DNA from: Aquabacterium sp. OR-4
GTDB lineage: Bacteria > Pseudomonadota > Gammaproteobacteria > Burkholderiales > Burkholderiaceae_C
Assembly (NCBI RefSeq): GCF_025290835.2
Contig: NZ_JAOCQD020000001.1
Coordinates: 806,001 to 870,000 of the forward strand
Length of the DNA: 64,000 nucleotides
Direction of reading: 5' to 3'
Shown here: in pieces, positions 1-64,000 of the stretch
Layout: each line of letters begins with the position of its first letter
Position numbering within the stretch: the stretch's first letter is position 1
Program-made: the position numbers and the translations under genes
Notes under the pieces: generated by a model
What the model saw: only the letters and a program-made list of their open reading frames with translations
The model's database searches: none
Told to the model about the DNA's origin: nothing

Positions 1-241
1 TGAACGCGCCGTGCTGCCAGTGCGGCGGCAGCGGCTTCAGCCCGCGCTCGGCGCTGCGTGCCGGCACCGGGCGGGTGTCGGGCCAGGGCGGCGTGGCCGT
101 GCTGGTGGCCGTGCTGGTGGTCGTGCTGGTGGTCGTGCTGGTGGCGGCGCTGGTGCCGGCGTTGGCGTTGGCGGCACCAGCCACCCACAGCAGGGCCAGG
201 GCCCCGGCGGCGGCCCGGCACAGGCGACTTGGTGTTCGCAT
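1..241 (-). CDS. Start of an exported protein, probably an alpha-amylase-family enzyme (cut by window edge)
   Basis: Reading the minus strand from an ATG at 241 gives 80 codons open to the window edge. The first 28 or so residues form a signal peptide: a basic start (MRTPSR), an Ala/Leu core and an ANANA cleavage region. Next comes a Thr/Ser-rich linker made of near-repeats of TST/TTST, then a stretch ending in LKPLPPHWQHGAF. The last segment resembles the region just before the catalytic barrel in secreted GH13 amylases, but too little is visible for a firm family call. It is divergent from the pullulanase at 315, which supports a role in alpha-glucan breakdown. Long plus-strand frames over the same bases are shadows of the Thr repeat. 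Confidence 0.65.
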   Translation of the reverse strand, partial: MRTPSRLCRAAAGALALLWVAGAANANAGTSAATSTTTSTTTSTATSTATPPWPDTRPVPARSAERGLKPLPPHWQHGAF

Positions 242-256
242 GGAGAGACTCTGGTT

Positions 257-271
257 TGTAGTGAAACTACA
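257..271. promoter_or_regulatory. Perfect palindrome between divergent glucan genes, candidate repressor operator
   Basis: TGTAGTGAAACTACA is a 6+3+6 perfect inverted repeat. It lies in the 73-base gap between the divergent starts at 241 and 315. The bases around it are much AT-richer than the rest of the window, as expected for a promoter region. Its size suits a LacI-type or similar dimeric regulator; which protein binds it is unknown. Confidence 0.5.
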
Positions 272-314
272 CTTTATCGGTCGCGGCCTTCCACGGCTCT
301 CCGAGAAAGTCTCT

Positions 315-3190
<2,876 letters not shown>

Positions 3191-3194
<4 letters not shown>

Positions 3195-3931
3195 CGAACT
3201 GCCGCCGCCACGTTGCTGCGTGCCTGCCCCCCCTTGCGGCGCAGCAGGCCCAGCGTCAGCAGGCCGGCGGCCAGCAGGGCGGCGGGCTCGGGCTCGGGCA
3301 CCGCGCTGGCCAGCAGCGTGATGGTGAAGCTGCCAACGGCCGAGCCGTCGGTGGTGACGCTGGGGTCCAGGCCCATCAGGTTGAGTGACAGGCTGCTGGC
3401 GGTGTAGCTGATGTCGCTGCTGTCCAGGCCCACGATGTTGGTGCTGAGCGTGAAGCCGGCCAACGTGTAGCCGCTGCCCAGGCTCAGGCCGCTGAACACC
3501 AGGCCGTTGAAGCTGGTGCCGGCGCTGGCGTCAAAGCTGGCCAGCAGGGTGCCGGTGAGGGTGGTGGCGCCGATGTCGAGGCTTTCGCCATCCACCAGGC
3601 CGGCGCCCAGGCCGGAGGTCGAGTCGCACAGCGCCAGCGTGGTGTCGGGGCAGGCGAACTCCACCGCGCTGGCATCCACCGTGGCGCTGCTGGCCACCAG
3701 GGCGCTGGCGGTGTCGGGGTAGAGGTAGCTCACCGTCACGGTGCTGCCCACCAGCGTGGCCGCGGCCGTGCCGGTGCCGGGTGTGGTGCCGCCGGGTGGC
3801 GTGCCGCCCCCGGGGGTGGTGCCGCCAGGCGGCGTGCCACCGGGCGTGGGGCCGCCAGGGGCGAACTGGGCCTGCGCCTGCAGCGCAAAGCCGGCGACCG
3901 CCAGGGCCAGGAGAGTGGGTGTCAAGCGCAT
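3191..3931 (-). CDS. PEP-CTERM sorted exported protein
   Basis: A 246-residue protein with an N-terminal signal peptide (MRLTPTLLALAVAGFALQAQA), a Gly/Pro/Thr-rich linker of PGGTTPGG-like repeats at about residues 25-52, a beta-rich central region of unknown function, and a textbook PEP-CTERM tail: VPEPEPAALLAAG, a hydrophobic stretch and RRK. In known systems this tail is recognised by an exosortase (EpsH) that releases the protein to the surface or exopolysaccharide matrix; no exosortase gene is in this window. It lies 40 bases after the DUF3500 lipoprotein gene on the same strand, so the two are probably co-transcribed. The function of the central region is unknown. Confidence 0.85.
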
Positions 3932-3971
3932 GGATGAACTCGTCTGAAAAAGGGGGTTGAAGCGCCGGGGC

Positions 3972-5480
3972 TCAGGAGGTGGCGGCGGCTGCGGTGGCCG
4001 CAGTGGCCGCCGTGGCCGCCGTGGCCGCAGTGGTTGCGCTGGCAGCGCTGGTGCACAGGCCGCCGTAATCGGCCGTCTTGTCTCGCCAGATGGTGTGGAA
4101 GTGGATGTCGTTGGCCACGATCACGCCGTTCTGCACCGAGAACTCGATCCACACCCGCGGGCCGTCGATGCGGAAGTAGTCGCCGCGCGTGCTGACCGTG
4201 CCGTTGCCGGCGTAGGCCACGTAGGTCTGGGCCAGGGCCGCGTCGCTCAGGTAGGCGGCCAGCAGCTCGCTCACATGCTCGCTGGCCTGGGTGGCCACAT
4301 AGGCCTCGATCACCGCCTTGGCCAGGCCCTGGTGCGCGCTCGACAGGCTGCTGAACGGCAGGCCGCGCTCGGTGACGCCGCCGTACGCATGCGGGCAGCT
4401 GCCGTCGATGCCACCGGTGCCGTTGGCGCCGAACAGCAGGTCGCCATAGGTGCCGGCCAGCTTGGCCGCGCCGTAGCCGGTGAGCGCCGTGCCCAGGCTG
4501 GCCATGGCGCTGCGCTGGGCCAGCATCGGGTCGTAGCTCACGCCCGCATGGCTGAACGTGGCCTTGGGCTCGATGGCCAGGAACATCGGCGTGGTCGACT
4601 TGACACTGCCGTTGAAGGCCACGTTGTAGGTCAGGTGGTGGCCGGTGACCTGCAGCATCCAGAAGCCGCTGGCCGAGGGCGTGCCCAGGAACGACAGGTA
4701 GTAGTTGCCTTCGCCGTAGGTCGAGCCGCCGCCGATGCTGTAGAGGTAGTTGTCGGCCGCCTGCATGCCGATCAGCAGCTGCGCGCCGGCGCTGCCCAGC
4801 GCGGTGGCGATCAGGTTGCGGGCGGCGGTCTTTTGCGCCGTGCTCAGGCCCGACCAGGCCAGGCCGTTGCGCGAGACCATGGCCGCCGGCAGGTTGGACC
4901 AGTGGCGTGCGGTGTCCAGGTTCCAGGCCAGCACGGCGCTGGCTTGCTGGCTGCTGCTGAGCGTGGCGATGAAGCCTTGTGCCGCGCTCAGCGTGGCGGC
5001 GCCCAGGCCGCCGGCGGCCAGGTTGGCGGTGACGCTGAGCGTGGCACTGGCGCTGGTGGCCGTGCCCTTGGCATTGCTGACCACCACGTGGTAGCTGCCG
5101 GCATGCTCGGTGGCCGCTGCGGCCAGGGTGTAGGTGGCGGCGGTGGCGCCGCTGATCGCCGCGCCGTCCTTGAACCACTGGTAGCTCAGCGTGGCGGCGC
5201 CGTAGGCGGCCACGCGCAGGTTCACGCTGGCGCCCGCCGCCACCGCCTGTGATGCCGGCTGGGTGCCGATCACCGGTGCGCTGGTGGTGGCGCCACGCGC
5301 GGCGGTGGCGCTCATGGTGGCGGTTTCGGCCGCGGCGGCGGCGGCGCTGGTGCTGCTGTCGGCCGAGGCGCTGGAGGTGCTGCCGCCGCTGCCGCCGCCA
5401 CAGGCGGCCACCAGGGCCAGCAGACAAAGCGAGGCAGCCGCGGCGAGGGCGGTGCTGCGGGATGGGACGCGCGGGTTCAT
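3972..5480 (-). CDS. DUF3500-family lipoprotein with an Ig-like domain
   Basis: A 502-residue predicted lipoprotein. The signal sequence ends in a lipobox (LVAAC, Cys27), followed by a Ser/Ala/Thr-rich tether. An Ig-like domain spans about residues 70-155 (PASQAVAAGASVNL...YQWFKDG). The rest matches my memory of the DUF3500 family: NLDTARHWSNLP, YLSFLGTPS, and the metal-ligand-like segments QVTGHHL and IHFHTIW. The biochemical role of DUF3500 is not established. The C-terminus is a run of AAT/AAA codons from tandem GCC/GTG units at about 3978-4030. The frame is open to 5693, but the ATG at 5480 gives the lipoprotein signal. It probably forms a transcription unit with the downstream PEP-CTERM gene. 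Confidence 0.8.
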   Translation of the reverse strand: MNPRVPSRSTALAAAASLCLLALVAACGGGSGGSTSSASADSSTSAAAAAAETATMSATAARGATTSAPVIGTQPASQAVAAGASVNLRVAAYGAATLSYQWFKDGAAISGATAATYTLAAAATEHAGSYHVVVSNAKGTATSASATLSVTANLAAGGLGAATLSAAQGFIATLSSSQQASAVLAWNLDTARHWSNLPAAMVSRNGLAWSGLSTAQKTAARNLIATALGSAGAQLLIGMQAADNYLYSIGGGSTYGEGNYYLSFLGTPSASGFWMLQVTGHHLTYNVAFNGSVKSTTPMFLAIEPKATFSHAGVSYDPMLAQRSAMASLGTALTGYGAAKLAGTYGDLLFGANGTGGIDGSCPHAYGGVTERGLPFSSLSSAHQGLAKAVIEAYVATQASEHVSELLAAYLSDAALAQTYVAYAGNGTVSTRGDYFRIDGPRVWIEFSVQNGVIVANDIHFHTIWRDKTADYGGLCTSAASATTAATAATAATAATAAAATS

Positions 5481-5639
5481 GGCGGGGCGTGGCTCCGAAA
5501 GGCTGGACAAGGTGGACCGGTGGCAGGCGCAGCCGCCATCGGAACCGGGCTTGACCCAGGGCAACGGCGCTTCGCCTTGCGCCGCATTCTGGAAACCGTT
5601 CTTTGCGCGCGGGCTGCGTGCCCGTGTCGGGGCCGACAT

Positions 5640-5660
5640 GTTTGCCGGCGAAGTGCAAAC
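5640..5660. promoter_or_regulatory. Inverted repeat upstream of the DUF3500 gene
   Basis: GTTTGC and GCAAAC form a perfect 6-bp inverted repeat separated by 9 bases. It lies just 3' of the histidine kinase stop and about 160 bases before the DUF3500 lipoprotein start. There is no T tract, so it reads better as a protein-binding site than as a terminator. No regulator can be named. Confidence 0.3.
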
Positions 5661-5661
5661 C

Positions 5662-7056
5662 TCAGTGCCGCTGTGAGGCCACCGGGGCCGCACCCGCCAC
5701 GCCCAGCGGCAGGCACAGGCTGACGCTCAGCCCGCCCCCGGCGCGGTTGCGCCACTGCAGCGTGGCCCCCAGGCCGCGCGCCAGCTGGTCGGCGATGTAC
5801 AGGCCCAGGCCGCTGCCGCCACGGGCATCGGCCGGCGCACCGGCACCCAGCTGCTGCCAGGGCTGCAGGGCGCGGTGCAGCTGGGTGGCGCTGAGGCCCG
5901 GGCCGCGGTCGTCGATGCGGACGGTCCAGTGCGCCGGCCCGCTGCGCCACAGCCGCACATCGGCCCGGCTGCCATGGCGGATGGCGTTGTCGAGCAGGTT
6001 GTCGAGCAGGCGGCGCAGGCTCAGCGGCGGGGCCAGCACGGCACCGGGGGTGCCGAGGGTGCCGAAGGTGCCGGTGATGTCGGTGGTGTCGGTGGTGTCG
6101 GTGGTACCGCTGTGGCCGCTGGTGCTTGCCGAGTCGCGCAGTTCTGGTGTTGGGTGCTTGGGTGCATCCGGCGGCGCGCCGGGCGGCCCGTGCTGCAGGC
6201 TGACGCTGGCGCCCAGCTCGGCACGGTCGTCGAGCAGGGCCTGCAGCAGCGCCGGCAGGTCGAGCAGCGTGGCCGGCTCGGCGGCCTGGGCGTCGCGCAG
6301 CAGCGCCAGCACCTGGCCGATCAGCGCGTCCATCTCGCGCACATCGGCAATGCAGGCTTCGGCGCCGGGCTGGGCACGCAGGCGCTCGAGCCGCAGGCGC
6401 ATGCGGGTGAGCGGCGTGCGCAGGTCGTGCGAGATGGCGGCCATGGTCAGCTCGCGTTCGCGCACATGGCGGTTGAGCTGCTGCGCCATGCGGTTGAAGG
6501 CATGCGCGGTGCGCCGCACCTCGGCCATGCCGGTCTCGGCCAGGCGCGGTGGCGTGGCGCTGCCGGGGGCCGCGGCCAGGCGCCGCGCGGCCTGTGACAA
6601 CTGGCCCATCGGCCTCGCCAGCCAGCGCGCGCCGGCCCAGGCAAAGGCCGCCAGCAGCAGGGTGCGCAGCAGGTAGTCCAGCAGCAGGTGCCGGGTGGGC
6701 AGCGGCGGCGGGCCGGCGGGCGCTGCCGCGGCGGCCATGGCGGCCGTGGCGGGCCCGGCCGGGGCCTGCCATTGCGCGGCCAGCTGCGCACCCAGGCGTT
6801 GCGGCGTGTCGTGCAGGCCCGGCGTGGGGGGCAGGGCCGGCAGCACCGGCATGCTGGCCAGGCGCAGCCGGTGCGGCGAGCCGAACACCGCATGCGTGAG
6901 CACGATGGCCACCACATGGCTCACCACCAGCGCCACCCACAGCCAGGCGAACAGGCGCTTGGCCAGGGTGTCGCTCCACCAGCGTGCCGGCGGCTCGGGC
7001 GGGTCACCGGGCCCGCGCTCGGGCAGCGGCAGCTCAGGCGCGGGTGATGTCGGCAT
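5662..7056 (-). CDS. Membrane sensor histidine kinase (EnvZ/OmpR class)
   Basis: A 464-residue kinase with two transmembrane segments (about residues 35-58 and 124-143) flanking a Pro/Ala-rich periplasmic loop, then a HAMP-like linker. The dimerisation/phosphoacceptor box AISHDLRTPLTRMR has His210, and the ATPase domain has an N box (LLDNLLDNAIRHG), a G1 box (DDRGPGL) and a G2 box (GGSGLGLYIA). A low-complexity insert of Thr/Gly/Asp repeats (about residues 312-336, from tandem GGTGTC units at 6068-6106) sits before the N box. It should phosphorylate the adjacent regulator, whose stop lies 23 bases inside this gene's start, suggesting translational coupling. The signal sensed is unknown. Confidence 0.9.
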   Translation of the reverse strand: MPTSPAPELPLPERGPGDPPEPPARWWSDTLAKRLFAWLWVALVVSHVVAIVLTHAVFGSPHRLRLASMPVLPALPPTPGLHDTPQRLGAQLAAQWQAPAGPATAAMAAAAAPAGPPPLPTRHLLLDYLLRTLLLAAFAWAGARWLARPMGQLSQAARRLAAAPGSATPPRLAETGMAEVRRTAHAFNRMAQQLNRHVRERELTMAAISHDLRTPLTRMRLRLERLRAQPGAEACIADVREMDALIGQVLALLRDAQAAEPATLLDLPALLQALLDDRAELGASVSLQHGPPGAPPDAPKHPTPELRDSASTSGHSGTTDTTDTTDITGTFGTLGTPGAVLAPPLSLRRLLDNLLDNAIRHGSRADVRLWRSGPAHWTVRIDDRGPGLSATQLHRALQPWQQLGAGAPADARGGSGLGLYIADQLARGLGATLQWRNRAGGGLSVSLCLPLGVAGAAPVASQRH

Positions 7057-7819
7057 CCAGCAGGTAGCCCTGGCCGCGCAGGGTCAGGATCATCGGCGCG
7101 GCCTGGGCGCCGGCCTCGAGCTTGGCGCGCAGGCGCGACACCGCCAGATCGACGGCGCGCAGCCGCGGCTCGGCGGCGTCGCGGCTGTCGCCGGCATCGC
7201 CGGCTTCGCTGCGGGTCAGCTGCAGCAGGCGGTCGCGCGTGAGCAGCAGGCGCGGATGGGCCACAAAGGCGGTGAACAGCCGGCTCTCGGCGGCCGACAG
7301 CGCCAGGCTCAGGCCCTGCGGCGTGCGCAGTGTGCGGTTCAGCCGGTCGAACAGCCAGCCGCCCACCGCCACATGGGTGGCCTGCTGCAGCCCGCCCTGG
7401 CCCAGCTGGCCATGGGCGCGGCGCAGCAGCGCCTGCAGGCGCGCCACCAGCTCGCGCGGCTCGAAGGGCTTGGGCAGGTAGTCGTCGGCGCCCAGCTCCA
7501 GGCCCAGCACGCGGCTGGTGGCGTCGCCCTGGGCGGTGAGCATCAGCACCGGCAGGTTCTGCAGCGGCGGCGCCTGGCGGCGCAGCCAGCGGCACAGGCT
7601 GAGCCCGTCCTCGCCGGGCAGCATCAGGTCCAGCAGCAGGGCCTGCACCGGCGCGGCGGCCAGCGCCATGCGCATGGCCTGGCCATGGGCCACCGTGTCG
7701 AGCTGCAGGCCGAAGCGCGGCAGGTAGGCGGCCAGCTCGGTGCGGATCACCGGGTCGTCATCGACCAGCAGGCAGCGCCGGGGCGCGGCGGGAGAGATGG
7801 TGGTGGCGGGGCGGTGCAC
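7034..7819 (-). CDS. OmpR/PhoB-type response regulator (GTG start proposed)
   Basis: A 261-residue two-domain regulator. The receiver domain carries the acidic pocket CLLVDDD, the phosphoacceptor in LLLDLMLPGEDG, the T in LMLTAQ and the K in YLPKPFEP. The C-terminal winged helix has the usual end RLRAKLE...ILTLRGQGYLL. No in-frame ATG lies near the receiver start, and the open frame runs back into the preceding hydrolase gene; GTG at 7819 gives a normal 17-residue lead-in. It precedes the kinase gene on the same strand and overlaps it by 23 bases. Direct repeats just upstream may be its own binding sites. Confidence 0.88.
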   Translation of the reverse strand: MHRPATTISPAAPRRCLLVDDDPVIRTELAAYLPRFGLQLDTVAHGQAMRMALAAAPVQALLLDLMLPGEDGLSLCRWLRRQAPPLQNLPVLMLTAQGDATSRVLGLELGADDYLPKPFEPRELVARLQALLRRAHGQLGQGGLQQATHVAVGGWLFDRLNRTLRTPQGLSLALSAAESRLFTAFVAHPRLLLTRDRLLQLTRSEAGDAGDSRDAAEPRLRAVDLAVSRLRAKLEAGAQAAPMILTLRGQGYLLDADITRA

Positions 7820-7847
7820 AGGCGGCGCAATGTAGGCGGGGCATGTT

Positions 7848-7886
7848 GCCGCCGTGTATCCGCTGCTGCCGCCGCCGTGTATCCGC
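7848..7886. promoter_or_regulatory. Two 16-base direct repeats before the response regulator
   Basis: GCCGCCGTGTATCCGC occurs exactly twice, at 7848-7863 and 7871-7886, a start-to-start spacing of 23 bases (about two helical turns). The pair fills most of the gap between the hydrolase stop at 7905 and the regulator start at 7819. Two direct repeats on one face of the helix suit binding by an OmpR-type dimer, so autoregulation is a reasonable inference. Confidence 0.45.
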
Positions 7887-7904
7887 GGCCGCCGCCAGGC
7901 CGGT

Positions 7905-8750
7905 TCAGCCCTGGATGAAGCCGCGCAGCACGGCCATCGCCGCCTCGGGCATGTCGCGCCAGGCGCCATGGCCGGCCTGCGCAAACTCGGCCCACTGGCG
8001 GTGGGCGGCGGGCAGGGCGTCGAAGATCTCGCGGGCGTCGTCGATCGGGGTCACCGGGTCGAGTGCGCCGGCCATCACCAGCACCGGGCATGTGGCGCTG
8101 GCCAGGCCGGGGCGCAGGTCCATCACCGGAAACTCGGCAGCCGACCAGGTGTAGAGGATCTGCTCGTTGAACAGGTTGCGCTGGCGCGCCTCGGGCTTGC
8201 CGGGCGTGGGGTTGTACAGGTGCATGCAGGCGGCCTGGTAGGCGGCCCAGCTGGCCTCGCCCGGCGCCGTCCAGAAGGCTTCAGCCGCCGCGCGTGCGGC
8301 CGGGCCGCCCAGGCGCTCGAACATGGCCAGCTTGCGCCCGAGGTTGAAGCGCGCCGCGGTGGACGACAGCACCACCTTGGCCGGGTGGCCCGGGTGGCGC
8401 GCCAGGTAGCGCTGCGCCACCATGCCGCCAAAGCTCTGGCCCAGCACGATGGGCCGCTCGATGCCCAGCGCGTCGCTGAGGCGCACCACGTCGTCGGCAA
8501 AGGTGTCCAGCGTCCATTCGTCGGCCGGGCGGCGGCTGCCGCGGCCATGGCCGCGGTGGTCCACGTAGACGATCTGCGCCACATCGGCCAGCTGGCTGAA
8601 GATCGGCTTGAAGCTGGAATGGTCGTAGCCCGGCCCGCCGTGCAGCAGGATCAGCGTGGGTTTTTCGCGCAGGCGGGGCCCGTCGGGTACCCAGCCCGGG
8701 CCTTCGATGTCGACGAACAGGCGGACGTCAGGGGCGATGGTGATCAGCAT
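7905..8750 (-). CDS. Alpha/beta-fold hydrolase, proline-iminopeptidase-like
   Basis: A 281-residue soluble hydrolase. HGGPG (LILLHGGPGYDHSS) is the oxyanion-hole signature typical of prolyl aminopeptidases and relatives. GQSFGGM holds the nucleophile Ser, DPVTP the likely acidic residue, and GHGAW the catalytic His near the C-terminus. Length and motif spacing fit the S33 peptidase/epoxide-hydrolase superfamily; the substrate cannot be told from sequence. It follows the acyl-CoA ligase gene after 133 bases on the same strand, so they could share a transcript, but no pathway link is evident. Confidence 0.82.
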   Translation of the reverse strand: MLITIAPDVRLFVDIEGPGWVPDGPRLREKPTLILLHGGPGYDHSSFKPIFSQLADVAQIVYVDHRGHGRGSRRPADEWTLDTFADDVVRLSDALGIERPIVLGQSFGGMVAQRYLARHPGHPAKVVLSSTAARFNLGRKLAMFERLGGPAARAAAEAFWTAPGEASWAAYQAACMHLYNPTPGKPEARQRNLFNEQILYTWSAAEFPVMDLRPGLASATCPVLVMAGALDPVTPIDDAREIFDALPAAHRQWAEFAQAGHGAWRDMPEAAMAVLRGFIQG

Positions 8751-8883
8751 CGTCTGATGATGCCAGCGCCAAGCACGTGGGCGTCATCGAGGCGCAGCCC
8801 AGCGGTCGCCGCGGATCCGGCTTTGCCGGTTCGCTGGCGGCGCCCGCTGGGGGGCGGCGGCGAAGCCGCTTCGGGGGAGGGCG

Positions 8884-10458
8884 TCAATGACCGAAATGCC
8901 CTTCGAACTTCAGCCGCAGCTCGCGCTTGAGCAGCTTGCCGCTGGGGTTCTTGGGCAGGGCGTCGACAAACAGCACGGCCTTGGGGCACTTGAACGGCGC
9001 CAGGTGCTGGGCGGCGTGGGCGATGACCTCGGCCTCGCCCAGCCCGCGCCCGGCCTTGCGCACCACCACCGCGGCGACGGCCTCGATCCAGCGCGGGTGC
9101 GGCAGGCCCACCACGGCCACCTCGCTGATCGCGTCGTGGCGGTACAGCGCCTCCTCCACCTCGCGGCTGGCCACGTTCTCGCCGCCGGTCTTGATCATGT
9201 CCTTCTTGCGGTCGACCACGCTGAGGTAGCCGTCGGCGTCCAGCACGCCCAGGTCGCCGCTGTGAAACCAGCCGCCGGCAAAGGCCGCGGCCGTGCGCTC
9301 GGGGTCGTTGAAGTAGCCCTGCAGCAGTTGCGGGCTGCGGTGCACGATCTCGCCCACGGTGCCCGGCGGCAGGTCGTTCATGTCGTCGTCGACCACGCGG
9401 GTTTCCACGTTCAGCGCGGCGCGGCCGGCCGAGCCGGGCTTGCGCAGCTGGTCGTCCGGGCCCAGCACGGTGGCCAGTGGCGCGATCTCGGTCTGGCCAT
9501 AAAAATTCCACAGCCGCATCTGCGGCACGCGGCGGATCAGCTCCTCGATCACCGCCACCGGCATGATCGACGCGCCGTAGTAGCCCTTGCGCAGGCAGCG
9601 CAGATCGACCTCGTCGAACAGCGGGTGGCGCAGCAGGCCGATCCACACCGTGGGTGGCGCGAAGAACTGCGTGATGCGGTGCCGGGCGATCAGCGTCAGC
9701 AGGTTGTCGGGCGTGGGCTGGCTGGTGATGTGGCTGGTGCTGCCCAGGTACACGCTGGGGCCCAGAAACACGTCGAGCTGCGCGCAGTGGTACAGCGGCA
9801 GCGCGTGCAGCACCACATCGCCGGCCGCCATCTCGCCATCGACGATGCAGCTGAGGTACTGGTCGATCACCGCGCCGTGGGTCAGCATGGCGCCCTTGGG
9901 CAGGCTCTCGGTGCCGCTGGTGTAGACGATCTGCAGCAGGTGATCGCGGTCGAAGGCCATCTCGGGCGCCGGATGGGCGGCGGCGTCGGTGTCGGCCAGC
10001 GCGTGGAAGTCCAGGCAGTCGTCGGGGCAGGCGCTGCCTTGCTCGCCGGGAATCCACACCAGCTGCACCACGCCGGTGTCGCGCGCGGCGGCGGCGCGGC
10101 CCAGTGCGGCCAGGCCGCTGTCCACCGCCAGCAGGCGGGCGCCGCTGTGGCGCAGGATGTATGCCGCCTCGTCGGCCGTGAGCATGAAGTTCACCGGCAC
10201 CAGCACCGCGCCCAGCCGCGCCAGCGCATAACGCAGCGCGGCAAAGCCGTGCGAGTTGCGCGCCAGCACGGCCACGCGCTCGCCCTGGGCCACGCCCTGG
10301 CGGTGCAGGCCGGCGGCCAGGCGCTCGACCACATCGGCAAACTGCGCCCAGGTCCAGGCCACCTCGCCGCAGACGATGCCGGGCTTGTGCGGGTGGCGCG
10401 CCGCGGTGCGGCGCAGCAGGTCGGCCAGGGTGTGGCGGCGCAGGGCAGGGGGCAGCAT
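8884..10458 (-). CDS. Acyl-CoA synthetase (AMP-forming, class I adenylate-forming family)
   Basis: A 524-residue ligase that should activate a carboxylic acid to its CoA thioester via an acyl-adenylate. Family motifs in order: P-loop-like IVYTSGTESLPKGA, NFYGQTE, GGWFHSGDLG, DRKKDMIKTGGEN and C-terminal PSGKLLKREL with the catalytic Lys. Overall it resembles long-chain or cyclic-acid ligases of the FadD group; the acyl chain is not predictable by eye. The ATG at 10458 is chosen over an extended frame because it starts just before the conserved TLADLLRRTAARHP helix. A palindrome lies 19 bases upstream. Confidence 0.88.
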   Translation of the reverse strand: MLPPALRRHTLADLLRRTAARHPHKPGIVCGEVAWTWAQFADVVERLAAGLHRQGVAQGERVAVLARNSHGFAALRYALARLGAVLVPVNFMLTADEAAYILRHSGARLLAVDSGLAALGRAAAARDTGVVQLVWIPGEQGSACPDDCLDFHALADTDAAAHPAPEMAFDRDHLLQIVYTSGTESLPKGAMLTHGAVIDQYLSCIVDGEMAAGDVVLHALPLYHCAQLDVFLGPSVYLGSTSHITSQPTPDNLLTLIARHRITQFFAPPTVWIGLLRHPLFDEVDLRCLRKGYYGASIMPVAVIEELIRRVPQMRLWNFYGQTEIAPLATVLGPDDQLRKPGSAGRAALNVETRVVDDDMNDLPPGTVGEIVHRSPQLLQGYFNDPERTAAAFAGGWFHSGDLGVLDADGYLSVVDRKKDMIKTGGENVASREVEEALYRHDAISEVAVVGLPHPRWIEAVAAVVVRKAGRGLGEAEVIAHAAQHLAPFKCPKAVLFVDALPKNPSGKLLKRELRLKFEGHFGH

Positions 10459-10476
10459 GGCGGGGCTCCGGCGGGT

Positions 10477-10492
10477 GGCAACAGGGGTTGCC
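10477..10492. promoter_or_regulatory. Inverted repeat upstream of the acyl-CoA ligase
   Basis: GGCAAC and GTTGCC are a perfect 6-bp inverted repeat around AGGG, and the symmetry continues imperfectly outward (GTGGCAAC / GTTGCCGCCAC). It lies 19-34 bases before the ligase ATG, where a repressor site would be expected. The regulator is not identified. Confidence 0.35.
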
Positions 10493-10540
10493 GCCACGCT
10501 AGCCCGGCCCGGCCGGCTTGCCATCGGGGCAGCACCTGAT

Positions 10541-10558
10541 GGCCGCCGCGCGGCGGCC
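10541..10558. terminator. GC-only 18-base palindrome after the lipoprotein hydrolase gene
   Basis: GGCCGCCGCGCGGCGGCC is perfectly self-complementary and lies 2 bases beyond the stop of the minus-strand gene ending at 10561. It could form a strong 3' hairpin protecting or terminating that transcript, but there is no T tract, so intrinsic termination is uncertain. Confidence 0.3.
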
Positions 10559-10560
10559 GA

Positions 10561-11436
10561 TCACGGGCCCGGGCTGGTGGCGCGCAGGCCGATGCCGAAC
10601 AGCCCGGCCACCGCCTCGCGGTACTGGGCCAGGCCCACGCTGTTGGTGTTGTGGTGCGAGCCGCCTTCCACCAGCACGAAGCGCTTGGGCGCGGTGGCGC
10701 GCTCGAACAGCGCCTGGCCCAGCGCCGGCGGGATCAGCCGGTCGGCGCTGCCATGCACCACCAGCACCGGCGCCTTGACCGCGGCAATGCGCTCGGCGGC
10801 GTCGAAGCACTGGGTGATCAGCGGCGCCAGCGGCAGCCAGCCGTACTCGAAGTTCTTCACCACGTCGGGGATCGAGGTGAAGCTGCCTTCGACCATCAGG
10901 CCGGCCACGTCGGCGGTCTCGGCGGCCAGGCGCACCGCGATGGCGCCACCCAGCGAGTGGCCAAACAGGTAGCGCCGGGCCTGCGGGTGTTGCGCCGCCA
11001 GCCAGCGCCAGGCGGCCTGGGCGTCTTCGTGGGCCAGGGTTTCAGAGGGCAGGGCGGGCGTACTCTGGCCGAAGCCGCGGTAGTCGACCGCCAGCACGGC
11101 AAACCCCAGCTCGTGCAGCCGGCGCATGCGCGGCGCGCTGCCGCGCACATCAAAACGCGCGCCGTGCAGATACAGCAGCACCGGCGCGTCGGCCTGCGGC
11201 TGGGCCAGCCACAGGCCGTGCAGGCGCGCCGCCTGGCCGGCCTCGGCGCTGTGGAAGTCGATCCACACGTCCTGCATGCCCTGGGCGGCGGCCTGGCCAC
11301 CGGCCCAGGTGCGCGCGCCGGGCTGGAAGATCCACTCGCGCTGCTTCTCGTCGAGCGTGGCGCAGCCGCCCAGCAGGCCGGCGCCGGCCAGCGCCAGCGT
11401 GGCCAGGGCGGTGCGGGCGCGCCAGCGTGGCGGCAT
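10561..11436 (-). CDS. Alpha/beta-hydrolase lipoprotein
   Basis: A 291-residue predicted lipoprotein with a signal sequence ending in the lipobox LLGGC (Cys25), then an alpha/beta-hydrolase fold resembling the YqiA/BEM46-like group. It has LLYLHGARFDVRGS (oxyanion region), DYRGFGQS, GHSLGGAIA with the nucleophile Ser, HGSADRLIPP with the Asp, and EGGSHHN with the His. The lipid anchor implies periplasmic or outer-membrane location. ATG at 11460 is also possible and adds 8 residues; neither start has a clear ribosome binding site. The substrate is unknown, and neighbours give no strong clue. Confidence 0.78.
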   Translation of the reverse strand: MPPRWRARTALATLALAGAGLLGGCATLDEKQREWIFQPGARTWAGGQAAAQGMQDVWIDFHSAEAGQAARLHGLWLAQPQADAPVLLYLHGARFDVRGSAPRMRRLHELGFAVLAVDYRGFGQSTPALPSETLAHEDAQAAWRWLAAQHPQARRYLFGHSLGGAIAVRLAAETADVAGLMVEGSFTSIPDVVKNFEYGWLPLAPLITQCFDAAERIAAVKAPVLVVHGSADRLIPPALGQALFERATAPKRFVLVEGGSHHNTNSVGLAQYREAVAGLFGIGLRATSPGP

Positions 11437-11560
11437 GGCGGGGCGGGGTTCAGTGGGCATGGCGGGCATCGCGCGATGAGAGCATGAGCTCACCGACCCC
11501 GCTGCGCGCAGGGAGTTCCCGCCGCCTGTCGCATGCGGCCTGCCAGCCAGCGGCAGGGCA

Positions 11561-13855
<2,295 letters not shown>

Positions 13856-13955
13856 TCACTCGCCCTGGCGTTCAAGTCGGGCCTCAGGTCTGCCGAAACA
13901 GCAGCACAAGCGGGCGTGGCCCGTGGCAGTGTGCATTCGCGAGAGATCAATCAGC

Positions 13956-15692
13956 ATGGCGACGATGGTCGACGTTGGGGGCCTGCGGGTCGGGATGTTC
14001 ATCCACCTCGATCTGGGGTGGTGGGCGCATCCCTTTGCGCTCTCGAGTTTCATGATCACCAGCCCCGAGCAGATCGAGCAGATCCGCGCGCTGGGCAAAC
14101 GCCAGTTCCGCTGGAGCCCTGAAAAGAGCCGGCCGCAAGATGGGCCGAGCACGCTGCCGGCCACCGCGGCCGAACCGGCCCAGGCCGCAGCCAGCCCGGC
14201 TGCGCCGGCCGACACGGCGGCCAACAGCGACAGTGTGGCCACCCCTGCGGCCACTACGGCGGCGACCCCTGCGGCCACCACGGCGGCCACCCCTGCGGCC
14301 ACCACCGAAGTCACCACCGCGCCTGTCCATCCGGCCACCGCTGCGCCGGCCACCACCGTCAATGCGGCGCCGGTGCCGCCGGCCGCCCAGGCCGCCGCCG
14401 CCACATCCGCCGCCAAGCCTGCCGCCCCCGCGCTTGCCGCCCAGAAGGGCCTGGCGCCCGGCCGCCCGCCCGCCGTGGCGGGCGCGGGCCAGGCGCCATC
14501 CCCCAGCGCATCCAGCCCGCGCGCCGCGACGGGGGGCGCCGCACCGGCCCAAGCCGGTGCCAGCGCGGCCGGCAACGCCAGCGCCGCGGGCGGCACGCCC
14601 CCGCCCGGCGGCCCGCGGGGCGCCGCTGCGGCCGGCCCTGCGGCGCCGGGCGCCGGCGCGCCGGTGGCCCTTGAGCGCGCGCGCCAGCGTGTGGCGCTGG
14701 CGGCGCAGCGCGAGGCGCAGGCCCTGTGCCAGCGCCAGGTGGGCGAGGCGCGTGATGCCTGGGCCGAGGCCGCGCGCCTGGTCAGCAGCACGCCGCAGCA
14801 GTCGCGCGAGATCGCCGAGGGCCTGACGCGCGCGCTGCTCGACAAGATGATGGTCGACCAGGACATGTGCGTGCGCGTGCTGTCCGACGACGGCTGCGAC
14901 CCCGTGGCCGGCCATGCGCTGAACGTGGCCGTGGTCTCGCTGCTGATGGGCCGGGTGTTCGGTTTTCCGGCCGAGGACATGCTCGACATGGGCGTGGGCG
15001 CGCTGATGCACGACATCGGCAAGCTCGAGCTGCCCGAGCGCGCCCGCCACGACGACGACCGCTGCGGCCCCAGCGAGCAGGCGCTGTACCGCGAGCATGT
15101 GGGCCTGGGCGTGGCCCAGGGCCGGCGCATGGGCCTGAGCGAGGGCGCGCTGCAGGTCATTGCCCAGCACCACGAGATGGCCGACGCCAGCGGCTTTCCG
15201 CAGCGCCTGATCCTCGACCGCATGGGCGGGCCGGCGCGCATCGTGGCCCTGGTCAACCGCTACGACAAGCTGTGCAACCCGCGCCACGCGGCGCAGGCGC
15301 TGACGCCGCACGAGGCGCTGTCGATGATCTTTGCCCAGTGCAAGACCAAGTTCGACGCGTCGATGCTCAATGCCTTCGTGCGCATGATGGGGGTCTACCC
15401 GCCGGGCTCGGTGGTGCAGCTCACCGACGACCGCTACGCCACCGTGGTGAGCGTCAACTCCACCCGCCCGCTCAAGCCGCGGGTGCTGGTGTGCGATCCG
15501 GCCGTGCCGCCCGAGGAGGCGCTGCTGCTGAGCCTGGACCGCGAGCACAACCTGGGCATCCGCCGCAGCCTCAAGCCGCTGCAGCTGCCCGCGGCGGTGC
15601 GCGACTACCTGTCGCCGCGCCAGCGCATGGTGTACTTCTTCGAGCCGCTGGCTGCTGCCAACGGTGCCGCGGCGGAGGAGCTGGCTGCGTGA
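13956..15692 (+). CDS. HD-GYP-type cyclic-di-GMP phosphodiesterase with DUF3391 N-terminus
   Basis: A 578-residue protein. Residues 1-50 look like DUF3391 (VGGLRVGMFIHLDLGWWAHPF). Then comes a roughly 200-residue Ala/Pro/Thr-rich linker containing the tandem unit TPAATTAA (14239-14308), followed by an HD-GYP domain. The HD pair is present (MHDIGKLELPE, His352-Asp353), as is HH at 405-406, but the signature usually written HHExxDGSGYP reads HHEMADASGFP, so the expected Asp is Ala and GYP is GFP. Family members hydrolyse cyclic-di-GMP; activity should be treated as likely but not assured. GAGAG precedes the start by about 11 bases. The gene overlaps the following GGDEF-EAL gene by 4 bases. Confidence 0.85.
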   Translation: MATMVDVGGLRVGMFIHLDLGWWAHPFALSSFMITSPEQIEQIRALGKRQFRWSPEKSRPQDGPSTLPATAAEPAQAAASPAAPADTAANSDSVATPAATTAATPAATTAATPAATTEVTTAPVHPATAAPATTVNAAPVPPAAQAAAATSAAKPAAPALAAQKGLAPGRPPAVAGAGQAPSPSASSPRAATGGAAPAQAGASAAGNASAAGGTPPPGGPRGAAAAGPAAPGAGAPVALERARQRVALAAQREAQALCQRQVGEARDAWAEAARLVSSTPQQSREIAEGLTRALLDKMMVDQDMCVRVLSDDGCDPVAGHALNVAVVSLLMGRVFGFPAEDMLDMGVGALMHDIGKLELPERARHDDDRCGPSEQALYREHVGLGVAQGRRMGLSEGALQVIAQHHEMADASGFPQRLILDRMGGPARIVALVNRYDKLCNPRHAAQALTPHEALSMIFAQCKTKFDASMLNAFVRMMGVYPPGSVVQLTDDRYATVVSVNSTRPLKPRVLVCDPAVPPEEALLLSLDREHNLGIRRSLKPLQLPAAVRDYLSPRQRMVYFFEPLAAANGAAAEELAA

Positions 15693-18001
15693 GTCGCGCC
15701 CTCGTTCCCTACCAGTCGCCTGACGCGTCGGGCGGTGGCGCGGCGGCGCCGCCGGGCGCGGGGGTGGCTGCGCCTGCCGGCGCAAACACGGGCACCGCCG
15801 CGCCTGCCGGCGCCAGCGTGGGCACCGCCGCGCCTGCCGGCGCAAACACGGGTACCGCCGCGCCTGCCGGCGCGTCGTGGTCCGCGGTGCTCGCCGCGCT
15901 GCCCGATGCGGCCTGGCTGGTCGAGGCCTCGGGCCTCACCGTGTGCGCCGCCAACCCGGCCGCCCTGCGGCTGCTGGGGCGTGCGGCGGCCGGCGTGCTG
16001 GGCCAGCGGGCCCAGGCGCTGATTGCCACGCCTGAAGACCAGGCCTTCTGGGACGAGGTGCAGCACGGCCATGCCGATGCGCTGGCCTCGGACACCGTGC
16101 TGGTCGATGCCAGCGGCCGCCTGGTGCAGGTGACGCGCCGCGTGCAGCCGATCCTGGCCGAGCCCGACGCCGCGCACGCATCCGGGCACGGCGCCGAACC
16201 CGGACCCGACCCCGCCGTCCAGCCCGCCGCGGCACGGGCCACGCACTACCTGGTGGTGGTGCACGACCGCAGCGAGGCCCAGCGCCAGCAGGACGAGCGC
16301 GAGCTGCTGCTGTCGGAGCTGCAGGCCACGCTTGAATCCACCGCCGACGGCATCCTGGTCACCGACCTGGCCGGCCGCATCCGCGCCTTCAACCGCCGCT
16401 TCGCGCAGATCTGGGGCCTGCCCGAGAGCCTGCTCACCGAGCGCCAGGACGAGGCGGTGTACGACTGGATGCGCCGCAGCGTCGACGAGCCTGAGGCCTA
16501 CCAGCGCCGCATCGGTGCGATCCAGGAGGCCACGCTGCTGCAGGCCACCGAGCGCATCACGCTGCACTCGGGCCAGGTGATCGAGCGCGTCACGCGGCCG
16601 CAGCACTGCCATGGCCGGCCCTGCGGCCGGGTGTGGAGCTTTCGCGACCACACCGAGCTGGTCAGCGCCGGCCAGCGCATCGAGGCGCTGAGCACCACCG
16701 ACGCACTGACCGGCCTGTTCAACCGCCGCCAGATGGTGGCCACGATCACCGAGTCGCTGCGCCAGGCGCGCCGCGCGGGGGGCTCGCTGGCGCTGCTGCT
16801 GCTGGACCTGGACCGCTTCAAGCAGATCAATGACAGCCTCGGCCACGAGGTGGGCGACCGCGTGCTGGGCGAGACCGCCGAGCGCCTGAAGGGCTGCCTG
16901 CGCCAGGGCGACCTGGTGGCCCGCGTGGGCGGCGACCAGTTTGCCGTGCTGGTGCACGAGGCCGACAGCCGGGCCGCCGAGGCCACCGCGCGCCGTGCGC
17001 TGGAGGTGGTGGCCCAGCCGATGGCGGTGGACGGCCTGCAGTTCACCCAGACCTGCAGCGTGGGCGTGGCGCTGTTTCCGGGCGATGCCAACGACGCCGA
17101 CCACCTGCTGCGCCATGCCGAGAGCGCCATGCTGCGCGCCAAGCAGGGCGGGCGCGCGTGTTTCCGCTTCCACCAGCCGCAGCACGACGCCAACCTGCGC
17201 CAGCGCATGCGCATCGACCATGCCATGCGCCAGGCCCTGGCCAGCCACCGCTTTCGCCTGCATTACCAGCCGCAGGTGCAGCTGACCACCGGCCGCGTGA
17301 TCGGCGCCGAGGCGCTGATCCGCTGGCGTGATCCCGAGCTGGGCGAGGTCTCGCCCGGGCAGTTCATTCCGGTGGCCGAAGAAACCGGCTTCATCATCGC
17401 CATCGGCGACTGGGTGCTGGCCCAGGCGGTGCAGCAGGCCGCGGCCTGGCGCAGCACCGGGCTCGAGCTGCCGGTGTCGGTCAATGTCTCGGCGCTGCAG
17501 TTCCAGCAGGCCGACTTCATCGAGCGGGTGGGTGCCGTGCTGCGCGAGCACGAGCTGCCGGGCGAGCTGCTCGAGCTCGAGCTCACCGAGAGCCTGCTGG
17601 TGCACGACGCCGACGAGGCGCTGGCGCGCATGTCGCAGCTGTCGGCGCTGGGCGTGCGCATGGCCATCGACGACTTCGGCACCGGCTATTCCAGCCTGGC
17701 CTACCTGAAGCGCTTCCCGATCGACCGGCTCAAGATCGACCGCAGCTTCGTCAAGGCCCTGCCGGCCGACGAGAGCGATGCCACCATCGTGCGCGCCATC
17801 GTGCAGATGGCCCAGGCGCTGGGCCTGACGGTGATTGCCGAAGGCGTGGAGACCGAGCCGCAGCGCATGTTCCTCACCGATGCCGGCTGCGACGAGTTTC
17901 AGGGCTTCCTGTATGCCCCGGCGCTGGACGCCGAGACCTTTGTCGACCGCGTGCGCGCCAGCCGCGACCGCACCCGGCCGCGCCTGAGCCTGGTGCGCTG
18001 A
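15689..18001 (+). CDS. PAS-PAS-GGDEF-EAL cyclic-di-GMP enzyme (GTG start)
   Basis: A 770-residue cytoplasmic signalling protein. The GTG at 15689 sits in the GTGA overlap with the preceding HD-GYP stop, indicating translational coupling. An N-terminal linker of 10-residue repeats (GANTGTAAPA, GASVGTAAPA) precedes two PAS-like domains (about residues 65-195 and 210-325). The GGDEF domain has a degenerate active site, GGDQF at 414-418, so cyclase activity is doubtful; it may instead bind GTP. The EAL domain keeps its motif (EAL, Glu541), LTES and DDFGTGYSSL, so it should be an active phosphodiesterase. No transmembrane segment is seen. Two adjacent degradation-type domains suggest a unit that lowers cyclic-di-GMP. 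Confidence 0.9.
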   Translation: MSRALVPYQSPDASGGGAAAPPGAGVAAPAGANTGTAAPAGASVGTAAPAGANTGTAAPAGASWSAVLAALPDAAWLVEASGLTVCAANPAALRLLGRAAAGVLGQRAQALIATPEDQAFWDEVQHGHADALASDTVLVDASGRLVQVTRRVQPILAEPDAAHASGHGAEPGPDPAVQPAAARATHYLVVVHDRSEAQRQQDERELLLSELQATLESTADGILVTDLAGRIRAFNRRFAQIWGLPESLLTERQDEAVYDWMRRSVDEPEAYQRRIGAIQEATLLQATERITLHSGQVIERVTRPQHCHGRPCGRVWSFRDHTELVSAGQRIEALSTTDALTGLFNRRQMVATITESLRQARRAGGSLALLLLDLDRFKQINDSLGHEVGDRVLGETAERLKGCLRQGDLVARVGGDQFAVLVHEADSRAAEATARRALEVVAQPMAVDGLQFTQTCSVGVALFPGDANDADHLLRHAESAMLRAKQGGRACFRFHQPQHDANLRQRMRIDHAMRQALASHRFRLHYQPQVQLTTGRVIGAEALIRWRDPELGEVSPGQFIPVAEETGFIIAIGDWVLAQAVQQAAAWRSTGLELPVSVNVSALQFQQADFIERVGAVLREHELPGELLELELTESLLVHDADEALARMSQLSALGVRMAIDDFGTGYSSLAYLKRFPIDRLKIDRSFVKALPADESDATIVRAIVQMAQALGLTVIAEGVETEPQRMFLTDAGCDEFQGFLYAPALDAETFVDRVRASRDRTRPRLSLVR

Positions 18002-18078
18002 TGCGCTGACCGGCCGGGCACAGGCGGCCCGGGCGGGGCAGAATGTCACACCCGACCGCCACCACCGCAGCCCACCGC

Positions 18079-18402
18079 GTGATCTACAAGTTCAAGAGCC
18101 AGGCCACGCCCGACCTGATCATGCTGGCGCCGCATGGCGACGCGCTGCTGCGCCTGCTGGGCCGCGAGCCGGCGGCCAAGGGCATCGTCGAGCCGGCGGC
18201 CATGGCCGCAGCCATGGCCGCCATCGAGCAGGCGGTGCTGGCCGCCGAGGCCGCACGCGCCCAGGCCGAACGCGAGGCCGAGGCCCGCGGCGAGAGCCTG
18301 GCGCCCGCCGAGGGCGTGGGCCTGCGCCAGCGCATGTGGCCGATGGTCGACATGCTGCGCCGCGCCGCCGCCGCCGAGGTGCCGGTGGTGTGGGGCGTTT
18401 GA
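18079..18402 (+). CDS. DUF1840 family small protein
   Basis: A 107-residue protein typical of Burkholderiales, with the family opening (M)IYKFKSQATPDLIMLAPHGDALLRLLGRE, a central Ala/Glu-rich helix (about residues 45-80) and the ending WPMVDMLRRAAAAEVPVVWGV. The function of DUF1840 is unknown. GTG at 18079 is preferred because homologues begin at this LYKFKS-like motif; an ATG at 18043 would add 12 poorly conserved residues and overlaps a possible -10 element (CAGAAT, 18039-18044). Confidence 0.8.
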   Translation: MIYKFKSQATPDLIMLAPHGDALLRLLGREPAAKGIVEPAAMAAAMAAIEQAVLAAEAARAQAEREAEARGESLAPAEGVGLRQRMWPMVDMLRRAAAAEVPVVWGV

Positions 18403-18450
18403 GGGCCGCGCGGCCATGCCGGCGCTGAGATCACGAAGGCAGTACCGACC

Positions 18451-19098
18451 ATGAGACTCTGGAGCGAGGCCTGGGCCAACGGCGAAAGCATTCCCGAGCG
18501 CTTTGCCGCCGGCCGCCTGGCCGCCGACGGCAGCGTGCTGTTCGGCGACAACCTGAGCCCGCCGCTGCAATGGGCCGATCTGCCGGCGGGCACCCGCTCG
18601 CTGGTGCTGATGTGCCACGACTTCGACGTGCCCAGCCGGCCCGACGACGTGAACCAGCCCGACCGCGAAGTGCCGGCCGACCTGCCGCGCATCGACTTTT
18701 TCCACTGGCTGCTGGTCGATCTGCCGCCCACGCTGACCGGGCTGGCCGAAGGCCAGTGCAGCCGCGGCTTCACGCCACGCGGCAAGCCGGGCCCGGCGGC
18801 GGCACCGGCCATGGGCCTGGGCGAGGGCGTGCGCCACGGCCGCAACGACTACACCGCCTGGTTCGCCGCCGATGCCGAACTCGCCGGCTGCTACTTCGGC
18901 TACGACGGCCCGTTTCCGCCGTTCAACGACTCGCTGGTGCACCACTACCTGTTTGCGCTGTATGCGCTGGACGTGCCGCGCCTGGCCGTCGAGGGCCCGT
19001 TCGACGGCGGCGCGCTGCGCGGCGCGCTGGCCGGCCATGTGCTGGACGCGGCCACGCTGTCGGGCACCTACACGCTCAACCGCCGGCTGCGCCCATGA
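18451..19098 (+). CDS. PEBP/YbhB-family protein (Raf-kinase-inhibitor-like fold)
   Basis: A 215-residue protein of the phosphatidylethanolamine-binding superfamily. Recognisable segments are GDNLSPPLQWADLPAGTRSLVLMCHDFD, FFHWLLVDLPP, NDYTAWF and FGYDGPFPPFNDSLVHHYLFALYALD, which build the anion-binding pocket with its Asp and His residues. No signal peptide is evident, so it is probably cytoplasmic. Bacterial members have no firmly known role; kinase-inhibitor naming comes from eukaryotic relatives. It sits 12 bases before the histidine-phosphatase gene, so the two are probably co-transcribed. Confidence 0.88.
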   Translation: MRLWSEAWANGESIPERFAAGRLAADGSVLFGDNLSPPLQWADLPAGTRSLVLMCHDFDVPSRPDDVNQPDREVPADLPRIDFFHWLLVDLPPTLTGLAEGQCSRGFTPRGKPGPAAAPAMGLGEGVRHGRNDYTAWFAADAELAGCYFGYDGPFPPFNDSLVHHYLFALYALDVPRLAVEGPFDGGALRGALAGHVLDAATLSGTYTLNRRLRP

Positions 19099-19110
19099 GG
19101 GCCCGCGCCG

Positions 19111-19755
19111 GTGTCTGACCCCACCCGCCTGATCGCCATCCGCCACGGCGAGACGGCCTGGAACGTCGAGCGCCGGCTGCAGGGCCAGCTCGACATCCCG
19201 CTCAACGCGCTGGGCCAGCGCCAGGCCGCCAGCCTGGCCGAAGCCCTGCGCGACGAGGGCCTGCAGGCCGTGGTGGCCAGCGACCTGGGCCGCGCCTGGC
19301 AGACCGCCCAGGCCCTGGCCGCGCCGCTGGGCCTGCCGGTGGCGGCCGAGCCCGGGCTGCGCGAGCGGGCGTTCGGGGCGATGGAAGGCCACACCTACGA
19401 AGACATCGAGGCTCGCTGGCCCGACTGGTCGGCGCGCTGGAAGGCGCGCGATGCCGGCTTTGCCGCGCCCGAGGGTGGCGAGAGCCTGACCGGCTTCTAC
19501 GCACGCTGCGTGGCCGCCGTCGAGCGCGTGGCGCTGGCCCATGCCGGCCAGGCCGTGGCCCTGGTGTGCCATGGCGGCGTGCTCGACTGCCTGTACCGCG
19601 CCGCCACCCGCCTGCCGCTGGACGCGCCACGCACCTGGCAGCTGGGCAATGCGGCGGTGAACCGCCTGCTGCACACGCCGCAGGGCCTCACGCTGGTGGG
19701 CTGGAACGACCAGTCGCACCTGGACAGCCTGGCGCGCGACGAAGCCGCCAGCTGA
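19111..19755 (+). CDS. Histidine phosphatase family protein (phosphoglycerate-mutase-like)
   Basis: A 214-residue enzyme with the catalytic phosphohistidine motif IRHGETAWN near residue 11, DLGRAWQTAQ, LRERAFGAMEG with the proton donor Glu, and VCHGGVL with the second His. Length and motifs fit the cofactor-independent GpmB/CobC-like branch, which includes broad-specificity phosphatases and alpha-ribazole phosphatase; substrate cannot be decided. It starts at a GTG, 12 bases after the PEBP gene. No cobalamin genes are in the window, so the name cobC is not used. Confidence 0.85.
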   Translation: MSDPTRLIAIRHGETAWNVERRLQGQLDIPLNALGQRQAASLAEALRDEGLQAVVASDLGRAWQTAQALAAPLGLPVAAEPGLRERAFGAMEGHTYEDIEARWPDWSARWKARDAGFAAPEGGESLTGFYARCVAAVERVALAHAGQAVALVCHGGVLDCLYRAATRLPLDAPRTWQLGNAAVNRLLHTPQGLTLVGWNDQSHLDSLARDEAAS

Positions 19756-19967
19756 GGGCGGCGCCCGCACGTCGCTTCGGCGCCCCGAGGGGGCCGCGCA
19801 CCCCCGCATGGGGCCGGCGGCAGCGCGAGCCAAAACTTGAGCCGCGCGGCGCGCGAAGGGCGTGCAAGTCCACACGCCTGACGCAAAGCGTTACGAGGCC
19901 GCGCCCTATGGCGGCGGGCCTGCCCTGCCGATAAACCGGTGGCAGACCCCCCGTCACGAGTGCCGCC
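19756..19967. other. Intergenic region before the minor pilin operon
   Basis: These 212 bases should hold the promoter of the fimT-pilE operon. The first 70 are C/G-rich with short inverted runs (GCGCCCCGAGGGGGCCGCGC) and resemble an intergenic repeat more than a gene. Further on are a more AT-containing patch around 19880-19895 (GACGCAAAGCGTTACG) and GATAAACCGG near 19930. A GG-N10-GC arrangement near 19911 recalls a sigma-54 site but matches only the core bases. No gene is visible. Confidence 0.4.
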
Positions 19968-20522
19968 ATGAAGTCATCCCTGTCCTTGCCGAACGTCAGC
20001 CGACGCCGTGCGCCACCCCGGCGCGTGGCGGCCGGCGTCACGCTGGTCGAACTGGCCGTGGTGCTGGTCGTGATGCTGCTGCTGATGTCGGTGGCCGCGC
20101 CGGCGATGTCGGAGTTCACCGCCAACAACCAGGTGGTGGCGGCGCGCTCGTCGCTGTCGGCCACGCTGGCGCTGGCACGCTCGGAGGCCGCCAAGCGCAG
20201 CCGCCCGGTGATCGTGCAGCCGCTGGCCGGTGGCAGCGACGGCAACGAGTACGCCAATGGCTGGGAGGTGGTGGTCGATGAAGACAGCAACGGCAGCGCC
20301 GGCGACAGCGAGCCGCGCATCCGCCGCGTGGCGGCGCTGCCGGCGGCGGTGCGCGTGGCCGGTGACGCCAGCCTGAGCTTTCGGGCCAGCGGCGCGCTGT
20401 CTGCTGCCAGCGACCAGGTGTTCACCGTCTGCCGCGCCAGCGGCAGCGCCCGCGGCTACAGCGTCACGGTCACGCCCAGTGGCCTGGCCGATGTGGCCAG
20501 CATCGACGATTGCGCCACATGA
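19968..20522 (+). CDS. fimT: Type IV pilus minor pseudopilin, FimT/GspH type
   Basis: A 184-residue prepilin-like protein. A basic leader ends in AAG^VTLVELAVVLVVMLLLM, so PilD should cleave after Gly23 and methylate the new N-terminus; the conserved Glu5 is present. The remainder fits the GspH/FimT pseudopilin domain, with a C-terminal Cys near the end (SIDDCAT). First gene of a plus-strand operon (fimT-pilV-pilW-pilX-pilY1-hyp-pilE). Minor pilins of this set prime pilus assembly. Its stop overlaps the pilV start (ATGA). Confidence 0.85.
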   Translation: MKSSLSLPNVSRRRAPPRRVAAGVTLVELAVVLVVMLLLMSVAAPAMSEFTANNQVVAARSSLSATLALARSEAAKRSRPVIVQPLAGGSDGNEYANGWEVVVDEDSNGSAGDSEPRIRRVAALPAAVRVAGDASLSFRASGALSAASDQVFTVCRASGSARGYSVTVTPSGLADVASIDDCAT

Positions 20523-21052
20523 GCGCGCCGACCCGTACCCCGGCCCGCCCGCCGCAGCCCCGGGCTCGAGCGCGGTGGCGCCGTAGCCGCGGCGTCGCGC
20601 TGATGGAGGCCCTGATCGGCGTGCTGCTGCTGTCGATGGCAGCGCTGGCCTATGCCGCGCTTCAGGTGCGCGGCCTGACCGGCAATGCCAGCGCCATGTG
20701 GCGCAGCAAGGCCACGCTGCTGGCCACCGAGATGGCCGACCGCCTGCGCGCCAACCCCACCGGCGTGGCCGAGGGCCGCTACGCCGCGTTGAGCAGCGCC
20801 GAGGCTCCGGCCTGCGGCGAGGCGAGCGCCTGCACGCCGGCCAACATGGCGCGGCTGGACCATGTGCAATGGTCGGCGGCCCTGGCCAATGACCTGCCGC
20901 AGGGCCGCGGCGTGGTCTGCCTGGACGCCACCCCCGACGACGGCCAGGTCGACAGCCCGGCCTGCGACGGCGCCGGCGCGGTGTTTGCCGTCAAGGTGTT
21001 CTGGCGCGAGCGCGGCGAAGCCTCGCGCCTGACCGTGGCGGTGCGGCCATGA
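20519..21052 (+). CDS. pilV: Type IV pilus minor pilin PilV
   Basis: A 177-residue prepilin with an Arg-rich leader and processing site RSRG^VALMEALIGVLLLSMAAL, giving a hydrophobic N-terminal helix with Glu5. The body contains MADRLRANPTGVAEG, which I recognise from PilV (type IV pilus modification protein) of betaproteobacteria, plus Cys-containing loops (ACGEASACTP, CLDATPDDG). ATG at 20519 lies in the ATGA overlap with fimT. Part of the PilV-PilW-PilX-PilY1-PilE priming complex at the pilus tip. Confidence 0.88.
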   Translation: MSAPTRTPARPPQPRARARWRRSRGVALMEALIGVLLLSMAALAYAALQVRGLTGNASAMWRSKATLLATEMADRLRANPTGVAEGRYAALSSAEAPACGEASACTPANMARLDHVQWSAALANDLPQGRGVVCLDATPDDGQVDSPACDGAGAVFAVKVFWRERGEASRLTVAVRP

Positions 21053-22068
21053 GACACCCGCCGGCGCGTGGCATGACCCTGGTCGAGCTGATGATCGGCA
21101 TGGTCATCGGCCTGTTTGTGGTGGCGGTGATGGGGGCCGTGTACGTGGGCAGCCGCAGCACCTTCATGGCCCAGGAGTCGACCGGCCGCATGCAGGAGAA
21201 CGGCCGCTTCGCGATGGACACCATCACGCAAGACCTGCGCATGTCGGGCTTTCGCGGCTGCCTGGGCCAGAACGCGGTGGTCAACACCCTCAACACGCCG
21301 CAGGGCGTGCTCTACGACTTTGCCCAGCCGGTGTGGGGCAGCCGCAGCGTGGCCGGGGTCTGGACGCCGGTGCTGGGCGCACCGGTCAACGGCCTGGCGC
21401 CCCATGCCGGTGGCGACGTGCTGGTGGTGCGCCGCCCGGCCGGCGTGGCCTGGGCCCTGGTGGGCGAGATGGCCAGCGTGAACGCCGCGCTGCCGATCAC
21501 GCCCACCGCCGCCTTTGCGCAGGGTGATCTGCTGGTGGTGGCCGATTGCGTGGGCGCCAGCGTGCTGCAGGCCAGCAATGCCACGCCGGGCCCGTCGGGC
21601 ACGATCGAGCATGTGATGGGCGGCGGCCTGGTGCCGGGCCTGGCGCAAAACAGCCTGGGCCGCACCTACGCCCACGACGCCCGCGTGTGGCGGATGCAGA
21701 CCCTGGTGTACTACCTGGCGGCCAGCGCCCGCCACACCGGCCAGGTGGCGCTGTGGGTCTACCGCAACCCCACCTATGGCGAGGCGCAGCGCACCGAGCT
21801 GGTCACCGGCGTCGAGCGCATGGCCATCCGCTACGGGCTGGACACCGACGGCGACCTGTCGGCCGACCGCTTTGCCGGCGCCGACACGGTGCCCAACTGG
21901 GCCCAGGTGGTCAACGCCCGGGTCGAGCTGCTGCTGGCCGGCAGCCGCGACACCCGCACCAGCACGGCCCAGCCCTACACCTTCAACGGCGCCACCACCA
22001 CGCCGACCGATGGCCGCCCGCGCGCCGTGATGTCCACGCTGGTGACCTTGCGCAACGCGATGCCATGA
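21049..22068 (+). CDS. pilW: Type IV pilus minor pilin PilW
   Basis: A 339-residue minor pilin with a very short leader: MRHPPARG^MTLVELMIGMVIGLFVV, the canonical prepilin peptidase site with Glu5. The body contains RMQENGRFAMDTITQDLRMSGFRGCLG, a strong PilW signature. ATGA overlap with pilV and 4-base overlap with pilX imply coupled translation. PilW joins the minor-pilin/PilY1 complex that initiates and caps the pilus. Confidence 0.9.
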   Translation: MRHPPARGMTLVELMIGMVIGLFVVAVMGAVYVGSRSTFMAQESTGRMQENGRFAMDTITQDLRMSGFRGCLGQNAVVNTLNTPQGVLYDFAQPVWGSRSVAGVWTPVLGAPVNGLAPHAGGDVLVVRRPAGVAWALVGEMASVNAALPITPTAAFAQGDLLVVADCVGASVLQASNATPGPSGTIEHVMGGGLVPGLAQNSLGRTYAHDARVWRMQTLVYYLAASARHTGQVALWVYRNPTYGEAQRTELVTGVERMAIRYGLDTDGDLSADRFAGADTVPNWAQVVNARVELLLAGSRDTRTSTAQPYTFNGATTTPTDGRPRAVMSTLVTLRNAMP

Positions 22069-22718
22069 CCCACCTCCCACGCGCCCTGCGCCTCGTGCGC
22101 CCCCCCGCCGCGGGGCATTGCCGGCCCGCCGCGGCCGCCAGGCTGCGGCGCGGCCGGCCCGCGCGCGGCTTCTCGCTGATCGTCATCCTGCTGACGATGC
22201 TGGTGCTGTCGTTTCTGGCGCTGGGCGCGATGAACAGCTCGATCGTGCAGGAGCGCATGGCCGGCAATGCGCGCGACCGCAACGTGGCGCTGCAGGCCGC
22301 CGAGGCCGCGCTGCGCGATGCCGAGGCCGAGATCGAGGCCAACCCCAACTCGGCCAACGGCTTCACCGAAGACTGCAGCACCGGCCTGTGCATTCCGCCG
22401 TCCGACACCGCCAGCGGCCCGACCTCGGCGCCGATCTGGCAGACCCTCGACTGGGCCACCCAGGCCCGCGCCTACGGCAGCCGCACCGGCGCGCCGGCCC
22501 TGCTGGGCCCGGGCAACGAGGCCTTGTCGAGCCAGCCGCGCTACGTCATCGAGCGCCTGCCCACCTTGCCACCGCGCAGCGGCGACAGCGCCTGCGTGGG
22601 CGGCGGCTGCGGCAATGCCCCCACCGACAAGGCGCGCGCGTACCGCATCACCGCGCGGGCCTCGGGGGTGCGAGCCAGCACGCTGGTGATGCTTCAATCG
22701 GTCTACGTCAAGCAATGA
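22065..22718 (+). CDS. pilX: Type IV pilus minor pilin PilX
   Basis: A 217-residue PilX-type protein. After a long basic leader the processing site reads PARG^FSLIVILLTMLVLSFLALGAMN; position 5 is Val rather than Glu, as is common in PilX-like proteins. SSIVQERMAGNARDRNVALQAAEAALRDAE is the characteristic PilX segment following the membrane helix. Start ATG at 22065 is in the ATGA overlap with pilW, and its stop overlaps the pilY1 start. In other species PilX supports pilus-mediated aggregation. Confidence 0.88.
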   Translation: MTHLPRALRLVRPPAAGHCRPAAAARLRRGRPARGFSLIVILLTMLVLSFLALGAMNSSIVQERMAGNARDRNVALQAAEAALRDAEAEIEANPNSANGFTEDCSTGLCIPPSDTASGPTSAPIWQTLDWATQARAYGSRTGAPALLGPGNEALSSQPRYVIERLPTLPPRSGDSACVGGGCGNAPTDKARAYRITARASGVRASTLVMLQSVYVKQ

Positions 22719-25700
22719 ACCCGCTCTCTGCCATGGCTGCGGCGCTGCGCCGCGCGCACGCCCCCCGCCCGGCCCTGCTGGGCCTGCTGACCTGCCTGGC
22801 CTGGCTGCCACCGGGCGCCAGCGCCCAGGCGCTGAACTTTGCGCAGACGCCGCTGTTCCTGGGCACGACGGTCAAGCCGAACGTGCTGGTGGTCTACGAC
22901 AACTCGCAGTCGATGGACGGCACCATGGCCGGCAAGCTGATCGCCGGCAACGACGACACCACGCGCGGCAACATCGCGCGCAGCGTGCTGCGCTCCACCA
23001 TCGCCAGCTACCGCAACTCGTTCAACTGGGGTCTGGCCAGCTTCGACATCCAGTCGTCCAGCGTCTACACCACCTACGCCTACTTCTTCGGCGCCGACGC
23101 CGAGGTGCTGTTCACCAACGATTGCGTCAACGGCCTGTCGGCCAGCAACGCCAACCTGCGCTGCATGCCCAACCCGCAGCCGGCCAACGGCTTCAACTTC
23201 CTGACCTACAAGCTCTCGGGCGACGACCCGGCGATCAACGACGTGCTCTACGCCGGCGACAACGGCACGCAGATCTGGGGCATCGGCGTCAACGGCAGCA
23301 CCAAGTACAAGGTGTTTGGCGACCACCGCAACACCAGCGGCTGGAACGACGGCGACTTCACCGGCGAGAAGTACGGCAGCCCCTGGAGCTTCTCGGCCAC
23401 CGACGCCGGCTACCTGCCGGCCACGCCGCCCAACCGGCGCCTGGTGTTCGTCAAACGGGCCTGGGGCTACTACGCCGGCATCTCCGGCAAGGGCAAGATC
23501 AACCAGTCGGTGGCCGCCGACAGCGACACCCAGTACAACGCGCTGATGGCCCTGCTGGCCAGGGAGACCGGCGACAACACCACCGGCGAGCTGAAGAACG
23601 CCGCCGTGTTCACGCCGCTGGCCGGCACGCTGGGCACGGTGAAGGACTACTTCGGCAACACCCTCAGCGGCAAGGCCACGCCGATCACGCAGAGCTGCCA
23701 GCGCAACTTCGTGCTGCTGGCCACCGACGGCAACCCGACCGGCAAGACCGACGGCAACATGTACGCGCTGGCCGACCAGGTCAACACCTACAACCCGGCC
23801 ACCGGCACCTGGAGCTTCGGCACCGCGGCCAACGACGTGTTCACGCGCATCACCAACCTGCGCAGCACCAGCTACAACACCAAGACCTACGACGTGCAGA
23901 CCTACGTGGTGGGCCTGGGCGACTCGGTGGCCAATGCCAGCTCGGTGGCCACGCTCAACCGCATGGCCAGCCTGGGCGGCACCGATGCGGCCTACCTGGC
24001 GAGCGACCAGAACGCGCTGGCCGCGGCCTTTCGCGCGATCAGCGTGGACATCATCTCGCGCACCGCGGCGGCCTCGTCGGTGTCGCTCAACGCCGGCTCG
24101 TGGAACACCGGCGCCAAGGTCTACCAGGGCCGCTTCTCCAGCGGCGACTGGTCGGGCCAGCTGCTGTCGCTGCCCATCGGCGGCGACGGCACGCCCGGCA
24201 GCACGCCCGACTGGGACGCCGGCCAGAAGCTCAATGCCCAGCACTGGAGCACCGGCCGCCAGATCCTCACCTACAAGCCCTCGGCCGCCCTTGGCAGCCG
24301 CGGCGTGCCCTTCCGCTGGCCGGCCAATGCCGCCGCGCCCGCCGCCGGCGAGATGGACCTGGCCGTGGTGACCGCCCTCAACAAGAACGGCAGCGGCACG
24401 GCCGACGGCTACGGCAGCCAGCGCCTGGAGTACATCCGCGGCAACACTGCGCGCGAGGTGCGCAACTGCGCCGGCTGCAGCGCACCGACCTTTCGCGACC
24501 GGCCGATCTCGGTGCTGGGCGACATCGTCAACTCGGCCCCGGTGTACGTGGGCGGGCCCACCGGCGACTACCGCGACACCATGGAGACCGCGCGCTACAG
24601 CACCTACGCCAACAGCCGCGCCAGCCAGACGCCGATGATCTACGTGGGCGCCAACGACGGCATGCTGCATGCCTTCAACGCCAGCACCGGTGGCGAGGTG
24701 TTCGCCTATGTGCCCTATGCGGTGCGCAACCGCCTGTCGGCCCTGACCAGCAACCCCTACACCCACTACTTCAGCGTGGACGGCTCGCCGGCGGTGGGCG
24801 ATGTCTCGGTGGGCGGCAGCTGGAAGACGCTGCTGGTCAGCGGCATGAGCGCCGGCGCACCGGGCCTGTTTGCGCTGGACGTGTCCAACCCCGGCAACTT
24901 CACCGAGGCCAAGGCCGCTCAGGTGGTGCGCTGGGAGATCGGCGACAGCGATGCCGACGTGGGCCACATCTTCGGCCGCGCCATCCTCAGCAAGACCCGC
25001 GACGGCCGCTGGCGCGCCATCGTCGGCAACGGCTACAACAGCGCCAACGGCCGCGCCGTGCTGATGCTGGTGGATCTGGAGAACGGCGCCATCACCAAGA
25101 TCGACACCGGCGTGGGCGCCGCCGACAACCCCAACGGCCTGTCGTCGGTGACCGCGGTGTCCACGGCCGACAACGGCGTGGTCGACATCGTCTACGCCGG
25201 CGACCTGCGCGGCAACCTGTGGAAGTTTGATCTGTCCTCGGCCAGCAGCAGCGCCTGGACGGTGGCCTACAAGAACGCCAGCAACGTGGCGCAGCCGCTG
25301 TTCACCGCCGCCAGCGGCCAGCCCATCACCGCGCGGCCCGACGTGACGCGCTTTCCCAGTGGCGGCTGGATGATCAGCTTCGGCACCGGCCGCTACATCG
25401 ACATCACCGACAACAGCGCCGGCAGCGGGCAGTCGGTCTACGGCATCTGGGACAACGGCGCCCCGGTGGCCCTGGGCGACCTGCAGACGCAGAGCTTTGG
25501 CAGCACCACGGTGAGCGGCAGCGACGGCAAGTCCTACCGCATGAGCACGCATGCGGTGGGCGTGCCCAAGGACACGCTGATCACCGGCGACAACGCCATC
25601 ACCCTGGCCAACTACTACCTCACCAAGAAGGGCTGGAAGCTGGCCCTGCCCAGCAGCGGCGAGCGCGTGGTGTCGCAGGCCACGGTGCGCGGCGGCCGGC

Positions 25701-26023
25701 TGGTGCTGTCGTCACTGGTGCCCAGCACGGCGGTGTGCGCCTTCGGTGGCGACGGCTGGATCATCGATGTCGATGTGATCACCGGCAACCGCGCCGAGGC
25801 GCTGGACACCAACGGCGATGCGGTGATCGATGACCGCGACAAGATCAACGGCAGCTGGGCCTCGGCCGTCAACGTGGGCTCGGTGCCGGCGGCGGTGACG
25901 ATCATGAAGGTCAAGAAACGCGACCGCAAGTTCGGCAACACCTCGTCGGGTGCGCTGGTGCTGATCGACGAGAAATCCAATGCCGAGCGCTCGCGCCGCG
26001 CCGCCTGGGAGCAACTGCAGTGA
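22715..26023 (+). CDS. pilY1: Type IV pilus tip adhesin/assembly factor PilY1
   Basis: A 1102-residue exported protein with an N-terminal signal peptide (...LPPGASA). The N-terminal half carries a von Willebrand A-like domain with the metal-ion-dependent adhesion motif DNSQS (Asp62) in VLVVYDNSQSMDG. The C-terminal half is the PilY1 beta-propeller (PMIYVGANDGMLHAFNA, GLFALDVSNP, VVDIVYAGDLRGNLWKFDLS). The EF-hand-like calcium loop DTNGDAVIDDRD starts at about residue 1031; in Pseudomonas PilY1 the equivalent loop controls pilus extension and retraction. It sits between pilX and the unassigned gene, overlapping both by 4 bases. Confidence 0.93.
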   Translation: MNPLSAMAAALRRAHAPRPALLGLLTCLAWLPPGASAQALNFAQTPLFLGTTVKPNVLVVYDNSQSMDGTMAGKLIAGNDDTTRGNIARSVLRSTIASYRNSFNWGLASFDIQSSSVYTTYAYFFGADAEVLFTNDCVNGLSASNANLRCMPNPQPANGFNFLTYKLSGDDPAINDVLYAGDNGTQIWGIGVNGSTKYKVFGDHRNTSGWNDGDFTGEKYGSPWSFSATDAGYLPATPPNRRLVFVKRAWGYYAGISGKGKINQSVAADSDTQYNALMALLARETGDNTTGELKNAAVFTPLAGTLGTVKDYFGNTLSGKATPITQSCQRNFVLLATDGNPTGKTDGNMYALADQVNTYNPATGTWSFGTAANDVFTRITNLRSTSYNTKTYDVQTYVVGLGDSVANASSVATLNRMASLGGTDAAYLASDQNALAAAFRAISVDIISRTAAASSVSLNAGSWNTGAKVYQGRFSSGDWSGQLLSLPIGGDGTPGSTPDWDAGQKLNAQHWSTGRQILTYKPSAALGSRGVPFRWPANAAAPAAGEMDLAVVTALNKNGSGTADGYGSQRLEYIRGNTAREVRNCAGCSAPTFRDRPISVLGDIVNSAPVYVGGPTGDYRDTMETARYSTYANSRASQTPMIYVGANDGMLHAFNASTGGEVFAYVPYAVRNRLSALTSNPYTHYFSVDGSPAVGDVSVGGSWKTLLVSGMSAGAPGLFALDVSNPGNFTEAKAAQVVRWEIGDSDADVGHIFGRAILSKTRDGRWRAIVGNGYNSANGRAVLMLVDLENGAITKIDTGVGAADNPNGLSSVTAVSTADNGVVDIVYAGDLRGNLWKFDLSSASSSAWTVAYKNASNVAQPLFTAASGQPITARPDVTRFPSGGWMISFGTGRYIDITDNSAGSGQSVYGIWDNGAPVALGDLQTQSFGSTTVSGSDGKSYRMSTHAVGVPKDTLITGDNAITLANYYLTKKGWKLALPSSGERVVSQATVRGGRLVLSSLVPSTAVCAFGGDGWIIDVDVITGNRAEALDTNGDAVIDDRDKINGSWASAVNVGSVPAAVTIMKVKKRDRKFGNTSSGALVLIDEKSNAERSRRAAWEQLQ

Positions 26024-26508
26024 GCCACCTTTGCCACACCCCGGCAGGCACCGGGCGCCACAGCGCGCCGGCCTGCGCCCTTGCTGGTGCCGTGCCCCGT
26101 GCCGTGCCCCGCGCTTTCAGCCGCACCTTCAGTCGCGCACTCACCTGCGCCCTGGCCGGCAGCCTGCTGGCATTGCCGCTGGCCGCGCAGGCCATCCTGC
26201 AGGACGGCCCCGGCGGCACCCTCGAGCAGGGCCGGCGCACGGTGCTGAGCGCACCCGCCCCGGCCGCGGCCAGCGCCACGCTGGAGCTGGTGGGCGCGCG
26301 GCTGGACGCGCTGAACCTGGCCACCGGCCGCGTGGTGGTCAATGGCCGCAGCGCCACGCTGCACCCCACGGCGCTGCGGGTGTTCGGCCCGGCCGGGCAG
26401 CCGATGTCGGGTGCCAGCGCGCTGGCGGCCGGGCAGACGCTGCGCTTCGCCCTCGAGCCCGGCACGGCGCCTGAGCGCCGCATCGTGCTCATCTTCATCG
26501 ACCGCTGA
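26020..26508 (+). CDS. Small exported protein in the minor pilin operon, unassigned
   Basis: A 162-residue protein starting at a GTG inside the GTGA overlap with pilY1. A long basic N-terminus (about 40 residues, with AVPRAVPRAFSRTFSRAL repeats) leads into a hydrophobic segment LTCALAGSLLALPLAAQA that looks like the real signal peptide; the mature part is about 105 residues and beta-rich (ATLELVGARLDALNLATGRVVVNG). It ends in RRIVLIFIDR. No family is recognised. Position between pilY1 and pilE suggests a pilus-assembly or PilY1-partner role, which is inference from context only. Confidence 0.7.
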   Translation: MSHLCHTPAGTGRHSAPACALAGAVPRAVPRAFSRTFSRALTCALAGSLLALPLAAQAILQDGPGGTLEQGRRTVLSAPAPAAASATLELVGARLDALNLATGRVVVNGRSATLHPTALRVFGPAGQPMSGASALAAGQTLRFALEPGTAPERRIVLIFIDR

Positions 26509-26532
26509 CCGATGCCCCCCGAGGTCTTGCCC

Positions 26533-26976
26533 ATGCGCCGTGTCCACTTCACCCGCCGGCCTGCCGCCAGGCGCCGCGGCTTCACGCTGATCGAGGTCTG
26601 CATCGTGCTGGTGGTGGTGGCGCTGCTGTCGGCCATTGCCTACCCCAGCTACCACGGCCATGTGGCGCGCAGCCGCCGGGCCGATGCCAAGCAGTCGCTG
26701 CTGGATCTGGCGCAGCGGCTCGAGCGCTTCTACACCGAGCGCGGCACCTATGCCGGCGCCACGCTGGGCGGCGGCAGCGGCCTCTACCCCACCACCTCGC
26801 AGGCCGGCCACTACACGCTGGCCATCGGCTCGCAGTCGGCCGACGGCTTCACCATCACCGCCACGCCCACCGGCAGCCAGACGGGCGACGCCTGCGCCGC
26901 CTTCGGCTACAACCACCTGGGCGAGCAGACGGTGAGCAGCGCCGCCACGCTCAGCGCCGGCAAGTGCTGGCAGTGA
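26533..26976 (+). CDS. pilE: Type IV pilus minor pilin PilE
   Basis: A 147-residue pilin with processing site RRRG^FTLIEVCIVLVVVALLSAIAYPSY, Glu5 present and a methylatable Phe at +1. The following region (RSRRADAKQSLLDLAQRLERFYTERGTYAGA) is the PilE minor-pilin signature, and two Cys residues (GDACAAFG, AGKCWQ) bracket the usual C-terminal disulfide loop. ATG at 26533 is preferred over one at 26512 because CCGAGG lies 9 bases ahead. Last gene of the minor pilin operon. Confidence 0.88.
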   Translation: MRRVHFTRRPAARRRGFTLIEVCIVLVVVALLSAIAYPSYHGHVARSRRADAKQSLLDLAQRLERFYTERGTYAGATLGGGSGLYPTTSQAGHYTLAIGSQSADGFTITATPTGSQTGDACAAFGYNHLGEQTVSSAATLSAGKCWQ

Positions 26977-27086
26977 GCTGAGCAGCCCGCGGCCGCCGCC
27001 GGGCCGAAACCGGCCCACCCCGGGAATCCCTGCGCTGGCCACCCGCACGGCGCTGCGGCAGCATCGCGCGAGGAGCCCTCCACCGC
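26977..27086. other. Short intergenic gap after pilE
   Basis: These 110 bases contain G/C-rich inverted runs (for example around 26988-27005) and no T tract, so no clear intrinsic terminator. I see no gene. The promoter for the downstream sterol-desaturase gene may lie here, but no convincing -35/-10 pair is visible. Confidence 0.3.
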
Positions 27087-28190
27087 ATGCTGCAGCCCGC
27101 CCAGATCATCGTCCTGGCCACGCCCGTGTTCCTGGGCCTGATCGCCTTTGAATGGTGGCTGGGCCGGCGCCGCGGCCGCGACACCTACCGCCTGCACGAC
27201 GCCATGGCCAGCATCGGCCTGGGCATGCTCAACCAGCTGGCCGGGGTGATCGCCACGCTGGGCGGCATGGGCCTGTACATCCTGGTGTTCGAGCGCTGGG
27301 CGCCGTGGCGCCTGGCCGCCGACGCCGCCTGGGTGTGGCTGAGCGCGCTGCTGCTGTACGACCTGGCCTACTACTGGCACCACCGCCTGGGCCACCGCGT
27401 GGCGGTGCTGTGGGCGGCGCATGCCGTGCACCACCAGAGCGAGGACTACAACCTCTCCACCGCGCTGCGCCAGACCGGCAGCAACTGGCTGCTGGGCTGG
27501 CTGTTCTACCTGCCGCTGGCGCTGCTGGGCTACCCGCCGCTGGTGGTGGGCACGGTGGCGCTGGTCGATCTGCTGTACCAGTTCTGGGTGCACACCCGGC
27601 AGGTGGGGCGGCTGGGCTGGTTTGACCGCTGGTTCTGCAGCCCGTCGAACCACCGCGTGCACCATGCCGTCAACGACGCCTATGTCGACCGCAACTACGG
27701 CGGCATCCTGATGCTGTGGGATCACCTGTTCGGCAGCTTTGCCGACGAGCGCGACGACGAGCCCTGCGTCTACGGCACGCGCCTGCCGCTGCGCAGCTGG
27801 AACCCGCTGCGCGCCAACCTGCAGGTGTATGCCGCGCTGGCCCACGACAGCTGGCACACCCGCCACTGGGCCGACAAGCTGCGCGTGTGGCTCAAGCCGC
27901 CGGGCTGGCGGCCGGCCGATGTGGCGGCGCGGTTGCCGCGGCCGGCCTTTGCGCTGGCCCAGGTGCGGCGCTGGAACCCGCAGCCGTCGCCCGGCGCCCA
28001 GGCCGGCGCGCTGCTGCTGTGGCTGGGCGCGCTGGCGCTGGTGGCGGCGCTGCTGTGGCAGGCGCACGGCCTGTCCACGCCGCGGCTGCTGGCCGGCGCG
28101 GCGGTGGTGCTGCTGCTGCTGGTGCTGGCCGGCTGGCTCACCGGCGAGCGGGCCGGGGCCGACGCCGCCCTGCCGGGCGAACGCCCGTGA
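27087..28190 (+). CDS. Sterol desaturase/fatty acid hydroxylase superfamily membrane protein
   Basis: A 367-residue integral membrane enzyme with several hydrophobic segments. It carries the di-iron histidine clusters of the fatty acid hydroxylase superfamily: HHRLGH, HAVHHQSEDYN and SNHRVHHAVND. WVHTRQVGRLGWFD and NYGGILMLWDHLFGSF are also conserved in bacterial members. Such enzymes hydroxylate or desaturate lipids using oxygen; the substrate here is unknown. The C-terminus adds two transmembrane segments (about residues 305-355). It stands alone between the pilus operon and the adhesin operon. Confidence 0.88.
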   Translation: MLQPAQIIVLATPVFLGLIAFEWWLGRRRGRDTYRLHDAMASIGLGMLNQLAGVIATLGGMGLYILVFERWAPWRLAADAAWVWLSALLLYDLAYYWHHRLGHRVAVLWAAHAVHHQSEDYNLSTALRQTGSNWLLGWLFYLPLALLGYPPLVVGTVALVDLLYQFWVHTRQVGRLGWFDRWFCSPSNHRVHHAVNDAYVDRNYGGILMLWDHLFGSFADERDDEPCVYGTRLPLRSWNPLRANLQVYAALAHDSWHTRHWADKLRVWLKPPGWRPADVAARLPRPAFALAQVRRWNPQPSPGAQAGALLLWLGALALVAALLWQAHGLSTPRLLAGAAVVLLLLVLAGWLTGERAGADAALPGERP

Positions 28191-28267
28191 GCCTGCTGCG
28201 CCGGGCCGGACACGCCGGTATCCAGAAGCCCTGACGCGGCGGGTCAAGAACTCCCCGACTCAAGTCC

Positions 28268-28295
28268 CTCAAGCGGCGCGGGGCGCGTCCGAAGA
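28268..28295 (+). promoter_or_regulatory. Candidate sigma-28 (FliA-type) promoter before the giant adhesin
   Basis: TCAAGCGG starts at 28269 and TCCGAAGA at 28288, an 11-base spacer. This is the spacing of the flagellar sigma-28 consensus (TAAAGTTT-N11-GCCGATAA), and the -10 keeps CCGA plus the last A. TCAAG also occurs at 28244 and 28260. The predicted leader to the adhesin ATG is about 75 bases. The match is partial and GC-rich sequence gives chance hits. Confidence 0.3.
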
Positions 28296-28378
28296 CTGTG
28301 ACAACCCGTACCGGAATGGCCCTGCCATGCCGGTTGCCGAGCAGTTTCGCGGCAGTCGCAACCTGTCCAGGACGCACC

Positions 28379-31300
28379 ATGTTCTCGCTGCTCCGCCGAC
28401 GCACACCGCGTCGGGCGCCCCTGCCCCTGCCCCGCGAACCCCGTCTGGCGCTCGAGCCACGCATCATGTTCGATGGCGCCATGCTGGCCGATGCGGCGCT
28501 GGCCGCCGGCATCGGCCAGGCGGCCACGGCCGCCGCGGCCACCCCAACCGCCACCACCACCGCTGAATCCGCCGCAGCGGCCTGCACGCCGGACGGCGCC
28601 GGCACCAACGGCCCGGGCCCGCAAGGCAGTGACAACGTGCCGGCCGACGGGGCCACCGCCCACGGCCTGGGCGAGGCCGACCCGCTGCGCGCGGGCGATG
28701 GCGCCGATGCCGCACCCGCCGTGCGCGAGTTCGCGTTTGTCGACCGCGACCTGCCGCAGCTGCCGCAACTGCTGCAGCAGCTGCCGCCGGGCGCCCAGCT
28801 GGTGCTGCTGGACCCCGCGCGCGACGGGCTGGCCCAGGTCAACGAGGCGCTGGCCGGCCAGACCGAGGTGCAGGCCATCCACCTGATCACCCATGGCGAA
28901 CTGGGCGCGGTGATGCTGGGCAGCACCCGGCTCGACCTGGCCAGCGCCGCCGAGGACCATGCCCAGGCCCTGGCCACGCTGGGCCAGCACCTGGCCAGCG
29001 GCGCCGATGTGCTGCTGTATGGCTGCCAGGCGGCCGGCTCGGCCGCCGCGGTGGCCGGCATGGAGCGCCTGGCGCTGGCGCTGGATGCCGACCTGGCCGC
29101 CTCGGACGACGCCACCGGCGCCGCGGCGCTGGGTGCCGACTGGCAGCTCGAGCAGCGCAGCGGCGCCATCGAGGCCATGGTGCTGGAGGGCGGCGACTGG
29201 TTCGGCACGCTGGCGCTGCTATCGGTGGGCATCAGCCTGAACGTCAACACCCCGCTCACCGTGGCCGAGGATTCGACGCTGGCCTTCACCGGCAGCAACC
29301 TGCTGCAGATCTCGCTGTCCAACATCCTGGCCACCAGCACCGAGGTGCGGCTGACGGTGCAGCACGGCACGGTGAGCTTCGGCTCGATCGCCGGTGTCAC
29401 GGTCACCGAGGGCGATGGCAGCGCCGACACCGCCGTGACCCTGCGCGGCAGCGCCACGGCGATCAACAGCGTGCTCAGCGGCCTGCTCTACAACGCCGAC
29501 CCCGATTACCACGGCAGCGACACGCTGCAGCTGGTGGTGCGCCAGACTGTGCTGGGCATCCTGAGCATCTCGGCGCCGATCAACCTCGGGCTGCAGATCG
29601 GCGCGGTGGCCGACATCGTGGCCGACAGCGCCAGCACGCTGCGCGACCAGGCGGTGGCCGTCAACCTGATGGCCAACGACCATTTCGAGCGTGGCAGCGC
29701 CGCGGTCAGCAGCGTCACCCAGCCGGCGCATGGCACGGTGGCCCTGGTCGGCAACGTGGCCACCTACACGCCGGCGGCCGGCTACACCGGCGCCGACAGC
29801 TTCAGCTACACCGTGACCAGTGGCTCGGTCAGCGAGACCACCACCGTGGCGCTGACCGTGGCCGTGCCCAACACGCCGCCCAGCGTGGGGGCCCCCGCCA
29901 CCGCCAGCGGCAGCGAAGACCAGGACCTGGTGTTTGCCAGCGCCCAGGGCAATGCGCTGAGCGTGGCCGATGTGGACGGCGGCACGCTCACCGCCACGTT
30001 GTCGGTCAGCCAGGGCACGCTGTCGCTGGCCGGCACCAGCGGCCTGAGCTTCAGCAGCGGCGACGGCACGGCCGATGCCAGCTTGGTGTTCAGCGGCAGC
30101 GCGGCGGCCATCAACCAGGCGCTGGAAGGTCTGCGCTACACGCCCACGGCCGATTACCACGGCAGCGCCACGCTCAGCCTGGCGGCCAGCGACGGCCAGG
30201 CCAGCCAGTCGGCCAGCGTGGCCATCACGCTGGGCGCCCAGGCCGATGCCGTGGCCGACAGCGTGATCACCGACGTGCTCACGCCGGTCACCCTCTACCC
30301 GCTGGCCAACGACGGTTTCGACGGTGCCGCCAGCATCGTCTCGGCCACCGGTGCCGCGCATGGCACGCTGCTGCTGGGCCTGGGCGGCGCGGTGACCTAC
30401 ACCCCCGATGCCGGCTACCGCGGCAGCGACAGCTTCACCGTGGCGGTGAGCGCCGGCGGCGTGATCGAGACGCAGACCGTGGCCGTCACCGTGGGCATCA
30501 ACCATGCACCGGTGCTGAGCGGCTCGCTGGGCGGCATCAGCACGCAGGATGCGGCCCTGGTCTCGGCCTCGGTGGCCGCCGGCTTCAGCGACAGCGACCT
30601 GGTCGACACGCTCAGCTTCTCGGCCACCGGCCTGCCGGCCGGGCTGTCGATCCATGCGGCCACCGGCCTGATCTCGGGCCAGCTGGGCGGCCATGCCTCG
30701 CAGGCCCAGGGCGGCAGCTATGCGGTGCAGGTCACGGCCACCGACAGCGGCGGCCTCAGCGCCACCGCCACGCTGCAGATCAACGTCAGCAACCCGGCGC
30801 CGCTGGTGGTGGCCGGCGTGGCCGCGGGCCAGGAAGACAGCAACCTGCGCGTGGAGGCGCTGCTCAATGCCAGCGACGCCGACGGCGACGCGCTGAGCAT
30901 CGCCGCCGCGGCAGCGCTCAACGGCACGGTGACGATCAACCCCGACGGGTCGCTGAGCTACACGCCGGCGGCGCACTTCAACGGCCTGGACACCATCACC
31001 TACACGGTGCTCGACGCCGATGGCGGCACCGCCACCGGCAGCATCGCCGTCACGGTGGCCGCGGTGGCCGATCTGCCCACGCTGCAGCTGCCCACGATCC
31101 CGGTTTTTGTCGAAGACACGCCGATCATCTTTGCCTCGCTGCTGGGCACCCAGATCGCGGTCGGCGATGTGGACGGTCAGGTGCTCGAGATCGAGCTCTC
31201 GGTGCCCGGCGGCCTGCTCACGCTGGGGCAGACGGCCGGCGTCAACATCAGCCAGGGCGATGGCGTGGACGACAGCCTGATCCGCATGTCGGGCACGGCG

Positions 31301-34300
31301 GTGAACCTGCAGGCCGCGCTCGAGCAGCTGCAGCTGCTGCCCGGGGCCGACTACAACGGCCCGCTCACGCTGAGCGTCTCGCTCGGCCCGCTGGGGCAGA
31401 CGCTGGGGGTCAGTGCCACGCTGCCGCTGGGCATCGTGGCGGTGGCCGACATCGTGGCCGACAGCGTCAGCACCGTGGCCGGCCAGGCGGTGGGCTTCAA
31501 TGTGCTGGACAACGACAGCTTCGAGCACGCCGGGCGCGTGGTCAGCGCCTACCAGACGCCGGCGCACGGCACGGTGAGCATCAATGCCCAGGGCCAGGCG
31601 GTGTACACGCCGGTGGCGGGTTATGTGGGCACCGACAGCTTCACCTACACCGTCACCAGCAACGGCACCACCGAGACCGCCACGGTCACGGTGAGCATCG
31701 GCGCGGCGCCCAACCAGGCCCCCACCGGTGCCAGCCTGTCCGACCTGCAGCGCAACGACGGCGCCAGCGTGTCGCTGAACCTCTCTGCCGCCTTTGCCGA
31801 TGCCGATGGCGACGCGCTGCAGTTCAGCGCCAGCGGCCTGCCGGCCGGGCTGCAGATCGACAGCGCCAGCGGCGTGATCAGCGGCACGCTCGACCGCCAT
31901 GCCTCCAGCGCCGTGCCGGGCGGCGTGTACACCGTGGTCATCACCGCCAGCGACGGCCGCGGCGGCACGGTGACCCGGGCCTTCGAGCTGACCGTGGCCA
32001 ACCCGCCGCCGCTGGCCGGCGACGACAGCGCCACGGTGGCCGAAGACGGCGTGCTGAACGACCAGCTGCTGGCCAACGACAGCGACCCCGACGGCGACAG
32101 CCTGCGCGTGGACACCACGCCGGTCAGCGGCCCGGCGCATGGCGGCCTGGTGCTGCGCGCCGATGGCAGCTACACCTACACGCCGGTGGCCAACTTCCAC
32201 GGCAGCGACAGCTTCAGCTACCGCCTGATCGACGCCGATGGCGGCGTCACCGTGGCCACGGTGCACATCACCGTGAGCCCGGTCAACGATGCGCCGGTGG
32301 CGGTGAACGACGGCGTCAGCACGCAGGAGGACACCGCCGTCAGCATCGCGGTGCTGGCCAACGACAGCGACGCCGATGGCGACACGCTCAGCGTCAGCGC
32401 CGCCAGTGCCGGCCATGGCAGCGTCAGCATCGGCCCGGGCGGTGTGCTGCAGTACACCCCGGCGGCCCACTTCCACGGCAGCGACACGATCACCTACACG
32501 GTCAGCGACGGCCAGGGCGGCAGCAGCACGGCGCAGGTCAGCGTCACGGTCGTGGCCGTCAACGATGCGCCCACCGCCGGGCCCCTGGCCGACCATGCCA
32601 ACACCGTGGGCACGGCGGTCAGCCTGCAGGCGGGCGCGGCCTTTGCCGATGCCGATGGCGACGCGCTGCAGTTCAGCGCCACCGGCCTGCCGCCGGGCCT
32701 GAGCCTGGACGCGGCCACCGGCCTGATCAGCGGCACGCCCAGCACGCCCGGCAGCTACAGCGTGACGGTGAGCGCCGCCGACGGCAACGGCGGCACGGTG
32801 AGCCAGAGCTTCCAGTGGACCGTGGCGGCGGCCGCCAACAACGGCCCCAACACCGTGGGCAGCCTGGCCACCGCCAACGCCAGCGATGGCCAGACATTCA
32901 GCCTGGCCACTGCCGGTGGTTTCAGCGATCCGGATGGCGATGCCCTGACCTACAGCGCCAGCGGCCTGCCGGCCGGCCTGGCCATCGATGCCGCCACCGG
33001 CGTGATCAGCGGCACGCTGGGCAGCGGCGCCTCGGCGCTCGTGCCCGACGGCGTGTACACCGTCACCGTCACCGCCAGCGACGGCCGCGGCGGCCAGGTC
33101 AGCCAGGCCTTCACGCTGAGCGTGGGCAATGTCGGCCCCAGCGCGGCCAACGACAACGTGACGCTGGCCGAAGACGCCAGCGCCAGCGGCAATGTGCTGC
33201 TCAACGACAGCGACGCCGACGGCGATGCGCTGCGCGTGGACACCACGCCGGTGGCCGCCCCGGCGCACGGCACGCTGGTGCTCAACGCCGACGGCAGCTT
33301 TGTCTACACGCCCGACGCCAACTTCTCGGGCAGCGACAGCTTCAGCTACCGCGTGGTCGATGCCGATGGCGGCAGCAGCACCGCCACCGTCACGCTCAGC
33401 GTGGCGCCCAGCAACGACGCGCCCACCGCCGGCCCGCTGGCCGACCACAGCAACGCCGTGGGCACGCCGGTCAGCTTCAATGCCGGCGCGGTGTTTGCCG
33501 ATGCCGATGGCGACGCGCTGCAGTTCAGCGCCACCGGCCTGCCGCCGGGCCTGAGCCTGGATGCTGCCACCGGCCTGATCAGCGGCACGCCCAGCACCCC
33601 GGGCAGCTTTGCGGTGACGGTCAGCGCGGCCGACGGCAACGGCGGCAGCGTCAGCCAGAGCTTTGTGTGGACCGTGGCTGCCGCGCCCAACAACGGCCCC
33701 AACACCGTGGGCAGCCTGGCCACCGCCAGCGCCAGCGATGGCCAGACGCTCAGCCTGGCCACCGCCGGCGGCTTCAGCGATGCCGATGGCGATGCCCTGG
33801 CCTACAGCGCCAGCGGCCTGCCGGCCGGCCTGGCCATCGACGCCGCCACCGGGGTGATCAGCGGCACGCTGGGCAGCGGCGCCTCGGGCGCGGTGGCGGG
33901 TGGGGTGTACACCGTCACCGTCACGGCCAGCGATGGCCGCGGCGGCCAGGTCAGCCAGGCCTTCACGCTGAGCGTGGGCAATGTCGGCCCGCAGGCCGCC
34001 AACGACAACCTGAGCCTGGCCGAAGACGGCAGCGTCAGCGGCAATGTGCTGGCCAACGACAGCGACGCCGATGGCGATGCGCTGGCCGTGGACACGCCCG
34101 CGCTCAGCGGCCCGGCGCATGGCAGCCTGGTGCTCAACACCGACGGCAGCTTCGTCTACACGCCCGACGCCAACTTCTCGGGCACCGACAGCTTCAGCTA
34201 CCGCATCGTCGATGCCGACGGTGCCAGCAGCACGGCCACCGTGACCCTCACCGTCACCGCCGCCAACGACGCCCCCAGCGCCGCCGCTTTGGCCGACCGC

Positions 34301-37300
34301 AGCAATGCCATCGGCGCGACGGTGAACTTCAATGCCGGCGCGGTGTTTGCCGATGCCGATGGCGATGCGCTGCAGTTCAGCGCCAGCGGCCTGCCGCCGG
34401 GCCTGAGCCTGGACGCGGCCACCGGCCTGATCAGCGGCACGCCCAGCACCGCCGGCAGCTTTGCGGTGACCCTCAGCGCGGCCGATGGCAACGGCGGCAG
34501 CGTGAGCCAGAGCTTCCAGTGGAGCGTGGCCGCCGCCGCCAACAACGGCCCCGACACCGTGGGCAGCCTGCCCACCGGCACGGCCACCGCCGGCGGTTTC
34601 AGCGATGCCGATGGCGACGCCCTGGCCTACAGCGCCAGCGGCCTGCCGGCCGGCCTGGCCATCGATGCCGGCACCGGCGTGATCAGCGGCACGCTGGGCA
34701 GCGGCGCCTCGGCCGCGGTGCCCGGCGGCGTGTACACCGTGATGGTCACGGCCAGCGACGGCCGCGGCGGCCAGGTCAGCCAGGCCTTCACGCTGAGCGT
34801 GGGCAATGTCGGCCCCAGTGCCGTCAACGACAGCGCCAGCCTGGCCGAAGACGGCAGCCTCAGCGGCAATGTGCGCGCCAACGACAGCGACGCCGATGGC
34901 GACGCGCTGACCGTCGACACCACGCCCGTGGCCGCCCCGGCCCACGGCACGCTGGTGCTCAACGCCGATGGCAGCTTCGTCTACACGCCCGATGCCAACT
35001 TCTCGGGCAGCGACAGCTTCAGCTACCGCTTGATCGATGCCGATGGCGGCAGCAGCACCGCCACGGTGAACCTCTCGGTCAACGCCGCCAACGACGCCCC
35101 CACCGCCAGCGCGCTGGCCGACCGCAGCAACGCCACCGGCGCGGCGGTGAGCTTCAACGCCGCGGCGGCCTTTGCCGATGCCGATGGCGACGCGCTGCAG
35201 TTCAGCGCCACCGGCCTGCCGCCGGGCCTGAGCCTGGACGCGGCCACCGGCCTGATCAGCGGCACGCCCAGCACGCCCGGCAGCTACAGCGTGACGGTGA
35301 GCGCCGCCGACGGCAATGGCGGCACGGTGAGCCAGAGCTTCCAGTGGGCCGTGGCGGCGGCCGCCAACAATGGCCCCAACACCGTGGGCAGCCTGGCCAC
35401 CGCCAGCGCCAGCGATGGCCAGACGTTCAGCGTGGCCACCGCCGGCGGTTTCAGCGATCCGGATGGCGATGCCCTGGCCTACAGCGCCAGCGGCCTGCCG
35501 GCCGGCCTGGCCATCGACGCCGCCACCGGCGTGATCAGCGGCACCGTGGCGGCCGGCGCCTCGGCGCTCGTGCCCGACGGCGTGTACACCGTCACCGTCA
35601 CCGCCAGCGACGGCCGCGGCGGCCAGGTCAGCCAGGCCTTCACGCTGAGCGTGGGCAATGTCGGCCCCAGCGCCGCCAACGACAACCTGACGCTGGCCGA
35701 AGACGCCAGCGCCAGCGGCAATGTGCTGCTCAACGACAGCGACGCCGATGGCGATGCGCTGCGGGTCGACACCACGCCGGTGGCCGCCCCGGCGCACGGC
35801 ACGCTGGTGCTCAACGCCGACGGCAGCTTCGTCTACACGCCCGACGCCAACTTCTCGGGCAGCGACAGCTTCAGCTACCGCGTGGTCGATGCCGATGGCG
35901 GCAGCAGCACCGCCACCGTCAATGTCACGGTGCAGGCCAGCAACGACGGCCCCAGTGCCGGCGCCATTGCCGACCGCAGCAACACCACCGGCGTGCCGGT
36001 CAACTTCAACGCCGGCACCGTGTTTGCCGATGCCGATGGCGATGCCCTGCAGTACAGCGCCACCGGCCTGCCGCCGGGCCTGAGCCTGGATGCCGCCACC
36101 GGCCTGATCAGCGGCACGCCCAGCACCCCGGGCAGCTTTGCGGTGACGCTCAGCGCGGCCGACGGCAACGGCGGCAGCGTCAGCCAGAGCTTTGTGTGGG
36201 CCGTGGCCGTGGCGGCCAACAACGGCCCCAACACCGTGGGCAGCCTGCCGCTGGCCGTGGCCAGCGACGGCCAGGCCGTGAGCCTGCCCACCGCCGCCGG
36301 CTTCAACGACCCCGATGGCGACGGCCTGGCCTACAGCGCCAGCGGCCTGCCGGCCGGCCTGGCCATCGATGCCGCCACCGGCGTGATCAGCGGCACCGTG
36401 GGCAGCGGCGCCTCGGGCGCCGTGGCGGGTGGGGTGTACACCGTCACCGTCACGGCCGACGATGGCCGCGGCGGCCAGGTCAGCCAGGCCTTCACGCTGA
36501 GCGTGGGCAATCTCGGCCCGCAGGCGGCCGACGACAGCCTGAGCCTGACCGAAGACACCAGCGCCAGCGGCAACGTGCTGGCCAACGACAGCGACGCCGA
36601 CGGCGACGCGCTGCGGGTCGACACCACGCCGGTGGCTGCCCCGGCGCACGGCACGCTGGTGCTCAACGCCGACGGCAGCTTCGTCTACACGCCCGAGGCC
36701 AACTTTTCGGGCAGCGACAGCTTCCGCTACCGCGTGATCGATGCCGACGGCGGCAGCAGCGTGGCCACGGTCAACATCAGCGTCGCGCCGGGCAACGACG
36801 CCCCCAGCGCCGCGGCGCTGGCCGACCGCAGCAATGCCATCGGCGCGGCGGTGAACTTCAATGCCGGCGCGGTGTTTGCCGATGCCGATGGCGACGCACT
36901 GCAGTACAGCGCCACCGGCCTGCCGCCGGGCCTGAGCCTGGACGCGGCCACCGGCCTGATCAGCGGCACGCCCAGCACCGCCGGCAGCTTTGCGGTGACC
37001 CTCAGCGCGGCCGATGGCAACGGCGGCAGCGTGAGCCAGAGCTTCCAGTGGAGCGTGGCCGCCGCCGCCAACAACGGCCCCGACACCGTGGGCAGCCTGC
37101 CCACCGGCACGGCCAGCGACGGCCAGACGATCAGCCTGGCCACCGCCGGCGGTTTCAGCGATGCCGATGGCGACGCCCTGGCCTACAGCGCCAGCGGCCT
37201 GCCGGCCGGCCTGGCCATCGATGCCGCCACCGGCGTGATCAGCGGCACGCTGGGCAGCGGCGCCTCGGCCGCCGTGCCGGGCGGCGTGTACACCGTCACC

Positions 37301-38506
37301 GTCACCGCCAGCGACGGCCGCGGCGGCCAGGTCAGCCAGGCTTTCACGCTGAGCGTGGGCAATGTCGGCCCGGCCGCCGCCGACGACCGCCTGACCCTGG
37401 CCGAAGACAGCGCCGCCAGCGGCAACGTGCTGGCCAACGACCGCGATGCCGATGGCGACGCGCTGCGCGTCGACACCACGCCGGTGGCCGGCCCGGCCAA
37501 CGGCAGCCTGGTGCTCAATGCCGACGGCAGCTTCACCTACACGCCCGACGCCAACTTTGCCGGCAGCGACAGCTTCAGCTACCGCGTGCTCGATGCCGAC
37601 GGCGGCAGCAGCACGGCCACGGTCACGCTCACCGTCACGCCCGGCAACGACGCCCCCACCGCCAGTGCCAGCCCGCCGGCCAGCCTGACCGCCGGCAGCG
37701 CCGCCACGCCGCTGGCCATGGCGCCGCTGGTGCAGGACGCCGACGGCGACGCGCTCGGCTTTGGCGCCATCAACCTGCCGCCGGGCCTGGTGATCGACCC
37801 GGTCAGCGGTGAGATCAGCGGCACGCCCACGCAGCCCGGCAGCTTTGACGTGGTGGTGCGCGCCACCGACCCCGCCGGCGCGGTGGTGGACGTGGCGCTG
37901 CGCATCGAGGTGGCCGCCGCCAGCGTGGCCGAGCCCAGCACGCCGGCCGAAGAGCCGCTGGCGCCGCCGGTGTTCGACACCGGTGGCTTCACCCAGGCCG
38001 ATGCCGCCCTGGCCGACCGCGATGGCAATGGCCTGCTGGGCCAGCTCGGCAGCGATCCGGGCGAGCCGCCCACCGAGCGCGATATCGAGCCGGTGCTGCT
38101 GAAGGCCATCAATGCCGTGAAGTCGCTCGAGAGCGTGGCCGACATCAGTGGCGACTCGCCCCTGGTGGCGGCCATCGGCGGCGTGCAGTCGCTGGGCCGG
38201 CCGGCCGAGATCGCGGCCGATGCCCCGCCCATGGCCACCGCCGTGGGCGACCTCAGCGCCGGCTTTCGCGAGCCCACCCGGCTCGACGAGATCGGCAGCG
38301 GCCCGTTCGGCATCTCGGCCGGCGCGGCCCTGCCGCCCGGCATGCTGGGCGGCACCGACACCCTGGCCGGCCTGCCCGACAACCGCGCCCTGCCGCGCGT
38401 GGTGGCCGATGCCGGCCTGGCACCGCAGCCGGTGCAGCAGCAACTGCTGGACGCGCTGCAGCGCCGCGCCGCCGAAGTCGACGAACTGGGCCGCGCACTG
38501 GGCTGA
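28379..38506 (+). CDS. Giant repeat adhesin with LEPR motif and DUF4347 domain
   Basis: A 3375-residue surface protein. The N-terminus lacks a signal peptide but has a basic stretch and LALEPRIMFDGA (LEPR at 25-28), a motif common at the start of very large secreted adhesins. Residues about 110-285 form DUF4347, with a possible His/Cys dyad (LITHGELG, His172; LLYGCQAAG, Cys216). The rest is Ig-like/cadherin-like repeats: putative-Ig units (GLPAGLAIDAATGVISGT) alternating with VCBS/Big_9-type units (NDSDADGDAL...GSFVYTPDANFSGSDSFSYR), including six near-identical 284-residue repeats. The last 190 residues are non-repetitive, with no RTX nonapeptides. AGGA precedes the ATG. It heads the operon with its likely exporter. 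Any DADGDAL motifs may bind calcium. Confidence 0.88.
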   Translation: MFSLLRRRTPRRAPLPLPREPRLALEPRIMFDGAMLADAALAAGIGQAATAAAATPTATTTAESAAAACTPDGAGTNGPGPQGSDNVPADGATAHGLGEADPLRAGDGADAAPAVREFAFVDRDLPQLPQLLQQLPPGAQLVLLDPARDGLAQVNEALAGQTEVQAIHLITHGELGAVMLGSTRLDLASAAEDHAQALATLGQHLASGADVLLYGCQAAGSAAAVAGMERLALALDADLAASDDATGAAALGADWQLEQRSGAIEAMVLEGGDWFGTLALLSVGISLNVNTPLTVAEDSTLAFTGSNLLQISLSNILATSTEVRLTVQHGTVSFGSIAGVTVTEGDGSADTAVTLRGSATAINSVLSGLLYNADPDYHGSDTLQLVVRQTVLGILSISAPINLGLQIGAVADIVADSASTLRDQAVAVNLMANDHFERGSAAVSSVTQPAHGTVALVGNVATYTPAAGYTGADSFSYTVTSGSVSETTTVALTVAVPNTPPSVGAPATASGSEDQDLVFASAQGNALSVADVDGGTLTATLSVSQGTLSLAGTSGLSFSSGDGTADASLVFSGSAAAINQALEGLRYTPTADYHGSATLSLAASDGQASQSASVAITLGAQADAVADSVITDVLTPVTLYPLANDGFDGAASIVSATGAAHGTLLLGLGGAVTYTPDAGYRGSDSFTVAVSAGGVIETQTVAVTVGINHAPVLSGSLGGISTQDAALVSASVAAGFSDSDLVDTLSFSATGLPAGLSIHAATGLISGQLGGHASQAQGGSYAVQVTATDSGGLSATATLQINVSNPAPLVVAGVAAGQEDSNLRVEALLNASDADGDALSIAAAAALNGTVTINPDGSLSYTPAAHFNGLDTITYTVLDADGGTATGSIAVTVAAVADLPTLQLPTIPVFVEDTPIIFASLLGTQIAVGDVDGQVLEIELSVPGGLLTLGQTAGVNISQGDGVDDSLIRMSGTAVNLQAALEQLQLLPGADYNGPLTLSVSLGPLGQTLGVSATLPLGIVAVADIVADSVSTVAGQAVGFNVLDNDSFEHAGRVVSAYQTPAHGTVSINAQGQAVYTPVAGYVGTDSFTYTVTSNGTTETATVTVSIGAAPNQAPTGASLSDLQRNDGASVSLNLSAAFADADGDALQFSASGLPAGLQIDSASGVISGTLDRHASSAVPGGVYTVVITASDGRGGTVTRAFELTVANPPPLAGDDSATVAEDGVLNDQLLANDSDPDGDSLRVDTTPVSGPAHGGLVLRADGSYTYTPVANFHGSDSFSYRLIDADGGVTVATVHITVSPVNDAPVAVNDGVSTQEDTAVSIAVLANDSDADGDTLSVSAASAGHGSVSIGPGGVLQYTPAAHFHGSDTITYTVSDGQGGSSTAQVSVTVVAVNDAPTAGPLADHANTVGTAVSLQAGAAFADADGDALQFSATGLPPGLSLDAATGLISGTPSTPGSYSVTVSAADGNGGTVSQSFQWTVAAAANNGPNTVGSLATANASDGQTFSLATAGGFSDPDGDALTYSASGLPAGLAIDAATGVISGTLGSGASALVPDGVYTVTVTASDGRGGQVSQAFTLSVGNVGPSAANDNVTLAEDASASGNVLLNDSDADGDALRVDTTPVAAPAHGTLVLNADGSFVYTPDANFSGSDSFSYRVVDADGGSSTATVTLSVAPSNDAPTAGPLADHSNAVGTPVSFNAGAVFADADGDALQFSATGLPPGLSLDAATGLISGTPSTPGSFAVTVSAADGNGGSVSQSFVWTVAAAPNNGPNTVGSLATASASDGQTLSLATAGGFSDADGDALAYSASGLPAGLAIDAATGVISGTLGSGASGAVAGGVYTVTVTASDGRGGQVSQAFTLSVGNVGPQAANDNLSLAEDGSVSGNVLANDSDADGDALAVDTPALSGPAHGSLVLNTDGSFVYTPDANFSGTDSFSYRIVDADGASSTATVTLTVTAANDAPSAAALADRSNAIGATVNFNAGAVFADADGDALQFSASGLPPGLSLDAATGLISGTPSTAGSFAVTLSAADGNGGSVSQSFQWSVAAAANNGPDTVGSLPTGTATAGGFSDADGDALAYSASGLPAGLAIDAGTGVISGTLGSGASAAVPGGVYTVMVTASDGRGGQVSQAFTLSVGNVGPSAVNDSASLAEDGSLSGNVRANDSDADGDALTVDTTPVAAPAHGTLVLNADGSFVYTPDANFSGSDSFSYRLIDADGGSSTATVNLSVNAANDAPTASALADRSNATGAAVSFNAAAAFADADGDALQFSATGLPPGLSLDAATGLISGTPSTPGSYSVTVSAADGNGGTVSQSFQWAVAAAANNGPNTVGSLATASASDGQTFSVATAGGFSDPDGDALAYSASGLPAGLAIDAATGVISGTVAAGASALVPDGVYTVTVTASDGRGGQVSQAFTLSVGNVGPSAANDNLTLAEDASASGNVLLNDSDADGDALRVDTTPVAAPAHGTLVLNADGSFVYTPDANFSGSDSFSYRVVDADGGSSTATVNVTVQASNDGPSAGAIADRSNTTGVPVNFNAGTVFADADGDALQYSATGLPPGLSLDAATGLISGTPSTPGSFAVTLSAADGNGGSVSQSFVWAVAVAANNGPNTVGSLPLAVASDGQAVSLPTAAGFNDPDGDGLAYSASGLPAGLAIDAATGVISGTVGSGASGAVAGGVYTVTVTADDGRGGQVSQAFTLSVGNLGPQAADDSLSLTEDTSASGNVLANDSDADGDALRVDTTPVAAPAHGTLVLNADGSFVYTPEANFSGSDSFRYRVIDADGGSSVATVNISVAPGNDAPSAAALADRSNAIGAAVNFNAGAVFADADGDALQYSATGLPPGLSLDAATGLISGTPSTAGSFAVTLSAADGNGGSVSQSFQWSVAAAANNGPDTVGSLPTGTASDGQTISLATAGGFSDADGDALAYSASGLPAGLAIDAATGVISGTLGSGASAAVPGGVYTVTVTASDGRGGQVSQAFTLSVGNVGPAAADDRLTLAEDSAASGNVLANDRDADGDALRVDTTPVAGPANGSLVLNADGSFTYTPDANFAGSDSFSYRVLDADGGSSTATVTLTVTPGNDAPTASASPPASLTAGSAATPLAMAPLVQDADGDALGFGAINLPPGLVIDPVSGEISGTPTQPGSFDVVVRATDPAGAVVDVALRIEVAAASVAEPSTPAEEPLAPPVFDTGGFTQADAALADRDGNGLLGQLGSDPGEPPTERDIEPVLLKAINAVKSLESVADISGDSPLVAAIGGVQSLGRPAEIAADAPPMATAVGDLSAGFREPTRLDEIGSGPFGISAGAALPPGMLGGTDTLAGLPDNRALPRVVADAGLAPQPVQQQLLDALQRRAAEVDELGRALG
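32849..37933 (+). repeat. Six tandem repeats of 852 bases inside the adhesin gene
   Basis: The anchor (A/G)ACACCGTGGGCAGCCTG recurs at 32849, 33701, 34553, 35378, 36230 and 37082. Spacings are 852, 852, 825, 852 and 852 bases. The short unit lacks 27 bases encoding a SDGQTxSLA-type stretch, so the frame is kept. Each unit encodes one Ig-like domain, one cadherin/VCBS-type domain and a second Ig-like domain. The sixth unit diverges in its last third. Homologous exchange between units could change adhesin length. Confidence 0.9.
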
Positions 38507-38541
38507 TGCCCGTGGCCCGCAGCATCAGGGAGCCCCTGGCG

Positions 38542-40113
38542 ATGTCAAAACCCAACCTGCAAGACGAGCGCCCAGAAATCCCGAGCATGACGCGCCGCCA
38601 GTGCCTGGGCGGCCTGGCCGGCGCCTCGGCGCTGGGCGCTGCCCTGGGCCTGGGCGGCTGCGCCTCGCGCCCGCAGGCCATCGACGCCCCGGCCAACGCG
38701 GTGAAGCTGCGCGGCCAGCTCGAACGCCAGATCTCCGGCGAAGACCGGGTCGAAGGCCCGATCTCGCTGTACGAGGCCATGGCGCGGGCGCTGAAGTACA
38801 ACCTCGACCAGAAGATCGAGATGATGGAAGTGGTGCTGCGCGAGCGCCAGTTCGAGGCCCGCAGCGCCGACCAGCTGCCCACCCTGGTGGCCGGCTCGGG
38901 CTTCAGTGCCCGCAACAACGACGCCGGCTCGCGCAGCCGCTCGCTGCTCACCGGCCGCGAATCGCTGGAACCTTCCAGCTCGAGTGAGCGGCAGAGCACC
39001 ACCTCCGAGCTGGCGCTGAGCTGGGACGTGCTCGACTTCGGCCTGGCCCGGGTGCGCCACCGCCAGCAGGCCGACGAGCGCCTGATCTCGGCCGAGCGCC
39101 GGCGCAAGGTCATCAACCGCATCCTCGAGGATGTGCGCACCGCCTACTGGCGCGCGGTCAGTGCCGACCGCACCGCCAAGAAGCTGGCCGACCTGGAGGT
39201 GCTGGCCGGCCGCGCGATGCGCCAGGCCGAGGAGCTGGAGCAGCGCCGCGTGGCCTCGCCCAACATGGTGCTGGCCTACCAGCGCGACCTGCTGCAGGTG
39301 CAGGCCGATGTGCAGAAGCTGCAGCGCGAGCTGTCGCTGGCCAAGAGCCAGCTGGCCGCGCTGATGAACCTGCGCCCCGATGCCGCGTTCCGCCTGGTGC
39401 TGCCCGACCGGACCGACGTGGTGCCCGAGCTGCCGGGCTCGGCCGACGAGATGGTGCTCACCGGCCTGCGCTTCCGGCCCGAGGTGCGCGAGGCGGCCTA
39501 CCGCCAGCGCATCCTGCGCGGCGAGTTCGATGCCGCCTTCCTGCGCGCGCTGCCCACGGTGCGCACCGTGCTGGGCCTCAACCACGACAGCAACGAGTTC
39601 CTCTACAACCCGCAGTGGCTGAACCTGAGCGCGCGGCTCAGCTGGAACCTGCTGGACGTGTTCCGCTACCCGGCCAACAAGCGTGCGCTCGACGCCGAGG
39701 TGGCCACGCTCGATCAGCGCGACCTGGCCCTCACCATGGCGGTGATGACCCAGGTCTACGTGGCGCGCGTGCGCTTCGTGCGCCTGTCGCAGGAGCTGAG
39801 CACGGTGCAGCGCTCGCAGGGGGTGCAGGAGCGCCTGCTGGCCCAGGCCCGCGGCGCCTTCAAGGCCCGCGCGATCAGCCAGCAGCAGCTGGTTCGCGAA
39901 GAGATGAACGGCGTGCTGTCCGAGGTGCGCTACGACGTCGCCTACTCCGATCTTCAGAACGCCTATGCGAATTTGTACGCGTCCATGGGCCTGGACAACT
40001 TCGACATCGACGCCGGGGCCGAAGTGCCGCTCAAGAAGCTGACCGAAACGCTCGAAGAACACTGGACGGAACGTGCCCTGAGCTTGCCGGCCATGCCGGA
40101 CAAGAGCTCCTGA
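38542..40113 (+). CDS. TolC-like outer-membrane efflux lipoprotein
   Basis: A 523-residue protein of the TolC/outer-membrane-factor family. Repeated long helical hairpins include ISLYEAMARALKYNLDQKIE, LSWDVLDFGLARVR (the TolC-type strand motif) and its second-half copy LSARLSWNLLDVFRYPANK. The N-terminus MTRRQCLGGL...LGLGGC has a lipobox (Cys40) and a twin-arginine-like RR pair, unusual for this family. ATG at 38542 follows AGGGAG by 9 bases; a start at 38506 overlapping the adhesin stop (TGATG) or at 38587 is possible. It should form the outer-membrane exit duct for the adhesin, working with the two adaptor genes downstream. Confidence 0.85.
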   Translation: MSKPNLQDERPEIPSMTRRQCLGGLAGASALGAALGLGGCASRPQAIDAPANAVKLRGQLERQISGEDRVEGPISLYEAMARALKYNLDQKIEMMEVVLRERQFEARSADQLPTLVAGSGFSARNNDAGSRSRSLLTGRESLEPSSSSERQSTTSELALSWDVLDFGLARVRHRQQADERLISAERRRKVINRILEDVRTAYWRAVSADRTAKKLADLEVLAGRAMRQAEELEQRRVASPNMVLAYQRDLLQVQADVQKLQRELSLAKSQLAALMNLRPDAAFRLVLPDRTDVVPELPGSADEMVLTGLRFRPEVREAAYRQRILRGEFDAAFLRALPTVRTVLGLNHDSNEFLYNPQWLNLSARLSWNLLDVFRYPANKRALDAEVATLDQRDLALTMAVMTQVYVARVRFVRLSQELSTVQRSQGVQERLLAQARGAFKARAISQQQLVREEMNGVLSEVRYDVAYSDLQNAYANLYASMGLDNFDIDAGAEVPLKKLTETLEEHWTERALSLPAMPDKSS

Positions 40114-40139
40114 CAAAACTGTCCTGAACCCCTGACTTC

Positions 40140-41003
40140 ATGAGCATCCCACGCCAATCCAAGCCCCGGCCGGCCGGCGCGCTGGCCTTGCTGCTGGCCT
40201 GCGCCGCCACGCTCAGCCAGGCGCAGACCCGCCCGGCACCCACGCCGGCGGCCGCAGCGGCGGCGGTGGTGGCCAGCCCTGCACCCGCCCCGGTGGGCAG
40301 CGGCGCCGCCGTGGTGCGCAGCCACCCGGGCAGCAGCAGCGGCATCGCCCGCGGCGTGGTGCGCGCCACGGCCGAGGCCACGCTCACCGCCCGCCTGTCG
40401 GCGCGCATCACCGAGATGCCGCTGGCCGAGGGCGCCACCTTTGCCAAGGGCGATCTGCTGGTGGCCTTCGAGTGCGAGCGGCCGCAGGCCGAGGCCCGCG
40501 CCGCGGCAGCGGCCCTGGCCGCCCAGCGCAAGCAGGTCGAGACCAACGAGGAGCTCGACCGCTTCAACGCCATCGGCAAGAACGACCTGCTGGTGTCGAA
40601 GTCGCAGCTCGACAAGGCGCAGGCCGAGGCCGATGCGCTGAACACCCAGCTGCGCGAGTGCCGCCTGCAGGCGCCGTTTGCCGGCCGGGTGATGACGCGC
40701 CAGGCGCGCCAGCATGAATCGGTGCAGGCCGGCGCGCCGCTGCTGCGCATCGTCGACACCAGCGCCATCGAGGTCGACCTGATCGTGCCCTCGCAGTGGC
40801 TGGCCTGGCTGCGACCCGGCACCGCCTTCGTGTTCCGCATCGACGAAACCGGCGCCCAGCTGCCGGCCAAGGTGCAGCGCCTGTCGGCCACGGTCGATCC
40901 GGTCAGCCGCACGATGAAGATCACCGCCAGCTTTGACGATGCCGCCGCGCGCGTATTGCCCGGCATGAGCGGCACCGGTGCCGGCTGGCGGGTGCCACGA
41001 TGA
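40140..41003 (+). CDS. Periplasmic adaptor (membrane fusion protein, RND/HlyD type)
   Basis: A 287-residue exported adaptor with a Sec-type signal peptide (residues 1-28, ending TLSQAQ). A lipoyl/barrel-sandwich half-motif follows (ARLSARITEMPLAEGATFAKGDLLVAFE), then a short helical hairpin (about residues 118-168), the second lipoyl half (CRLQAPFAGRVMTRQARQHESVQAGAPLLRIVD) and a beta-barrel domain. It is short for the family and lacks a membrane anchor or lipobox. Adaptors of this kind bridge an inner-membrane transporter and a TolC-like channel. Its stop overlaps the next adaptor gene by 4 bases. Confidence 0.85.
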   Translation: MSIPRQSKPRPAGALALLLACAATLSQAQTRPAPTPAAAAAAVVASPAPAPVGSGAAVVRSHPGSSSGIARGVVRATAEATLTARLSARITEMPLAEGATFAKGDLLVAFECERPQAEARAAAAALAAQRKQVETNEELDRFNAIGKNDLLVSKSQLDKAQAEADALNTQLRECRLQAPFAGRVMTRQARQHESVQAGAPLLRIVDTSAIEVDLIVPSQWLAWLRPGTAFVFRIDETGAQLPAKVQRLSATVDPVSRTMKITASFDDAAARVLPGMSGTGAGWRVPR

Positions 41004-42490
41004 GCGGCAGCGATGAGCTGACGCTCGAGCGGTCGCCCGGCGCGCTGGCCGCCGATCTGCTGGCGCGCAGCGCCGCGGCAGCGGCGGCCGAGCCCGCGCC
41101 GCCCGGCAGCCTGCCGCGCTCGGGCACGGCGGCGCCGTCGCCGCCGCCGGGCTCGTCCTCGTCGGCGCTGCGCCTGTTGCAGTACGAGGCCGAGGTGCGC
41201 CGCGTGCAGGGCGAGCAGGCCTTGCTGATGCACCTGGTCAACGAGGCCCGCAGCCTGGTGCCCTATGGCCAGGCCATCGTCTTCCGGCGCCGTGGCGGCG
41301 GCCGCGGCTGGCGCCCGGTGGCGGTGTCGGGCCTGCCCTCGGTGGATGCCAACTCGCCGCTGCTGGTGGCGCTGGGCCGCGGCCTGGCGCGGCAGACCGG
41401 CAGCACGCTGCAGGACATGAAGTCGCTCGACCTGCAGTCGGCCAGCGCTTGGCCGGGCCTGGACGAGCGCAGCCGCGGCACGCTGCGCGGCTTTGCGCTG
41501 CCGCAGGGCCTGTGGGTGCCGCTGCCCGATGCGGCCGACCGGGTGGATGCCGGCGTGCTGTTCCTGCGCGAGGCGCCCTTCAACCCCGGCGCCACGGTGC
41601 TGCTGCGCCGCCTGGGCCAGACCTATGCCCATGCGTGGACGGCCTTGTCGGGCCCGCGCCGGCGCACCCTGGGCCAGGCGCGCACGCCCTGGCTGGTGCT
41701 GGCGGCGCTGCTGCTGCTCACCGCGCTGGGTGCCATGCCGGTGCGCCTGAGCGTGATGGCGCCGGTGGAGGTGGTGGCCGCCGAGCCGCAGGTGCTGACC
41801 GCGCCGATCAACGGCGTGGTGCGCCGCATCAACGTGGCGCCCAGCGCCACGGTGGCGGCGGGCGAGGTGGTGGTGCAGTTCGACGACATCCAGCCGCGCA
41901 ACGAGATGCTGCTGGCGCAGCAGCGTCTGGCGGTGGCCCAGGCGCGCGACGCGCGCACCGCGGCGGCCGCCTTCCAGAACCCCGAGGCCGCGCACGAGCT
42001 GGCCACCGCACGCGCCGAGTACGAGCTGGCGCGCGTCAACCACGACTATGCGGTCGAGGTGCTGGCCCGCACCGCGGTGCGCGCGCCGCAGGCCGGCGTG
42101 GTGATCTACACCGACCGGCGCGACTGGGAGGGCCGCGCCGTGCAGGTGGGCGAGGAGATCGTGCAGGTGGCCGATCCGCAGCGCATTGCCCTGCGCGTGG
42201 AGGTGCCCACCGGCAACAGCCTGCCGCTGGCCACCGGCGGGCGCGGTGACGTGTACCTCGACAACGTGCCCTTCGGCGGCATTCCGGCCCGGGTGCGCCA
42301 TGCCTCGTACACGCCGCGCACGCTGCCGGGTGGCGACACCGCCTATACCGTGATGCTGGCGGCCGAACCGGGCCATCTGCCGCGCATCGGCGCGCGCGGC
42401 ACCGCGCGGCTGTACGGCGACGAGGTGCCGCTGGTGGTGCAGCTGCTGCGCCGGCCGCTGTCGGCGGTGCGCCAGTTCGTCGGCGTCTGA
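41000..42490 (+). CDS. GAF-like domain fused to a HlyD-type adaptor
   Basis: A 496-residue fusion. Residues 1-55 are disordered (Ala/Pro/Ser-rich). Residues 55-215 resemble a GAF-type sensor (LMHLVNEARSLVPYGQAIVFRR...GLWVPLPDAADRVDAGVLFL). One transmembrane segment (about 229-250) leads to a periplasmic HlyD-like part with lipoyl halves (LTAPINGVVRRINVAPSATV; VRAPQAGVVIYTDRRDW) and a coiled-coil hairpin between. The topology puts the GAF-like part in the cytoplasm, so export might be gated by an internal signal; that is inference. It overlaps the previous gene (ATGA) and precedes the M50 gene by 16 bases. Confidence 0.82.
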   Translation: MSGSDELTLERSPGALAADLLARSAAAAAAEPAPPGSLPRSGTAAPSPPPGSSSSALRLLQYEAEVRRVQGEQALLMHLVNEARSLVPYGQAIVFRRRGGGRGWRPVAVSGLPSVDANSPLLVALGRGLARQTGSTLQDMKSLDLQSASAWPGLDERSRGTLRGFALPQGLWVPLPDAADRVDAGVLFLREAPFNPGATVLLRRLGQTYAHAWTALSGPRRRTLGQARTPWLVLAALLLLTALGAMPVRLSVMAPVEVVAAEPQVLTAPINGVVRRINVAPSATVAAGEVVVQFDDIQPRNEMLLAQQRLAVAQARDARTAAAAFQNPEAAHELATARAEYELARVNHDYAVEVLARTAVRAPQAGVVIYTDRRDWEGRAVQVGEEIVQVADPQRIALRVEVPTGNSLPLATGGRGDVYLDNVPFGGIPARVRHASYTPRTLPGGDTAYTVMLAAEPGHLPRIGARGTARLYGDEVPLVVQLLRRPLSAVRQFVGV

Positions 42491-42506
42491 CGCCACAGAG
42501 CCCGAG

Positions 42507-44636
42507 ATGCAAGCGCTGGACGACGCCCTGCCGCTGCCGCCGCTGCGCCCCGAGCTGCAGCTGGCCGAGGCGCCGCCCGAGCCCGGCGGTGCGGCCCGCT
42601 GGCGGCTCGACGATCCGCTGCGCCAGCGCAGCTTCTTGCTCGCCGAGGGCGATCTGCGCCTGCTGGCGCTGTGGCCGCTGGGCCGCGTGGGGGCGCTGCG
42701 TGCGGCCTGGCAGCGCAGCCTGGCCGGGCCCGACAGCCAGTTCGAGCAGCAGCTGGGCGGCCTGATGGATTTTCTGCGCCAGCACCACCTGCTGGTGGCA
42801 CAGCCGGGGCGCGACAGCACGGCGCTGGCCGAGCAGGCCGCACGCCAGGCCCACCCGGGCCTGCGCGGCTGGTTCGGCCGCTGGATGGGCTGGCAGCTGC
42901 CGCTGCTGCGGCCTCAGGGTTTCCTGGAGGCCACCCTGCCGCTGGTGCGCGGCCTGTGGACCTGGCCGGCGCTGCTGCTGTGGGCGCTGTGCACGCTGCT
43001 GGGCCTGTACCTGGTGTCGCGCCAGTGGGATGCCTTCATCGGCAGTTTTGCGCAGTTCAACCAGCCCGAGGGCTGGCTGGCCTATGCGCTGGTGCTGCTG
43101 GCGCTGAAGCTGCTGCACGAGCTGGGCCATGCCTATGCCGCCGTGCAGCACGGCGTGCAGGTGCCCAGCATGGGCCTGTCGGTGGCCATGGGCGTGCCGA
43201 TGTTCTACACCGACACCAGCGGCGCCGTGCGCCTGCCGCGGCGCGCTGCGCGGCTGTGGATCGGCGGCGCCGGCATGCTGGCCGAATCAATGCTGGCCGG
43301 CCTGTGCACGCTGGCCTGGGCGCTGCTGGCCGACGGGCCGCTGCGCTCGGCCTGCTTCGTCGTGGCCACCTCGAGCTGGCTCACCACGCTGGCCATCAAC
43401 CTCAACCCGCTGGGGCGCTTTGACGGCTACTACATGCTGTCCGACGCGCTGGGCCTGGCCAATCTGCAGCAGCGTGCGCTCGACCACGCCGGCTGGGCCG
43501 CCGGGCGCCTGCTGCTGGGGCCGGTGATGGCCGCGCCCGAGCCGGCCGGGCCCGCGCGGCGCGCCGGCCTGATCGTGTTTGGCGCGGGGGTGTGGCTGTT
43601 CCGGCTGTCGCTGGGCCTGGCCGCGGCTGGGCTGGCGTATGCGCTGCTGTTCCAGCTGGCCGGCCTGGTGCTGGCCGCGGCCACGCTGTGGTGGCTGCTG
43701 CTGGCGCCGCTGCTGCGCCAGCTGGCCGCCTGGTGGCAGTTGCGCGGCGCGGTGGGCATGGGCCGCTGGCTGGGCCTGGCGCTGCTGCTGGCCGGCCTGG
43801 GCTGGGTCGTGCAGGCGCCGCTGGACCAGCGGGTGCGCGGCGCCGCCGTGCTGGGCTGGCAGCACGAGCAGCTGCTGCAGGCGCCCGAGGTGGCCACGGT
43901 GGATGCGCTGCTGGTGCGCGATGGCCAGCCGGTGCGCGCCGGCCAGCTGCTGCTGCGCCTGCGCTCGCCCGAGCTGCAACGCCGCCTGGCCGAGGCCGAG
44001 AACCAGCGCGTGCTGACCCTCGAGCGCCTGGCGCGCATTGCCGGCGACGCGCGCGACCGCAACGACCTGCTGGTGCTCGAGCAGCAGCGCGCCGAGGCCG
44101 ATGCCGCGGTGCAGGGCCTGCGTCTGCGCGTGGCGCAGCTCGAGCTGCGCGCCCAGGCCGACGGCCACCTGGTCGACATGCCGGCCTGGCTGCAGCCGGG
44201 CCAGTGGGTGCGGCCCGAGCGCACCCTGGGCCGCGTGCTGCTGGGCCAGCGGCTCGAGGTGCAGGGCTATGTCGACGACGCCGCGCTGCGGCGCCTGCAG
44301 GCCGGCGCGCCGGCGGTGTTTCTGGCCGACGACCTGAGCCTGGCGCCCGTCACGCTGCGCCTGAGCGCGGTGGAGCAGGCCACGGCCGAGCAGGTCACGC
44401 CCGAGCTGCTGGCCTCGGTGCACGGCGGCAGCGTGCCCACGGTGCTGGACAAGCGCGGCCGTGCCGTGCCGCAGCAGCCGGTGCACCGGGCGCGCTTCGA
44501 GGTGATGCAGGCCGGGGCGCCACTGGCGTCGCGGCTGTTGCGCGGGCAGGTGCAGATCGAGGCCGAGCCCGAGAGTCTGGCGGTGCAGTCGGGCCGGCGC
44601 ATGTGGCAGCTGTTGCTGCGCGAACTGCAGGGCTAG
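42507..44636 (+). CDS. M50-family membrane metalloprotease fused to a HlyD-like domain
   Basis: A 709-residue polytopic membrane protein. The zinc motif HELGH (His204-Glu205-His208) lies in a transmembrane segment, and NPLGRFDGYY supplies the third ligand Asp306, as in site-2 proteases. About eight hydrophobic segments span residues 150-445. After them comes a periplasmic lipoyl-type/HlyD segment (LLQAPEVATVDALLVRDGQPVRAG, a helical hairpin, and AQADGHLVDMPAWLQPGQWV). The N-terminal 150 residues are cytoplasmic. M50/HlyD fusions are known near peptide-export operons. Here it occupies the place an ABC exporter would normally hold, so it may process or move the adhesin. Confidence 0.85.
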   Translation: MQALDDALPLPPLRPELQLAEAPPEPGGAARWRLDDPLRQRSFLLAEGDLRLLALWPLGRVGALRAAWQRSLAGPDSQFEQQLGGLMDFLRQHHLLVAQPGRDSTALAEQAARQAHPGLRGWFGRWMGWQLPLLRPQGFLEATLPLVRGLWTWPALLLWALCTLLGLYLVSRQWDAFIGSFAQFNQPEGWLAYALVLLALKLLHELGHAYAAVQHGVQVPSMGLSVAMGVPMFYTDTSGAVRLPRRAARLWIGGAGMLAESMLAGLCTLAWALLADGPLRSACFVVATSSWLTTLAINLNPLGRFDGYYMLSDALGLANLQQRALDHAGWAAGRLLLGPVMAAPEPAGPARRAGLIVFGAGVWLFRLSLGLAAAGLAYALLFQLAGLVLAAATLWWLLLAPLLRQLAAWWQLRGAVGMGRWLGLALLLAGLGWVVQAPLDQRVRGAAVLGWQHEQLLQAPEVATVDALLVRDGQPVRAGQLLLRLRSPELQRRLAEAENQRVLTLERLARIAGDARDRNDLLVLEQQRAEADAAVQGLRLRVAQLELRAQADGHLVDMPAWLQPGQWVRPERTLGRVLLGQRLEVQGYVDDAALRRLQAGAPAVFLADDLSLAPVTLRLSAVEQATAEQVTPELLASVHGGSVPTVLDKRGRAVPQQPVHRARFEVMQAGAPLASRLLRGQVQIEAEPESLAVQSGRRMWQLLLRELQG

Positions 44637-44698
44637 GCCAGCCGGCCTGTGACCGATGCCGCCCGGCGGGCGGTGTTCAACCGACGAGAGGATGGGCG

Positions 44699-45712
44699 AT
44701 GACACATTTGGCGAGACGGCAGGCCTTGCGCCGGATCGGCCTGGGCGCCCTGGGCGCCTCGGGCGTGCCGGCGGCCTTGGCCCAGCAGGTCCCGTCGGCG
44801 GCGGCCTCGGCGGCCGATGGTTCGGCGCGCCTGCTGTTCGGCATTCCGCCCGGCGCGGCCGGCACCACGCTGGCCCAGGCCCTGATCGGGCAGATGGTGT
44901 CGCGCTACACGCCGCCGATCAAGATCGAGCATGTGTTGGGCCGTGAAGCCCGCCGCTCGGCCGAGGTGGTGAAGTCGGCGCTGCCCGACGGCAACACCCT
45001 GCTGCATGCGCAGTCGGCGCTGATCACGCTGTTTCCGTCCGTCTACCGCGAGCTGGGCTATGCGCCGCAGGCCGACTTCACGCCGCTGGCCTCGCTGTCC
45101 GAGTACGCCTTCATGCTGCTGGTGGGGCCGCGCGTGCCGGCCAGCGTCAGGACGCTCGACGACTTCCTGCGCTGGGTGGGCGACAACCCCGCGGCACGCC
45201 AGGTGGGGGTGGTGCTGAAGGGCTCGCAGGGCTGGCTGATGGCGCAGCACCTGGTGCGCGACCGCGACGCGCCGCTGCAGCCGGTGGCCTATGCCGGCAC
45301 CACGCCGGTGGTCAACGAGCTGCTGGGCGGCGGCCTGGCGGCCGGCATCGTGGTCACCGGCAATGCGCGCGAGGCCCTGGCCGACGGCCGCCTGCGTGCG
45401 CTGGCGGTCAGCAGCCCCCAGCGCTGGCTGGGCCTGCCCGACACGCCCTGCTTCGACGAGATCGGCCTGAGCGGCATGGCCATGACCGGCTGGTACGGCT
45501 GGTTCGGCCCGGCCGGCATGGCCGAGCCGGTGGTGCAGCGCCTGCGCGCGGCCATCGGCGAGGCCATGGCCACGCCCGAACTGACCCAGGCGCTCGAGCG
45601 CCTGTCGATGCGCCCCTTGCGCGAGACGCCCGAGCAACTGCGGGAGCGCATCGCCACCGAGACGACGCAGTACGCGCAAGCCGTGCGGCAGGCACGGCTC
45701 AGCCGCATCTAG
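44699..45712 (+). CDS. Bug-family (TctC-like) solute-binding protein, first of three
   Basis: A 337-residue periplasmic binding protein of the Bug/TctC family. The signal peptide (residues 1-28) carries a twin-arginine-like RRQALRRIGLGA. Family segments are FGIPPGAAGTTLAQALIGQM, LPDGNTLLHAQ, YRELGYAPQADFTPLASLSEYAFMLLVG, VAYAGTTPVVNELLGGGLAAGIV and LRALAVSSPQRWLGLPDTPCFDEIGL. Classical Bug proteins feed tripartite tricarboxylate transporters, but no TctA/TctB membrane gene is in the window. It starts 62 bases after the M50 gene. Frame and promoterless spacing suggest it belongs to the same operon. Confidence 0.88.
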   Translation: MTHLARRQALRRIGLGALGASGVPAALAQQVPSAAASAADGSARLLFGIPPGAAGTTLAQALIGQMVSRYTPPIKIEHVLGREARRSAEVVKSALPDGNTLLHAQSALITLFPSVYRELGYAPQADFTPLASLSEYAFMLLVGPRVPASVRTLDDFLRWVGDNPAARQVGVVLKGSQGWLMAQHLVRDRDAPLQPVAYAGTTPVVNELLGGGLAAGIVVTGNAREALADGRLRALAVSSPQRWLGLPDTPCFDEIGLSGMAMTGWYGWFGPAGMAEPVVQRLRAAIGEAMATPELTQALERLSMRPLRETPEQLRERIATETTQYAQAVRQARLSRI

Positions 45713-45753
45713 CCCAGGACCTGCCAAACCCCTTTTTTTGATGGAGACGAGGC

Positions 45754-46746
45754 ATGACCGACACAGATCGGCGCAGCCTGCTGGGTCGCCTGGCGGCATT
45801 GGCCGCGGGCACCTGTCCAGGCTGGGCGGCTGCCCAGGCCGCCGCCGGCAGCGAGGCCGGACAAATCATCTACGGGTTCAGCGAGGGTGGCGTGGCCACC
45901 ACCGTGGGCCTGGCCCTGGCCGAGGCCCTGTCGGGCACGTCGCAGGGGCGCATGGTGTTTCGCCACACCCCGGGCTCGGGCGGCAAGCTGGCCCATGACC
46001 AGGTGCGCCGCGCCGCGCCCGACGGGCGCACGCTGCTGTATGCCTCATCGAGTTCGCTGACGCTGATGCCGCACCTGTACCGCAAGCTGGGCTATGCGCT
46101 GGACGACTACCGCGCGGTGTCGCCGCTGTACGAGTTCACGCGCTCGTTCACGGTGGGGCCGCGGGTGCCCGAGGCGGTGCGCACGCTGGACGACTATGTG
46201 CGCTGGGTGATGCAGGACCCGGCGCAGGCCGCCTACGGCGTGCCGGCCATCGGCTCGGCGGCGCACCTGGCCGGCATGCTGGTGGCCCGGGCCCGCGATG
46301 TCACGCTGCGCCCCACGCCCTACCGTGGCTCGGCCACGCTGATCAAGGACCTGGTCAGCGGCAGCCTGGCGGCCGGCCTGACCATCGTGGGCCAGAACCT
46401 GGACGACTTCCGCAGCGGCCGGCTGCGCAGCCTGGGCGTGTCCAGCGCCGAGCGCTGGCCCTCGCTGCCGGGCGTGCCCACGCTGCTGGAGCAGGGCGTT
46501 GCCGACTGCGCCATCGTCGAGTGGCATGGCCTGCTAGGCCCCGCGGCCCTGCCGCTGCCGGTGGCTCAGGCGCTGCAGCAACGCGTGGCGCGCTTCATGG
46601 CCAGCGAGGCGATGCAGCGCGAGGCCACGGCGCAATCGCTGAAGGTGATCGCGCTGGCGCCAGAGGCCTTCCAGCAGTACATCCAGAGCGACTCGGCCCG
46701 CTGGGCCCAGGTGGTGCAGAAGACCCGCTTCTCGGCACAGGAGTGA
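45754..46746 (+). CDS. Bug-family (TctC-like) solute-binding protein, second of three
   Basis: A 330-residue Bug/TctC-type protein with signal peptide MTDTDRRSLLGRLAALAAG...AAA, again RR-containing and Tat-like. Family segments are YGFSEGGVATTVGLALAEAL, APDGRTLLYASSSSLTLMPHLYRKLGYALDDYRAVSPL, TPYRGSATLIKDLVSGSLAAGLTIVGQ and LRSLGVSSAERWPSLPGVPTLLEQGV. The sequence differs substantially from the first copy, so the three are old or fast-diverging paralogues and not a recent triplication. GGAGACGAGG precedes the ATG. It starts 41 bases after the first copy, past a short T run at 45733-45739 without a hairpin. Confidence 0.88.
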   Translation: MTDTDRRSLLGRLAALAAGTCPGWAAAQAAAGSEAGQIIYGFSEGGVATTVGLALAEALSGTSQGRMVFRHTPGSGGKLAHDQVRRAAPDGRTLLYASSSSLTLMPHLYRKLGYALDDYRAVSPLYEFTRSFTVGPRVPEAVRTLDDYVRWVMQDPAQAAYGVPAIGSAAHLAGMLVARARDVTLRPTPYRGSATLIKDLVSGSLAAGLTIVGQNLDDFRSGRLRSLGVSSAERWPSLPGVPTLLEQGVADCAIVEWHGLLGPAALPLPVAQALQQRVARFMASEAMQREATAQSLKVIALAPEAFQQYIQSDSARWAQVVQKTRFSAQE

Positions 46747-46749
46747 GCC

Positions 46750-47838
46750 ATGGCCGCAACCGACACTGCCACGCCGGCGCGCCGGCGCAACAGCCCCAGC
46801 CGTCGCCGCCTGCTGGGTGCCCTGGGCCTGGGCGGCCTGGGCGGCCTGCTGGGCGGCGGCCCGGCCTGGGCGCAGGCCCCGGCCGGCGGGCCGGCCTCGC
46901 TGCTGTACGGCTTTCCGAACGGCGGGCCGATCTCGCCGGTGCTTGACGCCCTGGTGGCCGGCCTGGCGGGCCGCTACCAGCCCGAGCTGAAGGGCCCCGT
47001 TCGCTACCTGCCGGGCAACGCCGGGCGGGTGGCCATCGACGCGCTGCGCCGCGGCCCGGCCGACGGCAGCCAGATGATCTTGTTGCCCAGCTCGCTGCTG
47101 ACCCTGCTGCCGCAGCTGGGCGGCAGCAAGGGCGAGGGCGTGCTGCGTGAGCTGGCGCCGGTGGCGTCGGTGGCCGCCATCACCTTCTGCGTGGCGGTCG
47201 GGCCCCGGGTGCCGGCCAGTGTGCGCAGCATGGCCGACTACCTGGCCTGGATGCAGGCCAACCCCGACCAGGCCACCGTGGGCGTGCCGGGCCTCAACAC
47301 CGGCGCGCATGTGCTGGCCAGCGCGATCGGCCGGCGCGCGGGCGCAACCTTCAACTTCGTCACCTTCCAGGGCACCGGACCGCTGGTGGCTGATCTGCTG
47401 TCGGGCGCGATCGCCAGTGCGCTGGTCATCGTGGGCGCGGCGCCGGAGGCCTTTGCCTCAGGCCGCCTGCGCGGCCTGGCGGTGACCAGCGAGGCGCGCT
47501 GGCCCTCGGTGCCCGACTGGCCCACGCTGGCCGAACTGGGTCTGTTCGAGGTGCCGGTGGTCGAGACCCTGGGCCTGTTCATGCATGGCGATACCGCGCC
47601 CGGCCAGCTCGAGGCGCTGGCCGCCGCCGTGCGCGCGCTGCAGACCGAAGGCCGGCTGCGCGAGCTGCTGCAGCGCATCGGCATGCGCCAGCCGGCGTCC
47701 GGCGGCACACCCGAGGGCTACCGCCAGGCCCTGCTGGCCGAGGCCCAGGCCTGGGCTGCGGTGCTGGTGGCCGGCAAGCTCAAGGCCGGGCCCACGGGCA
47801 CCGCTGTCGGCGCGGCCCCGGGCGGTCAGCGCGTGTAG
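46750..47838 (+). CDS. Bug-family (TctC-like) solute-binding protein, third of three
   Basis: A 362-residue Bug/TctC-type protein. Its longer signal peptide has [27 protein letters not shown], strongly Tat-like. Family segments are [70 protein letters not shown] and [26 protein letters not shown]. It follows the second copy by 3 bases, so the two are co-transcribed. Its last 13 bases overlap the convergent ybeY gene. The ligand is unknown. With no transporter partner here, these proteins could act in sensing or as periplasmic helpers of the upstream export system. Confidence 0.87.
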
Positions 47839-48281
47839 GGGTCGTGCAGTCCCAGGCCGAGGAGGATCTGCGACTCGTGCGCTTCCATCTCGGTGGCGTC
47901 TTCGTCGCTGGTCTCGTGGTCCCAGCCCTGGGCGTGCAGGGTGCCGTGCACCAGCAGGTGGGCCACGTGATCGGCGGGCGACAGGCCTAGCTCGGCCGCC
48001 TCGCGCGCCACCACGCCGGCGGCCAGCACCAGGTCGGCCATCACCAGCGGCTCTTGCGCGTAGTCGAAGGTGAGCACGTTGGTGGCGTAGTCCTTGCCGC
48101 GGTAGTCGCGGTTGAGCGCGCGGCCTTCCTCATCGCCGACAAAACGCACCGTCATTTCGGCCGGCGCGTCCAGTGCCGCGCGAATCCAGCGCATCACCTT
48201 GTGCCGCGGCAGCAGGGCGCGCAGGCTGGCATCGGCAAACTGCAGCGACAGGCTCAGCTCGGGCCGGGGCGTGCGCGTCAT
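47826..48281 (-). CDS. ybeY: rRNA maturation endoribonuclease YbeY
   Basis: A 151-residue metal-dependent endoribonuclease involved in 16S rRNA 3' processing and ribosome quality control. The zinc motif H-x3-H-x5-H is present as [11 protein letters not shown], preceded by the conserved [17 protein letters not shown] and followed by [14 protein letters not shown]. Its start overlaps the end of phoH by 4 bases (ATGA), the usual pairing. Downstream on this strand one often finds corC (ybeX) and lnt; here the next DNA is the convergent Bug gene, with a 13-base overlap of the two stops. Confidence 0.94.
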
Positions 48282-49285
48282 GCCGCACCCCGATCGCCGG
48301 CGCCGGGCTTGGCGGCCTCGTAGGCCTCGACGATGCGGGCCACCAGCGGGTGGCGCACCACATCGGCGGCGGTGAAGCGCGAGAACGCGATGCCGCGCAC
48401 GCCGTCCAGCACCCGCGCGGCGTCGCTCAGGCCGCTGGTCACGCCCTTGGGCAGATCGACCTGGCTGGTGTCGCCGGTGACCACCGCGCGGCTGCCGAAG
48501 CCGATGCGGGTGAGAAACATCTTCATCTGCTCGGGCGTGGTGTTCTGGGCCTCGTCGAGGATCACGAAGGCATGGTTGAGCGTGCGCCCGCGCATGAAGG
48601 CCAGCGGCGCGATCTCGAGCTGGCCCTTCTCGAACGCCGCCTGCACGCGCTCGAAGCCCATCAGGTCGTACAGCGCGTCGTACAGCGGGCGCAGGTAGGG
48701 GTCGACCTTCTGCGCCAGATCGCCGGGCAGAAACCCCAGGCGTTCGCCGGCCTCCACCGCCGGGCGGGTGAGCACGATGCGCTGCACGCCGCTGCGCTCG
48801 AGCGCATCCACCGCGCAGGCCACGGCCAGAAAGGTCTTGCCGGTGCCGGCCGGGCCCAGGCCCAGCGTGATGTCGTGGCTGAGGATGTTGCGCAGGTACT
48901 GCACCTGGTTGGGTGTGCGGCCGCGCAGGTCGCTGCGCCGGGTGTGCAGCACGATGGCCTCGGCGTCGGGTGTGGTCACCACCGGCGTGTCGGCCGCGGC
49001 GCTGCCCCCGGCGCGCGGCGCCAGACCCTGCGCATGCGCCTCCACCAGCGCCAGCTGCAGGGCCTCGACCGCGATCGGCCGCGCCGCACGCTCGTACAGT
49101 GCCTGCAGCAGCGCCAGTGCGCGGCCGGCGGCCGCCTTGTCGCCTTCGACGCGGAACGCGCCGCCGCGGCGGCTGATGCGCACCGTCAGCGCGTCTTCGA
49201 TGGCGCGCAGGTGCTCGTCGAAGGCGCCGCTCAGATGGGCCAGGCGGGCGTTGTCGGTGGGTTCGAAGACGTGGCGCAGGATCAC
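48278..49285 (-). CDS. phoH: PhoH-like ATPase (GTG start)
   Basis: A 335-residue PhoH-family protein. It opens with [19 protein letters not shown] (a KH-like region follows), then the ATPase domain with Walker [32 protein letters not shown], Walker [20 protein letters not shown] and [10 protein letters not shown]. The GTG at 49285 is chosen since the preceding frame is low-complexity antisense to the kinase gene, and homologues start at the same ILRHVF. PhoH proteins bind nucleotides and are linked with RNA metabolism alongside YbeY. Members adjacent to ybeY are also called PhoL. Confidence 0.92.
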
Positions 49286-49415
49286 GGTGCAGTGGGGCAG
49301 GCTGGGGGCGGGTGGGCCGGGCGGGCGCGCCGGGTTGCGGATTCTCCAACGAACCGGCCGCGCCGGCAGCCCGGGCTGCGCCGGAGGCCCGGCAGGCCGG
49401 CCCCACAATCGGTGC

Positions 49416-51509
49416 ATGTTCGCCGTGCCCCTGCCGCACCGGGCGCCCGCCCCGTGCCTGTCTGACATTGGAACCGCGGCGCGTGCGCGCCGCATCGCCA
49501 CCAGGCCGTGGCCTGCGCTGGCCCTGCTGCTGCTGTGCCTGTTGGGCCTGCTGGCCACGCCCGGCCTGCGTGCCGAGGTGCTGGTGCTGCGCGAGGCCCT
49601 GGCCGCGCCGGGGCAGGGCGAGCGCCCGCCCGACTGGACCGGCGCCAAGACCGTGGTGCTGCCCGACGACTGGGCCGTGCACCCGGTGGGCGCGGCCGGC
49701 GAGCGCTGGTACCGGCTGAGCTTCAGCGGCGCCCGCCTGCAGCGGCCCGTGCCCGTCGCAGCGCCGGCGGCCAGCCCAGCCAGTGCCGCCAGCGCAGCGG
49801 CTGCAGCCAGTGCAGCCAGTGCCGCCAGTGCCGCCAGTGCCGCCAGTGCCGCCAGTGCCGCCAGTGCCACCAATGCAGCGGCCAGCGTGCCCGGCAGTGG
49901 CGCGCTGCATGCGCTGTATGTCGAGCGGGCCTGCAGCGTGCTGCAGGTGCGCGTGAACGGCCAGCTGGTGCACGACGGCGGCCAGTTTGCCGAGCCGGTC
50001 AGCCGCCTGTGCCACCACCCCCAGCTGGTGGCCGTGCCCGATGCGCTGCTGCTGCCGGGCACCAACATCGTCGAGCTGCGCGTCAAGGGCTACGACCTGC
50101 CGCTGGTCAGCTCGCGCCAGCGGGTGGGCGGGCTGTCGGTGGTCGAGTTCGGCAGCCATGCGGTGCTGGCCGATCACCACGCCCGGCGTGCCTTGTTTGC
50201 GGTGCGCCTGCCCGAGGTGATGAGCGGCACGCTGCTGCTGATGGGCGGGCTGATGTTCGTGATGGGCTGGTTCAACCGCGCGCAGAGCTACCTGGCCTAT
50301 TTCGGGGCGCTGATGGTCGGCTGGGCGGTGCTGCTGGCGCGGCTGTGGGCCTCGGAGCTGCCGGTCAGCAACCGCCTGACCGAGGTCACGCTGGCCGCGC
50401 TGGTGGGCTTTCTCACCTGGGCCGCGGTGCAGTTCCTGCTGCGCCACGCCAACCGCAAGCTGCCGTGGGTGAGCCTGGCACTGCCCTTGCAGCTGCTGGT
50501 GATGCTGGGCTCGATGCTGGCCGCCGACGCCCGGCACCTGCACTGGGTGTCGGGCCTGTGGTTCGTGCTGCTGGCGGCCCAGGCGGTGGCCGCGGCGGTG
50601 TTCTACCTCACCCGCGCGCGGCGCCAGCGCAGCCGCCAGCTGTGGCCCATGGCCGGGCTGCTGGTGGTGGTGGGCCTGGCCCTGCTGGTGCAGGCCACCA
50701 CCATCCTGGCGCAGCTGGACAGCCGCATCGGCTACGTGGCCGAGCTGGTGCCGCCGCTGGCCTTCATCGCCATGGGCCTGCGTCTGGTGCAACAGTTCGG
50801 CCGCGCCTTCCAGACCAGCGAGCAAAGCCGCGCCGAGCTCGAGGTGCGCATCCGCGAGGCCACCGCGCAGATCGAGCGCAACTTCTCGCAGCTGGCCGAG
50901 CTGAAGGTCGAGCAGGTCACCGACCGCGAGCGCAAGCGCATCGCCGCCGACCTGCACGACGACCTGGGCGCCAAGCTGCTGACCATCGTGCACACCAGCG
51001 ACAACGACCGCATCAGCACGCTGGCCCGCGAGGCGCTGGAAGAAATGCGCCTGTCGGTGCGCGGCCTCACCGGCAAGCCGGTGAAGCTGGCCGATGCCTT
51101 TGGCGACTGGCGCGCCGAGGTCATGTCGCGGCTCACCCAGTCGGGCATCCAGGGTGAATGGAGCGCCCCCACCGACGACGAGACACCGCAGACGCTGTCG
51201 TCGCGCGCCTATGTGCAGACCACCCGCATCCTGCGCGAGGCCATCAGCAACATCATCAAGCACAGCGGCGCCTCGCAGTGCAGCGTGCGCTGCGCCATCG
51301 CCGACGGCGACTTCCAGCTGCTGATCCAGGACAACGGCCAGGGCATTCCGGTCGAACTGGACGGCCGGCTCGACAAGGGCCACGGCATGGCCAGCATGAA
51401 GGGCCGCGCCAAGCAGCTGCAGGGCCAGTGCCTGGTCGAGTCGAGCCCCGGCTATGGAACCGTGATACGCCTCACATTGCCGCTGGAGCGCCAGCTCGCG
51501 TCCGTGTGA
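49416..51509 (+). CDS. Membrane sensor histidine kinase, NarL/DesK type (HisKA_3)
   Basis: A 697-residue kinase. A signal or anchor segment (about residues 33-54) precedes a periplasmic sensor region with a beta-sandwich look ([24 protein letters not shown]), interrupted by a Ser/Ala linker made of 9-base repeats (about 49786-49877). Seven or so transmembrane helices span about residues 265-460 (7TM-DISM-like layout). A coiled coil leads to the HisKA_3 box [18 protein letters not shown] with His514, then an HATPase domain ([33 protein letters not shown]). It precedes the LuxR-type regulator at 51576, its probable partner. The signal is unknown. Confidence 0.9.
49786..49877 (+). repeat. 9-base microsatellite inside the kinase gene
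   Basis: GCCGCCAGT or close variants (GCAGCCAGT) are repeated about ten times, encoding an Ala-Ala-Ser run. The 9-base unit preserves the frame, so slippage would change only the linker length in the periplasmic part of the kinase. It is the cleanest short tandem repeat in the window. Confidence 0.85.
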
Positions 51510-51575
51510 ACCCGCTGTTACGATGGGATTCCCGCCTGCGGGATCCCGTGTTGAGATGTTGCCGACGGACCCGTC

Positions 51576-52223
51576 ATGAATCAGATCCTGCTGCTCGAAG
51601 ACCTGCCTGAAATCCGCGCCTGGCTCAAGAGCCTGGTGCTGCAGGTGTTTCCTGCCGGGCGCATCACCGAATGCTCGCGCGTGCACGACGCGCTGCAGCA
51701 GGTGCAGCAGCTGCGCTTCGACCTCGCGCTGATCGACCTGGGCCTGCCCGATGGCAGCGACACCGATGTGGTGGCCCGCCTGCGCGACCTGCAGCCCGAC
51801 GCGCAAAGCGTGGTGGTCACGATCCACGATGACGACGAGCACCTGTTCCCGGCCCTGCAGGCCGGCGCCTACGGCTACATCCTGAAGGAGCAGCCGCGCG
51901 AACTGATCACCGAGCAGCTGCAGCGCATCAGCCAGGGCGAGCCGCCGCTGTCGCCGTCGATCGCACGCAAGGTCATCAAGTACTTTGCCGCCCAGGCCAA
52001 GCCGCAGGCCAATGCCATGCCCGACGTGCAGCTCACCGAGCGCGAGAGCGAGGTGCTGCTGCGCGTGGCCAAGGGCTTCACGCTGCCCGAGATCGGCGTG
52101 CAGCTGGGCCTGAGCCGCCACACCATCGCCGACTACGTCAAGCAGATCTACCGCAAGCTCAACGTGAGTTCGCGCGCCGAGGCCGCGCTCGAAGCGCAGC
52201 GCCTGGGTCTGTTCAGGCGATAG
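51576..52223 (+). CDS. NarL/FixJ-family response regulator
   Basis: A 215-residue two-domain regulator. The receiver domain carries [12 protein letters not shown], phosphoacceptor Asp54 in [20 protein letters not shown] and the conserved Lys in YILKEQP. The C-terminal LuxR-type helix-turn-helix reads [43 protein letters not shown]. It follows the HisKA_3 kinase by 66 bases on the same strand, giving a complete two-component pair. Targets are not known. ruvA begins 16 bases later, apparently from its own -10 element. Confidence 0.92.
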
Positions 52224-52225
52224 GC

Positions 52226-52231
52226 CACAAT
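52226..52231 (+). promoter_or_regulatory. -10-like element before ruvA
   Basis: CACAAT ends 8 bases ahead of the ruvA ATG at 52240. The same kind of hexamer sits 6 bases ahead of the starts of the kinase at 49416 (49404-49409), ruvB (52951-52956), hemJ (56494-56499, CATAAT), the ferredoxin (58133-58138, TAAAAT) and pobR (12824-12829, AACAAT). Such placement implies very short or no 5' leaders. Only pobR has a good -35. Confidence 0.35.
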
Positions 52232-52239
52232 CGCCGTCC

Positions 52240-52815
52240 ATGATCGGACGGCTCAGCGGCACGCTGGCGGAGAAGGCTCCGCCCCAGGTACTCATCGATG
52301 TCAACGGTGTCGGCTACGAGGTCGACGTGCCGATGTCGAGCTTTTACAACCTGCCGCCGCTGGGCGAGCGCGTGGTGCTGCTCACGCACCAGGTGGTGCG
52401 CGAGGACGCGCAGCTGCTCTACGGCTTTCTCACGCATGAAGAGCGCGCGGCCTTTCGCCAGCTGATCCGCATCACCGGCGTCGGGCCCAAGATGGCGCTC
52501 AGCCTGCTGTCGGGCCTGAGCGTGGCCGAGCTCACCCAGGCCGTGGCCCAGCAGCAGGCCGGGCGGCTGGTTAAGGTGCCGGGCATCGGCAAGAAGACCG
52601 CCGAGCGCCTGCTGCTCGAGCTGAAGGGCAAGCTGGGCCCCGAGCTGGCCCTGGCCGGTGGCGCCGCGGCGGCCAGCGATGCCCAGGCCGACATCGTGCA
52701 GGCGCTGATCGCGCTGGGCTACAGCGAGAAGGAGGCCGGCGCCGTGCTCAAGACCCTGCCGCCCGACATTGGCGTGTCCGAGGGCATCAAGGCCGCGCTG
52801 AAGGCCTTGTCCTGA
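52240..52815 (+). CDS. ruvA: Holliday junction branch migration protein RuvA
   Basis: A 191-residue RuvA. The N-terminal OB-fold reads [28 protein letters not shown]. Tandem helix-hairpin-helix motifs follow ([43 protein letters not shown]), and the C-terminal RuvB-binding domain reads [20 protein letters not shown]. RuvA tetramers bind four-way DNA junctions and load the RuvB motor. Length matches the family. ruvB follows after 147 bases; ruvC is not in the window. Confidence 0.96.
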
Positions 52816-52962
52816 CGCAGCGGCGCGCCCGCCATGACCGGTGCGCGCCGCCAGCCACCTGAGCGGCCGGCCGCCAGCCGTCTGTACGGCCGGCCTCCAG
52901 CCGCCTGAGGCGACCCGGCGCGGGCTGGGGTCAGGGCGGGTGGTTTGAGCCACAATGACTGG
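52816..52962. other. ruvA-ruvB intergenic region
   Basis: The 147-base gap carries GGCCGGCCGCCAGCCG near 52864 and a related GGCCGGCCTCCAGCCG near 52887, forming imperfect direct and inverted repeats able to fold into a GC-rich hairpin. A CACAAT hexamer at 52951-52956 lies 6 bases before the ruvB ATG. ruvB may therefore have its own promoter. No gene is seen. Confidence 0.4.
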
Positions 52963-54024
52963 ATGGGCATCCAGACCGACGACTTTGCCGCACCGCCCGC
53001 ACCGCGCGTGGTGAGTGCCAGCCGCGCCTCGCCGCAGGAAGAAGCGCTGGAGCGCGCGCTGCGGCCCAAGCTGCTGCAGGAGTACATCGGCCAGGCCAAG
53101 GCGCGCGAGCAGCTCGAGATCTTCATCGGCGCGGCGCGCAAGCGCGAGGAGGCGCTCGACCACGTGCTGCTGTTCGGCCCGCCGGGCCTGGGCAAGACCA
53201 CGCTGAGCCACATCATCGCCGCCGAACTGGGCGTGAACCTGCGCCAGACCAGCGGCCCGGTGCTCGAGAAGCCCAAGGACCTGGCCGCGCTGCTGACCAA
53301 CCTCGAGAAGAACGATGTGCTCTTCATCGACGAGATCCACCGGCTCTCACCGGTGGTCGAGGAGATCCTGTACCCGGCGCTCGAGGACTACCAGATCGAC
53401 ATCATGATCGGCGAGGGCCCGGCCGCGCGCAGCATCAAGCTCGATCTGCAGCCCTTCACGCTGGTGGGCGCCACCACGCGCGCGGGCATGCTCACCAACC
53501 CGCTGCGCGACCGTTTCGGCATCGTCGCGCGGCTCGAGTTCTACACGCCGGCCGAGCTGGGCACCATCGTCAAGCGCTCGGCCGGCCTGCTCAGCGTGCC
53601 GATCCAGGCCGAGGGCGCGTTCGAGATCGCACGCCGTTCGCGCGGTACGCCGCGCATCGCCAACCGGTTGCTGCGCCGGGTGCGCGACTACGCCGAGGTC
53701 AAGGGCGACGGCGTCATCACGCGCCAGATCGCCGACCTGGCGCTGAAGATGCTGGATGTCGACCCCGAGGGTTTCGACCTGATGGACCGCAAGTTTCTCG
53801 AGGCCGTGGTGCACCGCTTCGACGGTGGCCCGGTGGGCCTGGACAACGTGGCTGCCGCCATCGGCGAGGAGCCCGGCACCATCGAGGACGTGATCGAGCC
53901 CTACCTGATCCAGCAGGGCTTTCTGCAGCGCACGCCGCGCGGCCGCGTGGCCACACTGGCCGCCTACCGCCACCTGGGCGTGGCGCCGCCGCAATCGGCC
54001 GGCGGGCTGTTCGACGCCGGCTGA
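52963..54024 (+). CDS. ruvB: Holliday junction branch migration ATPase RuvB
   Basis: A 353-residue AAA+ motor: [23 protein letters not shown], Walker [13 protein letters not shown], Walker [12 protein letters not shown], sensor GATTRAGML, arginine finger region [16 protein letters not shown], and the C-terminal winged helix ([23 protein letters not shown]). It drives branch migration with RuvA. ATG at 52963 (MGIQTDDF) is chosen over a TTG at 52945 because it matches the usual RuvB opening and the -10-like CACAAT overlaps the longer version. Confidence 0.96.
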
Positions 54025-54028
54025 TCGA

Positions 54029-54048
54029 GCAGCGCAGGGCGGCGCTGC
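54029..54048. terminator. Hairpin between convergent ruvB and corA-like genes
   Basis: GCAGCGC and GCGCTGC pair perfectly around a 6-base loop in the 41-base gap between two convergent stops. There is no T run on either strand, so termination would be weak or assisted. Position is what supports the call. Confidence 0.4.
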
Positions 54049-54065
54049 GGGGCCGGATGCTCTGC

Positions 54066-55175
54066 TTACCGTCGCGAAGTGTCGATGTAGCGCCGGCGCC
54101 AGAAAAACGCGCCCAGCGCCAGGGCCACCACGGCCATCATGCCGGCGGCAAACCACACGCCGGTGGCCGAGTGGATCAGCGGCAGGCCTTCGAAGTTCAT
54201 GCCGAAGAAGCCGGTGATCAGGTTCAGCGGCATGAACACCGCGGTCAGCACGGTGAGCGTGCGCATGATGTCGTTGGTGCGGTGGCCCAGTGCCGAGAAG
54301 TGCAGCTGCACGGCGGTTTCGGCCGAGTGCTCGAGCCGCCGCACATGGCTCAGCACGCGCTCGATGTGCTCGAGCACGTCGCGCGAGCGCACGCGCAGCA
54401 GCTCGCGCTCGCGCCGCGCCGCGGCACCGCCTTCGTCGGGCCAGTCGTCGAGGGCGTCGATCCACTCCTGCACCGCGCTGCGCTGGTCTTCGCAGGTGTC
54501 TTCCAGCAGGTGCAGGCTGTTGCGCGAATCCAGCAGCACCTGCCAGTCGGTGAAGCGGCTGTGCGGGTCGAGCAGCAGCTGCTGCAGGTAGCCGAGCTGG
54601 CGGGTGAGCAGGCGGCGCAGGTCGAGGTAGCTGTCGACCATGTGGTTGGCCATGCGCAGCATCAGGTCGGCCGGGTTGCTGGGCAGGCGCGCGCCGCGGG
54701 CGTCGGTGCCGGTGCCGGCGCCCTGGGCCAGCGCCGACAGGCGCTGCGCGAAGTGGTCGCGCACCGCGCAGTCGGCGGGGTGCACGGTGATCAGGATGCG
54801 GTCGAACACCGCAAAGCCCACCGGGCTGGTGTCGATGGCGGCCAGCGCCCGCCGGGCGCCGGCCAGCGTGCCGTGGTGCTCGTCGACAAACAGGTCGGCG
54901 CTGCCGGGGCTGGCGGCCAGACGGCGAAACACCAGCAGGTCGTACCAAGAGGTGTAGTCGAACTGGCTGGGCAGCTGGTTGTTCAGCAGATCGGAGACAT
55001 GCAGATCCACCAGCGTGCCGGCGCCCCAGCGCTGCAGCGCCTGCTGCAGCTTGGGCACCGACAGCTCGAACACCCGGCGCGAGCTGCCCACCCAGATGAA
55101 GCCTTCGTCGGGCAGGGCCTCGGGCAGGTGCGGCAGCTCGGTGAAGCGTTCGCCGTGGATGTGGAAGATGCGCAT
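54066..55175 (-). CDS. CorA-family magnesium/divalent cation transporter
   Basis: A 369-residue member of the 2-TM-GxN family. A large N-terminal cytoplasmic domain and a long helix (HIERVLSHVRRLEHSAETAVQLHFSA) lead to two C-terminal transmembrane segments (about residues 308-330 and 340-360), separated by the selectivity motif GMN in NLITGFFGMNFEGLP. This arrangement forms pentameric Mg2+ channels; ZntB relatives move zinc, and sequence alone does not separate them fully. It follows hemB by 16 bases on the same strand and is probably co-transcribed with it. Confidence 0.9.
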   Translation of the reverse strand: MRIFHIHGERFTELPHLPEALPDEGFIWVGSSRRVFELSVPKLQQALQRWGAGTLVDLHVSDLLNNQLPSQFDYTSWYDLLVFRRLAASPGSADLFVDEHHGTLAGARRALAAIDTSPVGFAVFDRILITVHPADCAVRDHFAQRLSALAQGAGTGTDARGARLPSNPADLMLRMANHMVDSYLDLRRLLTRQLGYLQQLLLDPHSRFTDWQVLLDSRNSLHLLEDTCEDQRSAVQEWIDALDDWPDEGGAAARRERELLRVRSRDVLEHIERVLSHVRRLEHSAETAVQLHFSALGHRTNDIMRTLTVLTAVFMPLNLITGFFGMNFEGLPLIHSATGVWFAAGMMAVVALALGAFFWRRRYIDTSRR

Positions 55176-55191
55176 GGCTGGCGGCGGCCGG

Positions 55192-56369
<1,178 letters not shown>

Positions 56370-56370
56370 G

Positions 56371-56486
56371 CGAGGCGATGCCGCGAGGTGTCGTCTCCCT
56401 GCTTTTCCTCCCTGAGCAGGTGCCTTGGCGTTGAACACAATGACAAGGCTTACCACCCCGGCCCCTGGCCGGGGTTCTTTTTTTTG
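56371..56486 (+). ncRNA. Candidate small RNA between hemB and hemJ
   Basis: A stretch of about 116 bases lies between the TAATAT element and a strong intrinsic terminator, with no credible ORF. It can form CCTGC/GCAGG around TTTTCCTCCCTGA, then a hairpin from GCCTTG and CAAGGC enclosing TTG/CAA (about 56421-56449), then the terminator stem. A terminator placed 20 bases ahead of hemJ with no gene before it on this strand argues for a short separate transcript or an attenuated leader of hemJ. No Rfam family is recognised. Confidence 0.5.
56456..56486 (+). terminator. Strong intrinsic terminator upstream of hemJ
   Basis: CCCCGGCC, a CCT loop and GGCCGGGG form a perfect 8-bp GC stem, followed directly by TTCTTTTTTTTTG. 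It ends whatever is transcribed from the hemB-hemJ gap and stops 20 bases before the hemJ start codon. Confidence 0.92.
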
Positions 56487-56505
56487 TGGCCGCCATAATC
56501 GCGCG

Positions 56506-56946
56506 ATGAGTTCTGCGCTGCTCTGGGTCAAGGCCTTCCACATCGTTTTTGTTGCCAGCTGGTTTGCCGGTCTGTTCTACCTGCCGCGCATCTTCGTGAA
56601 CCTGGCCATGGTGCCGGCCGACAGCCACGCCGAGCGCGAACGCCTGCTGCTGATGGGGCGCAAGCTCTACCGCTTCTCCAACCTGCTGATGGTTGCCGCG
56701 CTGCTGCTGGGCGTGTGGCTGTGGCTGGGCTTCGGCGTTCAGCGCCTGGCCGGGCAGTACTGGCTGCATGCCAAGCTGCTGCTGGTGCTGGGCGCCATCG
56801 GCTACCAGCACATGTGCCGCGCGCACCTGCGCCAGTTCGAGGCCATGAACAACCGCCGCAGCCACCGCTGGTACCGGGTGTTCAACGAGCTGACGGTGCT
56901 GTTGTTTGCCGCCATCGTGGTGCTGGCGGTGGTGCGGCCGTTCTAG
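56506..56946 (+). CDS. hemJ: HemJ-type protoporphyrinogen IX oxidase
   Basis: A 146-residue protein with four transmembrane helices: AFHIVFVASWFAGLFYLPRIFV, LMVAALLLGVWLWLGFG, LLLVLGAIGYQHM and LTVLLFAAIVVLAVV. The conserved His in the first helix (KAFHIVF) and the Tyr-Leu-Pro-Arg segment are typical of HemJ, the heme-pathway oxidase of many proteobacteria lacking HemG/HemY. The family also matches older UPF0093 annotations. CATAAT ends 6 bases before the ATG. The neighbouring hemB supports a heme role. Confidence 0.88.
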   Translation: MSSALLWVKAFHIVFVASWFAGLFYLPRIFVNLAMVPADSHAERERLLLMGRKLYRFSNLLMVAALLLGVWLWLGFGVQRLAGQYWLHAKLLLVLGAIGYQHMCRAHLRQFEAMNNRRSHRWYRVFNELTVLLFAAIVVLAVVRPF

Positions 56947-56947
56947 C

Positions 56948-58084
56948 GTGCCCGCCGTGCCAGGCCCGCGTGGCCGCCATGCCAGCACGGCGGTGCCGCT
57001 GGCCCTGGCCTGGGCGGCCACCATCGTCTACGCCAGCCTGTTTCCGTTCACCGGCTGGCGCTGGCCGGTGGGCCTGGGTGTGGCCGAGATGCTGCGCCTG
57101 CCCTGGCCCCAGTACTTCATCCCCTTTGACATCACCAGCAACCTGGGCGGCTACCTGCCGCTGGGCCTGCTGGTGGCGCTGGCGCGGCTGCGCCATGGCG
57201 CGGGGCGCTGGTCGGCGCTGGCCGGGGGCGTGCTGGCCGGAGCGGCCCTGTCGTACGGGCTCGAAGTGAGCCAGCATCTGCTGTCGCAGCGCGTGCCCTC
57301 GCTGCTGGACTGGCTGCTCAACAGCCTGGGCGCGCTGGCCGGCGCGCTGCTGGCGGTGCTGGCGGCCCTGCTGGGCCTGCTGCGCGGCTGGCAGGCCACG
57401 CGCGAGCGCTGGCTGGAGGGTGGGCAGTCGGGCGCGGTGGCCTTGCTGCTGCTGTGGCCGGTGGCGCTGCTGTTTCCCACCCCGGTGCCGCTGGGGCTGG
57501 GCCAGGTGGGTGGCGCGCTGCGCGACTGGCTGTTCGTGCTGCTGCTGGACGTGCCCTGGGCGCAGTCGGTGACGCTGTGGCTTGATTCAGCCCCGGTGCC
57601 CAGCGAGCGGCTGTCGCCGCTGGCCGAGGGCCTGGCCGTGGCGCTGGGCCTGCTGGCGCCGTGCCTGCTGGCCTATGCCGCCTCGCGCCGCGGCTGGCGG
57701 CGCCTGGGTCTGGCCCTGGGGGCCACGCTGCTGGCCCTGCTGGCCACCACGCTGTCGACCACGCTGAACTTCGGCCCCGACCATGCGCTGGCCTGGGCCG
57801 TGCCCGACACGCTGGTGCCGATGGCCGTGGGCCTGGTGCTGGCGCTGATGCTGGCCTGGCTGGGGGCCCGCGCGGCCGCGGCGCTGGCCCTGGTGGCGTT
57901 CACCGGCCTGGTGATGCTGGTGCACCAGGCGCCCAGCGATCCGTACTTTGCGCAAAGCCTGCAGGGCTGGGAGCAGGGCCGCTTCATCCGCTTTCACGGG
58001 TTGGCGCAGTGGCTGGGCTGGCTGTGGCCCTATGGCGCGCTGGCCTGGTTGCTGGTGCGCCTGGGCGGCACGCGGCGGGTGTGA
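56948..58084 (+). CDS. VanZ-family membrane protein
   Basis: A 378-residue polytopic protein starting at GTG, one base after the hemJ stop. The N-terminal third is VanZ-like: TIVYASLFPFTGW, FDITSNLGGYLPLGLLVAL, YGLEVSQHLLSQRVPSLLDWLLNSLGALAGALLA. The remainder adds about five more hydrophobic helices and a periplasmic-looking loop (LDSAPVPSERLSPLAEG). In VanA clusters VanZ lowers teicoplanin sensitivity, but chromosomal VanZ-like proteins in Burkholderiales have no defined function. Probably co-transcribed with hemJ. Confidence 0.8.
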   Translation: MPAVPGPRGRHASTAVPLALAWAATIVYASLFPFTGWRWPVGLGVAEMLRLPWPQYFIPFDITSNLGGYLPLGLLVALARLRHGAGRWSALAGGVLAGAALSYGLEVSQHLLSQRVPSLLDWLLNSLGALAGALLAVLAALLGLLRGWQATRERWLEGGQSGAVALLLLWPVALLFPTPVPLGLGQVGGALRDWLFVLLLDVPWAQSVTLWLDSAPVPSERLSPLAEGLAVALGLLAPCLLAYAASRRGWRRLGLALGATLLALLATTLSTTLNFGPDHALAWAVPDTLVPMAVGLVLALMLAWLGARAAAALALVAFTGLVMLVHQAPSDPYFAQSLQGWEQGRFIRFHGLAQWLGWLWPYGALAWLLVRLGGTRRV

Positions 58085-58144
58085 GGCGGCCCTGAACCTC
58101 GGCCAGCCGCCGGCGCGGCGGCCGGGGCCGCCTAAAATCAGGCG

Positions 58145-58471
58145 ATGAGCTATTACCGCCACCATCTGTTCGTCTGCCTGAACCAGCGCAGCAACGGCGA
58201 ATCATGCTGCGCCCAGATGGGCGCCCAGGCGGCGTTCGATCATTGCAAGGCCAAGGTCAAGGCCGAGGGCCTGGCCGGCCCCGGCGGCGTGCGCGTCAAC
58301 AAGGCCGGCTGCCTGGATCGCTGCGCCGGCGGCCCGGTGGCGGTGGTCTATCCCGAGGCGGTCTGGTACACCTTCGTCGACAACGCCGACATCGACGAGA
58401 TCGTCGAGTCGCACCTCAAGAACGGCCGCATCGTCGAGCGCCTGGTGCTGCCCGCCGAGGTGGGGCGCTGA
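58145..58471 (+). CDS. Thioredoxin-like [2Fe-2S] ferredoxin
   Basis: A 108-residue protein of the thioredoxin-fold ferredoxin family. Cysteines at 11, 21/22, 56 and 60 (FVCLNQRSNGESCC and KAGCLDRCAGGP) match the C-x(10-12)-C...C-x3-C ligand pattern of this group (Aquifex Fd type). The rest (AVVYPEAVWYTFVDNADIDEIVESHL) is also typical. Its partner is unknown. A TAAAAT hexamer ends 6 bases before the ATG. The following hydrolase gene begins 17 bases later. Confidence 0.9.
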   Translation: MSYYRHHLFVCLNQRSNGESCCAQMGAQAAFDHCKAKVKAEGLAGPGGVRVNKAGCLDRCAGGPVAVVYPEAVWYTFVDNADIDEIVESHLKNGRIVERLVLPAEVGR

Positions 58472-58487
58472 GGCGGCACCCGGTGCA

Positions 58488-59120
58488 ATGAACCGCGACA
58501 CCCAACTGCTGAGCATTGCCGGCCCGGCCGGCGCGCTGGCCTGCGCCATCGACGAGCCGCCGGCCAGCGCAACCCCCGCCGGCGCGCCGCGCGGCGTGGC
58601 GGTGATCTGCCATCCGCACCCGCTGCATGGCGGCACGATGGACAACAAGGTGGTGCACACCTTGGCACGGGCGGCGCTGCAGCTGGGTTTTCGCACCGTG
58701 CGCTTCAACTTCCGCGGCGTGGGTGAATCCGCCGGCACCTACGACGACGGCCGCGGCGAGACCGACGACGCGCTGGCCGCGGTGGCCGCCCACCGCGACG
58801 CCGCGCTGCCGTTGTGGCTGGCCGGCTTCTCGTTCGGCAGCTATTGCGCGGCGCAGGCCGCTGCCCGCCTGGCCGAGGCCGGCACGCCGGCCGACCGGCT
58901 GGTGCTGGTGGGGCCGGCCACCAGCCGCTTTGCGCTGCCCGCCGTGCCGCCCGACACGGTGGTGGTGCATGGCGAGGCCGACGAGGTGGTGCCGCTGCAG
59001 GCCACCTTCGACTGGGCGCGGCCGCAGACCCTGCCGGTCACCGTGCTGCCGGGCGTCGGCCATTTTTTCCACGGCCAGCTCGGTTTGCTGAAACACGTGC
59101 TGGTGCAGGCGCTGCGCTGA
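58488..59120 (+). CDS. Alpha/beta hydrolase of the HPHPxHGGTMxNK group
   Basis: A 210-residue cytoplasmic hydrolase-like protein. VAVICHPHPLHGGTMDNKVVHTLARA is the family signature at the oxyanion end, with VRFNFRGVGESAGTYDDGRGE, the nucleophile elbow GFSFGSYCA, HGEADEVVPL with the acid, and GVGHFFHG with the His. Such proteins are common next to the thioredoxin-like ferredoxin in betaproteobacteria, but substrates are unknown. A GC hairpin with a T tract lies downstream. Confidence 0.85.
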   Translation: MNRDTQLLSIAGPAGALACAIDEPPASATPAGAPRGVAVICHPHPLHGGTMDNKVVHTLARAALQLGFRTVRFNFRGVGESAGTYDDGRGETDDALAAVAAHRDAALPLWLAGFSFGSYCAAQAAARLAEAGTPADRLVLVGPATSRFALPAVPPDTVVVHGEADEVVPLQATFDWARPQTLPVTVLPGVGHFFHGQLGLLKHVLVQALR

Positions 59121-59157
59121 ACTTCCCGCCGCCGCGGCGGATCACTCCAGGACGGGC

Positions 59158-59191
59158 GGCCGCACACCGGCGGCCCGCTTCGTCTTTTTTT
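59158..59191 (+). terminator. Probable terminator before dacC
   Basis: GGCCGC and GCGGCC pair around ACACCG (59158-59175), followed after a short gap by CTTTTTTT (59184-59191). The stem is short and the T tract is displaced by about 9 bases, so efficiency is uncertain, but it falls in the right place after the hydrolase gene. Confidence 0.45.
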
Positions 59192-59213
59192 CCTCTTCTT
59201 GCTGCCGATCCCG

Positions 59214-60365
59214 ATGAAACGTTTCCTCGTCACCCTGCTGGCCTGCCTGGGCATGGCCTGCGCACAGGCGCAGACCCCCGCCCCGCCCGAGGTGGCGGCC
59301 AAGAACTGGCTGCTGCTGGATGTCACCGCCAACCAGGTGCTGGGCGAGCGCGATGCCGATGCCCGCGTCGACCCGGCCTCGCTGACCAAGCTGATGACCG
59401 CCTGGCTGGCCTTTGACGCGATCAAGGCCAAGAAGCTGTCGCCCACGCAGACGCTGCCGGTCTCGCTGCGCGCCTGGGCCGAGCGCAAGGGCGGCGGCTC
59501 GCTGATGTTCATCGACACCACCATGTCGCCCACGGTCGACGAGCTGCTGCGCGGCATGATCATCGTCTCGGGCAACGACGCCGCGGTGGCGCTGGCCGAG
59601 GGCGTGGGCGGCTCGCTGGAGCAGTTTGTCGCGATGATGAACCGCCAGGCCCAGGCCTGGGGCCTGAAGAACACCCAGTTCAAGAACGTCACCGGCCTCA
59701 GCGAGGCCGGCCACCACAGCAGCGCACGCGACCTGGCCACGATCGCTTCGCACATCGTGCGCGACTTTCCCGAGCAGTACGCCGCCTACTATGCGCAGCG
59801 CAACTACAGCTTCAACAACATCAAGCAGGACAACCGCAACATGCTGCTCGGCCGCGACCCCACGGTCGACGGCATGAAGACCGGCTACACCGATGCCGCC
59901 GGCTATTGCCTGGTGGCCAGCGCCCAGCGCGACATGACCAACGGCAAGCGCCGGCTGGTCAGCGTGGTGCTGGGCACGGTCTCGCGCGAAGCGCGGGCCG
60001 CCGAGAGCCAGAAGCTGCTGAACTGGGGCTGGACCGCCTGGGACGCGGTGCGCCTGTTCGAGCCCGGCAAGGCCGCGGCCAGCGTGCCGGTGTGGAAGGG
60101 CAAGGCGCCCACCGCCGCGCTGGGGGCGGCGCAGGGCGTGGTGGTGGCCGTGCCCAAGGGCGAGGGCGACAAGCTCAAGACCGTGGTGCAGCGCACCGAC
60201 CCGCTGGTGGCCCCCCTGGCCAAGGGCCAGCGCGTGGGCACGCTCGAGGTCAGCACCGCCGGCGGCGCCAAGGTGGCCAGCGTGCCGCTGGTGGTGATGG
60301 ACAGCGTGCCCGAGGCCGGCATCGTCGGCCGCGCCTGGGATGCGATCCGTCTGTGGATCAAATGA
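59214..60365 (+). CDS. dacC: D-alanyl-D-alanine carboxypeptidase (PBP5/6 family)
   Basis: A 383-residue exported penicillin-binding protein trimming the terminal D-Ala from peptidoglycan stem peptides. A signal peptide (MKRFLVTLLACLGMACAQA) is followed by the three active-site motifs SLTK (Ser56, Lys59), SGN (Ser119) and KTG (Lys222), and a C-terminal beta-domain (VVVAVPKGEGDKLKTVVQRTDPLVAPLAKGQ). It ends in an amphipathic RAWDAIRLWIK that would anchor it to the inner membrane. ATG at 59214 is preferred to an upstream TTG. It precedes a D-amino-acid transaminase gene, a functionally sensible neighbour. The dacC name follows common usage for this locus. Confidence 0.92.
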   Translation: MKRFLVTLLACLGMACAQAQTPAPPEVAAKNWLLLDVTANQVLGERDADARVDPASLTKLMTAWLAFDAIKAKKLSPTQTLPVSLRAWAERKGGGSLMFIDTTMSPTVDELLRGMIIVSGNDAAVALAEGVGGSLEQFVAMMNRQAQAWGLKNTQFKNVTGLSEAGHHSSARDLATIASHIVRDFPEQYAAYYAQRNYSFNNIKQDNRNMLLGRDPTVDGMKTGYTDAAGYCLVASAQRDMTNGKRRLVSVVLGTVSREARAAESQKLLNWGWTAWDAVRLFEPGKAAASVPVWKGKAPTAALGAAQGVVVAVPKGEGDKLKTVVQRTDPLVAPLAKGQRVGTLEVSTAGGAKVASVPLVVMDSVPEAGIVGRAWDAIRLWIK

Positions 60366-60407
60366 CAAGGCGGGCATGAACCTGCTGCGCGGGCACATCT
60401 CGGGCCT

Positions 60408-60444
60408 GCGCTGCTCGCCGTACGGGTGTACGGCGGCGCTGCTC
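60408..60444. repeat. Perfect hairpin flanked by 9-base direct repeats
   Basis: CGCCGTAC and GTACGGCG pair perfectly around GGGT (60416-60435), and GCGCTGCTC occurs on both sides (60408-60416 and 60436-60444). It lies in the 207-base gap between dacC and the transaminase gene. There is no T tract. It could stabilise or terminate the dacC transcript with help from Rho, or mark a short dispersed element. Confidence 0.5.
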
Positions 60445-60572
60445 GACCCAACCTGAGCCCGCTCGCGACGGTTTCTGCCCACCTTATGCCGAGTTGCAGG
60501 CGGATCAAGCCGCGTGCTGCCGGCTTGGGCTAATCTGCCTGCATCCGTCCGGATGCTGCCCAGAGGATCGCC

Positions 60573-61448
60573 ATGACCGAACTGCCCGCCACCCTGTGCC
60601 ACCTGAACGGCCGGCTGCTGCCGCTGCGCGAGGCCACCGTGTCGGTGCTCGACCGCGGTTTCATCTTCGGCGACGGCGCCTACGAGGGCCTGCCGGTCTA
60701 TGGCCGGCGCTTCTTTCGTTTTGACGAGCACATGGCGCGGCTGGCGCGCAGCCTCGAGAAACTGCGCATCCCCAACCCGCACACGCCCGAGCAGTGGCTG
60801 GCCCTGCTGCGTGAGCTGGTGGCGGCGCAGCCGGCCGACGACCAGATGGTTTACCTGCAGGTCACGCGCGGCGTGGCCCTGCGCGACCATGTGATGCCCG
60901 AGGGCCTGGTGCCCACGGTGTTTGCGATGGCCAACCCGCTGAAGGCCCCCACAGCCGAGCAGCGCCACCATGGCGTGGTCTGCATCACCGCGCGCGACCT
61001 GCGCTGGCAGCATGGCGACATCAAGAGCACCAGCCTGCTGGGCAATGTGCTGGCGCGCCAGCAAGCCGCCGACCATGGCGCGGTGGAAACCGTGATGCTG
61101 CGCGACGGCTGGCTCACCGAGGCCTCGCAAAGCAATGTGTGGGTGGTGCACGAAGGCGCGCTGCTCGGCCCGCCCAGGAGCGAGCTGCTGCTCGAAGGCA
61201 TTCGGGCCGAGCTGCTGCGCGAGCTGTGCGAGGAGGTCGGCATCGCCTTCAACCGCCGCCCCATCGCCGAGGCCGATGTGCGGGCCGCCGACGAGCTGCT
61301 GCTCAGCTCGGCCAGCAAGGAGGTGCTGCCCGTCACCCGGCTGGACGGCGAGCAGGTGGGCCACGGCGCGCTGCGCGGCAAGCCCGGCCCGGTGTACGGC
61401 CGCCTGTACGAGGCCTACCAGCGCGCCAAGCGTGAACAGTCCATCTAG
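60573..61448 (+). CDS. dat: D-amino-acid transaminase (class IV PLP enzyme)
   Basis: A 291-residue fold-type IV aminotransferase. HLNGRLLPLREATVSVLDRGFIFGDGAYEGLPVY is the N-terminal family signature, and YLQVTRGVALRDH contains the Tyr/Arg region of D-amino-acid transaminases. Lys151 in GDIKSTSLLGNVLAR is the PLP lysine, with GWLTEASQSNVWVV and SSASKEVLPVTRLDG beyond. It should interconvert D-alanine and D-glutamate with their keto acids, supplying peptidoglycan precursors. A branched-chain or 4-amino-4-deoxychorismate enzyme is the alternative, but the dacC-dat-ybeD-lipB order supports D-amino-acid use. Confidence 0.85.
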   Translation: MTELPATLCHLNGRLLPLREATVSVLDRGFIFGDGAYEGLPVYGRRFFRFDEHMARLARSLEKLRIPNPHTPEQWLALLRELVAAQPADDQMVYLQVTRGVALRDHVMPEGLVPTVFAMANPLKAPTAEQRHHGVVCITARDLRWQHGDIKSTSLLGNVLARQQAADHGAVETVMLRDGWLTEASQSNVWVVHEGALLGPPRSELLLEGIRAELLRELCEEVGIAFNRRPIAEADVRAADELLLSSASKEVLPVTRLDGEQVGHGALRGKPGPVYGRLYEAYQRAKREQSI

Positions 61449-61523
61449 GTGCTGCCGGCTTGAGATCGGCCCAGCCGCCCCGATCTGCGCCGCTTGCCCC
61501 GCCAGAACAAGCCCAGGTGCCCC

Positions 61524-61799
61524 ATGCCCGACATCCCGCCCGAACAATCGCTGATCGAGTACCCCAGCGCCTTTCCGATCAAGGTGATGGGCCCGCATGT
61601 CGAAGGCTATGTCGAGGCCATCACCGCGGTGGCGCTGCATTTCGACCCCGGCTTCGACCCCGCCACCATCGAGCACCGGCCCAGCAGCAGCGGCAAGTAC
61701 CTGGGCCTGACCATCACCATCACCGCCACCAGCCGCGAGCAGCTTGACGAGCTGTACCGCACGCTGTCCACGCACCCGATGGTCAAGATCGTCCTATGA
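61524..61799 (+). CDS. ybeD: YbeD family (DUF493) protein
   Basis: A 91-residue protein with the family pattern [20 protein letters not shown]...[38 protein letters not shown]. It adopts a small ferredoxin-like fold in known structures; its role is unproven, but the gene is conserved between dacA-type genes and lipB. ATG at 61524 follows CAGGTG by 4-10 bases. lipB begins 61 bases downstream. Confidence 0.9.
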
Positions 61800-61860
61800 C
61801 CCCGCCCCGAAGCACCGGCGGCGCCATGCCCTCGGGGCGGCGGCGCCCGTCGGCCGGCCC

Positions 61861-62538
61861 ATGCTGATCCAGAACCTGGGCCGCCAGCCCTATGCCCACA
61901 CGCTGGACGCCATGCGCGCCTTCACCGAGGCCCGCACGCCGGACACGCCCGACGAAATCTGGCTGGTCGAGCACCCGCCGGTGTTCACGCAGGGCCTGTC
62001 GGGCAAGGCCGAGCATGTGCTGGATGCCGGCGGCATCGCGGTGGTGCCCACCAACCGCGGTGGCCAGGTCACGTACCACGGCCCCGGCCAGGTGGTGGCC
62101 TATCCGCTGATCGACCTCAAGCGCCTGGGCATCTACGTCAAGGAATACGTCTACCGGCTCGAGAGCGCGGTGCTCAAGGTGCTGCAGGCTCAGGGCGTCA
62201 CCGGCCACCGCCTGGCCGGCGCGCCGGGCATCTATGTGCGCCTGGACGACCCCTTCGGCCATGCCGCGCTGAGCGGGCCGATGCCGGCGACCGACCCGTT
62301 TCGCGGGCTGGGCAAGATTGCCGCGCTGGGCATCAAGGTGAGCCGGCACTGCACCTACCACGGCGTGTCGCTGAACGTGGCCATGGACCTGTCGCCCTTT
62401 TCGCGCATCAACCCCTGCGGCTATGCCGGGCTGGTCACGGTCGACCTCGCTACACTCGGCGTCCCCGCGGACTGGGCGGCGGTTGCCACCCTGCTGGGCG
62501 AGCGGCTGGCCACGCAGTTCCTGCCGCGCAGCGCCTGA
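61861..62538 (+). CDS. lipB: Octanoyl-[acyl-carrier-protein] transferase
   Basis: A 225-residue LipB moving octanoyl groups from ACP to lipoyl domains of 2-oxoacid dehydrogenases. Motifs are [46 protein letters not shown], the catalytic Lys152 in [20 protein letters not shown] and the acyl-thioester Cys186 in NPCGYAGL. A start at 61861 ([11 protein letters not shown]) matches homologues; the upstream part of the frame overlaps ybeD and lacks conservation. It pairs with lipA, 38 bases downstream. Confidence 0.95.
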
Positions 62539-62576
62539 GCCCGCCGCGCCTTCCGTTCATCCCCGAGAGCAATCCG

Positions 62577-63569
62577 ATGGCCACCGACAAGGTCGTGCAC
62601 CAGGCGCAGGACAGCGCCACCTACGACGCCAGCGCCAAGCAGAAGGCGCAGGCCAAGACGGCGCGCATCCCGATCAAGGTGGTGCCTGCCGAGGTGCTGA
62701 AAAAGCCCGAGTGGATCCGCGTCAAGGCCGGCAGCCCCAGCACGCGCTTTTACGAGATCAAGCAGATCCTGCGCGAGCACAAGCTGCACACGGTGTGCGA
62801 GGAAGCCTCGTGCCCCAACATCGGCGAGTGCTTCGGCCACGGCACGGCCACCTTCATGATCATGGGCGACAAGTGCACGCGGCGCTGCCCGTTCTGCGAC
62901 GTGGGCCATGGCCGCCCCGACCCGCTGGACGTGGACGAGCCGGCCAACCTGGCCAAGACGATTGCCGCACTGAAGCTCAAGTACGTGGTCATCACCAGCG
63001 TCGATCGCGACGACCTGCGCGACGGTGGCGCCGGCCACTTTGTCGAGTGCATCCGCCAGGTGCGCGCGCAGTCACCGGCCACGCGCATCGAGATCCTGGT
63101 GCCCGACTTCCGCGGCCGCGACGACCGCGCGCTCGAGATCCTGAAGGCCGCACCGCCCGATGTGATGAACCACAACCTCGAGACCGTGCCGCGCCTGTAC
63201 AAAGAGGCGCGCCCGGGCAGCGACTACCAGTTCAGCCTGAGCCTGCTGAAGAAGTTCAAGGCCCTGCACCCCGACGTGCCCACCAAGAGTGGCCTGATGC
63301 TGGGCCTGGGCGAGACCGACGACGAGATCCTGGCGGTGATGCGCGACATGCGCGCGCACGACATCGACATGCTCACCATCGGCCAGTACCTGGCGCCCAG
63401 CGGCCACCACCTGCCGGTGCGGCGCTATGTGCACCCCGACACCTTCAAGATGTTCGAGGCCGAGGCGCAGGCCATGGGCTTTACCCATGCCGCCGTGGGC
63501 GCCATGGTGCGCAGCAGCTACCACGCCGACAAGCAGGCGGCCCAGGCCGGCGTGGGCGACGCCGGCTGA
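62577..63569 (+). CDS. lipA: Lipoyl synthase
   Basis: A 330-residue radical-SAM enzyme inserting two sulfurs into octanoyl groups. The auxiliary [4Fe-4S] cluster Cys are 74, 79 and 85 ([13 protein letters not shown]), and the radical-SAM cluster Cys are 100, 104 and 107 ([10 protein letters not shown]). Conserved [31 protein letters not shown] and SGLMLGLGE follow, ending near [16 protein letters not shown] ribosome binding site precedes the ATG. It completes the lipB-lipA lipoylation pathway; a bidirectional terminator follows. Confidence 0.96.
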
Positions 63570-63591
63570 GTCACCCGCCACCCGCCATGAC

Positions 63592-63629
63592 AAAAGCCGG
63601 CCACCCCGCCAAGGGGTGCCGGCTTTTTT
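63592..63629. terminator. Bidirectional terminator between lipA and the tlpA-like gene
   Basis: AAAAGCCGGC and ACCCC pair with GGGGT and GCCGGCTTTT around GCCAA, with a single bulged C, and the T run continues to 63629. The A run on one side and T run on the other let it end transcripts from lipA (plus) and from the convergent TlpA-like gene (minus). Confidence 0.92.
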
Positions 63630-63672
63630 GCTGCCAGGCCCGCTGCCAGGCCCGCGGGTGGCCCGCGCCCGC

Positions 63673-64000
63673 TCAGGCGGCTTCGGCCAGCAGCTTCTCC
63701 ACCAGCGCATGCAGCGCCTCGAAGTCGGGCTTGCCCACGTAGCGCTTGACGATCTCGCCGCGCTTGTTGATCAAGAAGGTGGTGGGCGTGAGCTGCACCT
63801 GGCCGAAGCCCTGCGCCACCGCGCCGGTGTTGTCGATGGCCACGCCGAAGGGCAGCTTGCGCGAGCTGGCGAAGTTGGCCACGTAGGCCGGCGGGTCGTA
63901 GCTCATGGCCACGGCCACGGTCTGGTAACCGCGGCCCTTGTACTTCTCGAAGGTGGCCACGATCTCGGGCATCTCGGCCACGCAGGTGCTGCAGCTGGTG
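63673..64000 (-). CDS. TlpA-like thiol-disulfide oxidoreductase, C-terminal part (cut by window edge)
   Basis: The visible 108 codons are open to the right edge. They begin at the active-site helix TSCSTCVAEMPEI (CxxC = CSTC), continue with VAVAMSYDPPAYVANFASSRKLPFGVAIDN, the cis-Pro loop VQLTPTTFLINKRGEIVKRYVG, and end EALHALVEKLLAEAA. This is the thioredoxin fold of TlpA/ResA-type proteins, normally tethered in the periplasm, where they reduce specific substrates such as apo-cytochromes c. The N-terminus and any signal sequence lie outside the window. Confidence 0.9.
   Translation of the reverse strand, partial: TSCSTCVAEMPEIVATFEKYKGRGYQTVAVAMSYDPPAYVANFASSRKLPFGVAIDNTGAVAQGFGQVQLTPTTFLINKRGEIVKRYVGKPDFEALHALVEKLLAEAA

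Follow-up and report, generated by a model that had tools for sequence, protein, structure and literature searches.

What drives a 3000-residue protein through TolC without an ABC exporter or a dedicated SecA? The question is posed by five adjacent forward-strand genes at 28379-44636 of the window (the whole 64-kb stretch of DNA that was analysed), which encode an adhesin, a TolC-family protein, two adaptors and an M50 metalloprotease fused to a HlyD segment (M50-HlyD; Table 1). All five genes listed in a preliminary description of this DNA were found in place, and the gaps between them (-1, 26, -4 and 16 bases, in order) make a single operon likely. Judging from the sequences, the giant adhesin is probably exported by the other products of the operon, which would form a leader-guided, ABC-independent tripartite system.

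Table 1. Features of the export operon, with positions in the window and residue numbers in the encoded proteins
Feature	Position	Strand	Basis or remark
Giant adhesin, 3375 aa, presumed substrate	28379..38506	+	DUF4347 and about 20 Ig/cadherin-like repeats
LEPRIMFDGA leader motif, adhesin residues 25-34	28451..28480	+	Leader pattern match
DUF4347 domain, adhesin residues 119-267	28733..29179	+	Pfam PF14252
VQQQL, match to the C-terminal element [LFVMI]xxQ[LFVIM]	38432..38446	+	Adhesins of the window's branch
TolC-family outer-membrane channel, likely lipoprotein	38506..40113	+	Pfam OEP 1.1e-28
First periplasmic adaptor (HlyD/RND-MFP type)	40140..41003	+	Pfam HlyD_3 4e-22; NCBIfam RND_mfp above cut-off
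Second adaptor	41000..42490	+	Pfam HlyD_3 6e-12; homologous to this slot in other loci
M50-HlyD inner-membrane protein, 709 aa	42507..44636	+	NCBIfam daptide_HExxH and HlyD families
PqqD/RRE-like N-terminal domain of M50-HlyD, residues 10-96	42534..42794	+	AlphaFold2 model and profiles
HELGH zinc motif of M50-HlyD, residues 204-208	43116..43130	+	Alignment
NLNPLGRFDG, second catalytic motif of M50-HlyD, residues 298-307	43398..43427	+	Alignment
HlyD/MacA-like adaptor domain of M50-HlyD, residues 437-692	43815..44582	+	

With LapA/LapBCE-type and other type I adhesin secretion, the window set shares a giant repetitive adhesin, HlyD-type adaptors and a TolC channel; a HlyD-family adaptor and a TolC-family channel are both traits of a type I secretion system. 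The type I HlyD model TIGR01843, however, was matched in the set only below its cut-off, the first adaptor being unmatched. Unlike LapA/LapBCE-type secretion, the set has an N-terminal motif on the adhesin and a metalloprotease-adaptor fusion, and it lacks an ABC exporter and RTX repeats. Two LssB-type ABC queries (E 1e-3) had no match in the window, and in the 20 kb flanks only two short ABC ATPases were matched (366 and 381 aa), both upstream and import-type by eye. On this search, the possibility that a type I ABC gene had been overlooked next to the operon was rejected, and the preliminary description was right that the operon has no ABC transporter, as no ABC exporter was found in the window or within 20 kb on either side. 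It was equally right about RTX repeats: no GGxGxD repeat was found in the 3375 residues of the adhesin. Its GAF label for the second adaptor, on the other hand, has no Pfam support in the window protein. That protein consists of a long N-terminal part, a membrane segment and a HlyD domain, and is a relative of GAF-HlyD proteins; in its own branch (see below) GAF was weakly matched in one of ten aligned second adaptors, and it is clear in a locus of the SecA-bearing branch (L036). At its N-terminus the TolC-family protein has a twin-arginine start, and an LGGC lipobox could be recognized there by eye.

The gene set is conserved in the 80 related loci that are most like the window. By tblastn (E 1e-6), the M50 gene was found in all 80, the second adaptor in 78, the first in 76, the TolC gene in 53 and the adhesin N-terminus in 44; where gene calls failed or fell on the wrong strand (e.g., L049, L070, L086, L102, L105, L123), the counts are those of tblastn. 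Across all relatives, the set is found in Pseudomonadota, Nitrospirota, Thermodesulfobacteriota and one record labelled Bdellovibrionota, and leader-bearing giants recur beside the set in varying gene orders. Such recurrence is far beyond chance, and conservation in 80 loci rules out an annotation artefact as well. Of 299 genomes sampled from the phylum, 88 have M50-HlyD genes, so export of giant surface proteins by this route may be common.

The adhesin gives the first hint of how it might be recognized. Its domains comprise DUF4347 (2e-39; 135.4 bits against a PF14252 cut-off of 24.6, which makes it a DUF4347 member), Big_9 (20 stretches), Cadherin_4/5 and He_PIG in Pfam, and it lies above the NCBIfam cut-offs for tandem-95 and BapA/Bap/LapF-type adhesin models. 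The earlier statement that it has no signal peptide was incomplete, since LEPRIMFDGA occupies residues 25-34. The corresponding pattern, LExRx(1-2)[LMF][FLYSD], is present in 54 of the 57 giant frames with visible N-termini, mostly in LEPRxLFDGA or LLSA forms, against a background of 3 in 1146 other proteins and 0.37% of shuffles; the three giants lacking it look like an artefact, a fragment and an unlinked protein. Very large proteins with LEPR near the N-terminus are also the subject of NCBIfam LEPR-XLL (NF012209), of which the FDGA form in the window is a variant (12.0 bits, below the curated cut-off of 17), whereas giants of two SecA-bearing loci exceed the cut-off (L058, 24.1 bits; L047, 22.9 bits). 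At the other end, where type I substrates would carry an uncleaved secretion signal, the short element [LFVMI]xxQ[LFVIM] was found in 33 of 41 adhesin C-termini versus 22% of shuffles.

A candidate reader of this leader lies in M50-HlyD. The AlphaFold2 model of the whole protein (mean pLDDT 86.9) predicts an N-terminal domain of three strands followed by three helices, and its likeness is to PqqD/RRE leader readers: a profile joining both branches of relatives matched PqqD (3g2b) at E 7e-6. The N-terminal profiles of the two branches align with each other (hhalign 90.9%, E 1e-6). PqqD was matched by 7 of 17 individual members, the window protein being among those without a match, and the profile of the window's branch alone gave no PqqD match. 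Because the window LEPR match is also below cut-off, the pairing of leader and reader rests on the relatives. Fold-search matches to the whole model correspond to the adaptor domain and are uninformative for the N-terminal and membrane parts. The protease core carries the M50/site-2 motifs HExxH and NxxPxxxxD, with a Pfam score of 22.2 that is below the 27.2 cut-off; H204, E205 and H208 as well as N298, P301 and D306 are invariant in 24 of 24 aligned proteins. The core matches daptide_HExxH at 1.7e-30 (106.5 bits, below the model cut-off of 300) and resembles the S2P-type proteases of the daptide and YydH/LiaK systems, scoring below the daptide and LiaK model cut-offs. Unlike the daptide/LiaK proteases, it forms one protein with an adaptor domain, and the proteins to which it is linked are thousands of residues long.

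In the export scheme that we favor, the PqqD/RRE-like domain of M50-HlyD would bind the LEPRIMFDGA leader of the adhesin in the cytosol. The site-2-type zinc protease core would then clip or gate the leader within the membrane, as suggested by the conserved catalytic residues and by the S2P proteases of peptide systems. The HlyD part of M50-HlyD and the two adaptors would couple to the TolC lipoprotein and form a duct to the surface, a step deduced from domains and fold.

What supplies the force may differ between two deep branches into which the relatives split (FastTree local support 100). One has 86 rows without a SecA-like gene, versus 26 rows in its sister branch, 24 of them with one. In these 24 loci a shortened SecA-like ATPase adjoins the M50-HlyD gene, and this linkage suggests that it would provide the force there. 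The two exceptions are a locus that stops at a contig edge (L057) and one without a SecA-like gene in 20 kb (L052); the genome of the latter has other copies of the gene. Strict SecA-like matches occur in 31 of the 299 genomes, every one among the 88 with M50-HlyD, and by our own reading 36 of 39 such matches lie within 1 kb of an M50 match. The idea that every relative lacks a motor is thereby ruled out. The proposal that M50-HlyD takes the inner-membrane slot in place of an ABC exporter agrees with the relatives, but it missed the ATPase of the sister branch. In the window's branch, no SecA-like gene was found in the 80 loci, which were chosen by likeness to the window, and no SecA_DEAD gene in the window or its two 20 kb flanks. 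Neighbor clustering of 73 of the 80 loci (seven without a called M50 gene were dropped; 23 of the 73 are Pseudomonas or Stutzerimonas by title) revealed no ATPase that is generally linked to the operon in this branch. The widest non-core, non-giant cluster outside Pseudomonas covers 5 of 50 loci and is without Walker A. Walker A is present in 14 proteins of another cluster, judged by eye to be an ABC import ATPase, which covers 16 loci, mostly Pseudomonas, and is usually 7-8 genes distant.

For the window's branch, which has no SecA-like gene in the operon, housekeeping SecA is the first guess for the motor; it is the most likely candidate, with a chance somewhat short of even. A proton gradient or folding outside seems less likely than housekeeping SecA, and a motor that acts in trans, ABC or other, is rather unlikely. 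The window genome has two SecA-like genes on other contigs, each adjoining its own M50 gene; these, like two LssB-type ABC genes of the same genome, could act in trans. A bolder and decidedly tentative idea is a pathway for giant proteins without a nucleotide-hydrolysing motor of its own, in which the leader-reading M50 protease-adaptor might serve as the gate and also as the duct through the inner membrane. Movement might then come from the proton gradient, a folding ratchet outside, or housekeeping SecA without SecYEG. If this is true, the SecA-like branch would represent a sister form with a motor.

The best-surviving alternative, though improbable, is two-step export, in which SecA/SecYEG would translocate the adhesin by means of an atypical N-terminal signal and M50-HlyD, the adaptors and TolC would take over from the periplasm. 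In the adhesin N-terminus a basic stretch does precede an Ala-rich segment that is mildly hydrophobic, and a single SecA of housekeeping size is found in 36 of 39 genomes tested. The best 12-residue hydropathy of N-termini, a weak measure, points both ways: the 1.74 of the window adhesin is above the 1.63 of its own TolC lipoprotein, but the median in 54 giants is 1.56, versus 2.3 in 53 adaptors. However, the motif contains E and R, and in 45 of its 49 distinct forms also D, residues ill suited to a hydrophobic core; the LLSA leader form accompanies the SecA-like branch, and the cytosol-facing PqqD-like domain would be left without a role.

Ordinary type I secretion, with an LssB/HlyB/PrtD-type ABC exporter working in trans and M50-HlyD and the adaptors as accessories, is a still poorer fit. 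LssB-type genes do exist on other contigs of the window genome (C2:1665541 and C2:682317), but the latter adjoins adaptor and OEP genes of its own. Some ABC match (E 1e-6) was found in 15 of the 80 related loci, yet 78 had none above 100 bits to two LssB-type exporters. The other two, both from pseudomonads, have a type I ABC gene in the stretch (partial in L146; in L148 complete and accompanied by a HlyD gene), some 7-9 kb upstream of M50, so the search for linked or embedded exporters in relatives that had been called for found none consistently. A genome-wide test drew on the 57 genomes of the phylum that have M50-HlyD and no strict SecA-like match, and used 36 of them plus G005, G008 and G047; it required completeness of at least 97, contamination of at most 2 and a strong match, leaving out the weak-match genomes G070, G180 and G346. 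The best 21-27 ABC candidates per genome were scored against the LssB, HlyB and PrtD families. At least one family was above its curated cut-off in 25 of the 36 one-SecA M50-HlyD genomes, which is compatible with an exporter in trans; among the same best 21-27 candidates, 11 of the 36 had none above these cut-offs, and five (G082, G270, G354, G063, G123) had none at the looser limits of E 1e-150 (LssB), 1e-130 (HlyB) and 1e-120 (PrtD). The core genes were seen in all five of these near-complete genomes. G050, which lacks LssB- and HlyB-type genes, was rejected as an ABC-less genome because of a PrtD-type gene above cut-off. That the set is for multidrug or small-molecule efflux, with the adhesin gene a mere neighbor, is highly implausible: the first adaptor is above cut-off for the RND adaptor family, but none of the five proteins matched an RND, MFS or ABC pump model, leader-bearing giants recur beside the genes in different orders, and the protease core is catalytically conserved.

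The leader-guided exporter favored here has a published precedent. Loci with SecA_DEAD, Peptidase_M50-HlyD, GAF-HlyD and HlyD genes were described by Kamneva, Poudel and Ward in 2015 (PMC4452313), who proposed SecA as the ATPase and M50 as the inner-membrane pore. The gene types are those of the window, OEP genes are present in some loci as the TolC gene is here, no ABC was found, and their role was termed "completely unknown". The window set likewise has M50-HlyD, GAF-HlyD-type and HlyD genes together, but without SecA_DEAD, and a giant leader-bearing adhesin and TolC belong to it; no substrate or leader is named for these loci in the abstract and sections 16-18 of PMC4452313. An ABC-free scheme with an M50 pore is thus not new as such. 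The earlier suggestion of a different export scheme fits the rarity of ABC exporters, but that scheme had already appeared, and the N-terminal motif of the linked giants was overlooked. Added here are the leader motif of the giants, the PqqD-like domain, the invariant catalytic residues and the near-complete genomes in which no type I ABC was found at the limits searched. A LEPR-XLL giant is named in Vibrio (PMC10868602) and a DUF4347 protein is marked 'Up' in a proteome table (PMC12322963); within a scope of mainly open-access journal articles, the relevant passages of these two and of PMC7716237, PMC9430717, PMC13274458 and PMC5313232 draw no link from LEPR or DUF4347 to M50-HlyD. The proposed reading would join the orphan SecA_DEAD/M50 locus, the orphan LEPR-XLL signal and a substrate class. 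The M50 tree S8 of PMC4452313 may include SecA-less relatives. The window's branch occurs in environmental Pseudomonas and Methylobacterium brachythecii, and Methylobacterium extorquens AM1 has the SecA-bearing branch (PMC4452313); the scheme is therefore testable in these carriers.

All five genes of the adhesin set at 28379-44636 are present as the preliminary description had placed them. The adhesin carries no GGxGxD repeat, in agreement with the RTX-free character claimed for it. A twin-arginine start and, by eye, an LGGC lipobox are seen in the TolC-like protein, whose gene is followed by two HlyD-type adaptors and then by M50-HlyD, a membrane metalloprotease fused to a HlyD-like segment, with small or overlapping gaps. 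The claimed absence of an ABC exporter was also borne out: two LssB-type ABC exporter queries gave no match in the 64 kb, and in the 20-kb flanks on either side they matched only two short ABC ATPases (366 and 381 aa), both upstream and import-type by eye.

Features of the window, of other contigs (C) of its genome (G000) and of loci (L) fetched around M50-HlyD homologues
Feature	Position	Strand	Remarks
Adhesin	28379 (ATG start)	+	3375 residues; DUF4347 near N-terminus; ~20 Ig/cadherin-like repeats
Type IV pilin- and PilY1-like gene run	20025-26976	+	By eye; upstream of operon
Row of three genes for TctC-family periplasmic binding proteins	44726-47838	+	Downstream of operon; two similar TctC-type genes likewise downstream in genome G008 (L048)
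Open frame of ~13,660 codons	G000:C4:289837-330828 (L031, L081, L171)	-	Adjoins SecA-bearing M50 operon
Third M50-HlyD system, SecA-bearing	G000:C3:635766-639972 (L032, L172)		From locus classification
SapC-family gene (PF07277)	L036:6826-7599		Between giant RTX-type protein and GAF-HlyD gene; proteins with similar N-terminus (by eye) in L041 and L059
PEP-CTERM proteins	L033:11237-11794; L043:12425-13027		Between giant protein and SecA-bearing export genes

M50-HlyD homologues were matched in 32 of 60 related genomes at E 0.001, in several cases solely through the HlyD part; 31 loci were sorted into classes. Five, from four genomes (G005 twice, G008, G047, G050), are window-like; the second class has 26, and in 24 of these a gene of ~670 codons lies within 470 bases after M50, the exceptions being L057, which ends at the contig end, and L052, where the gene is absent. 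The genes tested by Pfam and NCBIfam are SecA (SecA_DEAD, P-loop_SecA, PP_bind), on three examples in one domain search and two of those three in another. A tree of 112 M50-HlyD proteins was built with FastTree; its sampling favours the window's branch, since the 80 extra loci, taken from 591, were those most similar to the window. On one side stand the window and 85 other rows, none with a SecA-like gene in the locus, and on the opposite side 26 rows, 24 of them with this gene. The split has local support of 100 on either side; the SecA label needs three changes on the tree. In a sample of 299 genomes of the phylum, with three M50 candidates scored per genome, 88 match M50-HlyD at E 1e-20, and all 31 with a SecA-like match at E 1e-200 are among them. 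Comparison of the two match tables places 36 of 39 SecA-like matches within 1 kb of an M50 match; those on G144:C86, G073:C1 and G227:C39 have no M50 among the matches listed for that contig.

Secondary SecA_DEAD genes together with M50-HlyD, GAF-HlyD and HlyD genes were described by Kamneva et al. (2015; PMC4452313). The portions of that paper available report no ABC in these loci and OEP genes in some, propose SecA as the ATPase and M50 as the pore, and call the broader role completely unknown. A narrow literature search for follow-ups yielded, beyond the paper itself, PMC5313232 alone, which in the part available cites it in passing. The SecA-less branch with its own TolC gene and adhesin is new here, as are the tally of genomes lacking a candidate motor, the leader common to linked giant proteins of both branches and the probable leader-reading domain of M50-HlyD. 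The scheme is a variation on published SecA_DEAD/M50 loci, and its proposed mechanism is testable.

Of 18 aligned SecA-like rows, 17 preserve the GxGKT, DExD-like and GRGTDI motifs; the exception, L039, is degenerate and contains an X run. The predicted model of the L031 protein is a SecA (mean pLDDT 85.9; match to 1tf5, E 4e-52). In SecA the helical wing and the two-helix finger lie in the C-terminal part; since the alignment of the SecA-like profile with B. subtilis SecA ends at residue 609 of ~780-840-residue chains, the SecA-like protein lacks this part. In 15 of 18 SecA-branch rows, versus none of six window-branch rows, the N-terminal part of M50-HlyD has an additional stretch, S-x-x-W-[YHF]-x-[VIL], which may, as a guess, be a docking site for the SecA-like protein.

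The motor of the window's branch was sought in 39 near-complete genomes with an M50-HlyD match but no strict SecA-like match (the phylum sample supplied 36 of its 57 genomes of this kind; the others were G005, G008 and G047). Three (G061, G128, G347) have a divergent SecA-like gene beside M50, and in each of the remaining 36 the sole SecA is of housekeeping size. Type I ABC genes exceed the curated cut-off in 25 of these 36: LssB in 20, HlyB adding G118 and PrtD adding G050, G247, G250 and G161. No LssB, HlyB or PrtD above cut-off was found in the other 11; six of them (G047, G111, G075, G104, G100, G141) have weaker ABC matches, and G082, G270, G354, G063 and G123 have none at E 1e-150 (LssB), 1e-130 (HlyB) or 1e-120 (PrtD). 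The loci of these five and of G141 and G111 all contain M50 and both adaptors, with TolC in six (the G063 contig is short) and a SecA-like gene in none of the seven stretches; those of G082 and G354 contain a weak ABC ATPase match (71-72 bits), and the leader is present in both adhesin N-termini in view, from the same two genomes. No ATPase gene is common beside the window's branch apart from one that is import-type by eye; it occurs chiefly in pseudomonads, at a distance of 7-8 genes. If these operons are functional, it therefore looks as if the branch has no general requirement for a dedicated SecA or for a type I ABC acting in trans. As a SecA derivative accompanies the sister branch, the simplest candidate motor would be housekeeping SecA.

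Giant substrates were listed as low-arginine ORFs of at least 800 codons in the loci. In 54 of 57 giants with the N-terminus inside the locus, the pattern L-E-x-R-x(1,2)-[LMF]-[FLYSD] lies within 200 residues of the start of the open frame, a rate that is inflated because examples were already known when the pattern was written and because many of the loci are closely related; 34 further giant ORFs extend beyond their locus and lie outside the 57. As for the three exceptions, one (L104) is an antisense ORF, one (L150) a downstream piece with the motif in another frame, and one a protein of L068, a stretch of G005 fetched as flank, that looks unlinked. Elsewhere the pattern is found in 3 of 1146 other called proteins (100-799 residues) and 0.37% of shuffled N-termini. 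Among 49 distinct copies F is next in 41, D in 45 and G or A in 49; the window adhesin has LEPRIMFDGA at residues 25-34. A C-terminal element of adhesins in the window's branch (33 of 41 versus 22% of shuffles) is weaker than the leader. Repeat type is not the common feature, since the giant on C4, an exceptionally large presumed substrate, has 60 GGxGxD repeats; its N-terminus starts ...AEPLEPRVLLSAE... and it carries DUF4347. Upstream of the C3 system, on the same strand, lies an open frame that spans at least 7,318 codons and starts beyond the fetched stretch. In the available part of PMC12322963, a proteome table on the transition into stationary phase marks a DUF4347 protein of Burkholderia thailandensis as 'Up'.

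The window adhesin N-terminus is possibly an atypical Sec signal, being more hydrophobic (1.74) than its own TolC lipoprotein (1.63); however, giant N-termini generally have a lower hydropathy than adaptor N-termini (median best 12-mer hydropathy 1.56 in the first 100 residues versus 2.3 in the first 60). The predicted model of M50-HlyD has three parts: a small N-terminal domain of strands and helices, 8 or 9 membrane helices (by eye) with the HELGH and NLNPLGRFDG motifs, and an adaptor domain resembling MacA/MexA. H204, E205, H208, N298, P301 and D306 are invariant (24/24). A profile of the N-terminal domain from both branches matches PqqD (3g2b, E 7e-6); the window's branch alone gave no PqqD match, and Pfam PqqD is found in 7 of 17 members, the window protein not among them. 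The domain profiles of the two branches align with an hhalign probability of 90.9 (E 1e-6). PqqD-like domains (RREs) bind leader peptides, which makes this domain a candidate reader of the LExR leader. The M50 matches in G123, G111 and G260 each contain one in-frame TAA.
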